From contig CAKZQS010000016.1 of NCBI GenBank assembly GCA_937141935.1, positions 1-64,000 of the forward strand: 64,000 nucleotides of DNA. Reading direction: 5' to 3'. Of the stretch, positions 1-64,000 are shown piece after piece; the first letter of the stretch is position 1, and each line of letters opens with the position of its first letter. The translations under genes were made by a program, and so were the position numbers. Source of the DNA: an uncultured Ectothiorhodospiraceae bacterium (GTDB taxonomy: Bacteria; Pseudomonadota; Gammaproteobacteria; Nevskiales; Oceanococcaceae). Under the pieces are notes generated by a model. It worked only from the letters and a program-made list of their open reading frames with translations. It was not told where the DNA came from and made no database searches.

Positions 1-436
1 CGGGACGGGGCGCGGGGCGCGCGGCGCTCAGCGCGCGGCCGGCCCGCAGCGGCGGCGGCGTCAGCGCGGCGGGCCAGCGCGCGGCCAAGTCGACCAGCAG
101 CTGGCGCAGGCCGGCCCAGGCGGGGCGACTGAGCAGGGCCAACTTGGCGCGCTGCCAGCGGGTGAGCCGGCGCGCGGCGAAGTGGTCGCGTATCGTCAGG
201 TAATCGACCTTGGCCGGGCAGACGCGGGCGCAGTGGCCGCAGCCCAGGCAATGGTCCACATGCGCGGCGCCGGTGGCCGTCAGCTCGATGCGCGCCGCGG
301 CCACCGACTCCATGATCTGAATGCGCCCGCGCGGGCCTTCGGCCTCGCTGCGTGCATCGCGGTAGGTGGGGCAATGGGGCAGGCACAGCCCGCAGCGCAC
401 GCAGCGGTCGGTCAGCGCGAAGGGAAAGCCGCTCAT
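1..436 (-). CDS. (Fe-S)-binding oxidoreductase subunit, GlcF-like (partial, N-terminus only)
   Basis: The reverse strand from the ATG at 436 encodes a ferredoxin-type N-terminus. The first cluster motif is CVRCGLCLPHCPTYR near residues 11-25; the second is CLGCGHCARVCPAKV about 50 residues later. Two CxxCxxCxxxCP motifs followed by a longer region are typical of the iron-sulfur subunit of glycolate oxidase (GlcF) and related heterodisulfide-reductase-like electron carriers, which pass electrons from a flavoprotein partner to the quinone pool. Only about 145 residues are in the window, so the CCG domains that would separate GlcF from other relatives cannot be seen. The gene is divergent from the DUF481 gene. 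Confidence 0.7.
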   Translation of the reverse strand, partial: MSGFPFALTDRCVRCGLCLPHCPTYRDARSEAEGPRGRIQIMESVAAARIELTATGAAHVDHCLGCGHCARVCPAKVDYLTIRDHFAARRLTRWQRAKLALLSRPAWAGLRQLLVDLAARWPAALTPPPLRAGRALSAARPAPRP

Positions 437-537
437 GCACGCAGAATAGCGGCGTGCCGCCCGAACCACAGCGGCGGGCCGGCCGCGCCCGGCCCGCGTC
501 GTGTGCAGTGCAGCATCAAATGCGCGAAAATACGCCG

Positions 538-1323
538 ATGACTCGCCATGCCATGCCGCTCGCCGCGCTCTGTGCGCTGCTCCACGCTTCCGCCCTGTGG
601 GCGGCCGATGTCACCGACGCGCAGATCGACGGACCCTGGGAGGGGCAGCTGGCGGCCGGCGTCGTGGCGACCTCCGGCAACAGTGAAAGCCGCTCGCAGA
701 ATCTGGAATACACGCTGGTGTACGACCAGGCCGACGACGACTGGCGCTTCAAGAGCACCGGCCTGGCGCTGCAGGTGGCGACCGAGGTCGAGATCGAGCA
801 GCTCGATGGCAGCACCCGCAGCGAGACCCGCACCACGGCCGAGAATTACCGCGTGGACCTGCGGGCCGAGCGTCGCATCGACGAGGCCAATTACCTCTTC
901 GGTACCGTCGACTTTCGCAAGGACCTCTTTGGTGCGGTGCGGACCAGCACCAGCCAGACCCTGGGTTATGGCCGCCGGCTGATTGCCCGCGAGGATACGG
1001 CGCTGGATCTGGAAATCGGTGCCGGTGCGCGCCAGCAGGAGCTGCAGGAGGACGGGGCCGAGAACCAGGAGGCCATCGGCGAGCTCGGCCTGAACTTCCT
1101 GACCAAGTTTGGCGACCGCCTGCAGCTGGGCCAGCGCATCAATGTGCAGTCCGGCGCCGACAACACCGTCAGCGAGGGTCAGACCCGCCTGCGCCTGGCC
1201 ATCATCGGGGCGCTGTGGGCGCAACTGGGCTTTGACGTTCGCCACAGCGCCGAGGTTGGCGCGGGCGAGGAAGCCACCGATACCGCCACCAGCCTGTCGC
1301 TGCTGTGGGAGTTCGCGGAATAA
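538..1323 (+). CDS. DUF481 family outer membrane protein (YdiY-like)
   Basis: A 261-residue protein with a signal peptide (MTRHAMPLAALCALLHASALWAA) and then alternating beta-strand sequence rich in D, E, T and R, ending in the aromatic LLWEFAE. DUF481 proteins, which include E. coli YdiY, are predicted small outer membrane beta-barrels of unknown function. I chose the ATG at 538 because it puts the hydrophobic core at the right distance; an in-frame ATG at 520 would add six residues. The frame stays open further upstream, but nothing there looks like coding sequence. It stands alone, ahead of the rplM promoter. Confidence 0.75.
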   Translation: MTRHAMPLAALCALLHASALWAADVTDAQIDGPWEGQLAAGVVATSGNSESRSQNLEYTLVYDQADDDWRFKSTGLALQVATEVEIEQLDGSTRSETRTTAENYRVDLRAERRIDEANYLFGTVDFRKDLFGAVRTSTSQTLGYGRRLIAREDTALDLEIGAGARQQELQEDGAENQEAIGELGLNFLTKFGDRLQLGQRINVQSGADNTVSEGQTRLRLAIIGALWAQLGFDVRHSAEVGAGEEATDTATSLSLLWEFAE

Positions 1324-1337
1324 GCCGCGGATCTTGC

Positions 1338-1366
1338 TTGTCTTTGCCTGGTAACCGTTCTACAAT
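1338..1366 (+). promoter_or_regulatory. Probable sigma-70 promoter of rplM-rpsI
   Basis: A -35-like TTGTCT at 1338-1343 and a -10-like TACAAT at 1361-1366 are separated by 17 bp. They lie just after the DUF481 stop codon and leave a leader of roughly 55-60 nt before rplM. A strong housekeeping promoter is expected for this ribosomal operon. Confidence 0.6.
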
Positions 1367-1429
1367 TCGCGGTTTACCGATACCCACGACGCAAGGCGGC
1401 GCCTCCGGCGGCCGTCCAGCGAGGATCCG

Positions 1430-1864
1430 ATGACGACCACCGTTTCCGCGAAAGCGCAGGAAGTTCGCCGCGACTGGCTGCTGATCGACGCCACCGACCT
1501 GGTTCTGGGCCGGATGGCGGCGCATATCGCCCATCGTCTGCGCGGCAAGCACAAGCCGATTTACACCCCGCACGTCGACACCGGCGATTATGTGGTCGTG
1601 GTCAACGTGGACAAGCTCAAGGTCACGGGCAACAAGGCCAGCCAGAAGTTCTACTACCGGCACAGCGGCCGCCCGGGTAACCTGCACGCCACCCGCCTGG
1701 ACAAGCAACTGATCGAAAAGCCCGAGCGCGTGCTCGAGGCCGCGGTCAAGGGCATGCTGCCGAAGAACAAGCTCGGCCGTGCCATGTTCAAGAAGCTGAA
1801 GATCTACAGCGGCGCCGAGCACCCGCACGAGGCGCAGCAACCGCAAACTCTGGACCTGAACTGA
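1430..1864 (+). CDS. rplM: 50S ribosomal protein L13 (uL13)
   Basis: 144 residues, the usual length for bacterial L13. Recognisable blocks include [17 protein letters not shown] near the N-terminus, [20 protein letters not shown], and [21 protein letters not shown] near the middle. L13 binds 23S rRNA early in assembly of the large subunit. A GAGGA sequence sits just before the ATG. The stop is one nucleotide before the rpsI start, the near-universal bacterial rplM-rpsI arrangement, so the two are co-transcribed. Confidence 0.97.
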
Positions 1865-1865
1865 T

Positions 1866-2258
1866 ATGTCGACCACGTACAGCTACGGCACCGGCCGCCG
1901 CAAGACCGCCGCCGCCCGCGTATTCATCAAGCCGGGCTCGGGCACGATCACCGTCAACGGCAAGCCGCTGGACGATTTCTTCGGCCGCCCGACCTCGCGC
2001 ATGATCGTGCGCCAGCCGCTGGTCGAGCTGGACGCCGAAGAGCGTTTCGACATCAACGTGACCTGCAAGGGCGGTGGCCCGAACGGTCAGGCCGGTGCGA
2101 TCCGTCACGGCCTGGCGCGTGCGCTGGTCGACTACGACGAGAGCTTCAAGCCGATCATGCGTGCTTCGGGTTTTCTGACCCGGGATGCGCGGAAGGTCGA
2201 GCGGAAGAAAGTCGGCCTGCACAAGGCCCGTCGCGCGACGCAGTACAGCAAGCGCTGA
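1866..2258 (+). CDS. rpsI: 30S ribosomal protein S9 (uS9)
   Basis: 130 residues with the S9 signature: [18 protein letters not shown] near the N-terminus, [19 protein letters not shown] in the middle, and the basic C-terminal tail ending RRATQYSKR that reaches the ribosomal P site. The ATG is one base after the rplM stop. A strong intrinsic terminator follows, closing a two-gene operon. Confidence 0.97.
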
Positions 2259-2300
2259 TGGGTCTACGCCGCGGCGCTTTCGCGAGCGCTGCCGGCCAAG

Positions 2301-2328
2301 AAAGCCGCCTTCGGGCGGCTTTTTTTTT
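2301..2328 (+). terminator. Intrinsic terminator after rpsI
   Basis: A 9-bp stem (AAAGCCGCC / GGCGGCTTT) closed by a TTCG tetraloop runs into eight further T residues. It is a textbook rho-independent terminator 42 bp after the rpsI stop. Confidence 0.93.
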
Positions 2329-2453
2329 GCCCGCGGCCCGGTGGCGCGGCGCGGCGTGCAAGGCATGCCCGGAAGGTCTGCGCGACCCCTCACGGTTTCG
2401 TCATATGGCTGGGCTAAGCTGAGCGGCTGCCACCGAGAGCCTGGAGCCCCCCG

Positions 2454-3446
2454 ATGTCGATGCCCCGTTCGCGCCTGCCCCTGCCCCTGCTGCTGCTGCC
2501 CCTGGCGCTGGCCGCCTGTGACGGGGGCGGGGGCCGCATGGCCGCCGCGCTCAGCGATGATGCGGGCGGGGACCCGGCGCCCATGCCGGCCGCGCCCGTG
2601 CCCACGCCCGACCCCCCGCTGCCGCCACTGCTGACCGATCAGGTCATCGTGGCCCACCGGGGCGCCTCCGGCCATGCGCCCGAGCACACCATCCCGGCCT
2701 ATGACCTGGCGATCCAGATGGGGGCCGAGTACATCGAGCAGGACGTGCTGCCCACCGCCGACGGCGTGCTGGTCTGCATCCACGACGACACGCTGGACCG
2801 CACGGCGCGCGGCCCGGCCGAGAACTGCACCGGCAACGTCAGCGACAAGACGCTGGCGCAGCTGAAAACCTGCGATTTCGGCTCCTGGTTCAACGAGGCC
2901 AACCCCGAGCGGGCCCGGCCGGAGTACGAGGGCCTGCAGATCCCCACGCTGGAGGAGGTCTTCCAGCGCTACGGACAAAGCGCCAAGTACTACATCGAGA
3001 TCAAGCCCAACACCTCCACCGACGGCAGCGTCGAGCAGACCCTGCTGGACCTGATCGCCGAATACGATCTCTACGAGGGCATGCTGGCCGAGCGCCAGGT
3101 GTTGATCCAGTCCTTCATCCCCAGCTCGCTGCTCAACGTGTTCACGCTGGAGCCCGAGGCGCCGCTGGTGCAGCTGTACGCGGCCGGGGCCACCTTCACC
3201 GCCCCGCTGGCGGCCAGTTACAGTTTTGGCATTGGGCCCAACACCACCGAAGTCGAGCTGAACCCGCTGATGGTCGAGGAGGCCCACGCGCTGGGCCTGG
3301 CGATCCACCCCTACACGATCAACAGCGAAGAGGACCTCGCGGCCATGGCCGCGCGCTGCGTGGACGGGCTGTTCACGAACTTCCCGGATCGCTACCGGCA
3401 GGTGCTGGTCGACAACGACTTCGGTTGCCCGGCTCCGATTCGCTGA
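2454..3446 (+). CDS. Periplasmic glycerophosphodiester phosphodiesterase lipoprotein (GlpQ-like)
   Basis: 330 residues. The N-terminus is a lipoprotein signal with lipobox LAAC at 19-22, then a Gly/Pro/Asp-rich linker. The catalytic domain opens with HRGASGHAPEHT from His68. It also carries the acid pair in EYIEQDVLPTADGVLVCIHDDTLDRT and a later EIKPN, all typical of the GDPD TIM barrel. Such enzymes hydrolyse glycerophosphodiesters from phospholipid turnover to glycerol-3-phosphate and an alcohol. The 3' end overlaps that of the convergent MMPL gene by 74 bp. With PhoX and MlaA close by, a role in phospholipid or phosphate salvage is plausible. Confidence 0.9.
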   Translation: MSMPRSRLPLPLLLLPLALAACDGGGGRMAAALSDDAGGDPAPMPAAPVPTPDPPLPPLLTDQVIVAHRGASGHAPEHTIPAYDLAIQMGAEYIEQDVLPTADGVLVCIHDDTLDRTARGPAENCTGNVSDKTLAQLKTCDFGSWFNEANPERARPEYEGLQIPTLEEVFQRYGQSAKYYIEIKPNTSTDGSVEQTLLDLIAEYDLYEGMLAERQVLIQSFIPSSLLNVFTLEPEAPLVQLYAAGATFTAPLAASYSFGIGPNTTEVELNPLMVEEAHALGLAIHPYTINSEEDLAAMAARCVDGLFTNFPDRYRQVLVDNDFGCPAPIR

Positions 3447-5805
3447 AGCCCCCCCAGCGCGCCAGCAACGCAGGCAACAGGGTCAGGTCGGCCAGCAGCG
3501 CCAGCAGCAGCGCCAGCGCGGTCAGCAGGCCGAAATAGACGCTGGGCAAAAAGTCCGAGGCCAGCAGCAAGGCGAAACCGCAGGCCAGGATCAACGTGGT
3601 GTAGAGCAGCGCGTGGCCTACGCTGTGGTGGGTGGCCGCCACCGCCGCGCGCGGGCCGACGCGGCGGGCCTCGGCGCGGTAGCGGTGCAGGTAGTGGATG
3701 GTGTCGTCGACGGCGATGCCCATCGCGATGGCGGCGATGGTCATCGTCATGAAATCCAGCGGGATGCCGGCCCAGCCCATCAGCCCCAGTACGCCGCCGG
3801 TGGCGACGAGGTTGGGCAGCAGCGCGATCAGCGCCAGCCGCGGCGAGCGGAAGATCAGCGCGAAGGCCAGCGCCAGCACCGCGAAGACCACGCCCAGCGT
3901 CAGGATCTGCGAGCGGTACAGCCGCTGCAGCAGGTCCTGATAGAGCACGAAGAGGTTGCTCAGGCTGACCTGGGACTCCTCGATGCCCACTTCGCGCAGG
4001 TCGGCGCGGATGTCGGCCAGCAGCTGCGCCCGGTTCAGCCCCGGCGTGGTGTCGGCGACGCGCGCGCTGATGCGGATCTGCTGCGCATCCTCGGCGTAAA
4101 AGCTGCCGACCAGCTTCTCGCGCAGCGTGTCGTCGAGCAGCCAGTAGATGGCCGTCAGCTCGTACTCGGTCAGGGGCTTGCCGGCATTCAGCGTGCGCGC
4201 CAGCTCCGTGACGTTGACCACCGACAGCACATGGCCCATCGCCTCGTGCTCGGCGAGTCGCGCGTGCAGCCGCTGCAGGCGCTGGATGGTTTGCGCACGC
4301 AGCACCAGGTCGGGGTGGCGCTCGGACTCGGGCACGGTGTACACGATGTCCAGCGGCGTCGTGCCCCCCAGCTCGCGGTCGATGCAGCGCAGCTCCTTAT
4401 GCACCTGGGTGTCAGCGCGGAAATAGTCGATAAAGCTGTTCTCCACGCTCAGCCGCTGCGCCCCCAGGCCGGCGGCGGCGAGCCAGGCCAGTGTTAAGAG
4501 CAGCCACAGCGCCGGCGCGCGGGCGCTGCGCGCCAGCCCGCCCAGCAGCCAGCCGGCCCAGCGCGCTTCGCGGCGTACCGGCTCGGGCCGGCCCAGCAGC
4601 ATCAGCGCCGGGAACAGCAGCAGGCCGGTGGCGATGGAGACCGCCATGGCCACCACCATCATCCAGCCAAAGGCCACCACCGGCTCGATGCCGCTGAGCA
4701 GCAGCGAGGCGAAGCCCACCGAGGTCGTCAGCCCGGCGTAGAGCACCGGCGCCGTCTTCGCCCGCAGCGTGGCCCGTACCAGTTCTGGTTGCCCGGCCTC
4801 GGGCCGTGCGCGGCGCTCCTCGCGGTATTGCACGATCAGGTGCACCACCAGCGCCAGCGTCAGGATCAGCTGCAGCGCGACGAAGTTGGCCGAGATCACG
4901 GTGGCGGCAAAGCCCAGCGCCGCGAACAGCCCCAGCGTCAGCGTCAGGCTGACGCCGCAGCACAGCAGCGGGATCAGCACCCAGCGCAGGCTGCGAAACA
5001 CCAGCAGCAACAGTAGGGCGATGACGGCCGCGATGGCCGCGCCGAAGACCAGCAGGTCCGCGCGAATGATCTCGATCAACTGCTGGCCCAGCACGTGCGC
5101 GCCGCCGAGCACCAGGTCGGCCTCGTCCTCGTAGTCGGCGGCGATGGCGCGGATTTGCGCGATCTCGGCGTAGCGCTGGCGGTCCAGCGCGCGCCGCAGC
5201 GGGGCGGCCCGGGCTTGCAGCTCGGCCAGTTCCGCGCGCTGCTCAGCGTTTAGCTCGCCGTCCAGGCGCTGCGCCTCGATGGCGACGATGCGGCCCTCGA
5301 GCTCGGCCAGCTCAGGCTCGGGCCGGAACAGCACCTGCAGGGCCGTGGCCGTGCCCCGCGCATTGACCAGCAAGCCCTCGTAGATGGGGTGGCCCTGCAT
5401 CACCCGCTGCACCTGCGCCGGGCTGTAGCCCTGCTGGCGCACGGTCATGCCCGCATAGTCGGCCTGCGCGTCGAGCCCGACCCCGCCCAGCTGCAGCAGC
5501 GGCACGCTGACCAGCGAACGCACGCTTTCCACGCGCTCCAGCTCCGACAGCCGCTGGTCCAGCTCGCTCAGCGTGGCGAAGCTGCGCGCCGAATACAGCG
5601 CATGCTCGCGCGGGGCGTAGGCCAGCAGCACGAACTCCTGGGGCGCGAAGCGCTGGCCGATGATGCGGCTGCGCAGGTAGTGCGCATTGGCCTCGTCGAG
5701 GAGTGTGTCGGCCGAGGCGTCGATACGAAAATCGCGCGCCTGCCAGGCCGCGGCCGCCGTCAGCAGCGCGAACAGCAGCAACAGCAGGCCGGCGCCGCGT
5801 TTCAC
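3373..5805 (-). CDS. MMPL/RND-superfamily transporter
   Basis: 810 residues: one N-terminal membrane segment, a periplasmic domain of about 200 residues with a coiled-coil-like stretch (VAIEAQRLDGELNAEQRAEL), a block of five membrane helices, a second periplasmic domain from VENSFIDYFRADT, and a second helix block with GIAVDDTIHYLHRYR. This duplicated layout defines MMPL/RND proteins, which move lipids or hydrophobic compounds. The start is GTG, overlapping the mlaA stop by 4 bp (GTGA), so the two are translationally coupled. That pairing suggests lipid movement to or from the outer membrane. The 3' end overlaps the glycerophosphodiesterase gene. Confidence 0.85.
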   Translation of the reverse strand: MKRGAGLLLLLFALLTAAAAWQARDFRIDASADTLLDEANAHYLRSRIIGQRFAPQEFVLLAYAPREHALYSARSFATLSELDQRLSELERVESVRSLVSVPLLQLGGVGLDAQADYAGMTVRQQGYSPAQVQRVMQGHPIYEGLLVNARGTATALQVLFRPEPELAELEGRIVAIEAQRLDGELNAEQRAELAELQARAAPLRRALDRQRYAEIAQIRAIAADYEDEADLVLGGAHVLGQQLIEIIRADLLVFGAAIAAVIALLLLLVFRSLRWVLIPLLCCGVSLTLTLGLFAALGFAATVISANFVALQLILTLALVVHLIVQYREERRARPEAGQPELVRATLRAKTAPVLYAGLTTSVGFASLLLSGIEPVVAFGWMMVVAMAVSIATGLLLFPALMLLGRPEPVRREARWAGWLLGGLARSARAPALWLLLTLAWLAAAGLGAQRLSVENSFIDYFRADTQVHKELRCIDRELGGTTPLDIVYTVPESERHPDLVLRAQTIQRLQRLHARLAEHEAMGHVLSVVNVTELARTLNAGKPLTEYELTAIYWLLDDTLREKLVGSFYAEDAQQIRISARVADTTPGLNRAQLLADIRADLREVGIEESQVSLSNLFVLYQDLLQRLYRSQILTLGVVFAVLALAFALIFRSPRLALIALLPNLVATGGVLGLMGWAGIPLDFMTMTIAAIAMGIAVDDTIHYLHRYRAEARRVGPRAAVAATHHSVGHALLYTTLILACGFALLLASDFLPSVYFGLLTALALLLALLADLTLLPALLARWGGFSESEPGNRSRCRPAPAGSDPGSS

Positions 5806-6767
5806 TCGTCCGGCTCGTAGGCGGCGTCGCGGTTCAGGCCCTGCAGGTGCATGTTGCGAAAGAACAGATAGGGGTCCTCGGCCCTGTCGCGCAGCGTGGG
5901 GTAGGGCTCGATGCGCGGCGCGAACTGCTGCAGCGCGTCGATGGCCAGCAGGGCGCTGGCCTCCGGCTGCTCGACCAGATAGGGCACCGGGTTCAGCAGC
6001 ATGTCGACCAGCATCGCCGGCGCCTGGCGGGCGCTGGAGGGGCCCAGCAGCGGCAGCACCAGATAGGGCCCGTGGTCCACGCCATAGCGCAGCAGCGTGT
6101 CATCGAAGCCGGCGACGGCGGGCTCCAGCCCGAAGTGCTTTTGCGCCGGGTCGGCAAAGCCCAGCAGGCCCAGCGTGCTGTTGATGGTGAAACGGGCCAG
6201 GTCCGTGCCGGCCTGCTTCCACTCGCCCTGCAGCAGATGATTGGCCAGCGTGATCGGGGTGCGCAGGTTGGCGAAGAAGCGGCCCACGCTGTCCTCGACC
6301 GGGTCGGGCAGCTTGCGCCAGCCGCGCGCCAGCGGAATCAGCGCATTCCGGTAGGCCCAGTCGTTGAAGCGGAACATCGCCCGGTTGTAGCCGATCCAGG
6401 GGTCGTTGTACTCGTCCTGCCCCACGACATTGGGGCGGCCGCCGGCCACCACCGTCGGCTCGATATCGCTGACGCTGCCGCCCTCGGCCTGCGCCAGCAG
6501 CAGCGGCGCCCCGCCCGCCGGCTCCGATCCTGGCTGTTCGGGCCCTGGCTGTTCCGGACGTTGCTGCTCCGGACCTGGCTGCTCCGGACCGGGCGGCGCC
6601 CCGGCCGAATGCACCGCCGTCGCCGCCGTCTGCCGCTCCGGCAGCACCGGCGTGCCGGCGCAGCCGGCCAGCGCCAGGCTCAGCAGCAGCCAGGGCAGCA
6701 GCCAGGAGAGCAGCGGCGGCAGCAACAGCAGGGCGCGTTGCGGGGGACTGACGGCGGTCGAGGGCAT
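5802..6767 (-). CDS. mlaA: MlaA/VacJ family outer membrane lipoprotein
   Basis: 321 residues. The hydrophobic signal ends in lipobox LAGC and is followed by a Pro/Glu/Gly repeat linker (several copies of PGPEQ). The MlaA core is clear: DPWIGYNRAMFRFND, then FFANLRTPITLANHLLQG, FTINSTLGLLGFADPA and YLVLPLLGPSSAR. MlaA extracts mislocalised phospholipids from the outer leaflet of the outer membrane and passes them to the Mla system. The other mla genes are not in this window. The ATG at 6767 fits the signal peptide; open sequence further upstream is not coding. It is first in an operon with the MMPL gene. Confidence 0.92.
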   Translation of the reverse strand: MPSTAVSPPQRALLLLPPLLSWLLPWLLLSLALAGCAGTPVLPERQTAATAVHSAGAPPGPEQPGPEQQRPEQPGPEQPGSEPAGGAPLLLAQAEGGSVSDIEPTVVAGGRPNVVGQDEYNDPWIGYNRAMFRFNDWAYRNALIPLARGWRKLPDPVEDSVGRFFANLRTPITLANHLLQGEWKQAGTDLARFTINSTLGLLGFADPAQKHFGLEPAVAGFDDTLLRYGVDHGPYLVLPLLGPSSARQAPAMLVDMLLNPVPYLVEQPEASALLAIDALQQFAPRIEPYPTLRDRAEDPYLFFRNMHLQGLNRDAAYEPDE

Positions 6768-6872
6768 GGCGGCCCGGGGGCAGGGGATGCGGCGATTGTC
6801 CGGCCGCCGCCGGCCCCAAACAAGGCGCAAACGCATGACCTTGGGCACAACACTGACCAAGGTGAGGGGCAC

Positions 6873-6897
6873 AAAAAAGGGCGGCCGAAGCCGCCCC
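6873..6897 (-). terminator. Intrinsic terminator after phoX
   Basis: Read on the minus strand, a 7-bp stem GGGCGGC/GCCGCCC with a TTCG loop is followed by six T residues, about 20 bp after the phoX stop. Confidence 0.9.
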
Positions 6898-6916
6898 GTA
6901 ATCGTTGCCGGCGGGC

Positions 6917-8938
6917 CTATTCGCCGATCACGCCGCCATCGTTGCGGGTGATGACGATGGTGGCCGAGCGCGGGCGGGCGCCGGCCGCCGGGGTCGCCGT
7001 GGCATCGCCGCCGGCCGCCGGCCAGCTGCTGGTTGGCGCGCTGGCGTCGCCGCGTTCGCCCGGGTGCTGGATGTTGATAAACATCGCGCGGCCGTCCGGC
7101 GTGGTGGCGATGCCGGTGATCTCGCACTCCACCGGGCCCACGCAGAAGCGACGCAGGTCGCCGCCCGGCGCGGCGCCGACATAGCTGATCTGCTCGCCGA
7201 TGGCCACGGCGCTGCCGTCGCCGACCGTGCCCGGCACGGCGGCCAGCATCTGGTTGTTGGTGAAGTCGGCCAGGGCGCTGTCGTCGGTCTGAATCCACAG
7301 CAGGCCATTGGCCCGGCGCGGGTCGAACCACAGCCCGTCCGGGCTGGAGAGGGCGTTGCTTTCGTCCAGGCCGGAGACATTGACCTCGGCCTGCGCATCG
7401 GCCGGCGAGCCGAAGACGTAGATGTCCCAGGTGAAACCGGTGGCGTCGGCGCGGTCGCCGTCCTCACGCCAGCGGATGATGTGGCCGTGCGTGTTGCCGT
7501 CGGTCGTGGCGTCGCCGTCGCCGCGCTCGTAGTCGCGCGGGTTGGCGGCGTCCACCTCCTGGCCGGCCACCTGGCCGCGATTGCGGTTGTTGGTCAGCGT
7601 CATGTAGACCTCGCCGCTGCGCGGGTCGACGGCGCCCCATTCCGGGCGATCCATCGGCGTGGCGCCCACCAGGTCGGCGGCCGTGCGGGTGTTCACCAGC
7701 AGCTCCGCCTGGCTGCCGAAGGCCTCGGCCAGCCGCGGGTCGTCCAGCGTCAGCGGCAGCCACTGGCCGCGGCCGTTCTCGTCGAAGCGGGCGACGTACA
7801 GCGTGCCCTCGTCGAGCATGCGGCCGTCGGACAGGCCGGGCTGATAGGCGGCGGCCGTGACGAACTTGTAGATGTAGTCGCCGCGGGCGTCGTCGCCCAT
7901 GTAGAAGCCGAGCGGCTGCCCGGGCAGCGCCCGGCTGGGCCAGCAGCCCTCGTGGCGGAAGCGGCCGAGCGCGGTGCGCTTGATCGGCGTCGAGTCCGGG
8001 TCGTAGGGGTCGATTTCGACGATCCAGCCAAAGGTATTCGCTTCGTTGCGGTAGTCCTGGGTGGCGTCGGCGCCGGTCGGCGTGGTGTCCCAGCGGCGGA
8101 ACTCATCGGCCTGCTCGTCGGCGGCGCCGGCGGCGGTTTCCCAGCCGTAGTTGCTGGCGTCGTCGATGCCGTAGCGGCTCTTCTCGCGCGGCGGCTCGGC
8201 CTCCTGCGTCACGAAGTAGCCATGCCAGTTTTCTTCGCAGGTCAGGTAGGTGCCCCAGGGCGTGTAGCCATTGGCGCAGTTATTCAGCGTGCCGCGGCTG
8301 CGCAGGCCGTTGGGGTCGAAGGCGGTCTGCACGAAGGCGCTGCCGGCCACCGGCCCGGCCAGGCGCATCGGCGTGTTCGGCGTGATGCGGCGATTGAACA
8401 GCGAGTCGCGCACCGTGGCGTAGCTGCGGCCGTCGCGGGCCACCTCGACGACGCTGATGCCGTGGGCGCTGATCTCCTTGCGCACCTCGGCGGCGGGGCG
8501 CTGGCCGTCCACGGCGGTGGGGCCATTCGGGTGCAGATAGGCCTCGGTAATGTTCTCGTGGTTCATCACCAGCAGGCCGTTATCCGAAGCCTCGCTGCCC
8601 CAGGGCAGCGGGTAATAGCCCATGCCGTCGTGGTGGTCGCCGGCGCGGGTGGCGAAATCCGCCTCGCTGCCGTCGTTGGCGTAGTCCGGGGTGTTCTCGT
8701 CCAGCGGGTCGCCCAGCGCGTAGACCACGCGGGCGGCGTAGCCCGGCGGCAGCGTGACGACGTCGGCCTTGCTGGCCGCGACGGCGGCAAAGCCCAGCTC
8801 GGCGGGCGCATTGCGGCCGCCGTTGCAGGCCGTCAGGCCCAGTGTGCCAAGCACGGTGCCGGCGGCACCCAGGCTCGCGCCACCCTTGAGCATCTGGCGA
8901 CGGTTGAGGACGAGTTCGAAAGGCAGTGCGGTTTTCAT
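6917..8938 (-). CDS. phoX: PhoX-family alkaline phosphatase (DUF839), Tat-exported
   Basis: 673 residues. The N-terminus has a twin-arginine signal (NRRQMLKGGASLG) with a Cys after the hydrophobic stretch (LTAC). The mature protein has PhoX/DUF839 features: TLPPGYAARVVYALGDPL, GMGYYPLP, LLVMNHENITE, NNCANGYTPWGTYLTCEENWHGYF, and near the C-terminus SPDGLWFDPRRANGLLWIQTDD and FINIQHPGE. PhoX enzymes are calcium/iron-dependent phosphomonoesterases that release phosphate from organic esters in the periplasm or outside the cell. Control by PhoB is supported by a Pho box 45 bp upstream. It is a single-gene unit with its own terminator. Confidence 0.88.
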   Translation of the reverse strand: MKTALPFELVLNRRQMLKGGASLGAAGTVLGTLGLTACNGGRNAPAELGFAAVAASKADVVTLPPGYAARVVYALGDPLDENTPDYANDGSEADFATRAGDHHDGMGYYPLPWGSEASDNGLLVMNHENITEAYLHPNGPTAVDGQRPAAEVRKEISAHGISVVEVARDGRSYATVRDSLFNRRITPNTPMRLAGPVAGSAFVQTAFDPNGLRSRGTLNNCANGYTPWGTYLTCEENWHGYFVTQEAEPPREKSRYGIDDASNYGWETAAGAADEQADEFRRWDTTPTGADATQDYRNEANTFGWIVEIDPYDPDSTPIKRTALGRFRHEGCWPSRALPGQPLGFYMGDDARGDYIYKFVTAAAYQPGLSDGRMLDEGTLYVARFDENGRGQWLPLTLDDPRLAEAFGSQAELLVNTRTAADLVGATPMDRPEWGAVDPRSGEVYMTLTNNRNRGQVAGQEVDAANPRDYERGDGDATTDGNTHGHIIRWREDGDRADATGFTWDIYVFGSPADAQAEVNVSGLDESNALSSPDGLWFDPRRANGLLWIQTDDSALADFTNNQMLAAVPGTVGDGSAVAIGEQISYVGAAPGGDLRRFCVGPVECEITGIATTPDGRAMFINIQHPGERGDASAPTSSWPAAGGDATATPAAGARPRSATIVITRNDGGVIGE

Positions 8939-8967
8939 GCGGCTGTGGTCGTTTTGAGAATCCGATC

Positions 8968-9001
8968 ACAGTAGAAGGCCCGCATGACAACTTTGTAACA
9001 G
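8968..9001 (-). promoter_or_regulatory. Pho box and -10 element of phoX
   Basis: On the minus strand two 7-bp direct repeats, CTGTTAC and TTGTCAT, are separated by AAAG (positions 9001-8984). They match the PhoB consensus CTGTCAT-n4-CTGTCAT. Exactly 10 bp downstream lies TACTGT (8973-8968), a plausible -10, the spacing usual in PhoB-activated promoters that lack a -35. The phoX ATG follows 30 bp later. Confidence 0.85.
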
Positions 9002-9096
9002 CGGTGTTGCAGCCCGACGCCGGGCGGACCAGGTTGCCTTTGGGCGGCCTGGGCTGGCATGCGGTGGCGCGCCGCGGCGTGCGCGGCCGCCGGGTG

Positions 9097-9801
9097 CTAC
9101 CAGGATTCGCCGTAGGGGCGCAGGTCCAGTTCGAAGCTCCAGGCCGAGCGCGGCTGGGCGCTGAGCGCGTGTACCGATTCGGCGATGTCCTCCGGGGCCA
9201 GGAAGAAATCGTCGGGCTTGTCCGGCAGGGCCTGGCGGGTGCGCGGCAGGTCCACGACGCCATCGATGACCACATAGGCCACGTGCACGCCCTGCGGGCC
9301 CAGCGTGCGCGCCAACGACTGCGCCAGGCTGCGCTGCGCGGCCTTGGCGGCGGCAAAGCCGGCCGTCTGCGGCTTGCCGCGCAAGGCCGCGGTGGCGCCG
9401 ATGACCAGGATGTTGCCTTCGCCGGCGGCACACATCGGCGGCGCCAGGGCCTGCGCCGCCACCAGCAGCGCCAGCGTGTTGATGCGCCAGGTCTGCTCCA
9501 TTTCCTCCAGCGTGATCTCGTCGTAGCGCTTGAACACGCCGGCGCCGGCATTGTGGATCAGCGTGTGCACCGGCCCCAGCGTCTCGGCCACGCGGGCCAG
9601 CGTCTGCTGCAGCGTTTCGGGGTCGCTCACGTCGCAGGGGAAGGCCTGGGCCTGGGCGCACTGCGCGGCATAGCTGGCCAGCCGCTCCTGGTCGCGGGCC
9701 AGCATGGCCACGCGGTAGCCGGCCTGGGCAAAGCGCCGCGTCAGCGCCCAGCCGTTGCCCGGACCCACGCCGGTAATCACGCATACGGGGGAGTCGCTCA
9801 T
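9097..9801 (-). CDS. SDR-family protein with Phe in place of the catalytic Tyr
   Basis: 234 residues with a Rossmann fold: CVITGVGPGNGWALTRRFAQ (TGxxxGxG cofactor loop), CDVSDPETL, LIHNAGAG and INTLALLVAAQ. At the active site the usual YxxxK reads FAAAK (Phe149, Lys153), and the usual Ser is Thr/Ala (VIGATAALRG). Canonical dehydrogenase chemistry is therefore unlikely unless another residue replaces Tyr. The C-terminus (VAYVVIDGVVDLPRTRQ, then PEDIAESVHALSAQPRSAW) resembles an uncharacterised SDR subfamily I recall with FxxxK. The ATG at 9801 faces the quinone-reductase gene across 105 bp. Confidence 0.75.
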   Translation of the reverse strand: MSDSPVCVITGVGPGNGWALTRRFAQAGYRVAMLARDQERLASYAAQCAQAQAFPCDVSDPETLQQTLARVAETLGPVHTLIHNAGAGVFKRYDEITLEEMEQTWRINTLALLVAAQALAPPMCAAGEGNILVIGATAALRGKPQTAGFAAAKAAQRSLAQSLARTLGPQGVHVAYVVIDGVVDLPRTRQALPDKPDDFFLAPEDIAESVHALSAQPRSAWSFELDLRPYGESW

Positions 9802-9906
9802 CGCTGTCCTTGGGGGGAGAGGGAGTGCCACACTACGCAGCCAGCGCGGCCGCCGGCCAGTTGGCATGACCATGCCTGCCGGCGCCGGCCCAACCCGGGA
9901 GGAGCC

Positions 9907-10977
9907 ATGCAAGCCTGTGAGATTCGCCGCAATGGCGGCCCCGAGAACCTGGTGCTCTGTGAGCGCGAAACGCCGCGGCCGGGCGCCGGCGAGGTGGCGA
10001 TTGCGGTGGCCTACGCGGGCATCAACTTCGCCGACATCCTGGCCCGGCAGGGCCTGTACCCCGGCGCGCCGCCCGCGCCCAGTGTCGTGGGTTACGAGGT
10101 CAGCGGTCGGGTCAGCGCCGTGGGCGAGGGGGTCGACCCGGCATGGCTGGACCGCGAGGTGCTGGCGCTGACCAATTTTGGCGGCTACGCACAGACCGCG
10201 GTGGTCGGCGTGGACTACCTCTGGCCGCTGCCGCCGGGGCTGGCGCTGGACGTGGCCGCGGCCATCCCGCTGAACTACATCACCGCCGCCGGCCTGCTGG
10301 CGATGGGCGGGCTGGCTGCTGGCGACACGCTGCTGATCCACAACGTCGGCGGCGGTGTGGGCCTGGCCGCGCTGGAGCTTGCGCAGCAGCGCGGCGCCCA
10401 GGTGCTGGGCACGGCCAGCGCCGGCAAGCATGCGCTGCTGCGCGAGCGCGGCCTGGCAGAGCCCATCGACTATCGCCGCGAGGATTTCGTGGCGGCGGTG
10501 CGCCAGCGCACCGGGGGCGCCGGCGTGGACCTGGTGCTGGACCCTATCGGCGGCGCGCACTGGAAGCGCAGCCTGGCGGTGCTGCGGCCCAGCGGCCGGC
10601 TCGGCATGTACGGCATCTCCGGCGCCTCGGCCCCCGGCCTGCGCGGCAAGCTGGGTCTGGCGCGGCTGTTCGCGCAGGCGCCCTGGTTCCACCCGGCGCG
10701 GCTGATCCCGGGCAATCGGGGCGTGTACGGCATCAACATCCACGCGATGTACGAACAGGCCACGCTGTTCCGGCGCTGGATGGCGCCGGTGCTCGAGGGC
10801 GTGGCCGCGGGGCGCCTGCAGCCCCGGGTCGATCGTGTGTTCGCCCTGGCCGAGGCCGGCGAGGCCCACGCCTACATCGAGGCGCGGCGCAATGTGGGCA
10901 AGGTGCTGCTGCGCGTCGACCCGCCCGCTGCGGCACAATCGCCGCCTGCCGCCGGCACTGCGCCGGCCGCCACCTGA
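9907..10977 (+). CDS. Zinc-independent MDR-family quinone/alcohol oxidoreductase
   Basis: 356 residues of the medium-chain reductase superfamily. It has a GroES-like N-terminus (PGAGEVAIAVAYAGINFADILARQGLYP), then VGYEVSGRVSAVG, a Rossmann domain with LLIHNVGGGVGLAALELAQQRGAQVLGTAS, and DLVLDPIGG. The catalytic-zinc Cys/His ligands are absent, which points to the NADPH:quinone reductase or VAT-1-like branch; the substrate cannot be told. The ATG at 9907 has a GGGAGGAG ribosome-binding site. The C-terminus ends in a low-complexity Pro/Ala tail. The DUF808 gene begins 12 bp downstream, probably in the same operon. Confidence 0.82.
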   Translation: MQACEIRRNGGPENLVLCERETPRPGAGEVAIAVAYAGINFADILARQGLYPGAPPAPSVVGYEVSGRVSAVGEGVDPAWLDREVLALTNFGGYAQTAVVGVDYLWPLPPGLALDVAAAIPLNYITAAGLLAMGGLAAGDTLLIHNVGGGVGLAALELAQQRGAQVLGTASAGKHALLRERGLAEPIDYRREDFVAAVRQRTGGAGVDLVLDPIGGAHWKRSLAVLRPSGRLGMYGISGASAPGLRGKLGLARLFAQAPWFHPARLIPGNRGVYGINIHAMYEQATLFRRWMAPVLEGVAAGRLQPRVDRVFALAEAGEAHAYIEARRNVGKVLLRVDPPAAAQSPPAAGTAPAAT

Positions 10978-10989
10978 GGGGGACTGCCC

Positions 10990-11922
10990 ATGGCCGGCGC
11001 CAGCCTGCTGACCTTGCTCGACGACATCGCTACGCTGCTCGACGACGTGGCGCTGATGACCAAGAAGGCCACGGCCAAGACCGCCGGTGTGCTCGGCGAC
11101 GATCTGGCGCTTAACGCCAACCAGCTCACCGGCCTGCGCGCCGAGCGCGAGCTGCCGGTGATCTGGACGGTGGCCAAGGGTTCCGCGCGCAACAAGCTGA
11201 TTCTGGTGCCCGCGGCACTGGCCATCAGCGCCTTGGCGCCCTGGGCCGTGCTGCCGCTGCTGATGCTGGGCGGGCTGTACCTGTGCTTCGAGGGCGTGGA
11301 AAAGCTGGCCCACCGCTGGCTGCACCCGCCGGCCGAGCGCAGCGCCGAGCACCGCGCGATGCTCGAGGCGGCGGCCCGCTCGGCCGAGGACCTGCTGGTC
11401 TTCGAGCGCGACAAGATCCGCGGCGCGATCCGCACCGACTTCATCCTGTCCGCCGAGATCATCGTCATCGCCCTGGGCACGGTGGCCGCCGAGCCCTTCC
11501 TGACCCGGCTGCTGGTGCTGTCGGCCATTGCGGCGCTGATGACGGTCTTCGTCTATGGCCTGGTGGCGGGCATCGTCAAGATCGACGACGCCGGCGCGGC
11601 CCTGGCGCGCCGGCCCGGGGCGCTGGCGCAGCGCTGTGGGCACCTGCTGCTGGCGGCCGCGCCGCGGCTGATGACGCTGCTGTCGGTGCTGGGCACCGCG
11701 GCCATGTTCCTGGTGGGCGGCGGCATCCTGGTGCACGGCCTGGCGCCGGTGGAGCATGCCTTCGCGGCCTGGGCGGTGCTGCCGCCGGGCTGGACGCTGG
11801 GTGGCCTGGCGCCGCTGCTGCTGAGCAGCCTGTACAACGCCCTCTTCGGCATTCTGTGCGGGGCGGCGGTGCTGCTGGCGGTGCTGGGCTGGCAGCGGCT
11901 GCGCGGCGCGGAGCATGCTTGA
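10990..11922 (+). CDS. DUF808 family inner membrane protein (YedI-like)
   Basis: 310 residues beginning with the family hallmark ASLLTLLDDIATLLDDVALMTKKATAKTAG, then DDLALNANQLTGL. Several membrane helices follow (PLLMLGGLYLCFEGVEKL, AEIIVIALGTV, LSAIAALMTVFVYGLVAGIVKIDD, GTAAMFLVGGGILVHGL). The DUF808/YedI family is conserved in Proteobacteria without an assigned function. It starts 12 bp after the upstream oxidoreductase stop, and a strong GC hairpin follows its own stop. Confidence 0.88.
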   Translation: MAGASLLTLLDDIATLLDDVALMTKKATAKTAGVLGDDLALNANQLTGLRAERELPVIWTVAKGSARNKLILVPAALAISALAPWAVLPLLMLGGLYLCFEGVEKLAHRWLHPPAERSAEHRAMLEAAARSAEDLLVFERDKIRGAIRTDFILSAEIIVIALGTVAAEPFLTRLLVLSAIAALMTVFVYGLVAGIVKIDDAGAALARRPGALAQRCGHLLLAAAPRLMTLLSVLGTAAMFLVGGGILVHGLAPVEHAFAAWAVLPPGWTLGGLAPLLLSSLYNALFGILCGAAVLLAVLGWQRLRGAEHA

Positions 11923-11929
11923 GCATAGC

Positions 11930-11951
11930 GCCGGCCCGAGGTCGGGCCGGC
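11930..11951. terminator. GC-rich hairpin after the DUF808 gene
   Basis: A perfect 10-bp inverted repeat (GCCGGCCCGA / TCGGGCCGGC) with a 2-nt spacer lies 8 bp after the stop. There is no T-tract, so it may act as a weak terminator or a 3'-end stabiliser. Confidence 0.45.
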
Positions 11952-12045
11952 CTTCGCGGCGCCGTTGCGGCCGCTGCAAGAATCGGATTGTTTCGCCCCG
12001 GCGCGCTGCCTAGGCTGGTCGCAAGCCTGACCCCCCGAATCCGTC

Positions 12046-12957
12046 ATGAGCCAGGATGCCGCCTACCAGCGTTGCGAACACGCCATTGCGCTGCTGCTGG
12101 AGCAGGGGCCCGCCGCGGCCCGTCTGGAATTGCTGGCGCAGCAGGTGGGCTGCAGCCCCTTCCAGCTGCAACGCGAGTTTTCGGCCTATACCGGGCTCAG
12201 CCCCAGCCAGTTTGCGCGCGTGCTCAGCCGCGAGGCCCTGCGGGCGCGCCTGGATGCCGAGGGCACCGCGGGCGGCTCGCTGCTGGCGCTGAGCGAGGCC
12301 AGCGGCTTTTCCAGCGTGTCGCGGCTGCATGACCTGACCGTGACGCTGGAGGCGCTGACGCCGGCGCAACTGCGGGCCGCCGGCGCCGGGGTCCAGATCG
12401 CCTATGGCCAGGTCGATTCGCCCTGGGGGCCGCTGCGCCTGGGCCAGACGGCGCGCGGCATCTGCCACCTGCAGTTCGTCGATCCGCAGGAGGCCACGCC
12501 CGCCGCCGCGGCCTTGGCCGCGCAATGGCCCCAGGCCACGCTGGTCGAGGACCCGGCGCGGGTGCAGGCCACCGCCGATGCGCTGTTCGCGGCGCCCGCG
12601 CAAGCGTCCACACCGGCGCGGACGGGAGCGGGCGCTGGCGCGTCGCGCCCGCTGCGCCTGGCGCTGGCCGTGCGCGGCACCAACTTCCAGGTGCAGGTCT
12701 GGCGCGCGCTGCTGGCCATCCCGCCGGGCAGCCTGCGCACCTACGCCGCCATCGCCCGCGGCCTGGGCCTGCCCGCCGGCGCCGCCCGTGCGGTGGGCAA
12801 TGCCGTGGGCGCCAACCCGGTGGCGCTGCTGATCCCCTGTCATCGGGTGATCCGCGCCAGCGGCGCGCTGGGCGGCTATCGCTGGGGCCTGCCGCGCAAG
12901 GCCGGGCTGCTGGCCGCGGAATGGGCCGGCGCGGCGGGCCAGACCAGCGCCGCCTGA
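12046..12957 (+). CDS. AraC-type DNA-binding / O6-methylguanine-DNA methyltransferase fusion (Ada C-terminal type)
   Basis: 303 residues in two parts. Residues 1-100 hold an AraC-type helix-turn-helix region (LELLAQQVGCSPFQLQREFSAYTGLSPSQFARVL). Residues 125-300 are a methyltransferase domain with GTNFQVQVWRALLAIPPGSLRTY, ARAVGNAVGANPVALLIPCHRVIR, and the G-G-Y-R-W-G loop. Cys265 of PCHRV is the suicidal methyl acceptor. The zinc-binding N-terminal Ada domain that senses methylphosphotriesters is missing, so this is a shortened Ada; whether it still regulates transcription is unknown. It stands alone downstream of the DUF808 hairpin. Confidence 0.9.
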   Translation: MSQDAAYQRCEHAIALLLEQGPAAARLELLAQQVGCSPFQLQREFSAYTGLSPSQFARVLSREALRARLDAEGTAGGSLLALSEASGFSSVSRLHDLTVTLEALTPAQLRAAGAGVQIAYGQVDSPWGPLRLGQTARGICHLQFVDPQEATPAAAALAAQWPQATLVEDPARVQATADALFAAPAQASTPARTGAGAGASRPLRLALAVRGTNFQVQVWRALLAIPPGSLRTYAAIARGLGLPAGAARAVGNAVGANPVALLIPCHRVIRASGALGGYRWGLPRKAGLLAAEWAGAAGQTSAA

Positions 12958-13078
12958 GCCGGCCGCGGCGGCACAAGCCCTGACGCTAGGGGCGGGCCAG
13001 AGCTAGGGACAGGTGCGGCGGCTGCGGGTCACGGCCGGGCCGTGGAAGAATGCTCCCAGGTCCCCGCGCGGAATGCCC

Positions 13079-13906
13079 ATGCTGGCGCCGGCCACCGTCC
13101 AGGCCTATGCCGAACTCGCCGACTGGCTGCAGGCGCGCCAGCGCGCCGGTGCACGGGTGGTCGGCATCAACGGGGCGCAGGGCTCCGGTAAGAGCACGCT
13201 GGCCCGCTGGCTGGCCGCCGAGCTGGGCCGCCGCGGCCTGCGCGTGGCCACGCTGTCGCTGGATGATTGCTACCTCGGCCGCGCCGCCCGCGCGGAACTG
13301 GCGGCGCGGGTGCACCCGCTGCTGGCCACTCGCGGCGTGCCGGGCACGCACGACGTGGCGCTGGGCCGGCGCCTGCTGCGCGATCTGCCGCGACTGGCAG
13401 CCGGCGCGGAGCAGGCGCTGCCCACCTTCGACAAGGCCGGCGACGAGCGCATCGACGCCACCGCGGCACGGACGCAAGCCGGCCCGGTGGACCTGCTGCT
13501 GTTCGAGGGCTGGTGTGTGGGCACACCGCCGCAGGCGGCGGCGCAGCTCGCCCGGCCCTGCAATGCGCTGGAGGCCCGCGAAGACGCCGACGGCCGCTGG
13601 CGGGCCTGGGTCAACGCACAGCTCGCCGGCCCCTATGCGCATTGGTGGGGCGATTGCGATGCGCTGGTAATGCTGCGGGTGCCGGGTTGGGAGGCCGTGC
13701 ACGATTGGCGCGCGCAGCAGGAGCGCGAAACCGCGGCCGCGGCGCCGGACGGGCGCGCGCCGCTGCTGGAGCCGGCGGCGCTGCAGCGCTTTCTGGACCA
13801 CTACGAGCGGCTGACCCGGCACACGCTGCAGCGCCTGCCGGAGCAGGCCGACGCGCTGCTGGAGCTGGACTTGGCCCATTCCGTGCATGTGGCCCGGCTG
13901 TCATGA
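13079..13906 (+). CDS. D-glycerate kinase, P-loop (GLYK/Tda10-like)
   Basis: 275 residues. A Walker A motif INGAQGSGKSTLARWL lies near residues 28-43. LSLDDCYLG, TRGVPGTHDVALG, PTFDKAGDERI and LLFEGWCVG follow, the set seen in the plant-type D-glycerate 3-kinase family. It phosphorylates D-glycerate to phosphoglycerate. I prefer the ATG at 13079 because a GCGGA lies 7 bp ahead; ATG 13073 and an upstream GTG are alternatives. It is first in a four-gene operon, its stop overlapping the next start (ATGA). In context it would reclaim the glycerate released by the phosphorylase two genes after the synthase step, or prime synthesis. Confidence 0.85.
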   Translation: MLAPATVQAYAELADWLQARQRAGARVVGINGAQGSGKSTLARWLAAELGRRGLRVATLSLDDCYLGRAARAELAARVHPLLATRGVPGTHDVALGRRLLRDLPRLAAGAEQALPTFDKAGDERIDATAARTQAGPVDLLLFEGWCVGTPPQAAAQLARPCNALEAREDADGRWRAWVNAQLAGPYAHWWGDCDALVMLRVPGWEAVHDWRAQQERETAAAAPDGRAPLLEPAALQRFLDHYERLTRHTLQRLPEQADALLELDLAHSVHVARLS

Positions 13907-14697
13907 AGGCGCTCGTCATTACCGACCTCGACGGCACATTGCTCGACCACCACAGCTATGACTGGCGGCCGGCGCAGCCGGCGCTGGCCGCGCTGGCGGC
14001 GGCCGGCATCCCGGTGGTCTTCAACACCAGCAAGACCTACGCGGAGTCGCAGGCGCTGCAGGCGCAGATGGGCGTCTCGGCGCCGCTGATTGTCGAAAAC
14101 GGCTCCTGTGTGCACCTGGCCGACGGCGCCCGCATCGTGCTCGGGCGCAGCCGCGCGGAGCTGTGCGCGCTGCTCGAGGCGCAGGGCTGCGCGGCGCGCT
14201 ACCGCTACCAAAGCTTCCGCGCGCTGGGGGAAGCCGGCGTGCAGGCCCAGACCGGCCTGTCGGCCGAGCAGGCGCGGTTGGCGGCCACGCGGGCCTGGAG
14301 CGAGCCGCTGCTGTGGCAGGACGCGCCCGAGCGCATCGCCGCGCTGCGCGCCGAACTGGCACCGCTGGGCTGCAATGTGCTGGTCGGCGGCCGCTTCGTG
14401 CATGTGCTCGGCGATTGCGACAAGGGCCGCGCCGCACAGGCGCTGCGCGAGCGGCTGGCGCCGCAGGCCACGCTGGTCGCCCTGGGCGACCGGCCTAACG
14501 ACGTGGCGATGCTGGCCGCGGCCGACATCGCGATCTGGGTGCCCAATGCCCAGGCCGGCCCGGAGGCCGGTGAGGCGGGCGGCTGGCAGCGCCCGGCGCA
14601 GCCGGCGCATGCCCGCACGGCGCCGGCCGCGGGCCCCGCGGGCTGGTGCCGTGCCATCCTGCAACTGTTGCACGACGGGGAGCTGCGAGCGGCGTGA
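13903..14697 (+). CDS. Glucosyl/mannosyl-3-phosphoglycerate phosphatase (HAD, MPGP type)
   Basis: 264 residues with HAD motif I ITDLDGTLLDHH at the N-terminus, NTSKTYAESQAL (motif II region), IVENGSCVHL, and motif IV LGDRPNDVAMLAAAD. This arrangement is typical of the mannosyl-3-phosphoglycerate phosphatase family, which also dephosphorylates glucosyl-3-phosphoglycerate. Next to a synthase gene, it should release glucosylglycerate, a compatible solute. The ATG overlaps the kinase stop by 4 bp, and its stop overlaps the GTG start of the synthase. An Ala/Pro-rich insert (about residues 215-245) looks like low-complexity drift. Confidence 0.88.
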   Translation: MKALVITDLDGTLLDHHSYDWRPAQPALAALAAAGIPVVFNTSKTYAESQALQAQMGVSAPLIVENGSCVHLADGARIVLGRSRAELCALLEAQGCAARYRYQSFRALGEAGVQAQTGLSAEQARLAATRAWSEPLLWQDAPERIAALRAELAPLGCNVLVGGRFVHVLGDCDKGRAAQALRERLAPQATLVALGDRPNDVAMLAAADIAIWVPNAQAGPEAGEAGGWQRPAQPAHARTAPAAGPAGWCRAILQLLHDGELRAA

Positions 14698-15908
14698 GCG
14701 ACTTCTACCAAAACGGCGTCATCAGCACGCTGCACCGCCTGGGCAACCGCCCGGTCGAGGCCTTCGAGGCCGAGCTGCGCGACTTCGGCCGCAAGCGCGC
14801 CCTGTCGCTGGTGCTGCCCTGCCTGTATTCGGAGCTGGAGGGCCCGGCGATTCACCGCATCGTCGAGGAGCTCAAGGCGGTCGATTACCTGGACCAGATC
14901 ATCATCGGCCTGGATCGGGCCGATGCCAAGCAATACGCCCATGCGCGGCGCTTTTTTGGCCAGTTGCCGCAGCAGCACCATGTGCTGTGGAACGACGGGC
15001 CGCGGCTGTCGGCCATCCACCAGCGCCTGCAGGCCGAGGGCCTGGCGCCGGACGAGCCGGGCAAGGGGCGCAATGTCTGGTATTGCCTGGGCTTTCTGCT
15101 GGCCACCGAGCGGCCGGGCGCGGTGGCGCTGCACGACTGCGACATCCTGACCTATGACCGCTCGCTGCTGGCGCGGCTGATCTACCCGGTGGCCAACCCG
15201 GCCTTCAACTACCAGTTCTGCAAGGGCTTTTATTCGCGCATTGCCAACGAGCGGTTGAACGGGCGGGTCTGCCGCCTGCTGGTCAGCCCGCTGATCCGCA
15301 CGCTGCGTACGGTGTTCGGGCCGCTGCCCTATCTGGAGTTCATGGACAGCTTTCGCTACTCGCTGGCCGGCGAGTTTGCGATGCGCACCGATGTGGTGGA
15401 GAACCTGCGCATCCCCACCGACTGGGGCCTGGAGATCGGCGTGCTGTCGGAGATGTACCGCAACTACGCGGCCAACCGCATCTGCCAAGTGGACGTGGCC
15501 GAGGCCTACGACCACAAGCACCAGGAGCTGTCGGCCGAGGATGTCTCGCGCGGCCTGTCGAAGATGGCCATCGACATCATCAAGGCCTTCTACCGCAAGC
15601 TGGCGACCAATGGGGTGGTGTTTACCTCGGAGCACTTCCGCTCAATCAAGGCCACCTACTACCGCATGGCGCTGGACTACATCGAGGTCTACGCCAACGA
15701 CGCGATGCTCAATGGCCTGCAGGTCGACATCCACGCCGAGGAGCAGGCCGTAGAGACCTTTGCCCACAACATCGTGCTGGCCGGCCAGCACTTTCTGGCC
15801 AACCCCATGGAGCAGCCTTTCGTGCCCAGCTGGAACCGGGTGCGCAGCGCGCTGCCGGGCGTGCTCGGCGAGGTCCGCGAGGCGGTGCGCGCCGACGACG
15901 AGGCCTAG
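14694..15908 (+). CDS. gpgS: Glucosyl-3-phosphoglycerate synthase-like glycosyltransferase
   Basis: 404 residues, GT-A fold. LSLVLPCLYSELEGPAIHRI opens the nucleotide-binding part; VALHDCDILTYDRSLLARL carries the metal-binding DxD (D-C-D). YQFCKGFYSRIANERLNGRV and PTDWGLEIGVLSEMYR follow. Family knowledge: GpgS joins NDP-glucose and 3-phosphoglycerate to give glucosyl-3-phosphoglycerate. The GTG start (GTGA overlap with the phosphatase stop) has a GGGGAG about 12 bp ahead. The neighbours complete the route: the phosphatase makes glucosylglycerate and the GH13_18 enzyme, 5 bp downstream, can phosphorolyse it. Confidence 0.87.
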   Translation: MSDFYQNGVISTLHRLGNRPVEAFEAELRDFGRKRALSLVLPCLYSELEGPAIHRIVEELKAVDYLDQIIIGLDRADAKQYAHARRFFGQLPQQHHVLWNDGPRLSAIHQRLQAEGLAPDEPGKGRNVWYCLGFLLATERPGAVALHDCDILTYDRSLLARLIYPVANPAFNYQFCKGFYSRIANERLNGRVCRLLVSPLIRTLRTVFGPLPYLEFMDSFRYSLAGEFAMRTDVVENLRIPTDWGLEIGVLSEMYRNYAANRICQVDVAEAYDHKHQELSAEDVSRGLSKMAIDIIKAFYRKLATNGVVFTSEHFRSIKATYYRMALDYIEVYANDAMLNGLQVDIHAEEQAVETFAHNIVLAGQHFLANPMEQPFVPSWNRVRSALPGVLGEVREAVRADDEA

Positions 15909-15913
15909 CGCCG

Positions 15914-17662
15914 ATGCAACACGGCCACGCCACCCTGGGCGAGCGCCTCGCGGCGCATCTGCAACGCATCTACCCCGAGCAGGACGCGGCGGCCCTGGCC
16001 GCGCGCCTGTGCCAGCCGATGGCGCTGGACCCGCGGCAGGAGGTCGAGCCACGGCCGCGCAACCTCTGGGGCGCCGGCGACGTGTGGATGATCTGCTACG
16101 GCGACAGCGTGGCGGACCCGGACGAGGCGCCGCTGCGCACGCTGCGCGGGCTGCTGGACGGGCCCTTCGCCGGCCTGCTCTCCGGCGTGCACATCCTGCC
16201 GTTTTTTCCCTATTCCTCGGATCATGGCTTTGCCGTAACCGATTACGACACCGTGCAGCCGGCGCTGGGTGAGTGGGCGGACATCCGCGCCATTGCCGAC
16301 AGCCACCGCGTGATGGCCGACCTGGTGATCAACCACTGCTCGGCCGAGCACCCCTGGTTCAAGGCCTTCTGCCAGGGCGAGGGCGAGGGCGCCGATTACT
16401 TTCGCAGCATCGACGCCGACGAGGACCTGTCGGCGGTGGTGCGGCCGCGGACCTCGGATCTGCGCCGGCCCACCTCGACCGCCCGCGGGCTGGCGCAGGT
16501 GTGGTGCACCTTCTCGCATGATCAGGTGGACCTGGACTTTCGCAAGCCGAAGGTGCTGGAGGAGTTCGTGCGCATCCTGGCGCGCCAGCTCGAGCACGGC
16601 GTGCGGGCCTTCCGCCTGGATGCGGTGGCCTTCCTGTGGAAGGAGGCCGGCACCACCTGCCTGAACCTGCCGCAGACGCACGAGATCGTGCGCCTGCTGC
16701 GCACGCTGCTGGAGGCGCGCGACCCGGACACCATCCTGGTGACCGAGACCAACATCCCCAACCGCGAGAACCTGTCCTATTTCGGCAACGGCAACGAGGC
16801 GCACATCGTCTACAACTTCTCGCTGCCGCCGCTGTTGCTGCACACGCTGTGGTCGGGCTCCTGCGCGCACCTGAAGACCTGGCTGATGAGCATGCCGCCG
16901 GCGCAGGTCGGCACCTGCTTTTTGAACTTTCTGGCCTCGCACGACGGCATCGGGCTGCGCCCGGCCGAGGGCCTGCTGAGCGAGCAGGAGGTCGGCGCGC
17001 TGATCGACACCGCGCAGCGCCACGGCGGCGAGGTCAGCTGGCGCAGCCTGGGCGGCGAGCGCCGGCCCTATGAGATCAACATCGCGCTGTTCGATGCGCT
17101 GCGCGGCACCCATGCCGGCGAGGACGCGTTGCAGCGCGAGCGCTTTGTCTGCGCCCACGCGATCATGCTCGGGCTGGAGGGGCTGCCGGCCTTTTATATC
17201 CACAGCCTGCTGGCCACCGGCAACGACCACGAGCGCTACCGCCGCAGCGGCAAGCCGCGCTCGCTGAACCGCCACCAGTGGTCGGCCCCCGCCCTGCGCG
17301 CCGCGCTGGACGATGCCGAGTCGGATCAGGCGCAGGTGCTGGCCCGTCTGGGCGAGCTGATCCGCATCCGCCGCGCGCAGCCGGCCTTCCACCCCAATGC
17401 CACGCAGTACACGCTGCACCTCGAGGAGCAGTTGCTGGGGTTCTGGCGCCAGAGCATGGATCGGCGGCAGAGCATTTTTTGCATCAGCAATGTCGGGCGC
17501 ACGCCGGCGCGGCTGCGGCTGGATCGCCTCAACCTCAGTCTCATGGATGAATGGCACAATCTGATCGGGGGCCGCCGCTACCAATCGATTGCCGATGTGA
17601 TCGAGCTGGCCCCCTACGAGACGGTCTGGATCAGCAACCGCCCGACCGCGCCCAGCCCATAG
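15914..17662 (+). CDS. GH13_18 glycoside phosphorylase, probable glucosylglycerate phosphorylase
   Basis: 582 residues of the sucrose-phosphorylase subfamily of GH13. The (beta/alpha)8 landmarks are HILPFFPYSSDHGFAVTDY, VMADLVINHCS, nucleophile Asp236 in AFRLDAVAF, acid/base Glu278 in LVTETNIP, and the third carboxylate Asp344 in LASHDGIGLRP. Sucrose, sucrose-6-phosphate and glucosylglycerate phosphorylases share this fold. Residence with GpgS, the phosphatase and a glycerate kinase strongly favours glucosylglycerate, cleaved by phosphate to glucose-1-phosphate and D-glycerate. It begins 5 bp after the synthase stop, so it is in the same operon. Confidence 0.83.
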   Translation: MQHGHATLGERLAAHLQRIYPEQDAAALAARLCQPMALDPRQEVEPRPRNLWGAGDVWMICYGDSVADPDEAPLRTLRGLLDGPFAGLLSGVHILPFFPYSSDHGFAVTDYDTVQPALGEWADIRAIADSHRVMADLVINHCSAEHPWFKAFCQGEGEGADYFRSIDADEDLSAVVRPRTSDLRRPTSTARGLAQVWCTFSHDQVDLDFRKPKVLEEFVRILARQLEHGVRAFRLDAVAFLWKEAGTTCLNLPQTHEIVRLLRTLLEARDPDTILVTETNIPNRENLSYFGNGNEAHIVYNFSLPPLLLHTLWSGSCAHLKTWLMSMPPAQVGTCFLNFLASHDGIGLRPAEGLLSEQEVGALIDTAQRHGGEVSWRSLGGERRPYEINIALFDALRGTHAGEDALQRERFVCAHAIMLGLEGLPAFYIHSLLATGNDHERYRRSGKPRSLNRHQWSAPALRAALDDAESDQAQVLARLGELIRIRRAQPAFHPNATQYTLHLEEQLLGFWRQSMDRRQSIFCISNVGRTPARLRLDRLNLSLMDEWHNLIGGRRYQSIADVIELAPYETVWISNRPTAPSP

Positions 17663-17708
17663 GACGGCCCGGCCCTGCGCCCGCGGGGCCGCATCGCGAG
17701 GAGACACG

Positions 17709-19178
17709 ATGTCCGCCAGCCCGGAAGCAGCCGACGTCGAAGACGTTGACGTATTGATCATTGGCGCCGGCCTGTCCGGCATTGGCGCCGCCTGCATGCT
17801 CAGCCGCCGCGCGCCGCAGGAGCGCTACGTGGTGCTGGAGGCGCGGCCGCGCATCGGCGGCACCTGGGATCTGTTCCGCTACCCCGGCATCCGCTCCGAC
17901 TCGGACATGTACACGCTGGGCTACATCTTCAAGCCCTGGAAGGACGGCAAGGCGCTGGCCGACGGCCCGGCCATCAAGCGCTATATCGAGGAGGCGGCGC
18001 GCGAGCACGGCGTGGACCGGCACATCCGCTTCGAGCACAAGGTGGTGCATGCCGAATGGTCCAGCGCCCAGGCGCGCTGGGTGATCACCGCCGAACTGCC
18101 CGATGGTTCGACGCGGCGCTTTTCCTGCCGCTTTTTGCAGTGCTGCTCGGGCTATTACAACTACGAGCAGGGCTACCAGCCCGACTTTGCCGGCGCGCAG
18201 GATTACCAGGGGCAGCTGATCCACCCGCAGCACTGGCCCGAGGATCTGGACTACGCCGGCAAGCGCGTGGTGGTGATCGGCAGCGGCGCCACGGCGGTCA
18301 CCCTGGTGCCGGCGATGGCCGAGCAGGCCGCCCATGTGACGATGCTGCAGCGCTCGCCCAGCTACATCCTGTCGCTGCCCAATACCGACCCCATCGCCCG
18401 CGGCCTGGCCCGCGTGCTGCCCGAGCGCTGGGCCTACAGCCTGACGCGCTGGAAGAACGTGCTGCTGTCGATGCTGCTGTTCAACCTGTCGCGGCGCCGG
18501 CCGCGCTTCATGCGCAAGCTGCTGCGCAAGGGCGTGGTGGCCGCGCTGGGCGAGAACTACCCGGTGGATGTGCACTTCAACCCGCGCTACGACCCCTGGG
18601 ACCAGCGGCTGTGCATGATTCCCAACGGCGATCTGTTTCGCGCGCTGCGCGCGGGCCGCGCCGAGATCGTCACCGACAGCATCGAGCGCTTCACCACCGG
18701 CGGCATCCGCCTGCAGTCCGGCCAGGAGCTGCCGGCCGACATCGTGGTCAGCGCGACCGGCCTGGACCTGAAGATTCTTGGCGGCGTGACGCTGGTGGTC
18801 GACGGCGAGGAGCGCGCGCCGCGCGATGTGTTCGTCTACCGCGGGATGATGGTGCAGGACGTGCCCAATTTCGCCTTCACGGTCGGCTACACCAATGCCT
18901 CCTGGACGCTCAAGGCCGACCTGACCGCGGCCTTTGTCTGCCGCCTGCTGAACCACATGCGCAAGCAGGGCTACCGCCAGGCCACGCCGCGGCTGCACGA
19001 TACGGCGATGAGCGAGGAGCCGATCATCGACTTCAGCTCCGGCTACGTGACCCGCGCGCTGGACCGCCTGCCGCGGCAGGGCTCCAGGGCGCCGTGGAAG
19101 CTGTACCAGAACTACATCCGCGACCGCCTGCTGCTGGGCCGCGGCCGGCTCGAGGACGGCGCGATGGAGTTTCGCTAG
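17709..19178 (+). CDS. Flavin-containing (Baeyer-Villiger/EthA-like) monooxygenase
   Basis: 489 residues. An N-terminal FAD motif (VLIIGAGLSGIGAACML) is followed by RIGGTWDLFRYPGIRSDSDMYTLGY. The FxGxxxHxxxWP-type fingerprint is present as YQGQLIHPQHWP with Tyr for Phe. A second, NADPH-binding GxGxxA motif is VVVIGSGATAVTL. EthA-type enzymes oxidise ketones to esters using FAD, NADPH and oxygen. An AGGAGAC lies just before the ATG. It is read in the same direction as the glucosylglycerate operon but 46 bp away and unrelated in function. Its last seven codons belong to a roughly 90-bp sequence repeated at 23821. Confidence 0.87.
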   Translation: MSASPEAADVEDVDVLIIGAGLSGIGAACMLSRRAPQERYVVLEARPRIGGTWDLFRYPGIRSDSDMYTLGYIFKPWKDGKALADGPAIKRYIEEAAREHGVDRHIRFEHKVVHAEWSSAQARWVITAELPDGSTRRFSCRFLQCCSGYYNYEQGYQPDFAGAQDYQGQLIHPQHWPEDLDYAGKRVVVIGSGATAVTLVPAMAEQAAHVTMLQRSPSYILSLPNTDPIARGLARVLPERWAYSLTRWKNVLLSMLLFNLSRRRPRFMRKLLRKGVVAALGENYPVDVHFNPRYDPWDQRLCMIPNGDLFRALRAGRAEIVTDSIERFTTGGIRLQSGQELPADIVVSATGLDLKILGGVTLVVDGEERAPRDVFVYRGMMVQDVPNFAFTVGYTNASWTLKADLTAAFVCRLLNHMRKQGYRQATPRLHDTAMSEEPIIDFSSGYVTRALDRLPRQGSRAPWKLYQNYIRDRLLLGRGRLEDGAMEFR

Positions 19179-19247
19179 CGCGCGCCGCCCCCCGGGGGAC
19201 GCCGGTCGCGGCCCGGGTCTGACCGCCACCGGCGAGTACAGCCTCAG
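19158..19247. repeat. Direct repeat copy 1 (monooxygenase 3' end plus acs 3' flank)
   Basis: About 90 bp, from GGCGCGATGG in the last codons of the monooxygenase through TACAGCCTCAG at the acs stop region, recurs at 23821-23911 with about a dozen substitutions and one single-base indel. The two copies bracket the hybrid kinase gene, so the segment was duplicated when the kinase locus was placed between monooxygenase and acs. Confidence 0.8.
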
Positions 19248-19424
19248 GCGGCGCCCTCCTGCAGCACCTCAGGCGTGGCGAGGGGGCCGATGTCTTTGTG
19301 CACCCAGGCGCGCAGCTCGTCGCGCAGTGCATCGCTGGCCTCGCCGCTGGCCTTGAGCGTCACATAGACATCGATGCCCTGGCCCTTCGCATCGTGCGGG
19401 TCGCCGACGCACGGAAGGCTCGGC
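19244..19424 (-). pseudogene. Decayed 3' fragment of an acetyl-CoA synthetase gene
   Basis: The minus strand encodes [20 protein letters not shown] then [22 protein letters not shown], clearly matching the near-C-terminal part of both intact acs genes here ([20 protein letters not shown]). The catalytic-Lys segment and the last roughly 50 residues are missing: the sequence jumps from the acs stop region directly to the CTGCAGCAC that in the intact genes lies about 165 bp inside. Upstream, homology stops near 19424, just short of the hybrid kinase stop. It is more divergent from the two intact copies than they are from each other, so it is an older remnant. Confidence 0.85.
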
Positions 19425-19437
19425 AATGGGGCGAGTC

Positions 19438-22400
19438 TTAACTCGTGCGGCCCGCCAAGTCGGCAAACAGGCTGCGCAACTCGGCAGGTTCGGCGGGTTT
19501 GACCAGGTGGTGATCGAAGCCGGCCTTCTGGGTTCGCTGCCGGTCCTCCTCCTGACCCCAGCCGGTCAGTGCGACCAACACCATGTGCTTTCCCCAGTGC
19601 TGCATGCGAATGCTGTTTGCGGCCTCGTAGCCATTCATCCTGGGCATGCCCAGGTCCATCAGCACCACGTCAGGTTTGAAGGCCTCCGCCGCCTCGACGC
19701 CCTGCACGCCGTCATACGCTGTGCGGACCTCGTTGCCCAGCATCTCGATGACCATCGCCAGCGTGTCCGCCGCCGCCTTGTTGTCGTCGACGACGAGAAC
19801 GCGCAGGCGAGACGTGGGCTCTGCGGACTCGCCGCTTCCCGGTTCTTGCGAATCCGGGGCAGACTCAGCCAACACGAGGGGCAATATGACGATGAACTCG
19901 CTGCCCTGGCCCTCGCCGTCGCTGCGGACCTCGACCTTGCCGCCGTGCAGTTCCACCAAGCGCTTGACCAGCGTCAGGCCGATTCCCAGCCCTTTGTAGC
20001 CCCTCTCGTGGGGCCGATCAATCTGGCTGAACATCTCGAAAATGCTCGCTTTCTTCCCCTCGGGAATCCCGATGCCTGTGTCTCCGACCGTGACCACGAC
20101 CTCCCGCTGCTGCCGCTCGGCGGAGAGCCAGATGCGACCGCCCTGGGGGGTGTATTTGGCGGCATTGTTCAGCAGGTTCGAGAAAACCTGAGCCAGCCGG
20201 TTCGGGTCCGCATCCAGATAGAGCGGTTGCGAGGGCAGGGTGACCCTGAGCTCGTGGCTGGCTTCGTCTATGCATGGGCGCGCCGCATCGACAGCGCTCT
20301 GCATGACCTCAGCCAGCTCGAGGCGCACCGTCCGCAGTTGCAGTTTGCCCTGCGTGATGCGGGACACATCCAGCAGGTCGTCGATGAGACGCGCCAACTG
20401 CTGAGTTTGGCGCTCCATCATGCTGCGGGTCACTTCCATCCGCACCGGATCGTCGGCGATCATGCTCATCAGCTCCAGCCCCGTGCGGATGGGGGCGAGC
20501 GGGTTGCGCAGTTCGTGACCCAGGATCGCCAGAAACTCCGATTTGCGGCGGTTGGCCTCAGACAACTCCGCGGCGATCCCGCGCAATTCGTCCTGCAGCT
20601 TCTTGGCATCCTGAATGTCGGTGTTGGAGCCGATCCACATCAGGGTCTGACCGGCGTCGTCCCGCATGGGCAGGGCCCGGGTGATGTGCCAGCGATACTC
20701 GCCGTCGGCACGGCGAAAGCGATGCTCGAACTGGTAAGGCTCACCGGTTTCCACCGAATGCCGCCAAACGCGCACGTTCTCATCCACATCATCGGGGTGA
20801 ATGAACTGCGTCCAGCCCCAATTCAAGATGTCTTCTATGGGCAACCCGGTGTATTCACTCCAAATCGGGTTCATGTATTGCACATCGCCACGGGGTGTGG
20901 CGGTGAAGATTTTCTGCGGCATCGAGTCCATGATGAAGCGCAGGCGCTCTTCACTTTCCCTTAAGGCGGCGGTGGCTCGTTTTTCTTCGGTGATATCCCG
21001 AACGACGGCGAGCAGTGCCGAGCGACCGCCGAACACGAAGGACGTGCCGGTGACCTGGATCGAGATGGGTTGACCGTCCTTGCGGACGTGCTGCGCTTCC
21101 ACATGGAAGGTTTCGCCCGCTCTCACCTGACGGACGAAATCATCAAACTTGTGGTGATCCTGGGGGTGAACGAACTGCGTGCCGTGTATCCCGAGAAATT
21201 CTTCGTAGGAATAGCCGTGCATGCGGCACCCGGCAGGATTCACTTCGATCAGACGACCATCGAAATCGAAGATGAGGATGGCGTCGCTGGTGGACTGGAA
21301 GATGCTGCGATATTGCGCCTCCTGCACGCGCAATTTCTCTTCGGCCTCGATCCGCTCCGTCAGGTCGAACATCGAGCCGACCATGCGGATGGGCTTGCCA
21401 CTGTCGGTGCGCAGGATTCGACCTCGATCCAGCACGTGGATATAGGAGCCATCGCTACGCCGGAAGCGGTATTGGTGCTGCCACTGCTCCGCGTCACCAT
21501 CAATTGCGGCGTGGATGCTGTCGACGACCTGTTCCCGGTCCTCGGGGTGGATGTGTTCGACCCACCATGAAGCGTCGGGTCCGACTTGCTCGGTCGTGTA
21601 GCCGAAGCGGGTCCGGACTCCCTCATTCCACGTCACTTCATCGCTAATCAGGTTCCAATCCCAAATGGCGTCATTGGCGGCATCGCCAACGAGCCGATAG
21701 CGAAGCTCGCTCTGCTGTAAGCGCTGTTCCGCCTGACGCCGATCGGATACATCGCGAAACACCAGTACACAGCCGATGATCCTGTCATTGGCGCCACGAA
21801 TCGGAGCCGCACTGTCGTCTATAGGCAGCTCGGTACCATCCTTGGCGATGAGGATGGTGTGGTTCGCCAGTCCCACGATGACGCCGTCCCTGAGCGCCCT
21901 GGCGGCCGGGCTTTCCACGGTTTGACGCGTCTGCTCGTTGACGATGCGAAACACGTTTTCCAGGGGCTGTCCCGCGGCCTCAGCGCTCGTCCAGCCTGTC
22001 AGCGACTCCGCCACAAAATTCAGGTTTGTGATCACCCCCGCGGTATCCGTGGTGATCACGGCATCCCCGATGCTGGAGAGCGTCACGCTGAGCAAGTCCC
22101 GCTCCCTCTGCAGCTGCTCCTCGGCGCGCTTGCGCTCGGTGATGTCCTCTATCACCAGGATGATGCGTTCCGCCCCCCCGTGCTCGACCTCCATGCGCCG
22201 CGCATTCAGAAGCATCACCCGTGGGCCGATATGCTCGAAGTCGTGCTCGACTTCATAGTCGTCGAACGACGAATGCGTGCGCAGGATGTCGTCCAGCAAA
22301 TCGCGAAGGCCGGGGATATTCCACTGGCCACTGCCCAGTGCGTAAATGAGCTCGCCTTCCGTCTCCGCGGCATTGACCTGGAAGCGGGCATAGAACGCCT

Positions 22401-23592
22401 CATTGGCCGTGACCACCCGCAGGTTTTTTTCCAGCACCAATAGCGGCACCGGGCTTGTGCGCAGAGTGGCCTCCGCATACATGCGAGCGCGGCTGGCTTC
22501 GGCCCGCAAGCGCTCGTCCCGCCACAGCAGCGTCGTCAAGATCAAGGTCAATATCGCGCCGATGATCGCGACGGCCGGAATGAGGTTGCCCTGCAAAGAC
22601 GAGAAGAACTCGGGCGTGGAATCGATGACGATGGTCCACGGTCGGCCGGCGATCTCGATTGTGCGCACGCTGCGGAAACGCGCATCGCCGTTGGCAGCCT
22701 GGTTCTCGTCGGATTGGAACAGCCGACGGTCGGGATCGACACCGGACCCGTCGTAAACCGCCATGGTCACCGATGGCTGATTCGTGTCCTGCTCGATGCT
22801 GCGGAAAAAATCCCACGCCCGGATCGGGCTGTAGGCATAACCGCGAAGCGCCCGCCGTCGCTCTTCGCGCGTCGCGGTCGCGGGGCGGTCATAGACCGGC
22901 AGGTAAATCAGAAACCCGGGTTGCTTCTCTTCGTCGATTTCCTGAACCAGCGTCACCTTGCCGGACGTTGCCGAGGTGCCTTCATCCCGCGCCCGCTGCA
23001 TGGCTTCGCGGCGGATTGCTTCAGTGTACATGTCGAAGCCGACCGCGGCCCGGTTGCGCACATCGAGCGGCTCCAGATACCGGATCGTCGTGCGTTCCGC
23101 CTGGCTCGTCTCGGGCCAGATGCGAAAATCGGCAAAGCCCTGGGCCTGCATGTCTGCAACGACGGCCTGCTCATCATCCGGCGAGACCCGCTGCGAGAAC
23201 CCGATCCCCAGCAGGCCGGGATACCGATCACGAAGCTGCAGTTCGTCGACGTAAGCCCGAAACGTGGCCGCCGTGACCTCAGCCGAATCGCTGACCAACA
23301 GGCCGGCGGTGCCGTGCAGCAGCGCGGTGTAGGTTTCCGTGCGGCTCAGGATGGCGTTGTGCTCGCGCTGAACATGGCGATCAAACGCCGCCCGATCCCG
23401 TTGCTTTGCGACAGACGCCAACTGATATGACACCAGCACCGTGGCGCACAGCCCCACCACCAGCACTGCCAGCGGTATCAGGGTGGTGGGGAGCGGCCGT
23501 GTGCCATCACTCGACCCTTCACGGCTTGCCGACAAGAAATTTCGCATGGCCCCGACAAAGGTTTGAGGAAACACGAATGATCCGGTGGGCAT
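19438..23592 (-). CDS. CHASE-PAS hybrid sensor histidine kinase with C-terminal receiver
   Basis: 1384 residues. A membrane helix ([20 protein letters not shown]) precedes an extracytoplasmic CHASE domain ([37 protein letters not shown]), a second helix ([19 protein letters not shown]), then five PAS/PAC units (each ending in [11 protein letters not shown]- or [12 protein letters not shown]-like sequence). HisKA follows with His1026 ([11 protein letters not shown]), then HATPase ([30 protein letters not shown]) and a receiver with Asp1313 ([10 protein letters not shown]). No output regulator is adjacent. Codon use looks less GC-biased than the neighbours. The ATG at 23592 or one at 23547 could start it. 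It lies inside a duplicated flank, suggesting acquisition. Confidence 0.9.
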
Positions 23593-23907
23593 GGTCGCCC
23601 GGTGGGCTTTGGCGTCCTGGAGCTATCCCACCTCCATGCTCCGCCTCGATGAGCTCTTCGTCGCCGTGTCTTCGCCGCGAGTTTAATGACGTGCCGCGGC
23701 GGCCGCCAGCCGCGGCGGACAGGCCCGGTGTCGCGAATATGGTCGCCGCGGCGATGGGCAGGTGGCGTCGGACGCAACGGGCTCGGCGTAGGCTCGCCGT
23801 TTGGTGGCCGACTGGAAGGCGGCGCGATGGCGTTGCGCTAGCGGGCGCCGCCACTTGGCGGCACGCCGGTCGCGGCCCGGGTCTGACCGCAACCGGCGAT
23901 TACAGCC
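23593..23907. other. Non-coding interval between acs copy 1 and the hybrid kinase
   Basis: 315 bp without a convincing gene; the short open frames are GC drift. The right part (23821-23907) is copy 2 of the monooxygenase-tail/acs-flank duplication. A short hairpin, GCCGCCA-CT-TGGCGGC, lies at 23847-23862 just past the acs stop and could help end acs transcription. The left part should hold the kinase promoter, but I could not pick a convincing one. Confidence 0.6.

Positions 23908-23911
<4 letters not shown>
23821..23911. repeat. Direct repeat copy 2 (monooxygenase 3' end plus acs 3' flank)
   Basis: This matches 19158-19247. It preserves the vestigial last codons and TAG of a monooxygenase-like frame (GCGATGG...CGCTAG) although no monooxygenase precedes it, which shows the direction of duplication: the flank was copied together with acs sequence. 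Confidence 0.8.
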
Positions 23912-25863
<1,952 letters not shown>

Positions 25864-25921
25864 GAGTGCAGTTCGTCTGTCGCGAAGGGTTGGCCACTGT
25901 ACGACCGGCCGTGGGGGACGC

Positions 25922-25942
25922 CCATTCGACGATGGTCGGCCC
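25922..25942 (-). promoter_or_regulatory. 21-bp regulon motif, acs copy 1 side
   Basis: On the minus strand this reads GGGCCGACCATCG then TCGAATGG, 58 bp upstream of the acs ATG. Its core CGACCA...GAATGG matches the motif before the response regulator at 30255. It abuts, head to head, the porin-side motif, giving TGGTCG-n6-CGACCA. Confidence 0.6.
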
Positions 25943-25961
25943 TACGACCAAGGGCTAATAG
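25941..25961 (+). promoter_or_regulatory. 21-bp regulon motif, porin side
   Basis: It reads CCTACGACCAAGGG then CTAATAG, 54 bp upstream of the porin ATG and pointing toward it. It shares the 3' CTAATAG with the LVIVD gene sites and the 5' CCTACGACCAA with the regulator site, linking the two versions of the motif. Confidence 0.65.
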
Positions 25962-26015
25962 ACCCGCTCCGCGAGAAGCCCGAGGCTAGCCCTCAGTTCA
26001 TTGGGGAGAGAATCC

Positions 26016-27152
26016 ATGTTTCGGGCCCAGCACCTTGCTGCATGCACCGCTATGACCGTTCTATTCGCGCCGGCCGCTCACGCGGTGCGCCTGGATGTCG
26101 GGAATACGGCACTGACCATTGGCGGCTATATCAAAATCGACGCCCTCGTTACGAATTACGACGCCCGCCCCAGCGCCTCGCTTGAGCCGTTGGGACGCGA
26201 CTATTACGCCGGCCCGCGCAGCGTGCCTTTGAGTGACGGCGGTGACAGCATCACGCTGCTGGATGTGCATGCGAAGCAGACCCGAACCTGGCTACGCACC
26301 GAAACCACGCTGGAAAACGGGGAGACGCTCGGCGCCTACGTCGAGATGGATTTCCAAAACAGTGCGCAGGGCAACGAGACCATCAGCAACTCCTATGTGC
26401 CGCGGATGCGTCAGGCCTACCTGACCTATGGCGACTGGCTGGTCGGGCAGACCTGGTCCACCTTCCAGAACGTTTCGGCCCTGCCGGAGACGCTGGACTT
26501 CATCGGTCCCACCGAAAGCACGGTTTTCATTCGTCAGCCCATGCTGCGATACACCAGTGGTCCCCTGCAGTTCGCGCTGGAGAATCCCGAGACCCGAATC
26601 GCCGGCGACGCGACCACGGACGACAACGCGATCCCAGACGTGGCGCTGCGTTACACGCTCAAGATGGACTCCATGGATTTCGTTGCCGCCGGTCTGTTGC
26701 GGGCCCTGGAATCCCAGGATCGTGGCGAAGACGGCGTGGACGACACCATCGTTGGTGGCGGCATCAGTCTGTCCGGGCGGATTCCCTTCGGTCGCGACGA
26801 CCTCAAGTTCATGCTGACGGCAGGCTCGGGCCTGGGGCGTTATCTGGGTGTGCTGGCGAACTTCGATGCCGTTGTGGATGACCAGGGCGACCTGGACGCG
26901 GTCGACGTTCTGGCCGGCTATGTGTCCTACCGCCATTTCTGGTCGGACCGCGTACGCAGCACCGTGGTCTACGGCATGTTCTCGGGTGACGGGGACATCG
27001 ACAGCGCTTCGAGTGCGCACGTCAACCTGCTGTATTCGCCCGTACGCAACCTGACGCTTGGCGTTGAACTTATGCAGGCCAGCCGGGAGAACGCCGGCGG
27101 TGCCGAGGGCGATTTCCAGCGACTGCAACTGGCGGCCAAGCTGGCGTTTTAA
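26016..27152 (+). CDS. DcaP-like trimeric outer membrane porin
   Basis: 378 residues. A signal peptide ends PAAHA-VRL; the mature part has alternating beta-strands, GGYIKIDALVTNYDA, KQTRTWLRTETTLENGETLGAYVEMDF, RQAYLTYGDWLVGQTWSTFQN, and ends in the aromatic AAKLAF. The GDWLVGQTWSTFQN block is typical of DcaP-family porins, which take up dicarboxylic and other small organic acids. A GGGGAGAGA lies ahead of the ATG. The symporter genes lie 75 bp downstream, so porin and symporter together probably bring a small carboxylate (acetate in this context) across both membranes for acs. Confidence 0.82.
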   Translation: MFRAQHLAACTAMTVLFAPAAHAVRLDVGNTALTIGGYIKIDALVTNYDARPSASLEPLGRDYYAGPRSVPLSDGGDSITLLDVHAKQTRTWLRTETTLENGETLGAYVEMDFQNSAQGNETISNSYVPRMRQAYLTYGDWLVGQTWSTFQNVSALPETLDFIGPTESTVFIRQPMLRYTSGPLQFALENPETRIAGDATTDDNAIPDVALRYTLKMDSMDFVAAGLLRALESQDRGEDGVDDTIVGGGISLSGRIPFGRDDLKFMLTAGSGLGRYLGVLANFDAVVDDQGDLDAVDVLAGYVSYRHFWSDRVRSTVVYGMFSGDGDIDSASSAHVNLLYSPVRNLTLGVELMQASRENAGGAEGDFQRLQLAAKLAF

Positions 27153-27157
27153 GACTT

Positions 27158-27202
27158 GGGAGGGACCGCCGGCAGCGGAGCGCTGCCGGCCGACGACCCT
27201 CC
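27158..27202 (+). promoter_or_regulatory. Intercistronic hairpin between porin and symporter genes
   Basis: An inner 9-bp stem GCCGGCAGC/GCTGCCGGC (27168-27176 / 27182-27190) with a 5-nt loop is extended by an outer GGAGGG/CCCTCC pairing. There is no T-tract. It could be a partial terminator or an RNA-processing/stability element that sets more porin than symporter. Confidence 0.5.
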
Positions 27203-27227
27203 TCCAGGCGTTATTGAGGAGACGATG

Positions 27228-27488
27228 ATGTCGACAAAGCACGACGCAGCCGGCTACTGGGCTGCCAACCTGAAACTGCTGGGCAAACTACTCGCCGTAT
27301 GGCTCCTGGTGTCCTACGGCTTCGGAATCTGGTTTGTGGATTTGCTCAACGAGGTGTCCATCGGCGGCATCAAGCTGGGCTTTTTCTTTGCCCAGCAAGG
27401 GGCGATTTATGTGTTTGTGGCGCTGATCTTTATCTACGTGCGGCAGATGAACAAGCTGGATCGCCAGTTCGGCGTGGACGAGGAGTAA
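27228..27488 (+). CDS. DUF4212 small subunit of sodium:solute symporter
   Basis: 86 residues (87 if the overlapping ATG at 27225 is used; GAGGAG spacing favours 27228). It has two membrane helices: KLLGKLLAVWLLVSYGFGIWF and FFFAQQGAIYVFVALIFIYV. The family always lies directly before VC_2705-type symporters and is taken to be their small subunit. The next gene starts 3 bp after its stop. In Vibrio cholerae the equivalent pair is part of the acetate-switch gene set controlled by CrbS/CrbR. Confidence 0.9.
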   Translation: MSTKHDAAGYWAANLKLLGKLLAVWLLVSYGFGIWFVDLLNEVSIGGIKLGFFFAQQGAIYVFVALIFIYVRQMNKLDRQFGVDEE

Positions 27489-27491
27489 GGC

Positions 27492-29273
27492 ATGGATCTG
27501 CAAACCTGGATTTACATTGCCGTCGGCGGCACTTTCGCGCTCTACATGGGGATCGCGATCTGGTCCCGTGCCGGGTCCACCAAGGAGTTCTACGTCGCGG
27601 GCGGGGGGGTGCACCCGGTCGCCAACGGCATGGCAACGGCCGCTGACTGGATGAGCGCAGCCAGCTTTATTTCGATGGCGGGGCTGATTGCCTTTCTGGG
27701 CTACAACGCATCGCCCTACCTTATGGGCTGGACCGGGGGCTACGTCCTGCTTGCCCTGCTGCTTGCGCCGTACCTGCGCAAGTTCGGCAAATTTACCGTG
27801 CCCGAGTTCATCGGTGACCGCTTCTACTCACGCCCGGCGCGGCTGGTCGCGGTGCTGTGTTTGATCGTCGCTTCGATCACCTACGTGATCGGGCAGATGA
27901 AGGGTGTGGGGGTTGCCTTCGGCCGCTTTCTGGAAGTGGACTTTGAAACCGGCGTTCTGATCGGCATGGGCATCGTGTTTTTCTACGCGGTGCTTGGTGG
28001 CATGAAGGGCATCACCTACACGCAGATCGCGCAGTATTGCGTGCTGATCTTCGCGTATACGGTCCCGGCGATCTTCATCTCCTTGCAACTGACGGGGAAC
28101 CCGCTGCCACAGCTAGGCCTGGGCAGCACCTTGAGTGACGGTTCCGGCATGTATCTGCTGGAAAAGCTGGATCAGATCGTCACCGAGCTGGGCTTTGCCC
28201 CTTATACCGAGCCGGCGGGCAGCAAGCTCAACCTGACCTTGCTTACCGCAACGCTGATGGTGGGGACGGCGGGCCTGCCGCACGTGATCATTCGCTTCTT
28301 TACCGTGCCGAAGGTCTCCGACGCCCGTCGTTCCGCGGGTTGGGCCCTGGTCTTCATCGCCATCCTGTACACCACTGCGCCCGCCGTGGGTGCGATGGCA
28401 CGCATGAACCTGATGGATACGGTTCAGATCGGCGAGGTGGGCAGCGCCGAGGGCAACCTGCTGCATGAGCAGCGCCCGGAGTGGATGAAGACCTGGGAGA
28501 AGACCGGTCTGCTCGCCTATGAGGACAAGAACGGCGACGGTCGCATCCAGTACTACAACGAAGCCAACCCGGAGTTCGCGGCTCAAGCGCAAGCCTTTGG
28601 CTGGGCCGGCAACGAAATGGTGACCGTGGACCGCGACATCATGGTGCTGGCCAACCCGGAGATCGCGAAGCTGCCGAACTGGGTCATTGCCCTCGTCGCG
28701 GCGGGGGGGTTGGCCGCCGCCCTGTCGACCGCGGCGGGCCTCCTGTTGGCCATCTCGTCCGCCATCTCCCACGATCTGCTCAAGAGCACGTTCATGCCGA
28801 GCATCAGTGAGAAGGGTGAGCTGATGGCCGGGCGCATCGCCATGGCCGGGGCGATCCTGGTGGCCGGCTACCTGGGGATGAATCCACCAGGCTTCGCGGC
28901 ACAGGTGGTGGCACTCGCCTTTGGCTTGGCGGCGTCGTCCATATTCCCGGCGTTGATGATGGGCATTTTCTCCAAGCGGGTGAACAACGTCGGCGCGCTG
29001 TGCGGCATGTTGGCCGGCCTGGGGTCGACGCTGCTGTACATCGCCGCCTACAAGGGCTTTTTCTTCATCCCGGGCACCAATCTGCTGCCCAATAGCCCGG
29101 AAGCCTGGCTGCTGGGCATCCAGCCCGAGTCGTTCGGTGCGATCGGCGCTGCGATCAACTTCGCCGTCGCCTGGTCGGTATCGCGGGTAACCGCGGAACC
29201 GCCGCCGGAGATTCAGGCCCTGGTCGAGGATGTGCGCGTACCCCGGGGCGCTGGACTTGCGCAGGGTCACTAG
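27492..29273 (+). CDS. Sodium:solute symporter, VC_2705 subfamily (probable acetate/carboxylate uptake)
   Basis: 593 residues of the SSS family with about 13 helices. EFYVAGGGVHPVANGMATAADWMSAASFI near the N-terminus, PEFIGDRFYSRPARLVAV, YVIGQMKGVG, GTAGLPHVIIRFFTVP (sodium-site region) and ALSTAAGLLLAISSAISHDL are diagnostic. A soluble insert of roughly 100 residues (EWMKTWEKTGLLAYEDKNGDGRI) between helices is typical of the VC_2705 subfamily and includes an EF-hand-like DKNGDGR. Related ActP-type carriers import acetate with sodium. Position beside acs and CrbR-like genes supports acetate as substrate. A strong terminator follows. Confidence 0.9.
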   Translation: MDLQTWIYIAVGGTFALYMGIAIWSRAGSTKEFYVAGGGVHPVANGMATAADWMSAASFISMAGLIAFLGYNASPYLMGWTGGYVLLALLLAPYLRKFGKFTVPEFIGDRFYSRPARLVAVLCLIVASITYVIGQMKGVGVAFGRFLEVDFETGVLIGMGIVFFYAVLGGMKGITYTQIAQYCVLIFAYTVPAIFISLQLTGNPLPQLGLGSTLSDGSGMYLLEKLDQIVTELGFAPYTEPAGSKLNLTLLTATLMVGTAGLPHVIIRFFTVPKVSDARRSAGWALVFIAILYTTAPAVGAMARMNLMDTVQIGEVGSAEGNLLHEQRPEWMKTWEKTGLLAYEDKNGDGRIQYYNEANPEFAAQAQAFGWAGNEMVTVDRDIMVLANPEIAKLPNWVIALVAAGGLAAALSTAAGLLLAISSAISHDLLKSTFMPSISEKGELMAGRIAMAGAILVAGYLGMNPPGFAAQVVALAFGLAASSIFPALMMGIFSKRVNNVGALCGMLAGLGSTLLYIAAYKGFFFIPGTNLLPNSPEAWLLGIQPESFGAIGAAINFAVAWSVSRVTAEPPPEIQALVEDVRVPRGAGLAQGH

Positions 29274-29295
29274 TCCTCATTGGACGCTGCGCAAG

Positions 29296-29323
29296 AAAGA
29301 CCCCCGTTCGGGGGTCTTTTTTT
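29296..29323 (+). terminator. Intrinsic terminator after the symporter gene
   Basis: A 10-bp stem AAAGACCCCC/GGGGGTCTTT with loop GTTC is followed by four more T residues, 22 bp past the stop. It separates the uptake operon from the following lipoprotein gene. Confidence 0.93.
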
Positions 29324-29328
29324 CTGCG

Positions 29329-29727
29329 TTGCGTGCGGCGTGGCTGCCCGTGGCATGCAGTGTCGCGCTGCTCGGTTGTGCTTCGAGCACACCGCCGCTC
29401 CCACCCGAGGCTTCGACTTTGCAGCTTTGCAGCAAGTCCTCGCGCGCCAGCTGCGCACAGCCGGAGCCACTGCCGGCGCTGACCTGCGCCTACCGTGTGC
29501 GTCGCTACGCCGCCCAGGTCATAGACGCCAACGAGGATGTCGTGAACCGCGCCGTGGCGATCTACGTTCCGGACTTGCGCCGACGTTTCGACGTTTCGCT
29601 TGACGGGCCTGGCGTTCGCCGCGGCATCACGCCACAGGGTTTTGGCCTGGCTGCCGCCGCCTACGTCGCGGTCTCGCAGGATGAGGGCTGCGCGCCGTAC
29701 ATTAACGACATCGAGTTCTTGGAGTAG
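29329..29727 (+). CDS. Hypothetical lipoprotein
   Basis: About 132 residues with a short signal ending in lipobox LLGC (then ASSTPPLPPEAS). Four further Cys residues follow in the mature part (LQLCSKSSRASCAQ, LTCAYRV, EGCAPYIN), possibly two disulfides. I recognise no family. The start is uncertain: the preceding sequence is a terminator, so a start before 29323 is unlikely. A TTG at 29329 gives the best signal peptide, but no clear ribosome-binding site is visible. The STN-like gene follows 11 bp later and is probably co-transcribed. Confidence 0.5.
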   Translation: MRAAWLPVACSVALLGCASSTPPLPPEASTLQLCSKSSRASCAQPEPLPALTCAYRVRRYAAQVIDANEDVVNRAVAIYVPDLRRRFDVSLDGPGVRRGITPQGFGLAAAAYVAVSQDEGCAPYINDIEFLE

Positions 29728-29738
29728 GAGCAACCCCT

Positions 29739-30245
29739 ATGCCTGCCATGCTCCGCCGCCGGGCCCGCGGGTGCCGACCGCTGTGTGCGGCCGTGTTCGC
29801 GCTGGGTGTCTGCGGCGCGTCCGGCGTTCAGGCGGAGGCGGGTGAACTCAGCTTGCGTCGCGTAGAGGCCGGCTGTGCGCCCCTGTGGCAGTTGCGGGCC
29901 GAGCAGGTGCCGCTGAGCCAGGCGCTGGCACGGCTCGGGGAGGCCATGGGTTTCAGTGTTGCCTATCGCCGGGAGGACGACCCCCTGCGGTCACTGCAGG
30001 CCGAGCTGCCCGCGACCGCCCTGGTGGAGCAGCTCGCTGGGGCCGGGAACCTGGTGATGGCCACCGAGGCTCGGGTCGATTGTCCCGGCTTTCCCCAAAT
30101 ACGCCGTGTGGTGATCCTGCCGGCCGGGCAGGCGGGACCCTTGCCGGAGCGGCACTACGTCCCCGAGGGCATGCAGCGCTATCGCAGGGCCCATGGCCTG
30201 GACCCGCTGACCGGGGAGGTTCTGCCGCCCGAAGAACGGCGCTAG
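29739..30245 (+). CDS. Secreted protein with STN (secretin/TonB short N-terminal)-like domain
   Basis: 168 residues. A signal peptide (CRPLCAAVFALGVCGASGVQA) precedes a domain with LRAEQVPLSQALARLGEAMGFSVAYRRE and LQAELPATALVEQLAGAG, the two-helix plus strand pattern of STN domains found at the N-termini of secretins and TonB-dependent transducers. No barrel or secretin follows, so it stands alone, about 80 residues of STN plus a tail. Function unknown. It follows the lipoprotein gene by 11 bp. The region after its stop carries the 21-bp motif for the next gene. Confidence 0.6.
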   Translation: MPAMLRRRARGCRPLCAAVFALGVCGASGVQAEAGELSLRRVEAGCAPLWQLRAEQVPLSQALARLGEAMGFSVAYRREDDPLRSLQAELPATALVEQLAGAGNLVMATEARVDCPGFPQIRRVVILPAGQAGPLPERHYVPEGMQRYRRAHGLDPLTGEVLPPEERR

Positions 30246-30254
30246 GCGCCGACG

Positions 30255-30275
30255 CCTACGACCAATGGTGAATGG
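30255..30275 (+). promoter_or_regulatory. 21-bp regulon motif before the atypical response regulator
   Basis: It reads CCTACGACCAATGG then TGAATGG, 82 bp before the regulator ATG. The first 11 bases are identical to the porin-side motif. Confidence 0.62.
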
Positions 30276-30357
30276 GCGAAGCGCAAGGCTTCGGATAGCG
30301 TGAACGCTGCCATATTCAAAGTGCGGGGGGAGCACGATTGGGCCCCCCTCCACAGCC

Positions 30358-31017
30358 ATGCGGGTTGCCTTGGACGCGAGAACTGTCATCGTCGTTGCCG
30401 ACGACCACCCCTTGTTCCGGGGGGCGCTGGCGCGCGCGGTTCGTGACTGCTTCCCGCGCAGCGTGCTTCACGAAACCGGCACGCTGGAGGGGGTGCGGCA
30501 ACTGCTGCGCGGACATGCCCCGGTTGACCTGCTGATCATGGAGCTCAACCTGCCGGATGCCCATGGCATGCAGTCGCTGCAGGCGCTGCGGCAGGCCCAC
30601 CCCGAACTGTCCATCATGGTCGTTTCCGGCGCTGGAGAGCCTGGCGCCCAGGCGGCGGTGCTGCGCGCCGGCGCGGCGGCCTACGTGCCCAAAACCTGTC
30701 CCCCCGCGCTGCTGCGTGAGGCCTTGCGCGCTGTGGGGTCTGGCGAAGTGTGGGCCCGTGCGGACGCCGCCCCAAGTAGCGCCGACAGGGCGCCTACGCA
30801 GTCCGGCCTCGCCCAGCTCACTCCACAGCAGCGCCGCGTGCTGGAGCTGCTGTCGCGCGGCCTGCTGAACAAGCAGATCGCCGCGGAACTCGAGGTGGCC
30901 GAGGCCACCGTGAAGTCGCATGTCACCGCCATCATGCGCAAGCTCGGCGCTCATAACCGCACCCAGGCCGTCGTGATCGCCAGAACCCTGGCGGACGCGC
31001 CTCAGCCCGGTGAATGA
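30358..31017 (+). CDS. LuxR-family response regulator, CrbR-like, with Glu at the phospho-acceptor site
   Basis: 219 residues: receiver (1-125) and LuxR helix-turn-helix ([36 protein letters not shown], about 150-184). It is a clear paralogue of crbR at 60263-60922: [19 protein letters not shown] and ATVKSHVTAIMRKL all match. Asp15-Asp16, Ser90 and Lys112 of the receiver are kept, but the acceptor Asp is Glu62 (LLIMELNLP, against LVLLDLKMP in crbR). Glu often mimics phospho-Asp, so the protein may be always active or follow another signal. It starts 83 bp after the 21-bp motif. No kinase is adjacent. Confidence 0.88.
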   Translation: MRVALDARTVIVVADDHPLFRGALARAVRDCFPRSVLHETGTLEGVRQLLRGHAPVDLLIMELNLPDAHGMQSLQALRQAHPELSIMVVSGAGEPGAQAAVLRAGAAAYVPKTCPPALLREALRAVGSGEVWARADAAPSSADRAPTQSGLAQLTPQQRRVLELLSRGLLNKQIAAELEVAEATVKSHVTAIMRKLGAHNRTQAVVIARTLADAPQPGE

Positions 31018-31048
31018 GCCGGCGTTCAGACCCTACGGAGAAGCCCTG

Positions 31049-31537
31049 ATGACCTTGCTACGTCCCCTCACGCCGCTGCTGACGGCCCTGGCGACCGCAG
31101 CCCCCCTGGCGGTGGACGCGGAACCGGCCGTGGCGCAGGACCACGCCCATTCGCATCACCACTCGGCCCCGGCGGCCGGCCCGTCGCGTGCACATGGCGG
31201 CACGCACGCGCATGGGATGCACGAGGCGCAGTCGCCGGCGCCTGAAGTGCGCGTGCAGATTGAGCGAGATGCGATGGGGGGGTGGAATCTACGCCTGGCC
31301 ACGCGCCACTTTCGTTTTAGTCCGGAGCGCGTGAACGAGCCGCACGAGCCCGGCACCGGCCATGCGCACATCTATGTCAACGGCACCAAGTTCGCGCGCC
31401 TGTACGGACCCTGGTTCCACCTCCCGGCCCTGGGGGCGGGGCGGCACACCCTGCGGGTCAGCCTGAACACCAACGACCACCGCGAGTACGCCCACCAGGG
31501 ACGTCCGATCGAATGGAGCGCCGTGGTCGAGGAGTAG
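31049..31537 (+). CDS. Secreted histidine-rich protein
   Basis: 162 residues. A signal peptide of about 24 residues leads to a His-rich segment (nine His between residues 32 and 58: DHAHSHHH, AHGGTHAHGMH). A beta-rich domain follows with NLRLATRHFRFSPERVNEPHEPGTGHAHIYVNG and GAGRHTLRVSLNTNDHREYAHQG. The His cluster suggests periplasmic metal binding or storage; the C-terminal part resembles copper-protein-like beta domains, but I cannot name a family. ATG 31049 has a GGAG 8 bp ahead; a GTG at 31010 would overlap the regulator. It may be co-transcribed with the regulator 31 bp upstream. Confidence 0.65.
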   Translation: MTLLRPLTPLLTALATAAPLAVDAEPAVAQDHAHSHHHSAPAAGPSRAHGGTHAHGMHEAQSPAPEVRVQIERDAMGGWNLRLATRHFRFSPERVNEPHEPGTGHAHIYVNGTKFARLYGPWFHLPALGAGRHTLRVSLNTNDHREYAHQGRPIEWSAVVEE

Positions 31538-31543
31538 CCACGA

Positions 31544-33730
31544 TCAAGGGGCGCGCAATTCGGACTCCCCCTCGATCAGGCGATAGGCCCGATCCATGGT
31601 GACCGGCCCGGGGATGCGCGTCTGGTTGCCGCTGCCGGCCCAATCCACTTCAATGGCATCAATGCCGGTTGCGGCTCCAAGGCCGATTTCCTGCTGCACG
31701 CTGGAGGCGCCGAAGCTGCCCCCACGCCCGACCAGCGCATGAATCACCCGCCCACCCCGCAGGTGCACCCGAATGCGCGAGCCCAGAGCCTCCCGATTGG
31801 CCTGGCGCCCCTCGAGCCGCAGCGTGATCCAGCGATGGCCGTGGCCGGGGTTCTCGTACAGGGCATTCCAGAATCCATCACCTTCGAAAGCCCCGCCGAT
31901 CACGGCGTAGATGTCTTGGTCGCCGTCCCCGTCAAGGTCGCCGAAGGCGACGCCGTGGCCCTTTTGCAAATGGCCCAGGCCGCTGCTGGTCGTGATGTCC
32001 TCAAAGCGTTGACCGCCGGAATTGCGCCAGGCCCGATTCGGCGTCAGCGTGTGCAGGGGCGGTGCGCCCGTACCCAGCAGCACATCGAGCCAGCCATCGT
32101 TGTCGAAGTCGCCGTAGTTGGAGCCCATCGGCAGGGTCAGTGCATCCAGGGCGGCGCCCGGTGCAACATCGACAAAGCCCCTGCCCGCCAGGTTGCGGTA
32201 CAGCCTGGGGCGGGCGCCGGCGGATGGGCGGCCTTGATAGTCCAGAGCGACCGCGCCCAGCGTGGCGGAATATCCCGCCACGAACAGGTCCAGCCAGCCG
32301 TCGTTATCGAAGTCCCAGAACCAGGTCGGAAAGCTGGCATGCGGATCTCCGACCCCCATCCGCTCGGTCACGTCCTCGAAGCGCAGCCCGCCGTCGGTGA
32401 CCCCCAGGTTGCGATACAGGCGGTTGGGTCGGCCCCAGATCGAAATGTAGATATCGGTCCAGCCGTCATTGTCGTAATCGCCGGCGGTGACCCCCTTGGC
32501 CATACCGTCGAATTCCATGCCGGAGGCGGCGCCGACATCCTGAAACCGGCCGGCCGGGTGATTCCGGTACAGCTCGAAGGGCCGCGCCTCGGACGGCCAA
32601 GGAACCCGGGCCCGATCCACCTCGTTGGTGACCATCAGATCCAGGGTGCCGTTGTTGTCGAAATCGGCCCAGACCGCGCTTTGGGTCGGGTAGCGGCTGT
32701 ACACGCCGGCCGCGTGCGTGACATCGACGAAACGCCCCTGGTCATTGCGGAGCAGGGTATTCGGATGCCGCCCCTTGTCGTGCAGCCAGGCGCCGCGCAA
32801 CACCAGGACGTCCGTGTCACCGTCATTGTCGTAGTCGGCCGGGACCAGATTGAGTCCGCCGCGAATGTCCTCAAGTCCCGCCTGCACGCTGACGTCCTCG
32901 AAGCGCATGTCACCTCGGTTGCGCAGCAGTATCAGCGCATCCCCCAGCCCCCAGGACGAGGCCATCAGGTCGAGGCGGCCGTCCCCATCAAAGTCGTCCA
33001 TCGCGACCCCGCCGGACAGTCCGAAGACGTCGGCGCCCGCGCGCGCCGCTATGTCGCGAAAGCGGCCGATGTCGCTCGCCGACGCCAGATGGGCGGGTGC
33101 GATTCGCCACGCCTCCGGCACCCCCTCGGGATAGCGACCCAGCGCCATGGCCGCGAGGTTGAGCAGCCACGACCACTGGGCCCGCTGCTCCGGGCTGGCT
33201 GCGGGTGCCCGCAGCAGCTCGGTGTACAGGGCATAGGCGCGATCGGCGCCCAGCCGCCGCTGGTGCAGGGCATCGCCGGCCAGCGGGAACACGCAGCGCT
33301 CGGCGGCCGGGTTGTCCAGGCAGTTCTGTTGTTCGCCGAGGCGCAACCAGGCCAGGGCTAGCTGCTCCTTAAGGGCCAGCTGGTAGGCGGGTGGGAGGCG
33401 CGGCTCCTTGAGCAGCGCTTGGAGCTCGGACGCGGCCAGTTCCGCCTGACCGGCATAGAGGTACTGCTCCGCCTGGCGTCTACGCAATTCGATCCGCGCA
33501 TCCGCATGTGGCGTCGCGGCAAGCTCCCGGCCCAATGCGCGGGCCTTTTCACTGTGCCGGTTCCAGCGGTTGTCCCAAAGACCTTCGTTCTGCGCGATAC
33601 GGCGCATTTCGGTTGCGGTTGGCGCGCGGGTCTCAGGCGGCGCGAGTGCCATCCACAGGCCCGCAAGCCCGAGCGCGGTGCCCAGAACGCACAGGCCCCA
33701 GAAGCGGCGCGTGCGCGCATCACGGGGCAT
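31544..33730 (-). CDS. FG-GAP/VCBS repeat protein with ASPIC/UnbV domain
   Basis: 728 residues. One N-terminal membrane anchor (WGLCVLGTALGLAGLWMAL) is followed by a helical region of about 230 residues. Then come at least five FG-GAP repeats with calcium-type loops (DFDGDGRLDL, DYDNDGDTDV, DFDNNGTLDL, DYDNDGWTDI, DFDNDGWLDL, DLDGDGDQDI), and a C-terminal UnbV domain (GSRIRVHLRGGRVIHALVGRGGSFGASS). These predict an exported beta-propeller tethered to the inner membrane; function of the CRTAC1/UnbV family in bacteria is unknown. The ATG lies 11 bp inside the preceding gene's end, so the pair is coupled. Confidence 0.85.
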   Translation of the reverse strand: MPRDARTRRFWGLCVLGTALGLAGLWMALAPPETRAPTATEMRRIAQNEGLWDNRWNRHSEKARALGRELAATPHADARIELRRRQAEQYLYAGQAELAASELQALLKEPRLPPAYQLALKEQLALAWLRLGEQQNCLDNPAAERCVFPLAGDALHQRRLGADRAYALYTELLRAPAASPEQRAQWSWLLNLAAMALGRYPEGVPEAWRIAPAHLASASDIGRFRDIAARAGADVFGLSGGVAMDDFDGDGRLDLMASSWGLGDALILLRNRGDMRFEDVSVQAGLEDIRGGLNLVPADYDNDGDTDVLVLRGAWLHDKGRHPNTLLRNDQGRFVDVTHAAGVYSRYPTQSAVWADFDNNGTLDLMVTNEVDRARVPWPSEARPFELYRNHPAGRFQDVGAASGMEFDGMAKGVTAGDYDNDGWTDIYISIWGRPNRLYRNLGVTDGGLRFEDVTERMGVGDPHASFPTWFWDFDNDGWLDLFVAGYSATLGAVALDYQGRPSAGARPRLYRNLAGRGFVDVAPGAALDALTLPMGSNYGDFDNDGWLDVLLGTGAPPLHTLTPNRAWRNSGGQRFEDITTSSGLGHLQKGHGVAFGDLDGDGDQDIYAVIGGAFEGDGFWNALYENPGHGHRWITLRLEGRQANREALGSRIRVHLRGGRVIHALVGRGGSFGASSVQQEIGLGAATGIDAIEVDWAGSGNQTRIPGPVTMDRAYRLIEGESELRAP

Positions 33731-36700
33731 GGCGCTGCAGGCGGTAGAGTCCGGGGGGGAGGGGACCGTCGATGCGCAGGTGCTGGCCGTCCGGCCAGTG
33801 CACCTCCAGCGCCTTGGCTGCGCTGGCCTCGCCCAGGCCGAAGTGGGCCTCCACGGATCGGTGCGACTGATAGCCGCCGCTGGCCTTAAGCACACGGGTC
33901 TGTGGAGGACCGGCTTCGCGGTGCAGCGTAATTCTGGCGCCGATGGCCTCGGCGTTAGCGGCCGTTCGATCCTCGAGCCGAATGCTCAGCCCCTTGCCGC
34001 CACCGTGATTTCGCCACAGCACGGGGCTGAGCAAGAAGGGGTAGCTGAGCAGGTCCAGATCGCCGTCGCGGTCGAAATCCATGTACAGATAGGCACCGGT
34101 GGGGCGATGGTCTTCGAGGCCCCAGGCGCGGGTCACATCGGCAAAGCCCCGGCCGGATTGATTGTGATACACGGGCGAATAAGGGCTGCTGGCCCGCAGA
34201 CGCGAGCCCTGGGCAATGTAGAGATCCAGCCAGCCGTCGTTGTCGAGGTCGCCAAATTGGGCATTCCAGCTCCAGCCGCCAAAGCCCGAGCGCCACTGCG
34301 CCGTGACATCTCGGTACTGCCCCTGCTGCGGGCTGAACAAGAGATTGGTGCGGGCGACCTGGGGCAGCTCCTGGGGGAAGTTGCGAGCCGCCTGGTTGTA
34401 GTCGAGTTCGCTGGCCGCGAGCGCCGCGCACAGGTCCTGCATGGTTTCAAAATCCGCGGGAATCCGCGCGCAGTCGCGCATGATCTCGGCGTGGCTGGCG
34501 CCCAGGGAGGGCTGACGCACAATGATTCGGTTCCAGTGATAGGCCGTGACGGCGCAGTCGCGAACCTGTTGCGGGTCGTCGAGTTCACGGCATAGCTGCA
34601 CCCGCTCGACATTGCGCGCCCGGACGACGGCAGTCTGGAAGCCCACGATCTTGTCGCAGCGCGCACGATCCGCCACATCCTCGTAGATTCCGCAGCTGCG
34701 CCAGGGGTCGGCGAGCTTCCCCGGCAGCTCATTCATCCGCCCCATCGCGATCTGCGAAATGTAAAGCTCCATGGCGCCGTCGTTGTTCAGATCGCCGGCG
34801 TCGAAGGACATCGTGGTGGTGGTTGACCACGGCAAGGGGCTGTCGGCGACCGTGGCCGCGTGCAGGTTGCCCTCCCGGTTGAGGAAGACACGATCCGGTT
34901 CGTCGAAGTCGTTGCCGACGAGCAGGTCCTCCCAACCGTCCCCGTCGAGGTCGTGGAAGAGCAGGCTGAGCGTGTCGCCCTCCGGCCCGGGCAGTGCCTC
35001 GCGACGAAACTGGCCCGCGCCCTGGTTGCGCCAGACAAAGTTGCGCGCCAACTCCGGGTAGTAGAACCAGGCCGCGAAAGTGCTGCCGCCGGTGACGATG
35101 TCGAGGTCGCCGTCGCGGTCAAAATCCGCGAAAGCCACGGCGGTGACGACGGTCTCCGAGTCGCGCTCCAGCGCGACATGCGCGCTTTCACTGAAGCGCC
35201 CCTCGCGATTGAACAGGATATGGCTGCCGTGCATCCACGTGCCGAAGAACAGGTCGAGCGCGCCATCCCCGTCCAGGTCGACCAGCGCGACGTCACCGAT
35301 GATCCAGTCGCGCATGGCCGGGAAATCGATCTGCTGCTGTTCGAACCGCCCGCCCAGGTTGCGGTACAGAAAGACGCCGAAGTAGGAGCCCACGGCCAGG
35401 TCGGGCCAGCCATCCTGGTCGACATCGCCCCCCGCCAGCGCACCCAGGTGCATAACGGTGGGTTCCATCCCCTGGTAAGGGCGTGGCAGCGGCAGGCGCG
35501 TCAGGCCCAGTTGCGGGCCATCAATACGCTCGAAGCGGGCCGACGCGACAGGCGTGGCCGGCGCCTGAAAGGCCTGGTGCTGCAGCTGCCAATCCGGCCC
35601 CTGGCGCAGGAGCTCGGGTGCCTGCAGGGGGGGCGCCAGGCCTTGCAGGTCGCCTGCCGGGTGGCCCTCCGGCAGGGCCCGCGTGGGCTCGGGTACGGCG
35701 GCGTATTGGTTCAGTATCGCCTGGGCGGCATGTGCCTGGTCGATCTCGTGCCAGCGCTGCAGCAGTGCCGCCCCCGCGCCGCTGATCAGGCCTGCGAGTA
35801 TCACGCAAAGGCCGGCGACGCTTGCCAGTTTCCACGACAGCGTCGTGCCCAGTATCGCCCAGGGGTAAACGCTGTATATGCCCAGCGTCACCAGCAGCGG
35901 GGCAAGCACCCAGGCCGGCACGCCGGCGCTCCAGAGCACCGAACAAATGACGATATCGAAGGCGATGGGCACCGGCAGGAGCGTCCCGAAGGCGCTGGCC
36001 AACACCACGACGCCCAGCATCTGCCACCAGGCGTCCAGGTGCGCCAGAGCGGTGAGCCGGTCCCATGGCAGCAGTTCGACAAGAATGGCGCCCAGCAGCC
36101 CCGCCAACAGCATGAGCGGCAAGGCCAAAACGACGATCCGGAGCAGGTTGCGCGGGTAGGTCATTGCCACCCAGCCCAGCGCCTGCAGAAAGCCGCCGCC
36201 GAAGGCTTTGTCGGTTGCTTGGGGGCCCTCGCCGGCGCGCGCGATCAGCGCGTCCAGCCAGCGAAACAGGCCCATGCCCGGCAGCCGGGGCTCCCGCCGG
36301 GGCGGTCTGCGCCAACCCGGGCGTTCCCCAAGCTTGGCCAGCAACGGTACCGCCAGCAGTACGACCAGCGCGCTGGCGCCCAGCTTGAGCGCGACGAGGT
36401 GCCAGGGGAACAAGGTGAACAGCATGCTGACGACGATGACGTTGAAGCTGGGGGAGCTAAACAACGTCGCTAACGCCACCTCCAGCCGGCTGCCACTGAC
36501 CAGCATGCCCTGGGCGATTGGGGCCGCGCAGTTCACGCAAACGCCCAAAGGCGCGCCGACGATCGCGCCCTGCATGGCCCCGGCGAAGCGCCCGCCGCGC
36601 GGCCGAGGCAACAGCGGCAGCAAGGTCAGCATGCCGGCGGCGAGGAGCAAACCGAAGGTCATGCCCTGCCGGTTGGTGATGGCCCACTCGAGCGCGGTCC

Positions 36701-36998
36701 ACAGGGCGTGGGCGAGAAAATCCGAGGGCGGTGGCTCGGGGAAGTGCGCCTCAAAACCCAGCGGTGTCGACAAGGCTTGGTTGGGGTCGGCGCTGGCCTT
36801 GCCTTGCAAGGAGGGGTAGCGCGAGCCCAGCCAGAAGTTGGCGCAGATGGCGGCGATGACGGCCGACGTCAGGGGGATGCGCGGGTCCAGGCGACGCAGC
36901 TTGCTCAGCACGGGAAAAACAATCGGAACAGCATGTCGCGTTCTACGCCGCCACCTAGTCCGGCGCAACCCGACTTTGGTATAGCGGTCGATGCCCAT
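33720..36998 (-). CDS. Permease (DUF318/ArsP-like) fused to FG-GAP repeats and UnbV domain
   Basis: 1092 residues. Residues 40-420 form a membrane domain of about ten helices, with GAPLGVCVNCAAPIAQGM (Cys154-x-x-Cys157) in the position of the Cys motif of DUF318/ArsP permeases, and LFSSPSFNVIVVSMLF. From about residue 480, FG-GAP repeats with calcium loops appear (DVDQDGWPDLAVGSYFGVF, DLDGDGALDLFFG, DFDRDGDLDIVTGG, DLDGDGWEDLLVG, DLNNDGAMELYI, DLDNDGWLDLYIA, DFDRDGDLDLL), then a UnbV domain (GARITLHREAGPPQTRVLKASGGYQSH). A cysteine-motif permease joined to an extracytoplasmic propeller is unusual. The start is uncertain; a GTG at 36911 would shorten it by 29 residues. Confidence 0.8.
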   Translation of the reverse strand: MGIDRYTKVGLRRTRWRRRTRHAVPIVFPVLSKLRRLDPRIPLTSAVIAAICANFWLGSRYPSLQGKASADPNQALSTPLGFEAHFPEPPPSDFLAHALWTALEWAITNRQGMTFGLLLAAGMLTLLPLLPRPRGGRFAGAMQGAIVGAPLGVCVNCAAPIAQGMLVSGSRLEVALATLFSSPSFNVIVVSMLFTLFPWHLVALKLGASALVVLLAVPLLAKLGERPGWRRPPRREPRLPGMGLFRWLDALIARAGEGPQATDKAFGGGFLQALGWVAMTYPRNLLRIVVLALPLMLLAGLLGAILVELLPWDRLTALAHLDAWWQMLGVVVLASAFGTLLPVPIAFDIVICSVLWSAGVPAWVLAPLLVTLGIYSVYPWAILGTTLSWKLASVAGLCVILAGLISGAGAALLQRWHEIDQAHAAQAILNQYAAVPEPTRALPEGHPAGDLQGLAPPLQAPELLRQGPDWQLQHQAFQAPATPVASARFERIDGPQLGLTRLPLPRPYQGMEPTVMHLGALAGGDVDQDGWPDLAVGSYFGVFLYRNLGGRFEQQQIDFPAMRDWIIGDVALVDLDGDGALDLFFGTWMHGSHILFNREGRFSESAHVALERDSETVVTAVAFADFDRDGDLDIVTGGSTFAAWFYYPELARNFVWRNQGAGQFRREALPGPEGDTLSLLFHDLDGDGWEDLLVGNDFDEPDRVFLNREGNLHAATVADSPLPWSTTTTMSFDAGDLNNDGAMELYISQIAMGRMNELPGKLADPWRSCGIYEDVADRARCDKIVGFQTAVVRARNVERVQLCRELDDPQQVRDCAVTAYHWNRIIVRQPSLGASHAEIMRDCARIPADFETMQDLCAALAASELDYNQAARNFPQELPQVARTNLLFSPQQGQYRDVTAQWRSGFGGWSWNAQFGDLDNDGWLDLYIAQGSRLRASSPYSPVYHNQSGRGFADVTRAWGLEDHRPTGAYLYMDFDRDGDLDLLSYPFLLSPVLWRNHGGGKGLSIRLEDRTAANAEAIGARITLHREAGPPQTRVLKASGGYQSHRSVEAHFGLGEASAAKALEVHWPDGQHLRIDGPLPPGLYRLQRHAP

Positions 36999-37019
36999 GC
37001 GCTGTTTTAGGATGGACGG

Positions 37020-38720
37020 GTGAATGCCATCGGGCGATCAATACGGCGGTTCCGGCACCCTCCCCGGCGGCGGGCTGCTGAGGCGCCAGTACGGCGCATC
37101 CTGCTTGCGGGCGGCCTGTTGGCAGCCGCGGCGCTCATGGCGTTCGGGGTCTACGCGCTGTACCAACCCGGCAGTGCCGTGAGTCGCGTCCTCGCTGACC
37201 ATCATCACAAGCAGGCGATGCATGCGCTGGGTCGCGGGGAATGGTTGCGGGCGCGCAGTCGGTATCGGGCGGCCTTGCAGCGCGACCCCTGGCACCGGGC
37301 CGCGCGTTGGTCGTTGTTCGAAGGCGAGCTGGCGCGCGGTCACGCCGATCAGGCCTTTTTGCACCTGCAGGCTTACGTGGAGCTGTTCCCCGAGGATGCG
37401 CGTGGCTGGGCCGCGCTGGCCCGGGCACTGAGCGCGGGCGGCGCCGCGGCGGAGTCGGAAGCGGCCGCCGACCGCGCCGTGGCGCAGGCCCCGGACGCAC
37501 TCGCATACCGGTTGCTGCGGGCCGAACTGCGCTGGCGCAACAGCCGACTGGCCGGTGCGCTGGCCGACCTGGACCATGTGCTTGCGCATGAACCGGCGCA
37601 CCCGCGTGCTACCGGGTTGCGCCAAGAGGTCGTGCGCAGCCGCGACGCTGAGGCTGCTCAGCAGGGGGCGGGGGCGCCTGTGCGCCGGGGGCGTGGACAG
37701 TACTGGCCGCGGCAACTCGCGGACGCCGTTGCCGCCGTGCTCCAGGCTGTTCGTGCGCAGGACTGGGAGGCCGCCGAGGCCCGCGCGCTCCAGGCGCAGG
37801 CCGACTACCCCGCGACGATGTTCGGACCCTGGCTGCAAGGGGTGGTGGCCGTGAACGAGGGGCATATGGATGAGGCGGAAGCGCACTTCCTGCGCGCGCT
37901 GGAGCGCGCGCCGCGCTCCCACCGCGTGCTGACCCTGCTGACCCGCTTGTGGGCGCGGCGCGACGGCGCCGCCGCAGCTGGTGACCGCCTCATGGCGCTG
38001 GCACGGCGCGACCCCGGTTTCGCACTGCCCTGGGAGATCGCCCTGCAGGCCTATGTCGAGGCGCGCCTGCCGACGCGGGCGGAGGCGGCGATGCGGCGCG
38101 GGCTGGATATGCCCGCCGCCGGGGCGATCCCCTACCGGCGGCTGGCGGATCTGTACCAGCAGCTGGATCAGCCCCAGCAAGCGCTGCAGATCGCCCAGGC
38201 CGGCCTGGCCCACACGCCCGGAGACCACGAGCTCAGCCGCAGCCTGCCAGGCCTGTTACATCGTGCGGGGCAGGGGGACGAGGCGCTGCGTGCTTACCGT
38301 CGCCACCTCGAACAGTGGCCCAGCGACAGACGGATCGCGGCCGAGATGATCCACCACCTGCTGCAGGAGCCGACGGCCGCGGCGCTGGCAGAGGCCGAAG
38401 GGCTGGCGGAGCGCTTGGTCGGGGATCACGCCACCGAGGCCTATGCCCTGGACGCGCTGGGCCGCCTGGCGCTGGCGCAGCGGGATCCGGTACGCGGGCA
38501 GGCCTATGCCCAAGCCGCGGTTGCGGCAGACCCCGACGAGCCCCGCTACATCTACCGTCTGGGTGCCGCCCGGGCCGCTATGGGGGATCGGGCCGGCGCG
38601 CTGCGCGCCCTGGAGCGCGCCCTGCAGACGCCGCAGGGCTTCCCCGAGCGACTCGAGGCGCTGCGATTGCGCAACAGGCTCAATGCCGACTCAGCCAGCA
38701 CCGCGACTGATGGGCAATGA
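37020..38720 (+). CDS. Membrane-anchored TPR protein
   Basis: 566 residues: a basic N-terminus (RSIRRFRHPPRRR), one membrane helix (ILLAGGLLAAAALMAFGVYALY) and then helical TPR-like repeats to the end, for example QAMHALGRGEWLRARSRYRAALQRDPWHRAA, EAEAHFLRALERAPRSHRVL and GALRALERALQTPQG. It should sit on the periplasmic face as a protein-protein scaffold. The start is GTG. It is divergent from the permease fusion with only 21 bp between the proposed starts, and its 3' end overlaps the convergent membrane protein gene by 30 bp. TPR plus UnbV proteins recur together in other bacteria, but no function is established. Confidence 0.75.
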   Translation: MNAIGRSIRRFRHPPRRRAAEAPVRRILLAGGLLAAAALMAFGVYALYQPGSAVSRVLADHHHKQAMHALGRGEWLRARSRYRAALQRDPWHRAARWSLFEGELARGHADQAFLHLQAYVELFPEDARGWAALARALSAGGAAAESEAAADRAVAQAPDALAYRLLRAELRWRNSRLAGALADLDHVLAHEPAHPRATGLRQEVVRSRDAEAAQQGAGAPVRRGRGQYWPRQLADAVAAVLQAVRAQDWEAAEARALQAQADYPATMFGPWLQGVVAVNEGHMDEAEAHFLRALERAPRSHRVLTLLTRLWARRDGAAAAGDRLMALARRDPGFALPWEIALQAYVEARLPTRAEAAMRRGLDMPAAGAIPYRRLADLYQQLDQPQQALQIAQAGLAHTPGDHELSRSLPGLLHRAGQGDEALRAYRRHLEQWPSDRRIAAEMIHHLLQEPTAAALAEAEGLAERLVGDHATEAYALDALGRLALAQRDPVRGQAYAQAAVAADPDEPRYIYRLGAARAAMGDRAGALRALERALQTPQGFPERLEALRLRNRLNADSASTATDGQ

Positions 38721-40220
38721 CAGAATCCAGAGGCCGACGGTGGTCAAAACCACCATCAACAGCAACATGGGAAGCTGACTGAGCGCGGCGCGCCGACTGT
38801 CGGAGAAGATGCGCAGCGCCTCCAGGTGGGCCAGGTACACGCTGACGATGTGGCCGAACAGGATCAGCCACACCTGCGTATGCCAGACCGTGCCTGCCTG
38901 CACCACGATGTTCCACTTCAAGTCCGCCGTGCCCAGGAGGTTCCAGCCCCAGCCGAAGGGGTCGGACAACAGCTTGACCACTTGGGTCCCCTGCGAGAGC
39001 AGCAGTCCGTAGTAGTGCGTGACGTGATACACGAACGCAATGGGGACCAGGCTCATCGTGAAGCGCAGCGCCAGTTCGCGAACGCTGAGCTCGCAGCGGC
39101 TCACCAGCTTCGTCAGCCAAATGAAGAACAGGTAAACCGCGAGGTACAGGAAGGGCGAGAGCACCAACACACCGACCTGCCACCAGGTGTAGATGGCTTT
39201 GAGCAGCGGAAAGCTTTGCACGATGTCGTCACCGACCAGCGGCTTCAGCCAGCCGGCGACATGTACCCAGTAAATGCGCACATAGGGCACCGTCGACTTC
39301 ACGCCATCGAAAGCCGTCGAGGACAGCATGAACAGCACGAAGACGAGCAGGCTGACCTGCGTGACACGGGTCGCGGTCAGTCCGATGAAGGGTTGGCGCA
39401 GGTGCAGCTCCCGGCGGCCGCTGTCCTCGTTCCGTCGTGTGTACAGCGGCGCCATCATCCCGACAATGCGCAGGAACACGGCAAAAAACTCGGCATGCCG
39501 GAACCACGCCTGGCGGCCGAAGAGGAGGGCGCCCCCGAGCGTGACCCCGGTGTATACGCACAGCGCTACCGCGGTCGAATAGGGCCTCGCCTCGCCAAAA
39601 AGCTCAAACCAGATGAAGGCCATGTACAGGGCCAGGGCCGGCCAGTAGGCCCAGCGCTCGGGGTAGCTCCAGATGCCGGAAAACAGGCCCGGTCGCAGCT
39701 TCTCCGCCCACAGGCAAAGCACCTTCCAGGGGTTGATCGCGGCATAGCTATTTCCGGCGAGGGCCGTCAGGTAGGTGTAGCCAAGCACGAACACGATCCA
39801 GAAAAAGGTCATGTTGAAGTTGCGGTAGGCATCCGCCGTGCCGAGCAGCCCGGTCAGGATGGTCAGCAGCAAGCCCGCTACGCTGAGCAGCTGCGCGATG
39901 CAAACCGCGCTGGGGTGCACCAGGGCCTGCAGCAGCCCCACGTGGGAGATATTGCGCGTGCGCTGGTTCAGGTCGACGCTGCGTGCGTTGACGAAGTAGC
40001 CGACCACGAGAAAGGACAGGATCAGCGCCGCCGCGGCGCCATAGAGGTAGAGCCAGACCGGAACCGGCAGCGTGTAGATCTTGCCAAAGCTGTGCGCGTG
40101 CGCCAGCGTCGGCGCCGCCAGCAAGCCCACGCTGAGAGCAAGGCGGCCGGGCTGCGCGGGAGCGGGAGGGTCACGGCGAAGTGAGCGCATGGCGGGCATA
40201 TCGGCAAGAGCAGCGCTCAT
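38691..40220 (-). CDS. Polytopic membrane protein of unknown function (FedB-like)
   Basis: About 509 residues. A signal-like N-terminus ends TLAHAHSFG, then YTLPVPVWLYLYGAAAALILSFLVVGYF and roughly eleven further helices. Conserved-looking polar segments include NSYAAINPWKVLCLW, SYPERWAYWPAL and VYHVTHYYGLLLSQG. The AHxFGxxYxLPVPxWLY opening resembles membrane proteins sometimes annotated as fenitrothion hydrolase FedB; I recall this name only from annotation, and it says little about function. Several His in membrane segments could bind metal or heme. ATGs at 40220, 40199 and 40190 are possible starts. The 3' end overlaps the TPR gene. Confidence 0.65.
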   Translation of the reverse strand: MSAALADMPAMRSLRRDPPAPAQPGRLALSVGLLAAPTLAHAHSFGKIYTLPVPVWLYLYGAAAALILSFLVVGYFVNARSVDLNQRTRNISHVGLLQALVHPSAVCIAQLLSVAGLLLTILTGLLGTADAYRNFNMTFFWIVFVLGYTYLTALAGNSYAAINPWKVLCLWAEKLRPGLFSGIWSYPERWAYWPALALYMAFIWFELFGEARPYSTAVALCVYTGVTLGGALLFGRQAWFRHAEFFAVFLRIVGMMAPLYTRRNEDSGRRELHLRQPFIGLTATRVTQVSLLVFVLFMLSSTAFDGVKSTVPYVRIYWVHVAGWLKPLVGDDIVQSFPLLKAIYTWWQVGVLVLSPFLYLAVYLFFIWLTKLVSRCELSVRELALRFTMSLVPIAFVYHVTHYYGLLLSQGTQVVKLLSDPFGWGWNLLGTADLKWNIVVQAGTVWHTQVWLILFGHIVSVYLAHLEALRIFSDSRRAALSQLPMLLLMVVLTTVGLWILSLPISRGAG

Positions 40221-40479
40221 CCTAGTCGCCCCATCTCCGGTGCCGGCCGGGTTTCGACGAAAGTCGCAGGGGGCGCGGCAGGCGGCTGCAGGCACCCATG
40301 CGGCGTCGCCCGGGGTCTGCTGTCCCACTTAGGTCTAATTGCCCCGGGCCAGGCGCTAACGCAGCATCGATTCACGGGCCGCCGCGGCGGTCGCCACCAC
40401 CCAGCCCGATGCGCCTTGCCATGTGCCTGCCGGATAGCCGCCTCCCATCACGCCAGAACCGCCGCGCGGTGCCTGGCGC

Positions 40480-41139
40480 ATGAGCGCGACCCTGCCCATG
40501 CTCCGTCGACGCCTGGGCGACGCGTCCGCGTCGGTGTCACAGCAGTTGGCCGAGGCGCGGATCCTGGCCGTTCGCGCGCGCTGTCGCGCGATCAAAAACT
40601 GGCTTGGCGACGAGATTCATGGCTATGCCGAGGGCGCCTGCCTGCCGGCATGGCGCCAAGGGCTTGCAGGCCAGGTGGTGATTCGCTCGCCGCATTATGG
40701 CTGGGTGTTGGCGCCCCTCGAGGCCCATGAGCACCGGCGTCTGAGCCTTAGCAACCTGTATGCGCCCGTGCATGAAATCGAGGCCCGGCTCGCCGACGCT
40801 TACCGTCGGGATACCGTCCGCCACCCCTTGCCGCCCGCGCGCTTGGCGGCGATTCGGCAGGCCGGAAATCTTTCGGTCGAAGCCGCAGTGACGGTGCCGG
40901 CGCAGGCTTACTACCACGTGCTCCAGCAGTTGCGCGCCTCGCTGGCCGCCTGGCTGGATGCGGTGCACGCCGCCGCGCCGGGGGTCTGGCAAGCATCCGG
41001 CCCCGAGTCTGGGACCGTCGACGAGCCTGCGCGCTACTGGCAGGCACCCGCGCAGGACGTGCTTGAGTCGCTGCAGACCGAGTCCCGCGGCGAGCCGCGG
41101 CGGCGGCCACTGTTCCCGCGGCTGCGCCCCAGCGCCTGA
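40480..41139 (+). CDS. AbiTii-domain-like protein
   Basis: 219 soluble residues. The N-terminal 110 residues follow the AbiTii pattern as I know it: SVSQQLAEARILAVRARCRAIKNWLGDEIHGYAEG, then LPAWRQGLAGQVVIRSPHYGWVLAPL and LYAPVHEIEARL. AbiTii domains occur in proteins linked to abortive infection and other phage-defence contexts, with unclear activity. The C-terminal half is helical and ends in a Pro/Arg-rich tail. No antitoxin or partner gene is adjacent: it sits alone between the FedB-like gene and the LVIVD array. The ribosome-binding site is weak. The family call rests on pattern memory only. Confidence 0.5.
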   Translation: MSATLPMLRRRLGDASASVSQQLAEARILAVRARCRAIKNWLGDEIHGYAEGACLPAWRQGLAGQVVIRSPHYGWVLAPLEAHEHRRLSLSNLYAPVHEIEARLADAYRRDTVRHPLPPARLAAIRQAGNLSVEAAVTVPAQAYYHVLQQLRASLAAWLDAVHAAAPGVWQASGPESGTVDEPARYWQAPAQDVLESLQTESRGEPRRRPLFPRLRPSA

Positions 41140-41168
41140 GGGCGCCGGGGCCAACGCCGTTCCCCCCA

Positions 41169-41201
41169 AAAAAAAGCGGCGCCGCCCCATCCGGGGCGGC
41201 A
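41169..41201 (-). terminator. Intrinsic terminator after LVIVD gene 1
   Basis: Read on the minus strand, stem GCCGCCCC/GGGGCGGC with a 4-nt loop is followed within five bases by eight T residues. It lies 35 bp past the stop of the first LVIVD gene and ends the whole leftward LVIVD array. Confidence 0.85.
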
Positions 41202-41235
41202 CCGCGACGGTGCACGAACGGAGACCCGTACACAA

Positions 41236-42693
41236 TCAGTCGAAGGGCCACACCCCATTGGTGAAGCGCAGCACCATGAAGCCGTTGTCCTGGCAGGTGG
41301 TCCACAGCTCGCCGCGCTCGGGGATCAGGCGGACTTGGGCGGTGCACCAGTCGCTCGTCAGGTTCACGTCCACGTTGCCGCTGTCTGCCAGGTTGGTCGT
41401 CCGCTCAAGGAGGCCGTTGACATGTTCCGAGCTGGTCAGCTCGGCATTGCGGCCCACCTGGGCGGGCGGGTTGTAGTACGCAATTTCGCGGGGCGCGTGT
41501 GGGTCGCGGATGTCGAAGACCCGCACGCCCGACTGGAAGTAGCCGCAAGCCAGGGCGGTGGGGTTCTCGAAGCGATCAACGTTGCAGTAGTGCGCCTGGT
41601 AGCCAAAGATGCCGTTGCCTTGCGTGTCGGACATCTGAATGTCGGCATGCTCAGGCATGTGCACCTCCAGCTTGAGCTTGGAGATCACGCGCGGCTGCGT
41701 TTCGTCGGAAATATCGATGATCCGTGCCGCACCCGCCGGCCCGCGCAGACCGCCGACGCCGCCCTCGTCGACAAACACGATGTAGGGCTTGCCGTCGTAG
41801 TAAACCGGGATCGTGTGTTGGGCGGTGCTGCCGTCCTCCCAGCAAACTTCGCCCAGCACTGGCATCGCCGGGTCGGGCTCGCGGGCCTGCACAGCGGAGG
41901 TATCAAAGATCACCAGCCCGTTGCCGCAGCTGGCGCCCACGCCATACATGCGGTTGCCGTCCTCGCGCACCGACAAGCCGTGCCCGGAGCCCTGGGTCTG
42001 GGTCTGCAGGATGGGTTGCGGCAGCACGGTATTGCTGGTGTCAATCGCGCTGTGGACCAGGCCCACGTAGTAGGTGTTGCCGTCAGGCGCCCATTCGCCC
42101 TCGTGCCCGATGGGCGCCTGCGAGGGCGTACTGGAGGCCAATTGCGGCCGTTCGCAGCCAGCGGTGAGATCGTAGATGTCAAAGTACACCGGGCCGCCAA
42201 CGTTCCAGCCGGCGTCGGCGCCAAGCAGGCCGCGCCGCTCGTTGACCTTCAGCGACTCCCAGGGGTCCAGCATCGCCGGGGTTTGCAGCGCCGTGCTGCG
42301 TACCGGATTGGTGGGGTCGGAGGCATCGATGACCTGCACGCCGGCCGCACCGGCGAATGCAGTGCCGTAGTAGGCGCAATCGTCATACCAGGCCATTTGC
42401 CAGCTCGCGCCCTGGCCCTGGTGCTGGCCTACAAGTTCCAGGTTGCAGGCATAGCCCTGCTGGGAGCGGCCGCTCATGCGGTCCTCAAGCGACACGCGAC
42501 CCTGGATGTCCGTCTCGGGCGAGGAGCCGGGGCCGCAGTCTGCACGTGCGACCGGCCCTTCGAAGACGCCGTCGACCGTGTTGCGACTGCCGGCGGAGGC
42601 GGCCGCCGCAAGATTGGCGTCCCGGCCTCCGCTGCAGGCCGTCAGGGCGCCGCCCAACAGCACCAGGCCCGTGCAAAGAAGTGTGTGTCGCAT
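41236..42693 (-). CDS. LVIVD-repeat lipoprotein, paralogue 1
   Basis: 485 residues. The lipoprotein signal MRHTLLCTGLVLLGGALTAC is followed by the family block PETDIQGRVSLEDRMSGRSQ, then YDDCAYYGT, AMLDPWESLKVNERRGLLGA, HGLSV, ARIIDISDETQP, VRVFDIRDPHAPREIAYYNPP and the near-invariant C-terminal ELWTTCQDNGFMVLRFTNGV. The V-I-D-x-S-D-P-T-N-P units are LVIVD repeats, predicted to form an outer-membrane-anchored beta-propeller. Function unknown. ATG 42693 has GGGGAGAC ahead. It has its own 21-bp motif 77 bp upstream. Confidence 0.88.
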   Translation of the reverse strand: MRHTLLCTGLVLLGGALTACSGGRDANLAAAASAGSRNTVDGVFEGPVARADCGPGSSPETDIQGRVSLEDRMSGRSQQGYACNLELVGQHQGQGASWQMAWYDDCAYYGTAFAGAAGVQVIDASDPTNPVRSTALQTPAMLDPWESLKVNERRGLLGADAGWNVGGPVYFDIYDLTAGCERPQLASSTPSQAPIGHEGEWAPDGNTYYVGLVHSAIDTSNTVLPQPILQTQTQGSGHGLSVREDGNRMYGVGASCGNGLVIFDTSAVQAREPDPAMPVLGEVCWEDGSTAQHTIPVYYDGKPYIVFVDEGGVGGLRGPAGAARIIDISDETQPRVISKLKLEVHMPEHADIQMSDTQGNGIFGYQAHYCNVDRFENPTALACGYFQSGVRVFDIRDPHAPREIAYYNPPAQVGRNAELTSSEHVNGLLERTTNLADSGNVDVNLTSDWCTAQVRLIPERGELWTTCQDNGFMVLRFTNGVWPFD

Positions 42694-42769
42694 GTGTCTC
42701 CCCAAGGTGCATGCCGCGCCACCGACATGGGGCGCCCGAACTTACGGTATGCCGGTACCGGGGGTCTGC

Positions 42770-42790
42770 CTATTAGACATTCGGGGGAGG
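42770..42790 (-). promoter_or_regulatory. 21-bp regulon motif, LVIVD gene 1
   Basis: On the minus strand it reads CCTCCCCCGAATG then TCTAATAG, 77 bp upstream of the ATG. The distance is almost the same as at LVIVD gene 3 (78 bp) although flanking sequence differs. Confidence 0.7.
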
Positions 42791-42795
42791 GCGGC

Positions 42796-44295
42796 TCAAT
42801 TGAGCGGCCACACGCCGTTGGTGAAGCGCAGCACCATGAAGCCGTTGTCCTGGCAGGTGGTCCACAGCTCGCCGCGCTCGGGAATCAGGCGCACCTGGGC
42901 GGTGCACCAGTCGGCGGTGAGGTTGTTTTCGACGCCGGCCGGACCGTCGCCGTTGGAGCGTGCCGCCGTGCCGTTGGCGTGTTCGGAACTGCTCAGTTCG
43001 GCGTTGCGGCCCACCTGGGCTGGCGGGTTGTAATAAGCGATTTCGGCCGGGCGCAGCGGGTCGCGAATGTCGAACACGCGAATCCCCGACTGGAAAAAAC
43101 CGCAGGCCAATGCCGTGGGATTGTCCTGCCGGTCGACGCTGCAGTAGTGCGCTTGGTAGCCGAAAATCCCGTTGCCTTGAACATCGCTGGCCTGGATGTC
43201 GGCGTGCTCGGGCATATGGATTTCCAGCTTGATCTTGGAGACAACACGGGGCTGGGTTTCGTCGCTGATGTCGATAATGCGCGCTGAGCCCGCCGGAGCG
43301 ACGGGGTCGATGCTGCCAAGACCGGTGCCATCGCCGCCACCTTCATCGACGAAGACGACGTAGGGCTTCCCATCGTAGTGGACCAGAATGGTGTGCTGCG
43401 CCGTGCTGCCGTCTGCCCAGCAGACGCTGCCGATCACAGGCATCGCGGGGTTGAGTTCCCTGTTCTGTACCGCGGTGGTGTCGTAAATCACCAGGCCATT
43501 CAGGGCCTCTGCGGAGCATGCGTACATGTTCACCGCATACATGCGGCTCCCATCGGCATTCAGCGACAGCCCGTGCAAGGAGCCGATGGCTTCCACCTGC
43601 GCGATGAGCTGGGGATTGTTGGGGTCGGAGACGTCAATGGCACTCTGGGTGGTGCCGCCGACGTAGTAGGTCTTGCCGTCGGGCGCCCAGTCGCCTTCAT
43701 GGCCGGCAGGAAATGCCGTCGGCGTGCTGGACAGCAGATTCGGCTGCGCGCAATCACCGTTCAGATCGTAAATATCGAAAAACAGCGGCCCGGAGCCATT
43801 CCAGCCGGCTCCGCCGCTCAGCAGACCGCGTTTTTCGTGCACTTTCAGCGATTCCCACGGATCGAGCATGGCCGGCGAGCGCAGGGCGCCGGCATGCCGC
43901 GGGTTGGTCGGGTCCGATACATCGATGACTTGCACGCCGGCTTGCCCGGGAAAGCTGGTGCCGTAGTAGGCGCAGTCCTCATGCCAGGCGTGCTGCCAAC
44001 TGGCGCCCCGCCCCTGATGCTGGCCGACCAGCTCCAGGTTGCAGGAATAGCCCTGCTGCGAGCGGCCGCTGGTGCGGTCCTCGAGCGAGACCCGGCCCTG
44101 GATGTCGGTTTCGGGCATGGAGCCGGGGCCGCAGTCGGCGCGAGGAACCGGGCCTTCAAATACGGTATCCGGGTTGTCTAGTTCGCTGCGCGAGGGCGCG
44201 TTGGTGTCCATACGACCGCTCTGGCAAGCGTTCAGGAACAGAGCAGTGCTTGCCACCAGCAGCAGCACCTCCTTTTCGTACATTTTCATTAGCAT
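42796..44295 (-). CDS. LVIVD-repeat lipoprotein, paralogue 2
   Basis: About 499 residues. The signal ends FLNAC. The family blocks are present with small changes: SWQHAWHEDCAYYGT replaces SWQMAWYDDCAYYGT, and KVHEKRGLL replaces KVNERRGLL. It has an extra Gly/Asp-rich insert (DEGGGDGTGLGSIDPVAPAG) and a C-terminal RSNGDGPAGVENN loop. It starts 8 bp after the stop of paralogue 3 (ATG 44295, or 44289), so both are one operon; accordingly it has no 21-bp motif of its own. Function unknown. Confidence 0.87.
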   Translation of the reverse strand: MLMKMYEKEVLLLVASTALFLNACQSGRMDTNAPSRSELDNPDTVFEGPVPRADCGPGSMPETDIQGRVSLEDRTSGRSQQGYSCNLELVGQHQGRGASWQHAWHEDCAYYGTSFPGQAGVQVIDVSDPTNPRHAGALRSPAMLDPWESLKVHEKRGLLSGGAGWNGSGPLFFDIYDLNGDCAQPNLLSSTPTAFPAGHEGDWAPDGKTYYVGGTTQSAIDVSDPNNPQLIAQVEAIGSLHGLSLNADGSRMYAVNMYACSAEALNGLVIYDTTAVQNRELNPAMPVIGSVCWADGSTAQHTILVHYDGKPYVVFVDEGGGDGTGLGSIDPVAPAGSARIIDISDETQPRVVSKIKLEIHMPEHADIQASDVQGNGIFGYQAHYCSVDRQDNPTALACGFFQSGIRVFDIRDPLRPAEIAYYNPPAQVGRNAELSSSEHANGTAARSNGDGPAGVENNLTADWCTAQVRLIPERGELWTTCQDNGFMVLRFTNGVWPLN

Positions 44296-44303
44296 TTCGC
44301 GGT

Positions 44304-45731
44304 TTATTCGAGCGGCCACACGCCGTTGGTGAAGCGCAGCACCATGAAGCCGTTGTCCTGGCAGGTGGTCCAGATCTCGCCGCGTTCGCGCACGAAGCGG
44401 ACCTGAGCGCTGCACCAGTCGGCGGTGAGGTCGTTGCCGCCGCCGACCTGCTGCGCGGCGCCGTTGGCGTGCTCGGAGCTGGGCAGTTCGGCGGCTCGGC
44501 CCACTTGCGCCGGCGGGTTGTAATAGGCGATCTCGCGGGGGGCGAGCGGGTTGCGAATGTCGAAGACGCGGATGCCGGACTGAAAATACCCGCAGGCCAG
44601 CGCGGTGGGGTTCTGCTTGCGGTCGACGCCGCAGTAGTGCCCCTCGTAGCCGAAGCTGCCGTTGTTGGCGGTGTCGACGCTGCGGGCGTCGGCCTGGTCG
44701 GGCATGTGGATCTCGAGCTTGAGCTTGGAGACCACGCGCGGCTGCGTCTCGTCGCTGATGTCGATCAGACGGGCCGCCCCGGTGCCGCCCTCGTCGACGA
44801 ACACGATGAAAGGCTTGCCGTCGTAGAACACGGGAATCGTGTGCTGCGCCAGCGTGCCATCGTCCCAGCACACGCGGCCGATCTCGGGCATCGAGGGCAG
44901 GGGTATACGGTTCTGGATTTCGGTGGTGTCGAAGATCACCAGGCCATTGCAGGTGCCGGCGCCGGTACCGATCGACACGGCATACATGCGCGTGCCCGCC
45001 TCGTTCAGGGACAGGCCGTGCAGCGACCCGACGACGTCGGCTTGCGGGATCAGGCGCGGTTGGTTGGGGTCGGTCACGTCGATGGCGCTGTGCGCCACGC
45101 CGACGTAGTAGGTCTTGCCGTCGGGTGCCCACTCGCCTTCGTGGCCAACGGGGACCGCCGATGGCGTACTCGCCAGCAGGTCGGGCTGGGCGCAGTCGCC
45201 GTTCAGGTCATAAACATCGAAGAACGCGGGGCCGGCGCCGTTCCAGGCCGTATCGGCCCCCAGCAGCCCGCGCCGCTCGTTGACCTTCAGCGACTCCCAG
45301 GGGTCGAGCATCGCGGGCGAGCGCAAAGCGCCGACGCCCTGAGGATTCGTCGGGTCGGACACATCGACCACCTGCGTGCCGGCCTGGCCGGGGAAGGCGG
45401 TGCCGTAGTAGGCGCAGTCCTCGTACCAGGCCATCTGCCAGCTGGCGCCCTGGCCCTGGTGCTGGCCTACGAGTTCCAGGTTGCACCAGTAGCCTTCCTG
45501 CGAGCGGCCGCTGGTGCGGTCCTCGATGGAAACACGGCCCTGGATATCGGTTTCGGGCTGCGCGCCGGGGCCGCACTGCGCGCGTGCGACCGGGCCCTCG
45601 AAAACGCGGGAGTCATCGCTACGCGGCGTGCTGATGGTGCCGCCGCCGGCGTCGCCTTCCCGCCCGCCGCTGCAGGCGCCCAAGGCAAAGGTGAGCATCA
45701 GCATGCAGCCGGCTCGTTTGATTGCTCGCAT
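44304..45731 (-). CDS. LVIVD-repeat lipoprotein, paralogue 3
   Basis: 475 residues with lipobox FALGAC at 15-20. Family blocks: PETDIQGRVSIEDRTSGRSQ, GYWCNLELVGQHQGQGASWQ, YEDCAYYGT, AMLDPWESLKVNERRGLLGA, FFDVYDLNGDCAQPDLLAS, FIVFVDEGG, IRVFDIRNPLAPREIAYYNPP and the C-terminal RGEIWTTCQDNGFMVLRF. It is closest to paralogue 2, which follows directly. The 21-bp motif lies 78 bp upstream. Function unknown; predicted outer membrane propeller. Confidence 0.88.
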   Translation of the reverse strand: MRAIKRAGCMLMLTFALGACSGGREGDAGGGTISTPRSDDSRVFEGPVARAQCGPGAQPETDIQGRVSIEDRTSGRSQEGYWCNLELVGQHQGQGASWQMAWYEDCAYYGTAFPGQAGTQVVDVSDPTNPQGVGALRSPAMLDPWESLKVNERRGLLGADTAWNGAGPAFFDVYDLNGDCAQPDLLASTPSAVPVGHEGEWAPDGKTYYVGVAHSAIDVTDPNQPRLIPQADVVGSLHGLSLNEAGTRMYAVSIGTGAGTCNGLVIFDTTEIQNRIPLPSMPEIGRVCWDDGTLAQHTIPVFYDGKPFIVFVDEGGTGAARLIDISDETQPRVVSKLKLEIHMPDQADARSVDTANNGSFGYEGHYCGVDRKQNPTALACGYFQSGIRVFDIRNPLAPREIAYYNPPAQVGRAAELPSSEHANGAAQQVGGGNDLTADWCSAQVRFVRERGEIWTTCQDNGFMVLRFTNGVWPLE

Positions 45732-45808
45732 GATGTTCTCCTATCCTCCCCGTCCGCCGGGTAACGGCGCCAGTGCAGGTCCACCCTACGCCGCTCTGTG
45801 AGGGTCGC

Positions 45809-45829
45809 CTATTAGACGATCGGAGGAGG
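45809..45829 (-). promoter_or_regulatory. 21-bp regulon motif, LVIVD gene 3
   Basis: On the minus strand it reads CCTCCTCCGATCG then TCTAATAG, 78 bp upstream of the ATG. Confidence 0.7.
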
Positions 45830-45850
45830 GCGGCAGGTGCGCTTAAGGCG

Positions 45851-47323
45851 TCAGTCGACGAAGGGCCACACGCCGTTGGTGAAGCGCAGCACCATGAAGC
45901 CGTTGTCTTGGCAGGTGGTCCACAGTTCGCCGCGCTCGGGGATCAGACGCACTTGGGCCGAGCACCAGTCGGCCGTCAGGCTGGTGGTGCCGCCGGCCGA
46001 GCCGACGAGTCCGTTGGCGTGCTGGGAGCCGGGGATGGCGGTACGGTTGCCTTCCTGCGCGGGCGGGTTGAAGTAGGCGATTTCACGCGGGGCGTAGGGG
46101 TCGCGCACGTCGAAGACGCGAATGCCCGATTGGAAGTAGCCGCAGGCCACGGTGGTCGTATTGGTCACGCGATCGACGCCGCAGTAATGACCCTCGTAGC
46201 CGAAAACGCCCGTATTGAACAAGTCTGCGGTGCGCAGCTCCTCACGCTCGGGCATGTGGATTTCGAGTTTCAGCTTCGAGGCGACAACCGGCTGCGTTTC
46301 ATCGCGGATGTCGATGAGCCGGGCGGCGCCCAGTCCTGCTTCGTCAACGAACAGGATGAAGGGATTGCCACCGATGGTGATCGGAACGGTGTGCTGAGCG
46401 GCGCTGCCGTCGGTCCAGCACACCTCACCCAATACTTCGGCACCCGCCAGCGTCTCGCGATCTTGGACGTGGGAGGTATCAACGATGCGCAGGCCGTTGC
46501 CGACACCGTCGCACTCCCGGTTTGAAGCCAGGTAGGCGCGGGTGCCGTCCTCGCTCATGCTTAGCCCATGGGTCTGGCGATTGATGTTGCTGATTGGCGT
46601 CGGGGCGCTCGGCTCCGTCACGTCTATGGCTACGGTGATTGGAGTTCTGGTGGAAGACCCGTAGTAGATCGTACCGTCCGGTGCCCAGTTGCCCTCGTGT
46701 CCGACGGGCAATTGAACCGGGGTGCTTGCCATCAACTCAGGTTGCGTGCAGTCGCTCGCGACGTCGTACACATCAAAGTACACGGGGCCCTGGCCGTTCC
46801 ACCCCGCGACGGCGCCGAGCAGGCCACGCCGCTCGTTAACCTTCAAGGACTCCCATGGGTCGAGCATCGCACCGGTCGTCAAATTGACGGTTCTGACGGG
46901 ATTTGTCGGATCGCTGACGTCGATGACCTGCGTACCGGGAACGGTATGCGCAGCGATGCCGCCCAACTGGGTGTCGTAGTAGGCGCAATCGTCATACCAG
47001 GCCATTTGCCAGCTCGCCCCCTCACCCTGGAACTGCCCGGTGAGTTCCAGATTGCACCAGTAACCCTGCTGCGAACGGCCGCTGGTGCGGTCCTCGATGG
47101 CCACACGACCCTGGATGTCGGTTTCCGGTTGCGAGCCGGGCCCGCACTGGGCACGCGGCACGGGGCCTTCGAATACAGTCGCTGCGCCACCGCTGTCATC
47201 CGCGGTTCGCAGGTCCGGTGTACCGCGCTCGGTGATGTCAGCGCGACCGCCGCCGCAGGCGGCCAGCAGCAAGGTCAGGCTTGTGGCTGCCAGTATCGGC
47301 AGCGGGGGTGCATGGCTAGGCAT
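45851..47323 (-). CDS. LVIVD-repeat lipoprotein, paralogue 4
   Basis: 490 residues. The signal ends LTLLLAAC. It keeps PETDIQGRVAIEDRTSGRSQ, YDDCAYYDT, AMLDPWESLKVNERRGLLGA, YFDVYDVASDC, FILFVDEAG, ARLIDIRDETQP, IRVFDVRDPYAPREIAYFNPP and the C-terminal ELWTTCQDNGFMVLRFTNGV. The loops are more divergent than in paralogues 1-3. ATG 47323 has a GAGGAG site; another in-frame ATG at 47365 exists but fits the signal less well. The 21-bp motif is 142 bp upstream of the chosen ATG. Confidence 0.88.
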   Translation of the reverse strand: MPSHAPPLPILAATSLTLLLAACGGGRADITERGTPDLRTADDSGGAATVFEGPVPRAQCGPGSQPETDIQGRVAIEDRTSGRSQQGYWCNLELTGQFQGEGASWQMAWYDDCAYYDTQLGGIAAHTVPGTQVIDVSDPTNPVRTVNLTTGAMLDPWESLKVNERRGLLGAVAGWNGQGPVYFDVYDVASDCTQPELMASTPVQLPVGHEGNWAPDGTIYYGSSTRTPITVAIDVTEPSAPTPISNINRQTHGLSMSEDGTRAYLASNRECDGVGNGLRIVDTSHVQDRETLAGAEVLGEVCWTDGSAAQHTVPITIGGNPFILFVDEAGLGAARLIDIRDETQPVVASKLKLEIHMPEREELRTADLFNTGVFGYEGHYCGVDRVTNTTTVACGYFQSGIRVFDVRDPYAPREIAYFNPPAQEGNRTAIPGSQHANGLVGSAGGTTSLTADWCSAQVRLIPERGELWTTCQDNGFMVLRFTNGVWPFVD

Positions 47324-47465
47324 CGGGCTCTCCTCTATCTTCTCGGCCGGAGACGGTCGCGGCATGCCGCTGAACCGTGCGGGCGCGGCTGCGGCTCGGC
47401 CGCATGGCCGGACCACTGGCGCTGCTACGCCCAAGTTTCACGCTACGGGATGCCCGGCCCCCGCA

Positions 47466-47486
47466 CCATTAGACATTCGGGGGAGC
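47466..47486 (-). promoter_or_regulatory. 21-bp regulon motif, LVIVD gene 4
   Basis: On the minus strand it reads GCTCCCCCGAATG then TCTAATGG. The core CCCCCGAATGTCTAAT is identical to that of LVIVD gene 1. Confidence 0.68.
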
Positions 47487-47499
47487 TTCGGCGAATCGC

Positions 47500-50022
47500 T
47501 TAGCGGCAGATCAGGCTCAGGTCCACGGCATCAGCCATTGCGGCGTAGCCGGCGTCGTTCGGGTGCAGGCCGTCACCGCTGTCGTACTGCGCGTCCATTT
47601 GTTCGGCGTCGTCCGGCGCCGCCACGGCCTGCTCGAAATCGATGAAGCCATCGAACTGCGGGGAATTTTCGCGTGTCCAGCAGTTGATGGCGTTGCGAGC
47701 CGCCACGTTGTCGGGTGACCCGTGCAGGCCGGGGTTACTGGCCGGTGTCTGGGGGCTGACCAGCAGCCGCATCCCTTGGGCATGCACGCGGTTGCGCAGC
47801 AACTCCAGGCCTTGGACGACGGCATCCGCGCTCGCGCTGTTGAAGCCGAGATCGTTGGTGCCCTCCAGCAGGATCACGTCGCGCACCTGCGGCCACAGGA
47901 ACACGTCGCCATCAATGCGTCGCTGGGCCGAATCGCTGGGAAAGAACTCGCGCGTATCGGTCAGAATTTTGTTCGCGCCAATGCCGGCGTTCAGCACCAC
48001 GACGTGTTCGCAGCCCGGCGTCTGTGCCAGCCGGCGCTGCAGGATATCCGGCCAGCGCTGGTTAGCATTGACGGTCGAGGACGAACCGTCGGTAATCGAA
48101 TCGCCTAGCGCCACCACGGTCCGAACCGGCTGCGGGCTGATGACGTCGATGCCCTGCAGGTAGAACCAGCTTGTGGTCGGCACGGCGAAGGGCAGTCCTT
48201 GCGTGTCGCCGGTGTGGTCGCCACCCGGGGCGATGAAAGAACGCTGGTGCGCCTCGACATGCCCGGTCACGGCGGGCACGGCGGCCGGCACATGGATGCT
48301 GACAGCCAGGTCGGTGAAGGCGTCGACCTCGAAGTCCGCCACCGCGTCGCTGATGGCATCGGCGCCGGGCGGCAGGGTGATCTGCGTATCCCCGCCGTTG
48401 AAGGTGACCGGCCGCAGGCTGTCGGCATCCACGGCCGCGCCATCGGCCGCCCGCGCAATGGTGATGGGGCCCAGAGTCAGGTCCGCGCTGCCGTAGCGGT
48501 TCGACAGCCGCACGCGCGGCGCGCTGCCGCTGGCGTGCGGGTGCACGATCATGCGCAGTGTCTGCTGACCACTGACGGCGCCGGGCGCGGGCATCATGCT
48601 GGTGCTCCAGGCGGTAGCCGGCACGGGGCCCGCGTTGACAGGCTGTGCGTCTTCCTTTGGTGCCGTGCGGCCGCGCAGCCATTGCAGGTCGATGGCCGCG
48701 GCCATCGCGGCGTAGCCGGCATCGTTCGGGTGCAGGCCGTCGCCGCTGTCGAAATCGGGATTCAGCACACCGGGCCGGGCGGGGTCTTCCATCACCCGAT
48801 CCCAGTCCACGAGCTGGTCATAGATGCCGCTGCTGCGGATGTATGCGTTGATCTGCTGCCGCTTGGCCTCCTGTTCGGCCAATGCACCGTAGCTTGGGAT
48901 AAAGAATGTGGTGGCCGGCATGAGGGTGCTGCCGATCAGGTGGATGCCTGCCGCGCGGATGCGCGTAGCCACCTGCGTGATGCCAGCGATGATTTCCTCG
49001 GCGCTGCGGTACGGGGACAGCCCCAGGTCGTTAATGCCCTCCATGAAGATCACGTCGGTGACACCGCGGCGGGCGAGTACGTCCCAGTTCATGCGCGCCA
49101 AGGCGTTGCGGCCTTGGCCCGGCAGCGCACCGTCCGTCAGCACGCGGTTGCCGGAGATGCCCTTGTTAACGACGATCATCTGCTCGGCGGCAGGCAGTTC
49201 AGCGCGGATTCGCCGTTGCAACACGTCCGGGTAGCGGCGGTTGGCATCGGTGGTCGAGTTCAGCCCTTCGGTGATCGAGTCGCCGAAGGCCACGACGACG
49301 TTGCGCTGCTGCGGGGCGAAGCCGTCGATGCCCGCCACGAAGTGCCAGCGCTCGGTGGTCTGCGTGTAGGCCGCGCCGGCTTCATCGGCTGCGTGATCAC
49401 CCGATTCGGTGATGAACGACGTGGCCTGGGCAAAATCATGCCCGGTCGGCAGGCCCGTCGCCTGTGGCAGATGCAGGCTGACGGCCAGTGCCTCGAAGGC
49501 CTGCACCGGAAACTCCACAACGTCGCTGACCACCTGCGTGCCCGGCGCCAGCGTGATCTGCCCCTGCCCACCGAAGAGCAGCGGTACGTTGCTCCCCGGC
49601 TGCAGAGCCGCGCCCTCGGCTTGGCGTCCGAGCCAAGCGCTGCTGACAACCAGCGGGCGCTCACCAAAGCGGTTGCTCAGGTGCACGCGCAGCCGCTCAC
49701 CCTCCCAGTGCGTAGTGACGATGTTGCGAATGGTCTGGTCGTCGAAGCCTGTGCCGTCAAGCGGGGCGATACCGCTGCTCCAGATAGGCGCCCAGTGGGC
49801 CAGCCGGTTGCGCTCGCTGTCCGCACCTTGCGGTGGCACCGCGCAGGCTGCGGCTCCGACCGGTGGTGTCGGCACCGGGGCCTGCGTTGGGGCGCCGGAG
49901 GGGGACGGCTGGGGTGACTCGGGGGCGTCGCCGCCCGCCGCAGGGCGGCCGCCCGAACCGCAGGCGGCAAGCAGCGCACTGAACAGCAGAGGCGACAGGA
50001 AGGCGAGGGCACGTTGGGGCAT
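47500..50022 (-). CDS. Lipoprotein with two tandem SGNH/GDSL hydrolase domains
   Basis: 840 residues. The signal ends in lipobox SALLAAC. Domain 1 has FGDSITEG with Ser249, KGISGNRVL (block II), FMEGINDLGLS (block III) and DGLHPNDAGYAAM (block V). Domain 2 repeats this: LGDSITDG with Ser642, NAGIGANKIL, LLEGTNDLGFN and DGLHPNDAGYAAM. Each hydrolase unit is preceded by a jelly-roll-like region (RVHLSNRFGERPLVV / RVRLSNRYGSADLTL). So the gene arose by internal duplication of a whole beta-domain plus SGNH unit, both apparently active. Such enzymes cleave esters; substrate unknown. It lies between LVIVD paralogues 4 and 5. Confidence 0.9.
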   Translation of the reverse strand: MPQRALAFLSPLLFSALLAACGSGGRPAAGGDAPESPQPSPSGAPTQAPVPTPPVGAAACAVPPQGADSERNRLAHWAPIWSSGIAPLDGTGFDDQTIRNIVTTHWEGERLRVHLSNRFGERPLVVSSAWLGRQAEGAALQPGSNVPLLFGGQGQITLAPGTQVVSDVVEFPVQAFEALAVSLHLPQATGLPTGHDFAQATSFITESGDHAADEAGAAYTQTTERWHFVAGIDGFAPQQRNVVVAFGDSITEGLNSTTDANRRYPDVLQRRIRAELPAAEQMIVVNKGISGNRVLTDGALPGQGRNALARMNWDVLARRGVTDVIFMEGINDLGLSPYRSAEEIIAGITQVATRIRAAGIHLIGSTLMPATTFFIPSYGALAEQEAKRQQINAYIRSSGIYDQLVDWDRVMEDPARPGVLNPDFDSGDGLHPNDAGYAAMAAAIDLQWLRGRTAPKEDAQPVNAGPVPATAWSTSMMPAPGAVSGQQTLRMIVHPHASGSAPRVRLSNRYGSADLTLGPITIARAADGAAVDADSLRPVTFNGGDTQITLPPGADAISDAVADFEVDAFTDLAVSIHVPAAVPAVTGHVEAHQRSFIAPGGDHTGDTQGLPFAVPTTSWFYLQGIDVISPQPVRTVVALGDSITDGSSSTVNANQRWPDILQRRLAQTPGCEHVVVLNAGIGANKILTDTREFFPSDSAQRRIDGDVFLWPQVRDVILLEGTNDLGFNSASADAVVQGLELLRNRVHAQGMRLLVSPQTPASNPGLHGSPDNVAARNAINCWTRENSPQFDGFIDFEQAVAAPDDAEQMDAQYDSGDGLHPNDAGYAAMADAVDLSLICR

Positions 50023-50046
50023 GAGAGATCAGTACGCGGACGGGTC

Positions 50047-50072
50047 AAAAAAAGGCGCCCCACGGGGCGCCT
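50047..50072 (-). terminator. Intrinsic terminator after LVIVD gene 5
   Basis: Read on the minus strand, stem AGGCGCCC's complement GGGCGCCT pairs across a 4-nt loop and is followed by seven T residues, about 45 bp after the stop of LVIVD gene 5. The SGNH gene downstream must therefore have its own promoter or depend on read-through. Confidence 0.85.
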
Positions 50073-50118
50073 GCGGACAATAGCGGCCGTGCCCGCCGGA
50101 GCGGGCGCGCGAGCGGCG

Positions 50119-51615
50119 TTAGTCGCTGTCGTTAAACGGCCAGACGTTGTCTGCGAACTGGAGAATCATGAAACCGTTGTCCTGGCAGGTTCCCCAAAGT
50201 TCGCCCCGTTCACGGACGAAGCGAATTTGCGCGCTGCACCAGTCGGCGGTCATTTGCACACCCTGGCCGAGGCCACCCAGATCGCCCGCTGCATGCTGCG
50301 AGCCGGACAGCTGGTCCTGCTTGCCCACCTGCGCCGGCGGGTTGTAATAGGCGATCTCGCGCGGGAAGTAGGGGTCACGAATATCGAAGACGCGAATCCC
50401 GGAGTTGAAGTAGCCGCAGGCCAGCGCCTGGGCGTTCTCCGGGTCATCTGCCGTGCAGTAATGGCTGTCGTAGCCGAACAGAACCTGGCCGGGGTAATCC
50501 GCCAGCACGGTGGCGCAGTTTGCCGGGTCATGGGTTTCGAGCATCAGCTTGGCTGTGAGCTGGGGGTTGGCCTCATCCGAAATGTCGAAGATGCGCGCAA
50601 AGGCGAAGGGCGAAAGCCCCGACGCACAGTTCTTGCCGGATATGCCGGCTTCATCCACGAACACGATGTGCGGCACGCCGTTGATCTTGATCGGTAGCGT
50701 GTGCTGTGCCGTTTCCGAGCCGTCGAGCCAGTAGGTCTCGCTGATGATCGGGACTTCGGGGTTCTCGGCGCGGTTCTGGATATCCGTGGTGTCGTAGATC
50801 ACCAGTCCGTTGTCGGTGGAGCCAGAAGCCCCCGATGCGAGACCCAGCGAGACGACATAGGCCCGGGTCCCGTCCTCGTTGGTCGACAGCCCATGCGTGC
50901 TGGCCGCAGGCGTCGTCCAGGTCAGCATGTATTCGGGGTTGGTGGGGTCGCTGATGTCGAAGGCACTGTAATCGCCGGTGGACGAGCTGTAATAGGTGAG
51001 GCCGTCCTGGGAAAAGTTGCCCTCGTGGCCCGAGGTGTCCGCCATCTCCGCGTTGGCGAGCAATTCCGGATGCGTGCACCCGCCGGAGAGGTCATACAGG
51101 TCGAACTGATTGCCACCACCGCCTTCCTGGCCATCCACGGCGCCGAGCATCGCGCGCTTCTCGTTCACCTTGAGCGACTCCCAGGGGTCGAGCATCGGCG
51201 TGGTGGTCAGGTAAGCGCTGGGGCGCGGGTTGGTGCGGTTGGAGGCGTCGATCACGACGACGCCCGGCCGCTCGCGCGCGTCGTTGCGCTTGGTGCCGTA
51301 GTAGGCACAGTCGTCGTACCAGGCCATTTGCCAACTGGCGCCGTCCCCCTGCCATTGGCCTACCAGGTCCAGGTTGCAGTTATAGCCTTGCTGCGATCGA
51401 CCGCTGACCCGGTCCACAAGGGGGACCTGGCCCTGCAAACCGGTTTCCACCCGGTCCTCGGCGCGACAGATGGCCTTGCGGACGGGTTTCTCCCAGGGCA
51501 CCTGAACATGATCGTCAAGCGACCGGCTCGGTGCGGTCGGCGTGCTGCCAAGCTCGCGCCCGCCACCGCAGGCCACGGTCAGCACGCACGCAGCGGCGAT
51601 GAAGGGAATTCGCAT
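50119..51615 (-). CDS. LVIVD-repeat lipoprotein, paralogue 5 (most divergent)
   Basis: 498 residues. The signal is MRIPFIAAACVLTVAC. The first family block is altered (VETGLQGQVPLVDRVSGRSQ). YDDCAYYGT, PMLDPWESLKVNEKRAMLGA, HIVFVDEAG, ARIFDISDEANP, IRVFDIRDPYFPREIAYYNPP and the C-terminal ELWGTCQDNGFMILQFADNV remain. An extra loop with Cys (GISGKNCASGLS, DPANCATVL) may form a disulfide. ATG 51615 has a GGAGAC ahead. The motif lies 101 bp upstream. Function unknown. Confidence 0.87.
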   Translation of the reverse strand: MRIPFIAAACVLTVACGGGRELGSTPTAPSRSLDDHVQVPWEKPVRKAICRAEDRVETGLQGQVPLVDRVSGRSQQGYNCNLDLVGQWQGDGASWQMAWYDDCAYYGTKRNDARERPGVVVIDASNRTNPRPSAYLTTTPMLDPWESLKVNEKRAMLGAVDGQEGGGGNQFDLYDLSGGCTHPELLANAEMADTSGHEGNFSQDGLTYYSSSTGDYSAFDISDPTNPEYMLTWTTPAASTHGLSTNEDGTRAYVVSLGLASGASGSTDNGLVIYDTTDIQNRAENPEVPIISETYWLDGSETAQHTLPIKINGVPHIVFVDEAGISGKNCASGLSPFAFARIFDISDEANPQLTAKLMLETHDPANCATVLADYPGQVLFGYDSHYCTADDPENAQALACGYFNSGIRVFDIRDPYFPREIAYYNPPAQVGKQDQLSGSQHAAGDLGGLGQGVQMTADWCSAQIRFVRERGELWGTCQDNGFMILQFADNVWPFNDSD

Positions 51616-51716
51616 GTGGGGTCTCCAATCCAAGGTTTTCCGGTCTCCTGCCCCGCAGTCGCCATGGCCTGCGCCGAGGGTGCACAGGCGGTTATAGCAC
51701 CGGGCCGGTGCCCCGC

Positions 51717-51737
51717 CTATACGACTTTTGGTGGAGT
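51717..51737 (-). promoter_or_regulatory. 21-bp regulon motif, LVIVD gene 5
   Basis: On the minus strand it reads ACTCCACCAAAAG then TCGTATAG. It shows the ACCAA core of the porin/regulator version together with the GTC-n2-ATAG end of the LVIVD version. Confidence 0.6.
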
Positions 51738-51744
51738 CTGCGGC

Positions 51745-52734
51745 CTAGGGGGCATCCGCCGGCGCAAGGGGCCACGCGGCGCGCATGTTCTCAAGCAGCT
51801 TGCGTGCCGCCACGGGGTGCAATTCCGCAGCCCAGGGTCCGCTGCGCAGCCACCATGTGCCGGAATCGGGCCCATGGTGCAAAGAGACGGCGAGCTGCGG
51901 CCGGCGCTCCAGGTCAATCCGCACTCGCAACTCCGCCTCGGCCGGGATGTCCCCGGAATCGACATAGGCTCGCGAGTACAGCTCTTGCAAATGGCCGAGC
52001 ATCGTCTCGCCGGACGCGACCCGCCGGTCAGCATGATCGCTGTCGACGAAGTGCCGCAGCCGCGCCTGTCCGGCGTGGCGCTGCCGCAAGCGGAGCGTGC
52101 GGCCGCCAAGTTCCACCTCAAAGGCTCGGACCTCGGGGAGTGCGACGGGCACCAGCTGGGCCTCGCTCAGCCGGGTGGGCGGCCCCTCGAAGCTGCGGGC
52201 CAGTCGGGCATCCACCAGGTAGATCTCCGGCTGTCCCGTCACGCGGATATAGCGGCCGTCGCCGCCAAACGTTTCCAGCCCGAACTCGATCTGCAGCGTG
52301 CGTTCGTCGGTTTCGATGCGCAGGCGGCGTTCGACCTGCTCAAAGCCCAGGCGGCTGCGCTGCGCGGCGTCCGGCGCGGGGTACACCCGGCGGGCACGCA
52401 GCGGCGAAAGGAGCGCGAGGCCGCGTTGGACGACGTGACTCGGTGGGGCCAGCAGCGGGGGCGGCGGCGTTGGGGGCGCGGTGCCGGGTACCGCAGCGGG
52501 CGGCTCCGGTAGCAGCTCCATCCGGAACGGTCGCAGGACGGCAGCCGGCTGTGGCTCGAGGCGAGTCAGGCCGCCCGGCCAGTCGTGCTCCAGCCGCCGG
52601 ATGTCGGCAGGGTCGATATGCAGGACGACGGTCCGCGCCTTGATGTCCTGCGGGTCGACGTTGCGCCAGCCCCACAGTGCAATGAGCACGCCCAAGGCGA
52701 GCAGCAGCAGGTGAAATGCCAGGATTCGCGTCAT
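51745..52734 (-). CDS. DUF4340-like protein of a Gld-type ABC operon
   Basis: 329 residues: one N-terminal membrane helix (ILAFHLLLLALGVLIALWGW), then a soluble region with a Pro-rich loop (AVPGTAPPTPPPPLL) and beta-rich sequence (YIRVTGQPEIYLVDARLARSF). Position and layout are those of the DUF4340 gene that closes gldA-gldF-gldG-like operons; sequence similarity alone would not prove it. The ATG overlaps the upstream stop by one base (TGATG). It ends the four-gene operon. Confidence 0.65.
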   Translation of the reverse strand: MTRILAFHLLLLALGVLIALWGWRNVDPQDIKARTVVLHIDPADIRRLEHDWPGGLTRLEPQPAAVLRPFRMELLPEPPAAVPGTAPPTPPPPLLAPPSHVVQRGLALLSPLRARRVYPAPDAAQRSRLGFEQVERRLRIETDERTLQIEFGLETFGGDGRYIRVTGQPEIYLVDARLARSFEGPPTRLSEAQLVPVALPEVRAFEVELGGRTLRLRQRHAGQARLRHFVDSDHADRRVASGETMLGHLQELYSRAYVDSGDIPAEAELRVRIDLERRPQLAVSLHHGPDSGTWWLRSGPWAAELHPVAARKLLENMRAAWPLAPADAP

Positions 52735-54539
52735 CAGGATGGCTTGCGACGACGTTGCCAGCGGGTCATGCCCAGGCCGAGCAGCAGTACGCTGAGCGGG
52801 GCCAGGAAGGTGGAGCCGTAGAACCACAGCAGGTCCCGGTCGCGGGTGTGCCGAATCGGGACATGCTCCGGGGCGGCGACCTCAGCCGCACCCTGCTGCT
52901 CGTCGCGCAATAACCACAACAGGGCGTCCAGGGCGAACTGCAGGTTGGGCTCGCTGGTCAGCAGCTTGTCGTCGAGCACATCCGAGTCGGCGACGACCAG
53001 CGCGCGTGTTGCCGGCGCGTCGCTCTGGGCCAGCTCCACCGCGGCGGCGATATTGAACAGCCCGCTGCGCTCGTGTTCGTCGTGCGCCCAGTCCTGATCG
53101 GTGTCGAGAAAGGTGCGCGCTCGCGTGCGTGCGACAAAGGTGGTTTTTGCGCGCGTGTCCGGCAGCCGCTCCAGCGCCCCGGCGCGGCGAAACATCAGCG
53201 CCGCACGCCGGCGTACGTCGTTGAGCGTGCGCACGCTGGGGTGGGTTGTGAAGTCGGTCGAGAAAATGAAGCCGCGGTCGGCCAGCGTTTGCGTGTCGCG
53301 GAAAAACTCGCGCTCATGCGCAAGTACGCCCGGGAGCGGCGCCAGGCCGAGCGTTGCCAGAAGAGGCTCGAGGCCATGGTCGGCGTCGGGGTCCAGCAGC
53401 AGCAGCAGCGCCCCGCCGCCACTGACATAGGCGCGCAGCGAGGCGACCTCATGTGGCAGGAACCGCTGCGACGGCCCGTGGATCACGACCAGGTCGGCGT
53501 CGCGGGGCACTTCGCGGCCGAGCCTGGCCGGGCTGAGGTAGAGCACCTTGTTGTTGAGCGAACGGATGATCTGGCCAAATTGCGCTGCGGCGTCGGGTTC
53601 GCCGTCGCGCGCGGCGCGATCCGGGCGCTCACCATGCTCGTGGGTCAGGTAGACGGTGCGCTGTTCGCGGGTCAGCTGCGCCAGGCGTTCGCGCACCGCG
53701 GTGTCCAGATTCACCAGGCGTCTGCGCGCAAGCTCGAAATCTTCGCCAATGCTCCACGACTCATGCCGTTCGCCGCCGATCAGGCTGACGGTGCCGTTGC
53801 GGTTCACATCCAGCCGCTTGGCGAGGTCGAACTCCAGCGCCTGATCGGCCACGTACAGCGACGCCCCCGCCGCCTCGAGGGCCTCGAAGTAGTCGCGCAA
53901 CTGCGCAAGGACCGGGCTCTGCTTCTCGAAGAACAGTACGAATTCGATCGGGCGTGCTGAACTGCGCAGCAGCGCGAGTGTCGCCTCGCTCGGTGCCGTG
54001 GGCGCCGCGTAGGACATGTCGACCCGCCGGTCCAGGCGGTTGGCACCAAAGTTGATGAGCACCAGGGCCACCAGCCCCAGGCTCAGGGTAAAACCGAGGC
54101 CACTGGCCTGCAGGGTGCGCTGCGCGTCCACCTGTGGGGCATGGCGCTGCTGCCGCACAGAGAGTTCCAGCGCCAGCGCCGTAACAGCCCCACAGAAGGA
54201 GGCGCCGATCGCCGCCGCGAGCAACAGAGCGCGCGTGTCCGCCGCGCGTAGCTCGTGCGCCCAGCCAGCCGCGATAAAAAGGCCGACGCCGGCGCCAACC
54301 AAGGCCAGCGCGCCCACCCGCACCCCCTGCGCCTGTCGCCGCCCCCGGGGCGCATGGCGCAGTTGGACACCGGCCATTGCCAGCGCAAGCACCGCCGTCC
54401 CGCCGGCGACAATCAGATTGATCTGCGCAAGCGCGCCGCGCGGCAGCAGGCGCTCGGCCAGCAGTACGCCACCCAGCGCCACGAAGGCCAGGGCCGTCGG
54501 CAGCCAGGGCGCGACTACGCGGCCGCGGGAGGCGCTCAT
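52734..54539 (-). CDS. GldG-like ABC transporter auxiliary protein
   Basis: 601 residues. Several N-terminal helices (to about residue 150) precede a periplasmic domain with RRVDMSYAAPTAPSEATLALLRSSARPIEFVLFFEKQSPVL, DVNRNGTVSLIGG, REQRTVYLTHEHGE, DLVVIHGPSQRFLPHEVASLRAYVSGGGALLLLLDPD, and a C-terminal helix. This is the GldG/ABC-type uncharacterised transport layout with a GATase-like fold. In Bacteroidetes GldG serves gliding, but homologues are widespread in non-gliders. The ATG overlaps the permease stop (ATGA); an in-frame GTG nine bases upstream is less likely. Confidence 0.82.
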   Translation of the reverse strand: MSASRGRVVAPWLPTALAFVALGGVLLAERLLPRGALAQINLIVAGGTAVLALAMAGVQLRHAPRGRRQAQGVRVGALALVGAGVGLFIAAGWAHELRAADTRALLLAAAIGASFCGAVTALALELSVRQQRHAPQVDAQRTLQASGLGFTLSLGLVALVLINFGANRLDRRVDMSYAAPTAPSEATLALLRSSARPIEFVLFFEKQSPVLAQLRDYFEALEAAGASLYVADQALEFDLAKRLDVNRNGTVSLIGGERHESWSIGEDFELARRRLVNLDTAVRERLAQLTREQRTVYLTHEHGERPDRAARDGEPDAAAQFGQIIRSLNNKVLYLSPARLGREVPRDADLVVIHGPSQRFLPHEVASLRAYVSGGGALLLLLDPDADHGLEPLLATLGLAPLPGVLAHEREFFRDTQTLADRGFIFSTDFTTHPSVRTLNDVRRRAALMFRRAGALERLPDTRAKTTFVARTRARTFLDTDQDWAHDEHERSGLFNIAAAVELAQSDAPATRALVVADSDVLDDKLLTSEPNLQFALDALLWLLRDEQQGAAEVAAPEHVPIRHTRDRDLLWFYGSTFLAPLSVLLLGLGMTRWQRRRKPS

Positions 54540-55261
54540 GCGCCCCACCGCCGCAGCCGCAGAGCCACGCTGGCGGCCAGCAACGCGAGGTAGACCAGTG
54601 AGGCGTAGTACACCAGGGTCGAGAGCTTGATTACGCCCCGTGAGAAAGACAGATAATGCGAAAGCATCAGGTCCAGGTAGGCAATCGCCTCGCCCAGCAC
54701 CCCTTGGACGGCGCCAGCGACAACCCAGCAGGCAAATAGCAAGGCGACGATCGAGGCGGCGAGGACTGCGGCCAGCAGTTGGCTATTGCTGAGCGCCGAG
54801 GTCAGCGTGCCGATCGCGGTTACCACGGCGCCAAGCGCCAGCAGGCCAACGTAGCCCGCGACCAGATGACCTGGTGTGACTGCGCCGTTCACCATGATCA
54901 GCAGCGGCATGTACGCCGAGAGTGCGATGTAAACGCACAGAAACCCGAAGGCACCGAGAAACTTGCCCAGAACCAGCTGCCACTCCGGCAGCGGGGCGGT
55001 CAGGAGCAACATGGCGGTGCCCGTCTGCCGTTCCTCGGCGAAGGCCCGCATGGTGACAAGCACGGCGACGGCGGCGACGAAGCCTGACGACTGGAAGAAA
55101 TAGCCCTGCACGACTTCGTAGCTGCTGTGTTCCCCCTGGAGCAGCGTGACGTTGAAATACAGCCCGTGCAAACACAGCAGCGCGGCAACCAGACCATAGC
55201 CGAGCGGCGTCAGGAAGTACGCCCGGAACTCTCGCGCGCAGATCAACCATGTGGGTCTCAC
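54536..55261 (-). CDS. ABC transporter permease, GldF-like (ABC-2 type)
   Basis: 241 residues with six helices. ICAREFRAYFLTPLGYGLVAALL at the N-terminus, then TMRAFAEERQTGTAMLLLTAPLPEWQLVLGKFLGAF, the typical coupling loop of this family (F-A-E-E-R-x-x-G-T), and SHYLSFSRGVIKLSTLVYY near the end. The GTG start overlaps the ATPase stop by 4 bp and its own stop overlaps the GldG-like start by 4 bp, so the operon is tightly coupled. Confidence 0.85.
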   Translation of the reverse strand: MRPTWLICAREFRAYFLTPLGYGLVAALLCLHGLYFNVTLLQGEHSSYEVVQGYFFQSSGFVAAVAVLVTMRAFAEERQTGTAMLLLTAPLPEWQLVLGKFLGAFGFLCVYIALSAYMPLLIMVNGAVTPGHLVAGYVGLLALGAVVTAIGTLTSALSNSQLLAAVLAASIVALLFACWVVAGAVQGVLGEAIAYLDLMLSHYLSFSRGVIKLSTLVYYASLVYLALLAASVALRLRRWGA

Positions 55262-56208
55262 GACTCCCCCGGTCCGGTCGAAGGGGGCACTTCGGTCAGC
55301 CCCAAAAACAGTGCCTCCAGATCACCCCCCTGCCGTGGGGCCAACTGCTCCACGCCCAGATTGTGCTGCACGAGGGCAGTGACCAGAGTGGAGCGGGCGG
55401 CCAAGCTGCCACAGGCGAGCAGCTCGAAACGGGCGGAGTCCAGCGCGCGGACCTGCACGTCGCGCAGGCCGGGAAGCGACTGGGCCACGATGGCCGCCTG
55501 CTCTACACCACCCTGGCCCCGCAGCGTAAAGCCATCGGGTCGCAGTTGCTGCCGCAGGTTGGCTTCGCGCCCCTGGGCCACGAGCCGTCCACGGTTCAGG
55601 ATCAGCAAACGATCGCAGGTGTGTTCCACCTCAGCGAGGATGTGGCTGGAGAGCAGCACGGTGTGCTCCTGCGCCAGCGTTCTAATCAGCTCGCGCATCT
55701 GCCGGATCTGCTGTGGGTCCAGCCCGTTGATGGGCTCGTCGAGTATCAGCAGGGCAGGGGCGTGCACGATGGCCATCGCGATGCCAACGCGCTGCCGGTA
55801 GCCATGGCTCAGCCAGCGGACCAGGTCCTCCTGCACCTCGCTCAGACCACATTGCTGCACGACTTTAGCCACGCGCTCGGTTACCGCAGTCCCTTGCAGC
55901 CCGCGCAACTCCGCCGCAAAACGCAACATGGCGCCGACCCGCATGTCGTCATAGAGGGGCGGTCGGTCGGGGAGAAAACCCACTCTGCGGCGGACCTCCA
56001 GCGGCTGCCGTCGGCTGCTGTAGCCGTCGATGCAAAAGTCGCCCGCATGGCTCATCGAGACACCGCTGAGCAGCTTGAGCAGCGTGGTCTTGCCGGCCCC
56101 GTTGGGGCCGAGAAAGCCCACCACCTCGCCCCGGCCGATGCGAAATGACACATCGTCGAGCGCTCGGCGTTGGCCGTAATACTTGCTGAGGGACTCGGCG
56201 GCGATCAT
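55258..56208 (-). CDS. ABC transporter ATP-binding protein, GldA-like
   Basis: 316 residues. Walker A is GPNGAGKTTLLKLL near residues 35-48, then the signature LSHGYRQRVGIAMAI (a variant of LSGGQ), and Walker B PALLILDEPINGLDP. A C-terminal extension of about 90 residues (VRALDSARFELLACG) is usual for GldA/NatA-type exporters. The ATG at 56208 starts the mature fold. It is first in the operon, with a 21-bp motif 34 bp upstream and divergent from the cupredoxin-crbS genes. Confidence 0.9.
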   Translation of the reverse strand: MIAAESLSKYYGQRRALDDVSFRIGRGEVVGFLGPNGAGKTTLLKLLSGVSMSHAGDFCIDGYSSRRQPLEVRRRVGFLPDRPPLYDDMRVGAMLRFAAELRGLQGTAVTERVAKVVQQCGLSEVQEDLVRWLSHGYRQRVGIAMAIVHAPALLILDEPINGLDPQQIRQMRELIRTLAQEHTVLLSSHILAEVEHTCDRLLILNRGRLVAQGREANLRQQLRPDGFTLRGQGGVEQAAIVAQSLPGLRDVQVRALDSARFELLACGSLAARSTLVTALVQHNLGVEQLAPRQGGDLEALFLGLTEVPPSTGPGES

Positions 56209-56242
56209 CAGGGCGGATTGTAGGTCCGGGCGGCGTGCAGCT

Positions 56243-56263
56243 GGAGTAGACGATGGTCGACTA
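56243..56263 (-). promoter_or_regulatory. 21-bp regulon motif, Gld-like operon side
   Basis: On the minus strand it contains CGACCATCGTC, identical over 11 bp to the acs copy 1 motif, followed by TACTCC. It lies 34 bp before the ATPase ATG and abuts the opposite motif to give GGTCG-ACTA-CGACC. Confidence 0.5.
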
Positions 56264-56280
56264 CGACCCCCGCGGATCAT
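56260..56280 (+). promoter_or_regulatory. 21-bp regulon motif, cupredoxin-crbS side
   Basis: It reads ACTACGACCCCC then GCGGATCAT, 46 bp before the cupredoxin-like ATG. The 5' half fits the motif well; the 3' half is poor, so this is a weaker site. Confidence 0.4.
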
Positions 56281-56326
56281 TTTGCGATGATGGCCGTATC
56301 ACCCCTTTGCCGTTGGTCCTGCCGCC

Positions 56327-56827
56327 ATGCGCCCCTTGCTGTTTGTGACCCTTGCCTTGGGCGTTCTGATCGCCCTGTTCTACGCCTTGGCGCCGTCGCG
56401 GGACATGCCTCTCAACCTGACACCTGCGGCGACGCTGGCGGTGCTGCCGGCTCCCAGTCCGGGCACGCAGGCGCCGCGCGAGGCGGCCGGCGAGGCGCCG
56501 GCCGCGGCCCCAACACCGGTAGCGAGCGCCGCGGTTTCGCGTGATGCGGAGCCGCCTGGCGTCAAGGTCTTCCGCTTGGAGGTGTCTGCCGAGGGCCTGG
56601 CTTCGGGGCCGGCCGTGATTCGCGTGCGGCAGGGCGAGCGCATTGCGCTGAGTATCGCCTCGAGCATCGCGGATGAACTGCACCTGCATGGCTACGACCG
56701 GCATCTTCCGTTGCGGGCCGGCGAGACGGCCCGCCTGGACCTGGTCACCGAGCTCTCCGGCCGCTTCAGCTATGAGCTGCATCAGCAGCATCGTGAGATT
56801 GGCGTGCTGGAAGTCCTGCCGCGCTAA
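56327..56827 (+). CDS. Membrane-anchored cupredoxin-like protein
   Basis: 166 residues: an N-terminal hydrophobic helix (LLFVTLALGVLIALFYALA), an Ala/Pro-rich linker and a beta-sandwich domain with FRLEVSAEGLASGPAVIRVRQGERIALSI, DELHLHGYDRHLPLRAGETARLDLVTELSGRFSYELHQQHREIGVLEV. The fold matches EfeO/cupredoxin_1-like domains, but the usual Cys and Met copper ligands near the end are not present; only His residues (LHLHGYD, ELHQQH) remain, so copper binding is uncertain. It is 45 bp ahead of crbS, probably co-transcribed. Confidence 0.65.
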   Translation: MRPLLFVTLALGVLIALFYALAPSRDMPLNLTPAATLAVLPAPSPGTQAPREAAGEAPAAAPTPVASAAVSRDAEPPGVKVFRLEVSAEGLASGPAVIRVRQGERIALSIASSIADELHLHGYDRHLPLRAGETARLDLVTELSGRFSYELHQQHREIGVLEVLPR

Positions 56828-56872
56828 GTGGTTTCTGCTTGCACGGCGTGATGACCTGAGGCCGCGGCCCTC

Positions 56873-59800
56873 GTGAACCCCGTACTTCTGTTCCTGATTG
56901 CCAGTGGCTACCTGCTGCTGCTCTTCGGAATCGCGTACGCCGGCGACCGGCAGGCGGCGACGCGACGCTTTGTCCGCAAGCCTGTCTCCTGGAGCCTCGC
57001 ACTCGCCGTCTATTGCACCTCGTGGACCTACTACGGCGCGGTTGGTCGCGCCGCCGAGTCGAGCTGGTCCTATCTGCCGATTTACCTGGGCCCGATGCTG
57101 GTCTTCGTGTTTGGTCACCGCCTGCTGGCGCGGATGATCGAGTTGGCGAAGAGCAACAGCCTGACCTCGCTGCCGGATTTCGTCGCGGCTCGCTTCGGCA
57201 AGAAACAGCACATCGCGGTGGTGTGCACCACGCTCAGCGTGATCGCCGTATTGCCCTATATCGCACTCCAGCTCAAGGGGATTGCGGTCAGCTTTGCCGT
57301 GGTCGCGCCATTTGCCACGGCGCACGCCCCCGATGTGGCGCTGCTGACGGCCCTGGGCCTGGGCTTGTTTGCGGTGCTGTTCGGCACCCGGCACATCAGC
57401 TCCAGCGAGAGCCACCATGGCCTGCTGGTTGCCGTCGCGTTCGAGTCTGTCGTCAAGCTCGGCGCCTTCCTGCTCGTGGCCTATGTGGTGCTGCGCTGGG
57501 CGCCCGAGGCCAGCGTCCCGGTTGCGGAGGCGGCGCCCATGCCGCCGCAGCAAGGTGCGCTTCTGGAGTTCCTGGTGCAGACCTTACTCGCGGCCCTGGC
57601 GATCCTGTGCCTGCCGCGTCAGTTCCACGTGACGGTGGTGGAGAACGCAAGCCTGCGGGATTTGCAGGTGGCTCGCGTGGTGTTCCCGCTGTACTTCGTT
57701 CTGATCAGCCTGCCGGTGGTGCCGTTGGCACAGCAAGGCCTTGCCACCTTCGGTTCAGGGGCCAACCCCGATACCTACATGCTCTTGCTGCCGCTGGCTG
57801 CCGGCAGTGAATGGTTGGCGGTCGTGGCCTTCCTCGGTGGTTTCTCCGCAGCCACCGCGATGGTCGTGGTGTCCAGCATCGCGTTGAGCACGATGGTCAG
57901 CAACGAAATCGTCATGCCCTGGCTGCTGCATCGCGGCCATTTGCGCGAACGCGAAGATTGGGGGTCAGTACTCAAGCGGGTTCGCCGCTACACGATCACC
58001 GTCATTATCACGGCGGCCTACTTCGTCTACCGTTTCATCGCACCGGAGGCCTCGCTGGCCTCACTGGGGCTGATCGCCTTCGTTGGAATCGCGCAGCTCG
58101 CGCCGTCATTGCTGGGCGCAATGTATTGGTCCCGGGCGACGGGGCGCGCGGCCTTGTGGGGGCTGATCGCCGGTGGGGTGGTGTGGGCCTATACCTTGCT
58201 GTTGCCGGCCTTCGTGCCGAATCAGGCTTGGTTGCACATTGGGCCCTTCGGCTTGCAGTGGCTCGCGCCCTACGGGCTGTTTGGGTTGACCGGGCTAGAC
58301 GAGGTGGTCCACGCCACCCTGTTCAGCCTGGGCGCTAACGCCGCGCTTTTTGTTGGCGTATCGCTCGGCGTCCGACCGACTTTGCAGGAGCGCCTGGACG
58401 CGTCGCGCTTCCTGGAGCCCTTTCAACGTTCCGGGCAGCAAACCGTTCGCGTGGGGGACCTGGCGGTGGTGCTGGAGCGCTTCTTCGGCGCCGAGCGCAG
58501 CCGCAGTATCCTCGAGGACTTCGCGGCGCAGCGCGGAGAGGCCGTGCCACAGGCCCAGATGCCCGCGTCCCCTGTGCTGGAAGCCCATGTCGAAAGCCTG
58601 CTGGCGTCGACGATGGGCGGGGCAACCGCCCGTGCGTTGCTGGCGTCGGTTTTGGGTGGCGGGCAGGCGCACCTGGCGGAGCCCATCGATGAGCTCGCGC
58701 GCACGTCGGACATCGTGCGTTTTAATCGCGAACTGTTGCAGGCAACGCTGGATAACCTGACGCAAGGCGTGGCGGTGGTCGACAGTGACCTGCGGTTGGT
58801 CGGCTGGAACCGGCGCTACAAGGATCTGTTCGACTTGCCCGAGAGCATGTTGCGCATTGGCGAGCCGGTCGAGACGGTGCTGCGCTTCAACGCCAGCCGC
58901 AATGTGGGCATCGGTGCCGACGAGGCCGCGGAGTGGATCGAACGTCGCCTGGCGCATCTGCGTGCCAAGTCGAGCCATCGGGCCGAGCGCCGTCTGCCGG
59001 ACGGGCGCTACCTGGAGATTCGCGGCGAGCCGATGCCCGGCGGCGGCTTTGTCACGACCTTTACCGACATCTCGGACTTCAAGACCGCGCAGGAGGAGCT
59101 GGCGCGCGCAAATGTCGAGCTGGAGGCCCGCGTCGCCTTCCGCACCCGCGAATTGCAGGCGGCGCGCGCGGAGGCCGAGTCCGCAAACCTGTCGAAAACG
59201 CGCTTCCTCGCCGCCGCGAGCCACGACCTTATGCAGCCGCTCAACGCGGCGCGACTGTTCCTGTCCGCGGTTGCGCCGCAGGTCCGGGGTGATGAGCCGG
59301 CGGAACTGCTGGTGGGAATCGAGCAATCGCTCACGTCCATGGAGGACCTGCTGGCGAGCCTGCTGGACATCTCCAAGTTGGACGCCGGCGTGTTGCCGGT
59401 CGAGGCGCGCCGCTTTGCCTTGCAGGAGATTTTTGCCGCATTGGAGACGCAGTTCGGTGTTATTGCCCGTGAGAGGGGCCTGCGCCTGTGTGTGCACCGC
59501 ACCAGCCTGTGGCTGAATTCGGACCCTGCGCTGGTGCGGCGCATCCTGCTCAACCTGTTGAGCAACGCCTTACGCTATACGTCGACCGGGCGTGTGGTCT
59601 TGGGGGCGCGCCGAGCGGGGGGGCGCGTGCGCATTGAGGTGCTCGATAGCGGCCCGGGCATTCCCGAACGCGACCGGGCGCGCATCTTCCAGGAGTTTCA
59701 GCGCCTCGCCGGACACGACGCCCGCGGCGAGCGAGGTTTTGGCTTGGGCCTTGCGATTTGCCAGCGCATTGCCAGCCTGCTCGATGCCCCCTTGCTGGTT

Positions 59801-60277
59801 CGCTCCGTTGTCGGGCGGGGCAGCGCTTTCAGCCTGACCCTCCCACGGGCGGAGCCGGGTCAGCGGGCGGTCGCTCGCCCCGCAGGGCGGCGCGCAAGCG
59901 GTGACCTGGATGGCCTTCGCGTGCTGTGCATCGATAACGACCTGCCGGTGTTGCAGGGGATGCGGGCGCTGCTGCACACCTGGGGCTGTGAGGTGGAGCT
60001 GGCGAGTGGCAGCGAGGAGGCCTGGGCCGTGGTCGAGCGCGAGGCCCCGGACGTGGTGATCGCCGACTACCACCTCGACAACGGGCTGACCGGCGTCGAG
60101 CTGCTCCAGGAGCTGCGCGCGCAATGTCCCAAGGGCTTCGAAGCCTTGGTGGTCACGGCAGATCACGGGGGTGAAGCCGATGCGGCGGCCCAGGCGGCAG
60201 GCTATCGGGTGCTGAAGAAGCCCGTGCGCCCGGGGGCCCTGCGCGCGTTGCTCGCGCGCCTGTCAGCCCTCGGGTGA
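56873..60277 (+). CDS. crbS: SSS-domain hybrid histidine kinase, CrbS-type
   Basis: 1134 residues. The first roughly 500 residues are a sodium:solute-symporter-like domain with about 13 helices (LAVYCTSWTYYGAVGRAAE, SLPDFVAARFGKKQHIAVV, FLGGFSAATAMVVVSSIALSTMVSNEI). A linker with AGERSRSILEDF-like sequence leads to a PAS domain (NLTQGVAVVDSDLRLVGWN), HisKA with His784 (AASHDLMQPLNAARLF), HATPase (NLLSNALRYT, DSGPGIPERD, GFGLGLAICQRI) and a receiver with Asp1065 (DVVIADYHLDNG). This is the CrbS/MxtR architecture, which controls acetate metabolism with CrbR. GTG start. It converges on crbR, overlapping by 15 bp. Confidence 0.92.
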   Translation: MNPVLLFLIASGYLLLLFGIAYAGDRQAATRRFVRKPVSWSLALAVYCTSWTYYGAVGRAAESSWSYLPIYLGPMLVFVFGHRLLARMIELAKSNSLTSLPDFVAARFGKKQHIAVVCTTLSVIAVLPYIALQLKGIAVSFAVVAPFATAHAPDVALLTALGLGLFAVLFGTRHISSSESHHGLLVAVAFESVVKLGAFLLVAYVVLRWAPEASVPVAEAAPMPPQQGALLEFLVQTLLAALAILCLPRQFHVTVVENASLRDLQVARVVFPLYFVLISLPVVPLAQQGLATFGSGANPDTYMLLLPLAAGSEWLAVVAFLGGFSAATAMVVVSSIALSTMVSNEIVMPWLLHRGHLREREDWGSVLKRVRRYTITVIITAAYFVYRFIAPEASLASLGLIAFVGIAQLAPSLLGAMYWSRATGRAALWGLIAGGVVWAYTLLLPAFVPNQAWLHIGPFGLQWLAPYGLFGLTGLDEVVHATLFSLGANAALFVGVSLGVRPTLQERLDASRFLEPFQRSGQQTVRVGDLAVVLERFFGAERSRSILEDFAAQRGEAVPQAQMPASPVLEAHVESLLASTMGGATARALLASVLGGGQAHLAEPIDELARTSDIVRFNRELLQATLDNLTQGVAVVDSDLRLVGWNRRYKDLFDLPESMLRIGEPVETVLRFNASRNVGIGADEAAEWIERRLAHLRAKSSHRAERRLPDGRYLEIRGEPMPGGGFVTTFTDISDFKTAQEELARANVELEARVAFRTRELQAARAEAESANLSKTRFLAAASHDLMQPLNAARLFLSAVAPQVRGDEPAELLVGIEQSLTSMEDLLASLLDISKLDAGVLPVEARRFALQEIFAALETQFGVIARERGLRLCVHRTSLWLNSDPALVRRILLNLLSNALRYTSTGRVVLGARRAGGRVRIEVLDSGPGIPERDRARIFQEFQRLAGHDARGERGFGLGLAICQRIASLLDAPLLVRSVVGRGSAFSLTLPRAEPGQRAVARPAGRRASGDLDGLRVLCIDNDLPVLQGMRALLHTWGCEVELASGSEEAWAVVEREAPDVVIADYHLDNGLTGVELLQELRAQCPKGFEALVVTADHGGEADAAAQAAGYRVLKKPVRPGALRALLARLSALG

Positions 60278-60918
60278 GACGCCCTCGATGCGGATCTCCG
60301 CCACATCCAGGCTCTGGGCGATCAGTGCAGCCTGCGTCCGGCTGTAGATGCGCAGCTTGCGCATGATCGCCGTCATATGCGCCTTGACCGTGGCTTCCGA
60401 GACTTCCAGCTCATAGGCGATCTGCTTGTTGAGCAGCCCGTCGGCCACCATCATCAGCACACGAAATTGCTGTGGAGTCAGGCTGCCGATGCGCGAGGCG
60501 AGGTCGGCATCGTCCTGTGTCGCGGGGGGGTCCATGGGCGGGAAGGCAAGCGCACCCGCCATGACCTGCGCAATGGCATCCCGAATGGCTGCCAGCGGCG
60601 TCGACTTCGGCACGAAACCCGAGGCGCCGAAGTCCTTCGCACGCCGCATCGTTGAGGGGTCGTCCGCCGCCGAGACCACAATGACCGGCACCGAAGGATG
60701 CTGACCACGCAGGTACAGCAGCGAGGAAAAGCCCCGCGCGCCGGGCATTTTCAGGTCCAGAAGTACGAGGTCGATATCTGCATCCGCCACCGCGGATTCC
60801 AGCCCAGCCATGTCGTCGGCCTCGCGAATGACCGCCCCGCTGAGCGCCTGGTCCACAGCCTGCTTCAGGGCCGCGCGGAACAGCGGATGATCATCCGCGA
60901 TCAGTACGCAGGCCTCGC

Positions 60919-60922
<4 letters not shown>
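60263..60922 (-). CDS. crbR: LuxR-family response regulator, CrbR/ErdR-type
   Basis: 219 residues: receiver with Asp10-Asp11 (IADDHPLF), acceptor Asp56 ([13 protein letters not shown]) and Lys in FVPKST; LuxR helix-turn-helix with [36 protein letters not shown]. Together with the adjacent CrbS-type kinase this fits CrbR, known in Vibrio and Pseudomonas to activate acs. Its ATG overlaps the acs copy 2 stop by 4 bp (ATGA), so regulator and target are translated from one message. The canonical acceptor contrasts with the paralogue at 30358. Confidence 0.92.
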
Positions 60923-62880
<1,958 letters not shown>

Positions 62881-62952
62881 CGACTGTCTCCTCATCGATT
62901 GCGGTGAATCGCGTCCATGGTAACCAGCAGGCGCGCCAGTGGCATGGACGAT

Positions 62953-62973
62953 CGCGGTAGAGCTGGTGGTAGG
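62953..62973 (-). promoter_or_regulatory. 21-bp regulon motif, acs copy 2
   Basis: On the minus strand it reads CCTACCACCAGCTC then TACCGCG, 72 bp upstream of the acs copy 2 ATG. The first half differs from the porin motif at one position in ten; the second half is weak. Confidence 0.45.
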
Positions 62974-63056
62974 GGCGCCTGGCGGATCTCGCGCGGGAGT
63001 GACAGCGGGCCGGCCGGGGTCGCACACTTGGGGGTCGAGCCCGACGGAATGACGCC

Positions 63057-64000
63057 ATGACTGCCGCTGCCCCCCCGACCACCCGCACGCCGGACCGCAT
63101 CGAAAGCGGCGCGGACTACATCGACAGCCTGCGCGGGCGCGCGCTGACGGTGTGGCTGTTTGGCGAGCGCGTTGCGGACATCGTCGAGCACCCGATGATC
63201 CGCCCCTCGATTAACGCGGTGGCCAAGACTTACGACCTGGCCGTGGCCAACCCGGAGCTGGCCTCGGTGGTCTCGCCCTTCACCGGCGAGCGGGTCAGCC
63301 GCTTTCTGCACGTGTGCACCTCGGTCGACGACCTGGTCAAGCAGAACAAGATGCAGCGCCGCCTGGGCCAGCTGACCGGCACCTGTTTCCAGCGCTGCGT
63401 GGGCATGGATGCCTTCAACGCTCTGTATTCGGTGACCTTTGAGATCGACGAGGCGCATGGCAGTGACTACCACGCCCGCCTGCGCGAGTTTTTGACCCTG
63501 ATGCACCGGCGCAACACCGTGGTGGGCGGGGCGATGACCGACGTCAAGGGGGACCGCGGCCTGCCGCCACACCAGCAGGCCGACCCGGACCTGTATCTGC
63601 GTGTCGTGCGCCGCAGCGAGGAGGGGGTGTGGGTCTCGGGCGCCAAGGCGCACCAGACCGGCTGCCTGAACTCGCACTACATGGTGGTGATGCCGACGCT
63701 GCGGCTGGGGCCGGAGGATCGCGATTACGCCATCGTCGGCGCGGTGCCGGTGGACGCCCAGGGCCTGACCTATATCTATGGCCGCCAGTCCTGCGATACC
63801 CGCAGCATGGAGCCGGGCGACATGGACGTGGGCAATGCCCGTTACGGCGGCCAGGAGGCGATGGTGATCTTTGACGAGGTCTTCATCCCGAAGGAATGGA
63901 TCTTCATGGATGGGCAGACCGAGTTCGCCGCCATGCTGGTCGAGCGCTTCACCAGCTACCACCGGCGCAGCTACGTCTGCAAAAGCGGTGTGGGTGATGT
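63057..64000 (+). CDS. 4-hydroxybutyryl-CoA dehydratase/vinylacetyl-CoA isomerase-like (partial)
   Basis: The ATG at 63057 begins a frame open to the window end (about 314 residues). [71 protein letters not shown] and [14 protein letters not shown] match the 4-hydroxyphenylacetate-3-hydroxylase/AbfD superfamily. Cys110 and Cys114 align with the first two [4Fe-4S] ligands of AbfD; His302 and Cys308 are candidates for the other two. AbfD dehydrates 4-hydroxybutyryl-CoA to crotonyl-CoA using FAD and the cluster. Divergent from acs, with 176 bp between. CoA-ester metabolism beside acs is sensible. Confidence 0.82.

Follow-up and report, generated by a model that had tools for sequence, protein, structure and literature searches.

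We propose that the five paralogous genes LV1–LV5, which lie in the window (the whole 64,000-nucleotide stretch of DNA from an uncultured Ectothiorhodospiraceae bacterium that was analysed), probably encode metal-dependent (phospho)ester hydrolases of the outer membrane that are under an acetate-type regulation and form a sister group to Sb-PTE. The nearest solved structure to the LV family is that of this enzyme, the haloalkylphosphorus hydrolase/phosphotriesterase Sb-PTE of Sphingobium sp. TCM1. Since the family is related to a known organophosphate-cutting enzyme, its array members probably act as metal-dependent hydrolases, at the surface or in the periplasm, and do not merely bind.

All five lipoproteins, 475-499 aa in length, are encoded on the minus strand and flank the gene of a two-domain SGNH/GDSL hydrolase: LV1 (41236..42693, 485 aa), LV2 (42796..44289/44295, 497-499 aa), LV3 (44304..45731, 475 aa), LV4 (45851..47323, 490 aa) and LV5 (50119..51615, 498 aa), the last being the most divergent of the array copies. 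Their pairwise identity is 51-71%, and they carry the blocks SGRSQ, [DE]DCAYY[GD]T, DPWESLKV[NH]E and TCQDNGFM, in agreement with the preliminary description of the array. A DNA repeat search recovers the genes as five-copy repeats, and when all 3.57 Mb of the genome were searched, no copies beyond these five came up. The dN/dS values between the paralogs, 0.22-0.51, imply that the five copies are kept as functional proteins under constraint. Each copy has a lipobox, with the residue after the Cys (+2) being S, Q, S, G and G, respectively, and never Asp. Under the general Lol rule a +2 residue other than Asp is consistent with the outer membrane, and the predicted location of LV1–LV5 is thus consistent with the outer-membrane type that had been assigned to them before.

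Regarding transcription, LV2 is probably translated from the LV3 transcript, because only 8-14 nt separate it from LV3 and it has no promoter motif of its own. Hairpins resembling intrinsic terminators are present on the minus strand 3' of LV1 (41176..41205, with a 13-bp stem and T8) and 3' of LV5, between LV5 and the SGNH gene (50053..50072); scans for such hairpins are by themselves weak evidence, and on this evidence LV5 is probably a separate transcription unit. Three genes flanking the array, on both sides, lack a clear ortholog in the sister species, which places the array in an accessory part of the genome.

As had been described, four of the five genes have their own copy of a 21-bp motif, all on the minus strand, while LV2 has none. 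These ACTU-like sites are CCCCCGAATGTCTAATAGG for LV1 (42767..42787), CCTCCGATCGTCTAATAGG for LV3-LV2 (45806..45826), CCCCCGAATGTCTAATGGT for LV4 (47463..47483) and CCACCAAAAGTCGTATAGG for LV5 (51714..51734). Counted from the G of GTC, a −10-like hexamer, TACCGT, TAGGGT, TAGCGT and TATAAC, respectively, starts at exactly 29 nt in each of them, as does TACAGT at the ACTU site GCCGACCATCGTCGAATGGG (25921..25940, minus strand) of the acetyl-CoA synthetase gene acs (23908..25863, minus strand), which serves as the comparison internal to the window. Over the four array sites the offset of 29 gives 14/24 hexamer matches (runner-up offset, 9). With the pattern derived from the array sites themselves, the four sites and the acs promoter are matched as compared with 0.26 matches expected, and five matches are reached in 0/100 shuffles. 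Across the genome, matches with at most one mismatch are confined to the array (four sites) and to the interior of a TetR-type gene; the two near matches outside the array, in this gene and in accD, are both intragenic.

In Pseudomonas fluorescens the CrbR-dependent acs promoter has its ACTU motif at −52 to −36, directly before the RpoD promoter (PMC5715377), and from the primers in that work we count 29 nt to the hexamer TACAAC. The four array sites likewise place an ACTU-type motif just 5' of an RpoD-type promoter, sharing with the CrbS/R (MxtR/ErdR) acetate regulon the GTC-TAAT half-site and its position relative to the −10 hexamer, and the window also contains acs itself, whose promoter shows this geometry too. 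They differ from it in the left half-site, which is CCC/ACC in the array and GAC in the published ACTU consensus, and the array genes are not among the published targets. The candidate activator is a LuxR-type response regulator (30358..31017, plus strand), which among all NCBIfam models matches ErdR (CrbR) best, at 157 bits as against a cut-off of 390 bits. The tie to acetate control that had been suggested for the array is plausible, since the motif and its 29-nt spacing match those of the acs promoter in the window and of the published CrbR-dependent acs promoter; the four array promoters resemble the acetate-response promoter of the cell and appear to switch the LV genes on. Such a control is not a trait of the family, because upstream of 67 homologs elsewhere the best motif scores are no better than those of shuffled sequence; this gives no support to the LV genes and the motif as a system. 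A control by phosphate was also considered and dropped: two Pho-box-like matches are present in the window versus 2.75 expected, and neither lies by an array promoter. The absence of a Pho box there fits the use of carbon rather than phosphate.

We now consider what the proteins are. Homologs were collected from related genomes (39 of 100), from named genomes (Limnobacter, Burkholderia, Nocardioides, Pseudonocardia, Paraconexibacter and a Verrucomicrobium) and from plasmids, giving a family alignment of 72 members that is broad and deep-branching across Pseudomonadota, Actinomycetota and Verrucomicrobiota. The annotated records that we examined label these relatives as hypothetical protein. 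When a 67-member profile was searched against the PDB (hmmsearch), the Sb-PTE entries 5ioj/5hrm were found at E 7.5e-68, followed by the next match at 5.6e-16, and LV3 as a single sequence (phmmer) finds Sb-PTE at E 7.5e-29. An AlphaFold2 model of LV3 made from 67 sequences has a pLDDT of 89; with Foldseek it matches Sb-PTE at 1.7e-34 and the second protein at 1.3e-10, and with VIA-align the comparison with Sb-PTE gives Z 43.6 and rmsd 2.2 over 407 aligned residues, the runner-up entry having 29.1. By homology the LV proteins are thus members of the Sb-PTE superfamily, with similarity over the whole length and a shared seven-bladed propeller. This supplies a metal-dependent phosphotriesterase as homolog for a family for which the preliminary description had known no function. 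An identity with methanethiol oxidase/SELENBP1, which came from a sub-threshold match, was abandoned once the PDB result pointed to Sb-PTE.

The same result bears on the label of LVIVD repeat under which the proteins had been described. The propeller fold that this label implies is well supported, while the Pfam cut-off is missed, the best score for PF08309 being 20.1 bits (LV5) versus the gathering cut-off of 20.2; in this test LV2 was covered solely through the genome-wide search, whose matches fell elsewhere. With PF08309 and with choice-of-anchor B (TIGR04312) the LV proteins share short repeat-like strands, e.g. VIDVSDPTNP; they differ in that the copies tested fall under the Pfam and NCBIfam cut-offs, and the two names imply no function.

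In a joint alignment of the LV family with Sphingomonadaceae homologs, LV3 residues E146, H197, H238, E314 and H365 correspond to E201, H258, H317, E407 and H475 of Sb-PTE. The aligned His/Glu residues are, we assume, those that bind the two metals in Sb-PTE. These five positions are invariant in 72/72 members, and three homologs from Sphingomonadaceae have them as well; a divergent relative from Variovorax has Ser in place of E201 and retains the other four. The sixth position, H389, is Gln in 71/72 members, including all five array copies, so that the LV family lacks the full six-residue His/Glu set of Sb-PTE proper, and at residue 259 the Sb-PTE group has Met or Thr, as against Glu in 70/72 LV members. 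These two replacements imply that the site differs from that of Sb-PTE and that the activity may differ too. The single member with His at 389, L060_7559, adjoins a Gln-type gene and the gene of the multi-pass membrane protein described below, and groups with Sb-PTE in the tree, although its branch is long and this placement may be misleading. Further differences from Sb-PTE are the lipobox, the tandem array, the ACTU-like promoters and the other neighbours on the LV side, and only two of the six near-invariant cysteines of the LV family are shared with Sb-PTE. The LV proteins form a clade sister to a metalloenzyme, from which they differ consistently in the site.

Sb-PTE cleaves organophosphate flame retardants (PMC11656708, PMC5460133) and is unusual in that these compounds lack an activated leaving group; such enzymes are described as recently evolved (PMC11656708). 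It could then be argued that LV1–LV5 are true phosphotriesterases acting on natural or man-made organophosphate triesters, for detoxification or phosphate supply, as Sb-PTE is the closest characterised enzyme and five of the six aligned His/Glu positions are retained. We consider this unlikely, because H389 is replaced by Gln, the identity to Sb-PTE is about 25-30%, and the array promoters have no Pho box near them and look carbon-regulated. Moreover, an origin as a response to man-made triesters is unlikely because the family is widespread and deep-branching across three phyla.

It was suggested in the preliminary description that LV1–LV5 are related binding proteins with different ligands; on this view they would be non-catalytic surface proteins, with loops that determine the ligand, and would supply the SGNH esterase. 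In favour of this, the five copies are tandem paralogs with the SGNH gene among them, and at least four residue types occur at 17% of loop positions versus 8% of strand positions, so that the conserved core with variable loops holds as a bias, though a moderate one. These moderately variable loops are also compatible with a changed substrate range, of which they are no proof. The SGNH gene (47500..50022, minus strand), which lies between LV4 and LV5, encodes a lipoprotein of 840 aa that matches PF13472 above the cut-off in two stretches (E 1.3e-49), and both of its GDSL domains retain the GDSIT, GxND and DGLHPND blocks. However, no ACTU-like motif is present upstream of it, and in 0/60 relatives surveyed does an SGNH gene adjoin LV genes, which speaks against the two as one system; a link to acetylated polymers likewise finds no support here. 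In addition, the strict His/Glu invariance in 72 homologs would be unexpected for a binding scaffold. We thus regard the non-catalytic binders as quite improbable.

By contrast, two other genes do recur beside LV genes. The first encodes a multi-pass membrane protein (38691..40328, minus strand), for which no match was found in Pfam, NCBIfam or a PDB fold search. In 11 genomes a relative of it is encoded no more than 2 kb from an LV gene, where by our own estimate well under one would be expected, mostly in the early LV branches, to which the array belongs, and it is a likely partner of the LV proteins. The name FedB/fenitrothion hydrolase was considered for it and dropped, as no annotation confirmed it; the fold search gave no convincing match. 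The second is a DUF305/CopM-like protein, of a type that is periplasmic and binds metal, whose gene usually directly adjoins the LV gene; of two such neighbours tested, one just reached the CopM model at its cut-off. With Sb-PTE as outgroup, the DUF305-adjacent members make up one derived part of the tree (2 changes versus 9.9 in shuffles), and the gene is the constant neighbour of this derived subgroup. A role in sterol, alkane or fatty-acid catabolism was rejected, since between 20 LV loci and 20 controls there is no convincing enrichment (SDR 5 vs 5, AMP-ligase 1 vs 2, AraC 5 vs 2, acyl-CoA dehydrogenase 4 vs 1). In L048, L073 and L079, LV genes have a cupredoxin-like gene in their vicinity.

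The cupredoxin-like gene and the presence of the DUF305/CopM-like gene at 17/20 LV loci versus 0/20 control regions of the same genomes, together with CopM of Synechocystis binding copper (PMC4335983) and AztD being a metallochaperone (PMC6689063), could be taken to mean that the propeller handles metal, storing or delivering for example copper or, in the manner of AztD, zinc, but this is very unlikely, because the array has no DUF305 partner, an enzyme has the nearest fold, far ahead of the next, and the acetate-type promoters give no hint of a metal control. The only DUF305 gene of the genome lies in an unrelated context, for which reason it was also dropped as a lost partner of the array. 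AztD is not among the LV3 fold matches listed, which excludes nothing.

Based on the above, the working of the proposed hydrolases can be pictured as follows. During the use of acetate or of an acetate-yielding compound, a CrbR/ErdR-like regulator of the LuxR type would activate the four array promoters. The LV proteins, anchored by lipid in the outer membrane, would then cleave ester bonds at the predicted His/Glu metal site in the propeller, with phosphoesters or carboxyl esters of small hydrophobic compounds as the candidate substrates. Having paralogs that differ in their loops would extend the range of substrates, and the multi-pass membrane protein encoded nearby would handle the substrate or the product.

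We also offer, tentatively, a wider reading of the family, which as a whole is less probable than otherwise. The LV proteins would form an old and broad clade of outer-membrane propeller metallohydrolases with the Gln-for-His site, would work with either of two alternative partners, the multi-pass membrane protein in the early branches and the CopM-like metallochaperone in the derived clade, and would act on a natural, acetate-yielding ester, constituting the natural background from which flame-retardant hydrolases came.

Finally, we note that the array, which had been put forward as a candidate for an undescribed outer-membrane system, is a variant of a known enzyme family and not an undescribed fold or system. 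With dozens of relatives from three phyla now placed beside Sb-PTE, the invariant and the swapped residues named and the partner genes identified, the natural substrate of the family and the evolution of the flame-retardant activity become directly testable, and the carbon-source-linked type of the array promoters suggests a growth condition to try.

It is seen that the array of LV genes, which encode the Sb-PTE-like beta-propeller lipoproteins, has a counterpart in a betaproteobacterial MAG (BP_29, locus L048), where four family members, at 5442, 9926, 11697 and 14274, make up an array independent of that in the window and form a clade of their own. A small secreted protein, c56, which gave no Pfam match, is encoded by three genes that alternate with the LV genes there, and beside the array lie the membrane-protein gene (a recurrent LV neighbour) and a gene for a cupredoxin-like small secreted protein (L048:4164-4631). 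Such cupredoxin-like genes are also present near LV genes at L079:2584-3102 and L073:10885-11292, with the three products being similar to nitrous-oxide reductase in its cupredoxin part (DELHLHGY...FELH); in L048 and L079 the membrane-protein gene directly adjoins them. Elsewhere in the genome, membrane-protein paralogs (L136:2457-4847 and L137:6908-9523) adjoin large lipoproteins, which lack a Pfam match but have a KTR[FY][DQ]MA[HN][GA]C block in common.

In the window, an AbiTii-domain gene (40480-41139, +; Pfam E 1.9e-11) separates the membrane-protein gene from LV1. A single protein combining an ArsP-like permease, FG-GAP repeats and an ASPIC/UnbV domain is encoded at 33720-36998, followed by a second FG-GAP/UnbV gene (31544-33895). 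The 1384-residue hybrid kinase adjoining acs (19438-23592), with CHASE and several PAS domains, differs from CrbS, which is SLC5-type.

Two DUF3604 genes of one genome (L087:4775-6850 and L088:11518-14076) lie close to family members. DUF3604 is PHP-like, and in the flame-retardant pathway a PHP enzyme serves as the diesterase. On the conjugative Sphingobium plasmids L108 and L109, Sb-PTE-like genes annotated as hypothetical adjoin IS6100 copies.

Finally, a divergent family member (L060:7559-9058), divergently oriented beside a member of the Gln type and likewise adjoining the membrane-protein gene, has the Sb-PTE-type His at position 389, and it is possible that it bridges the His-type and Gln-type sites.
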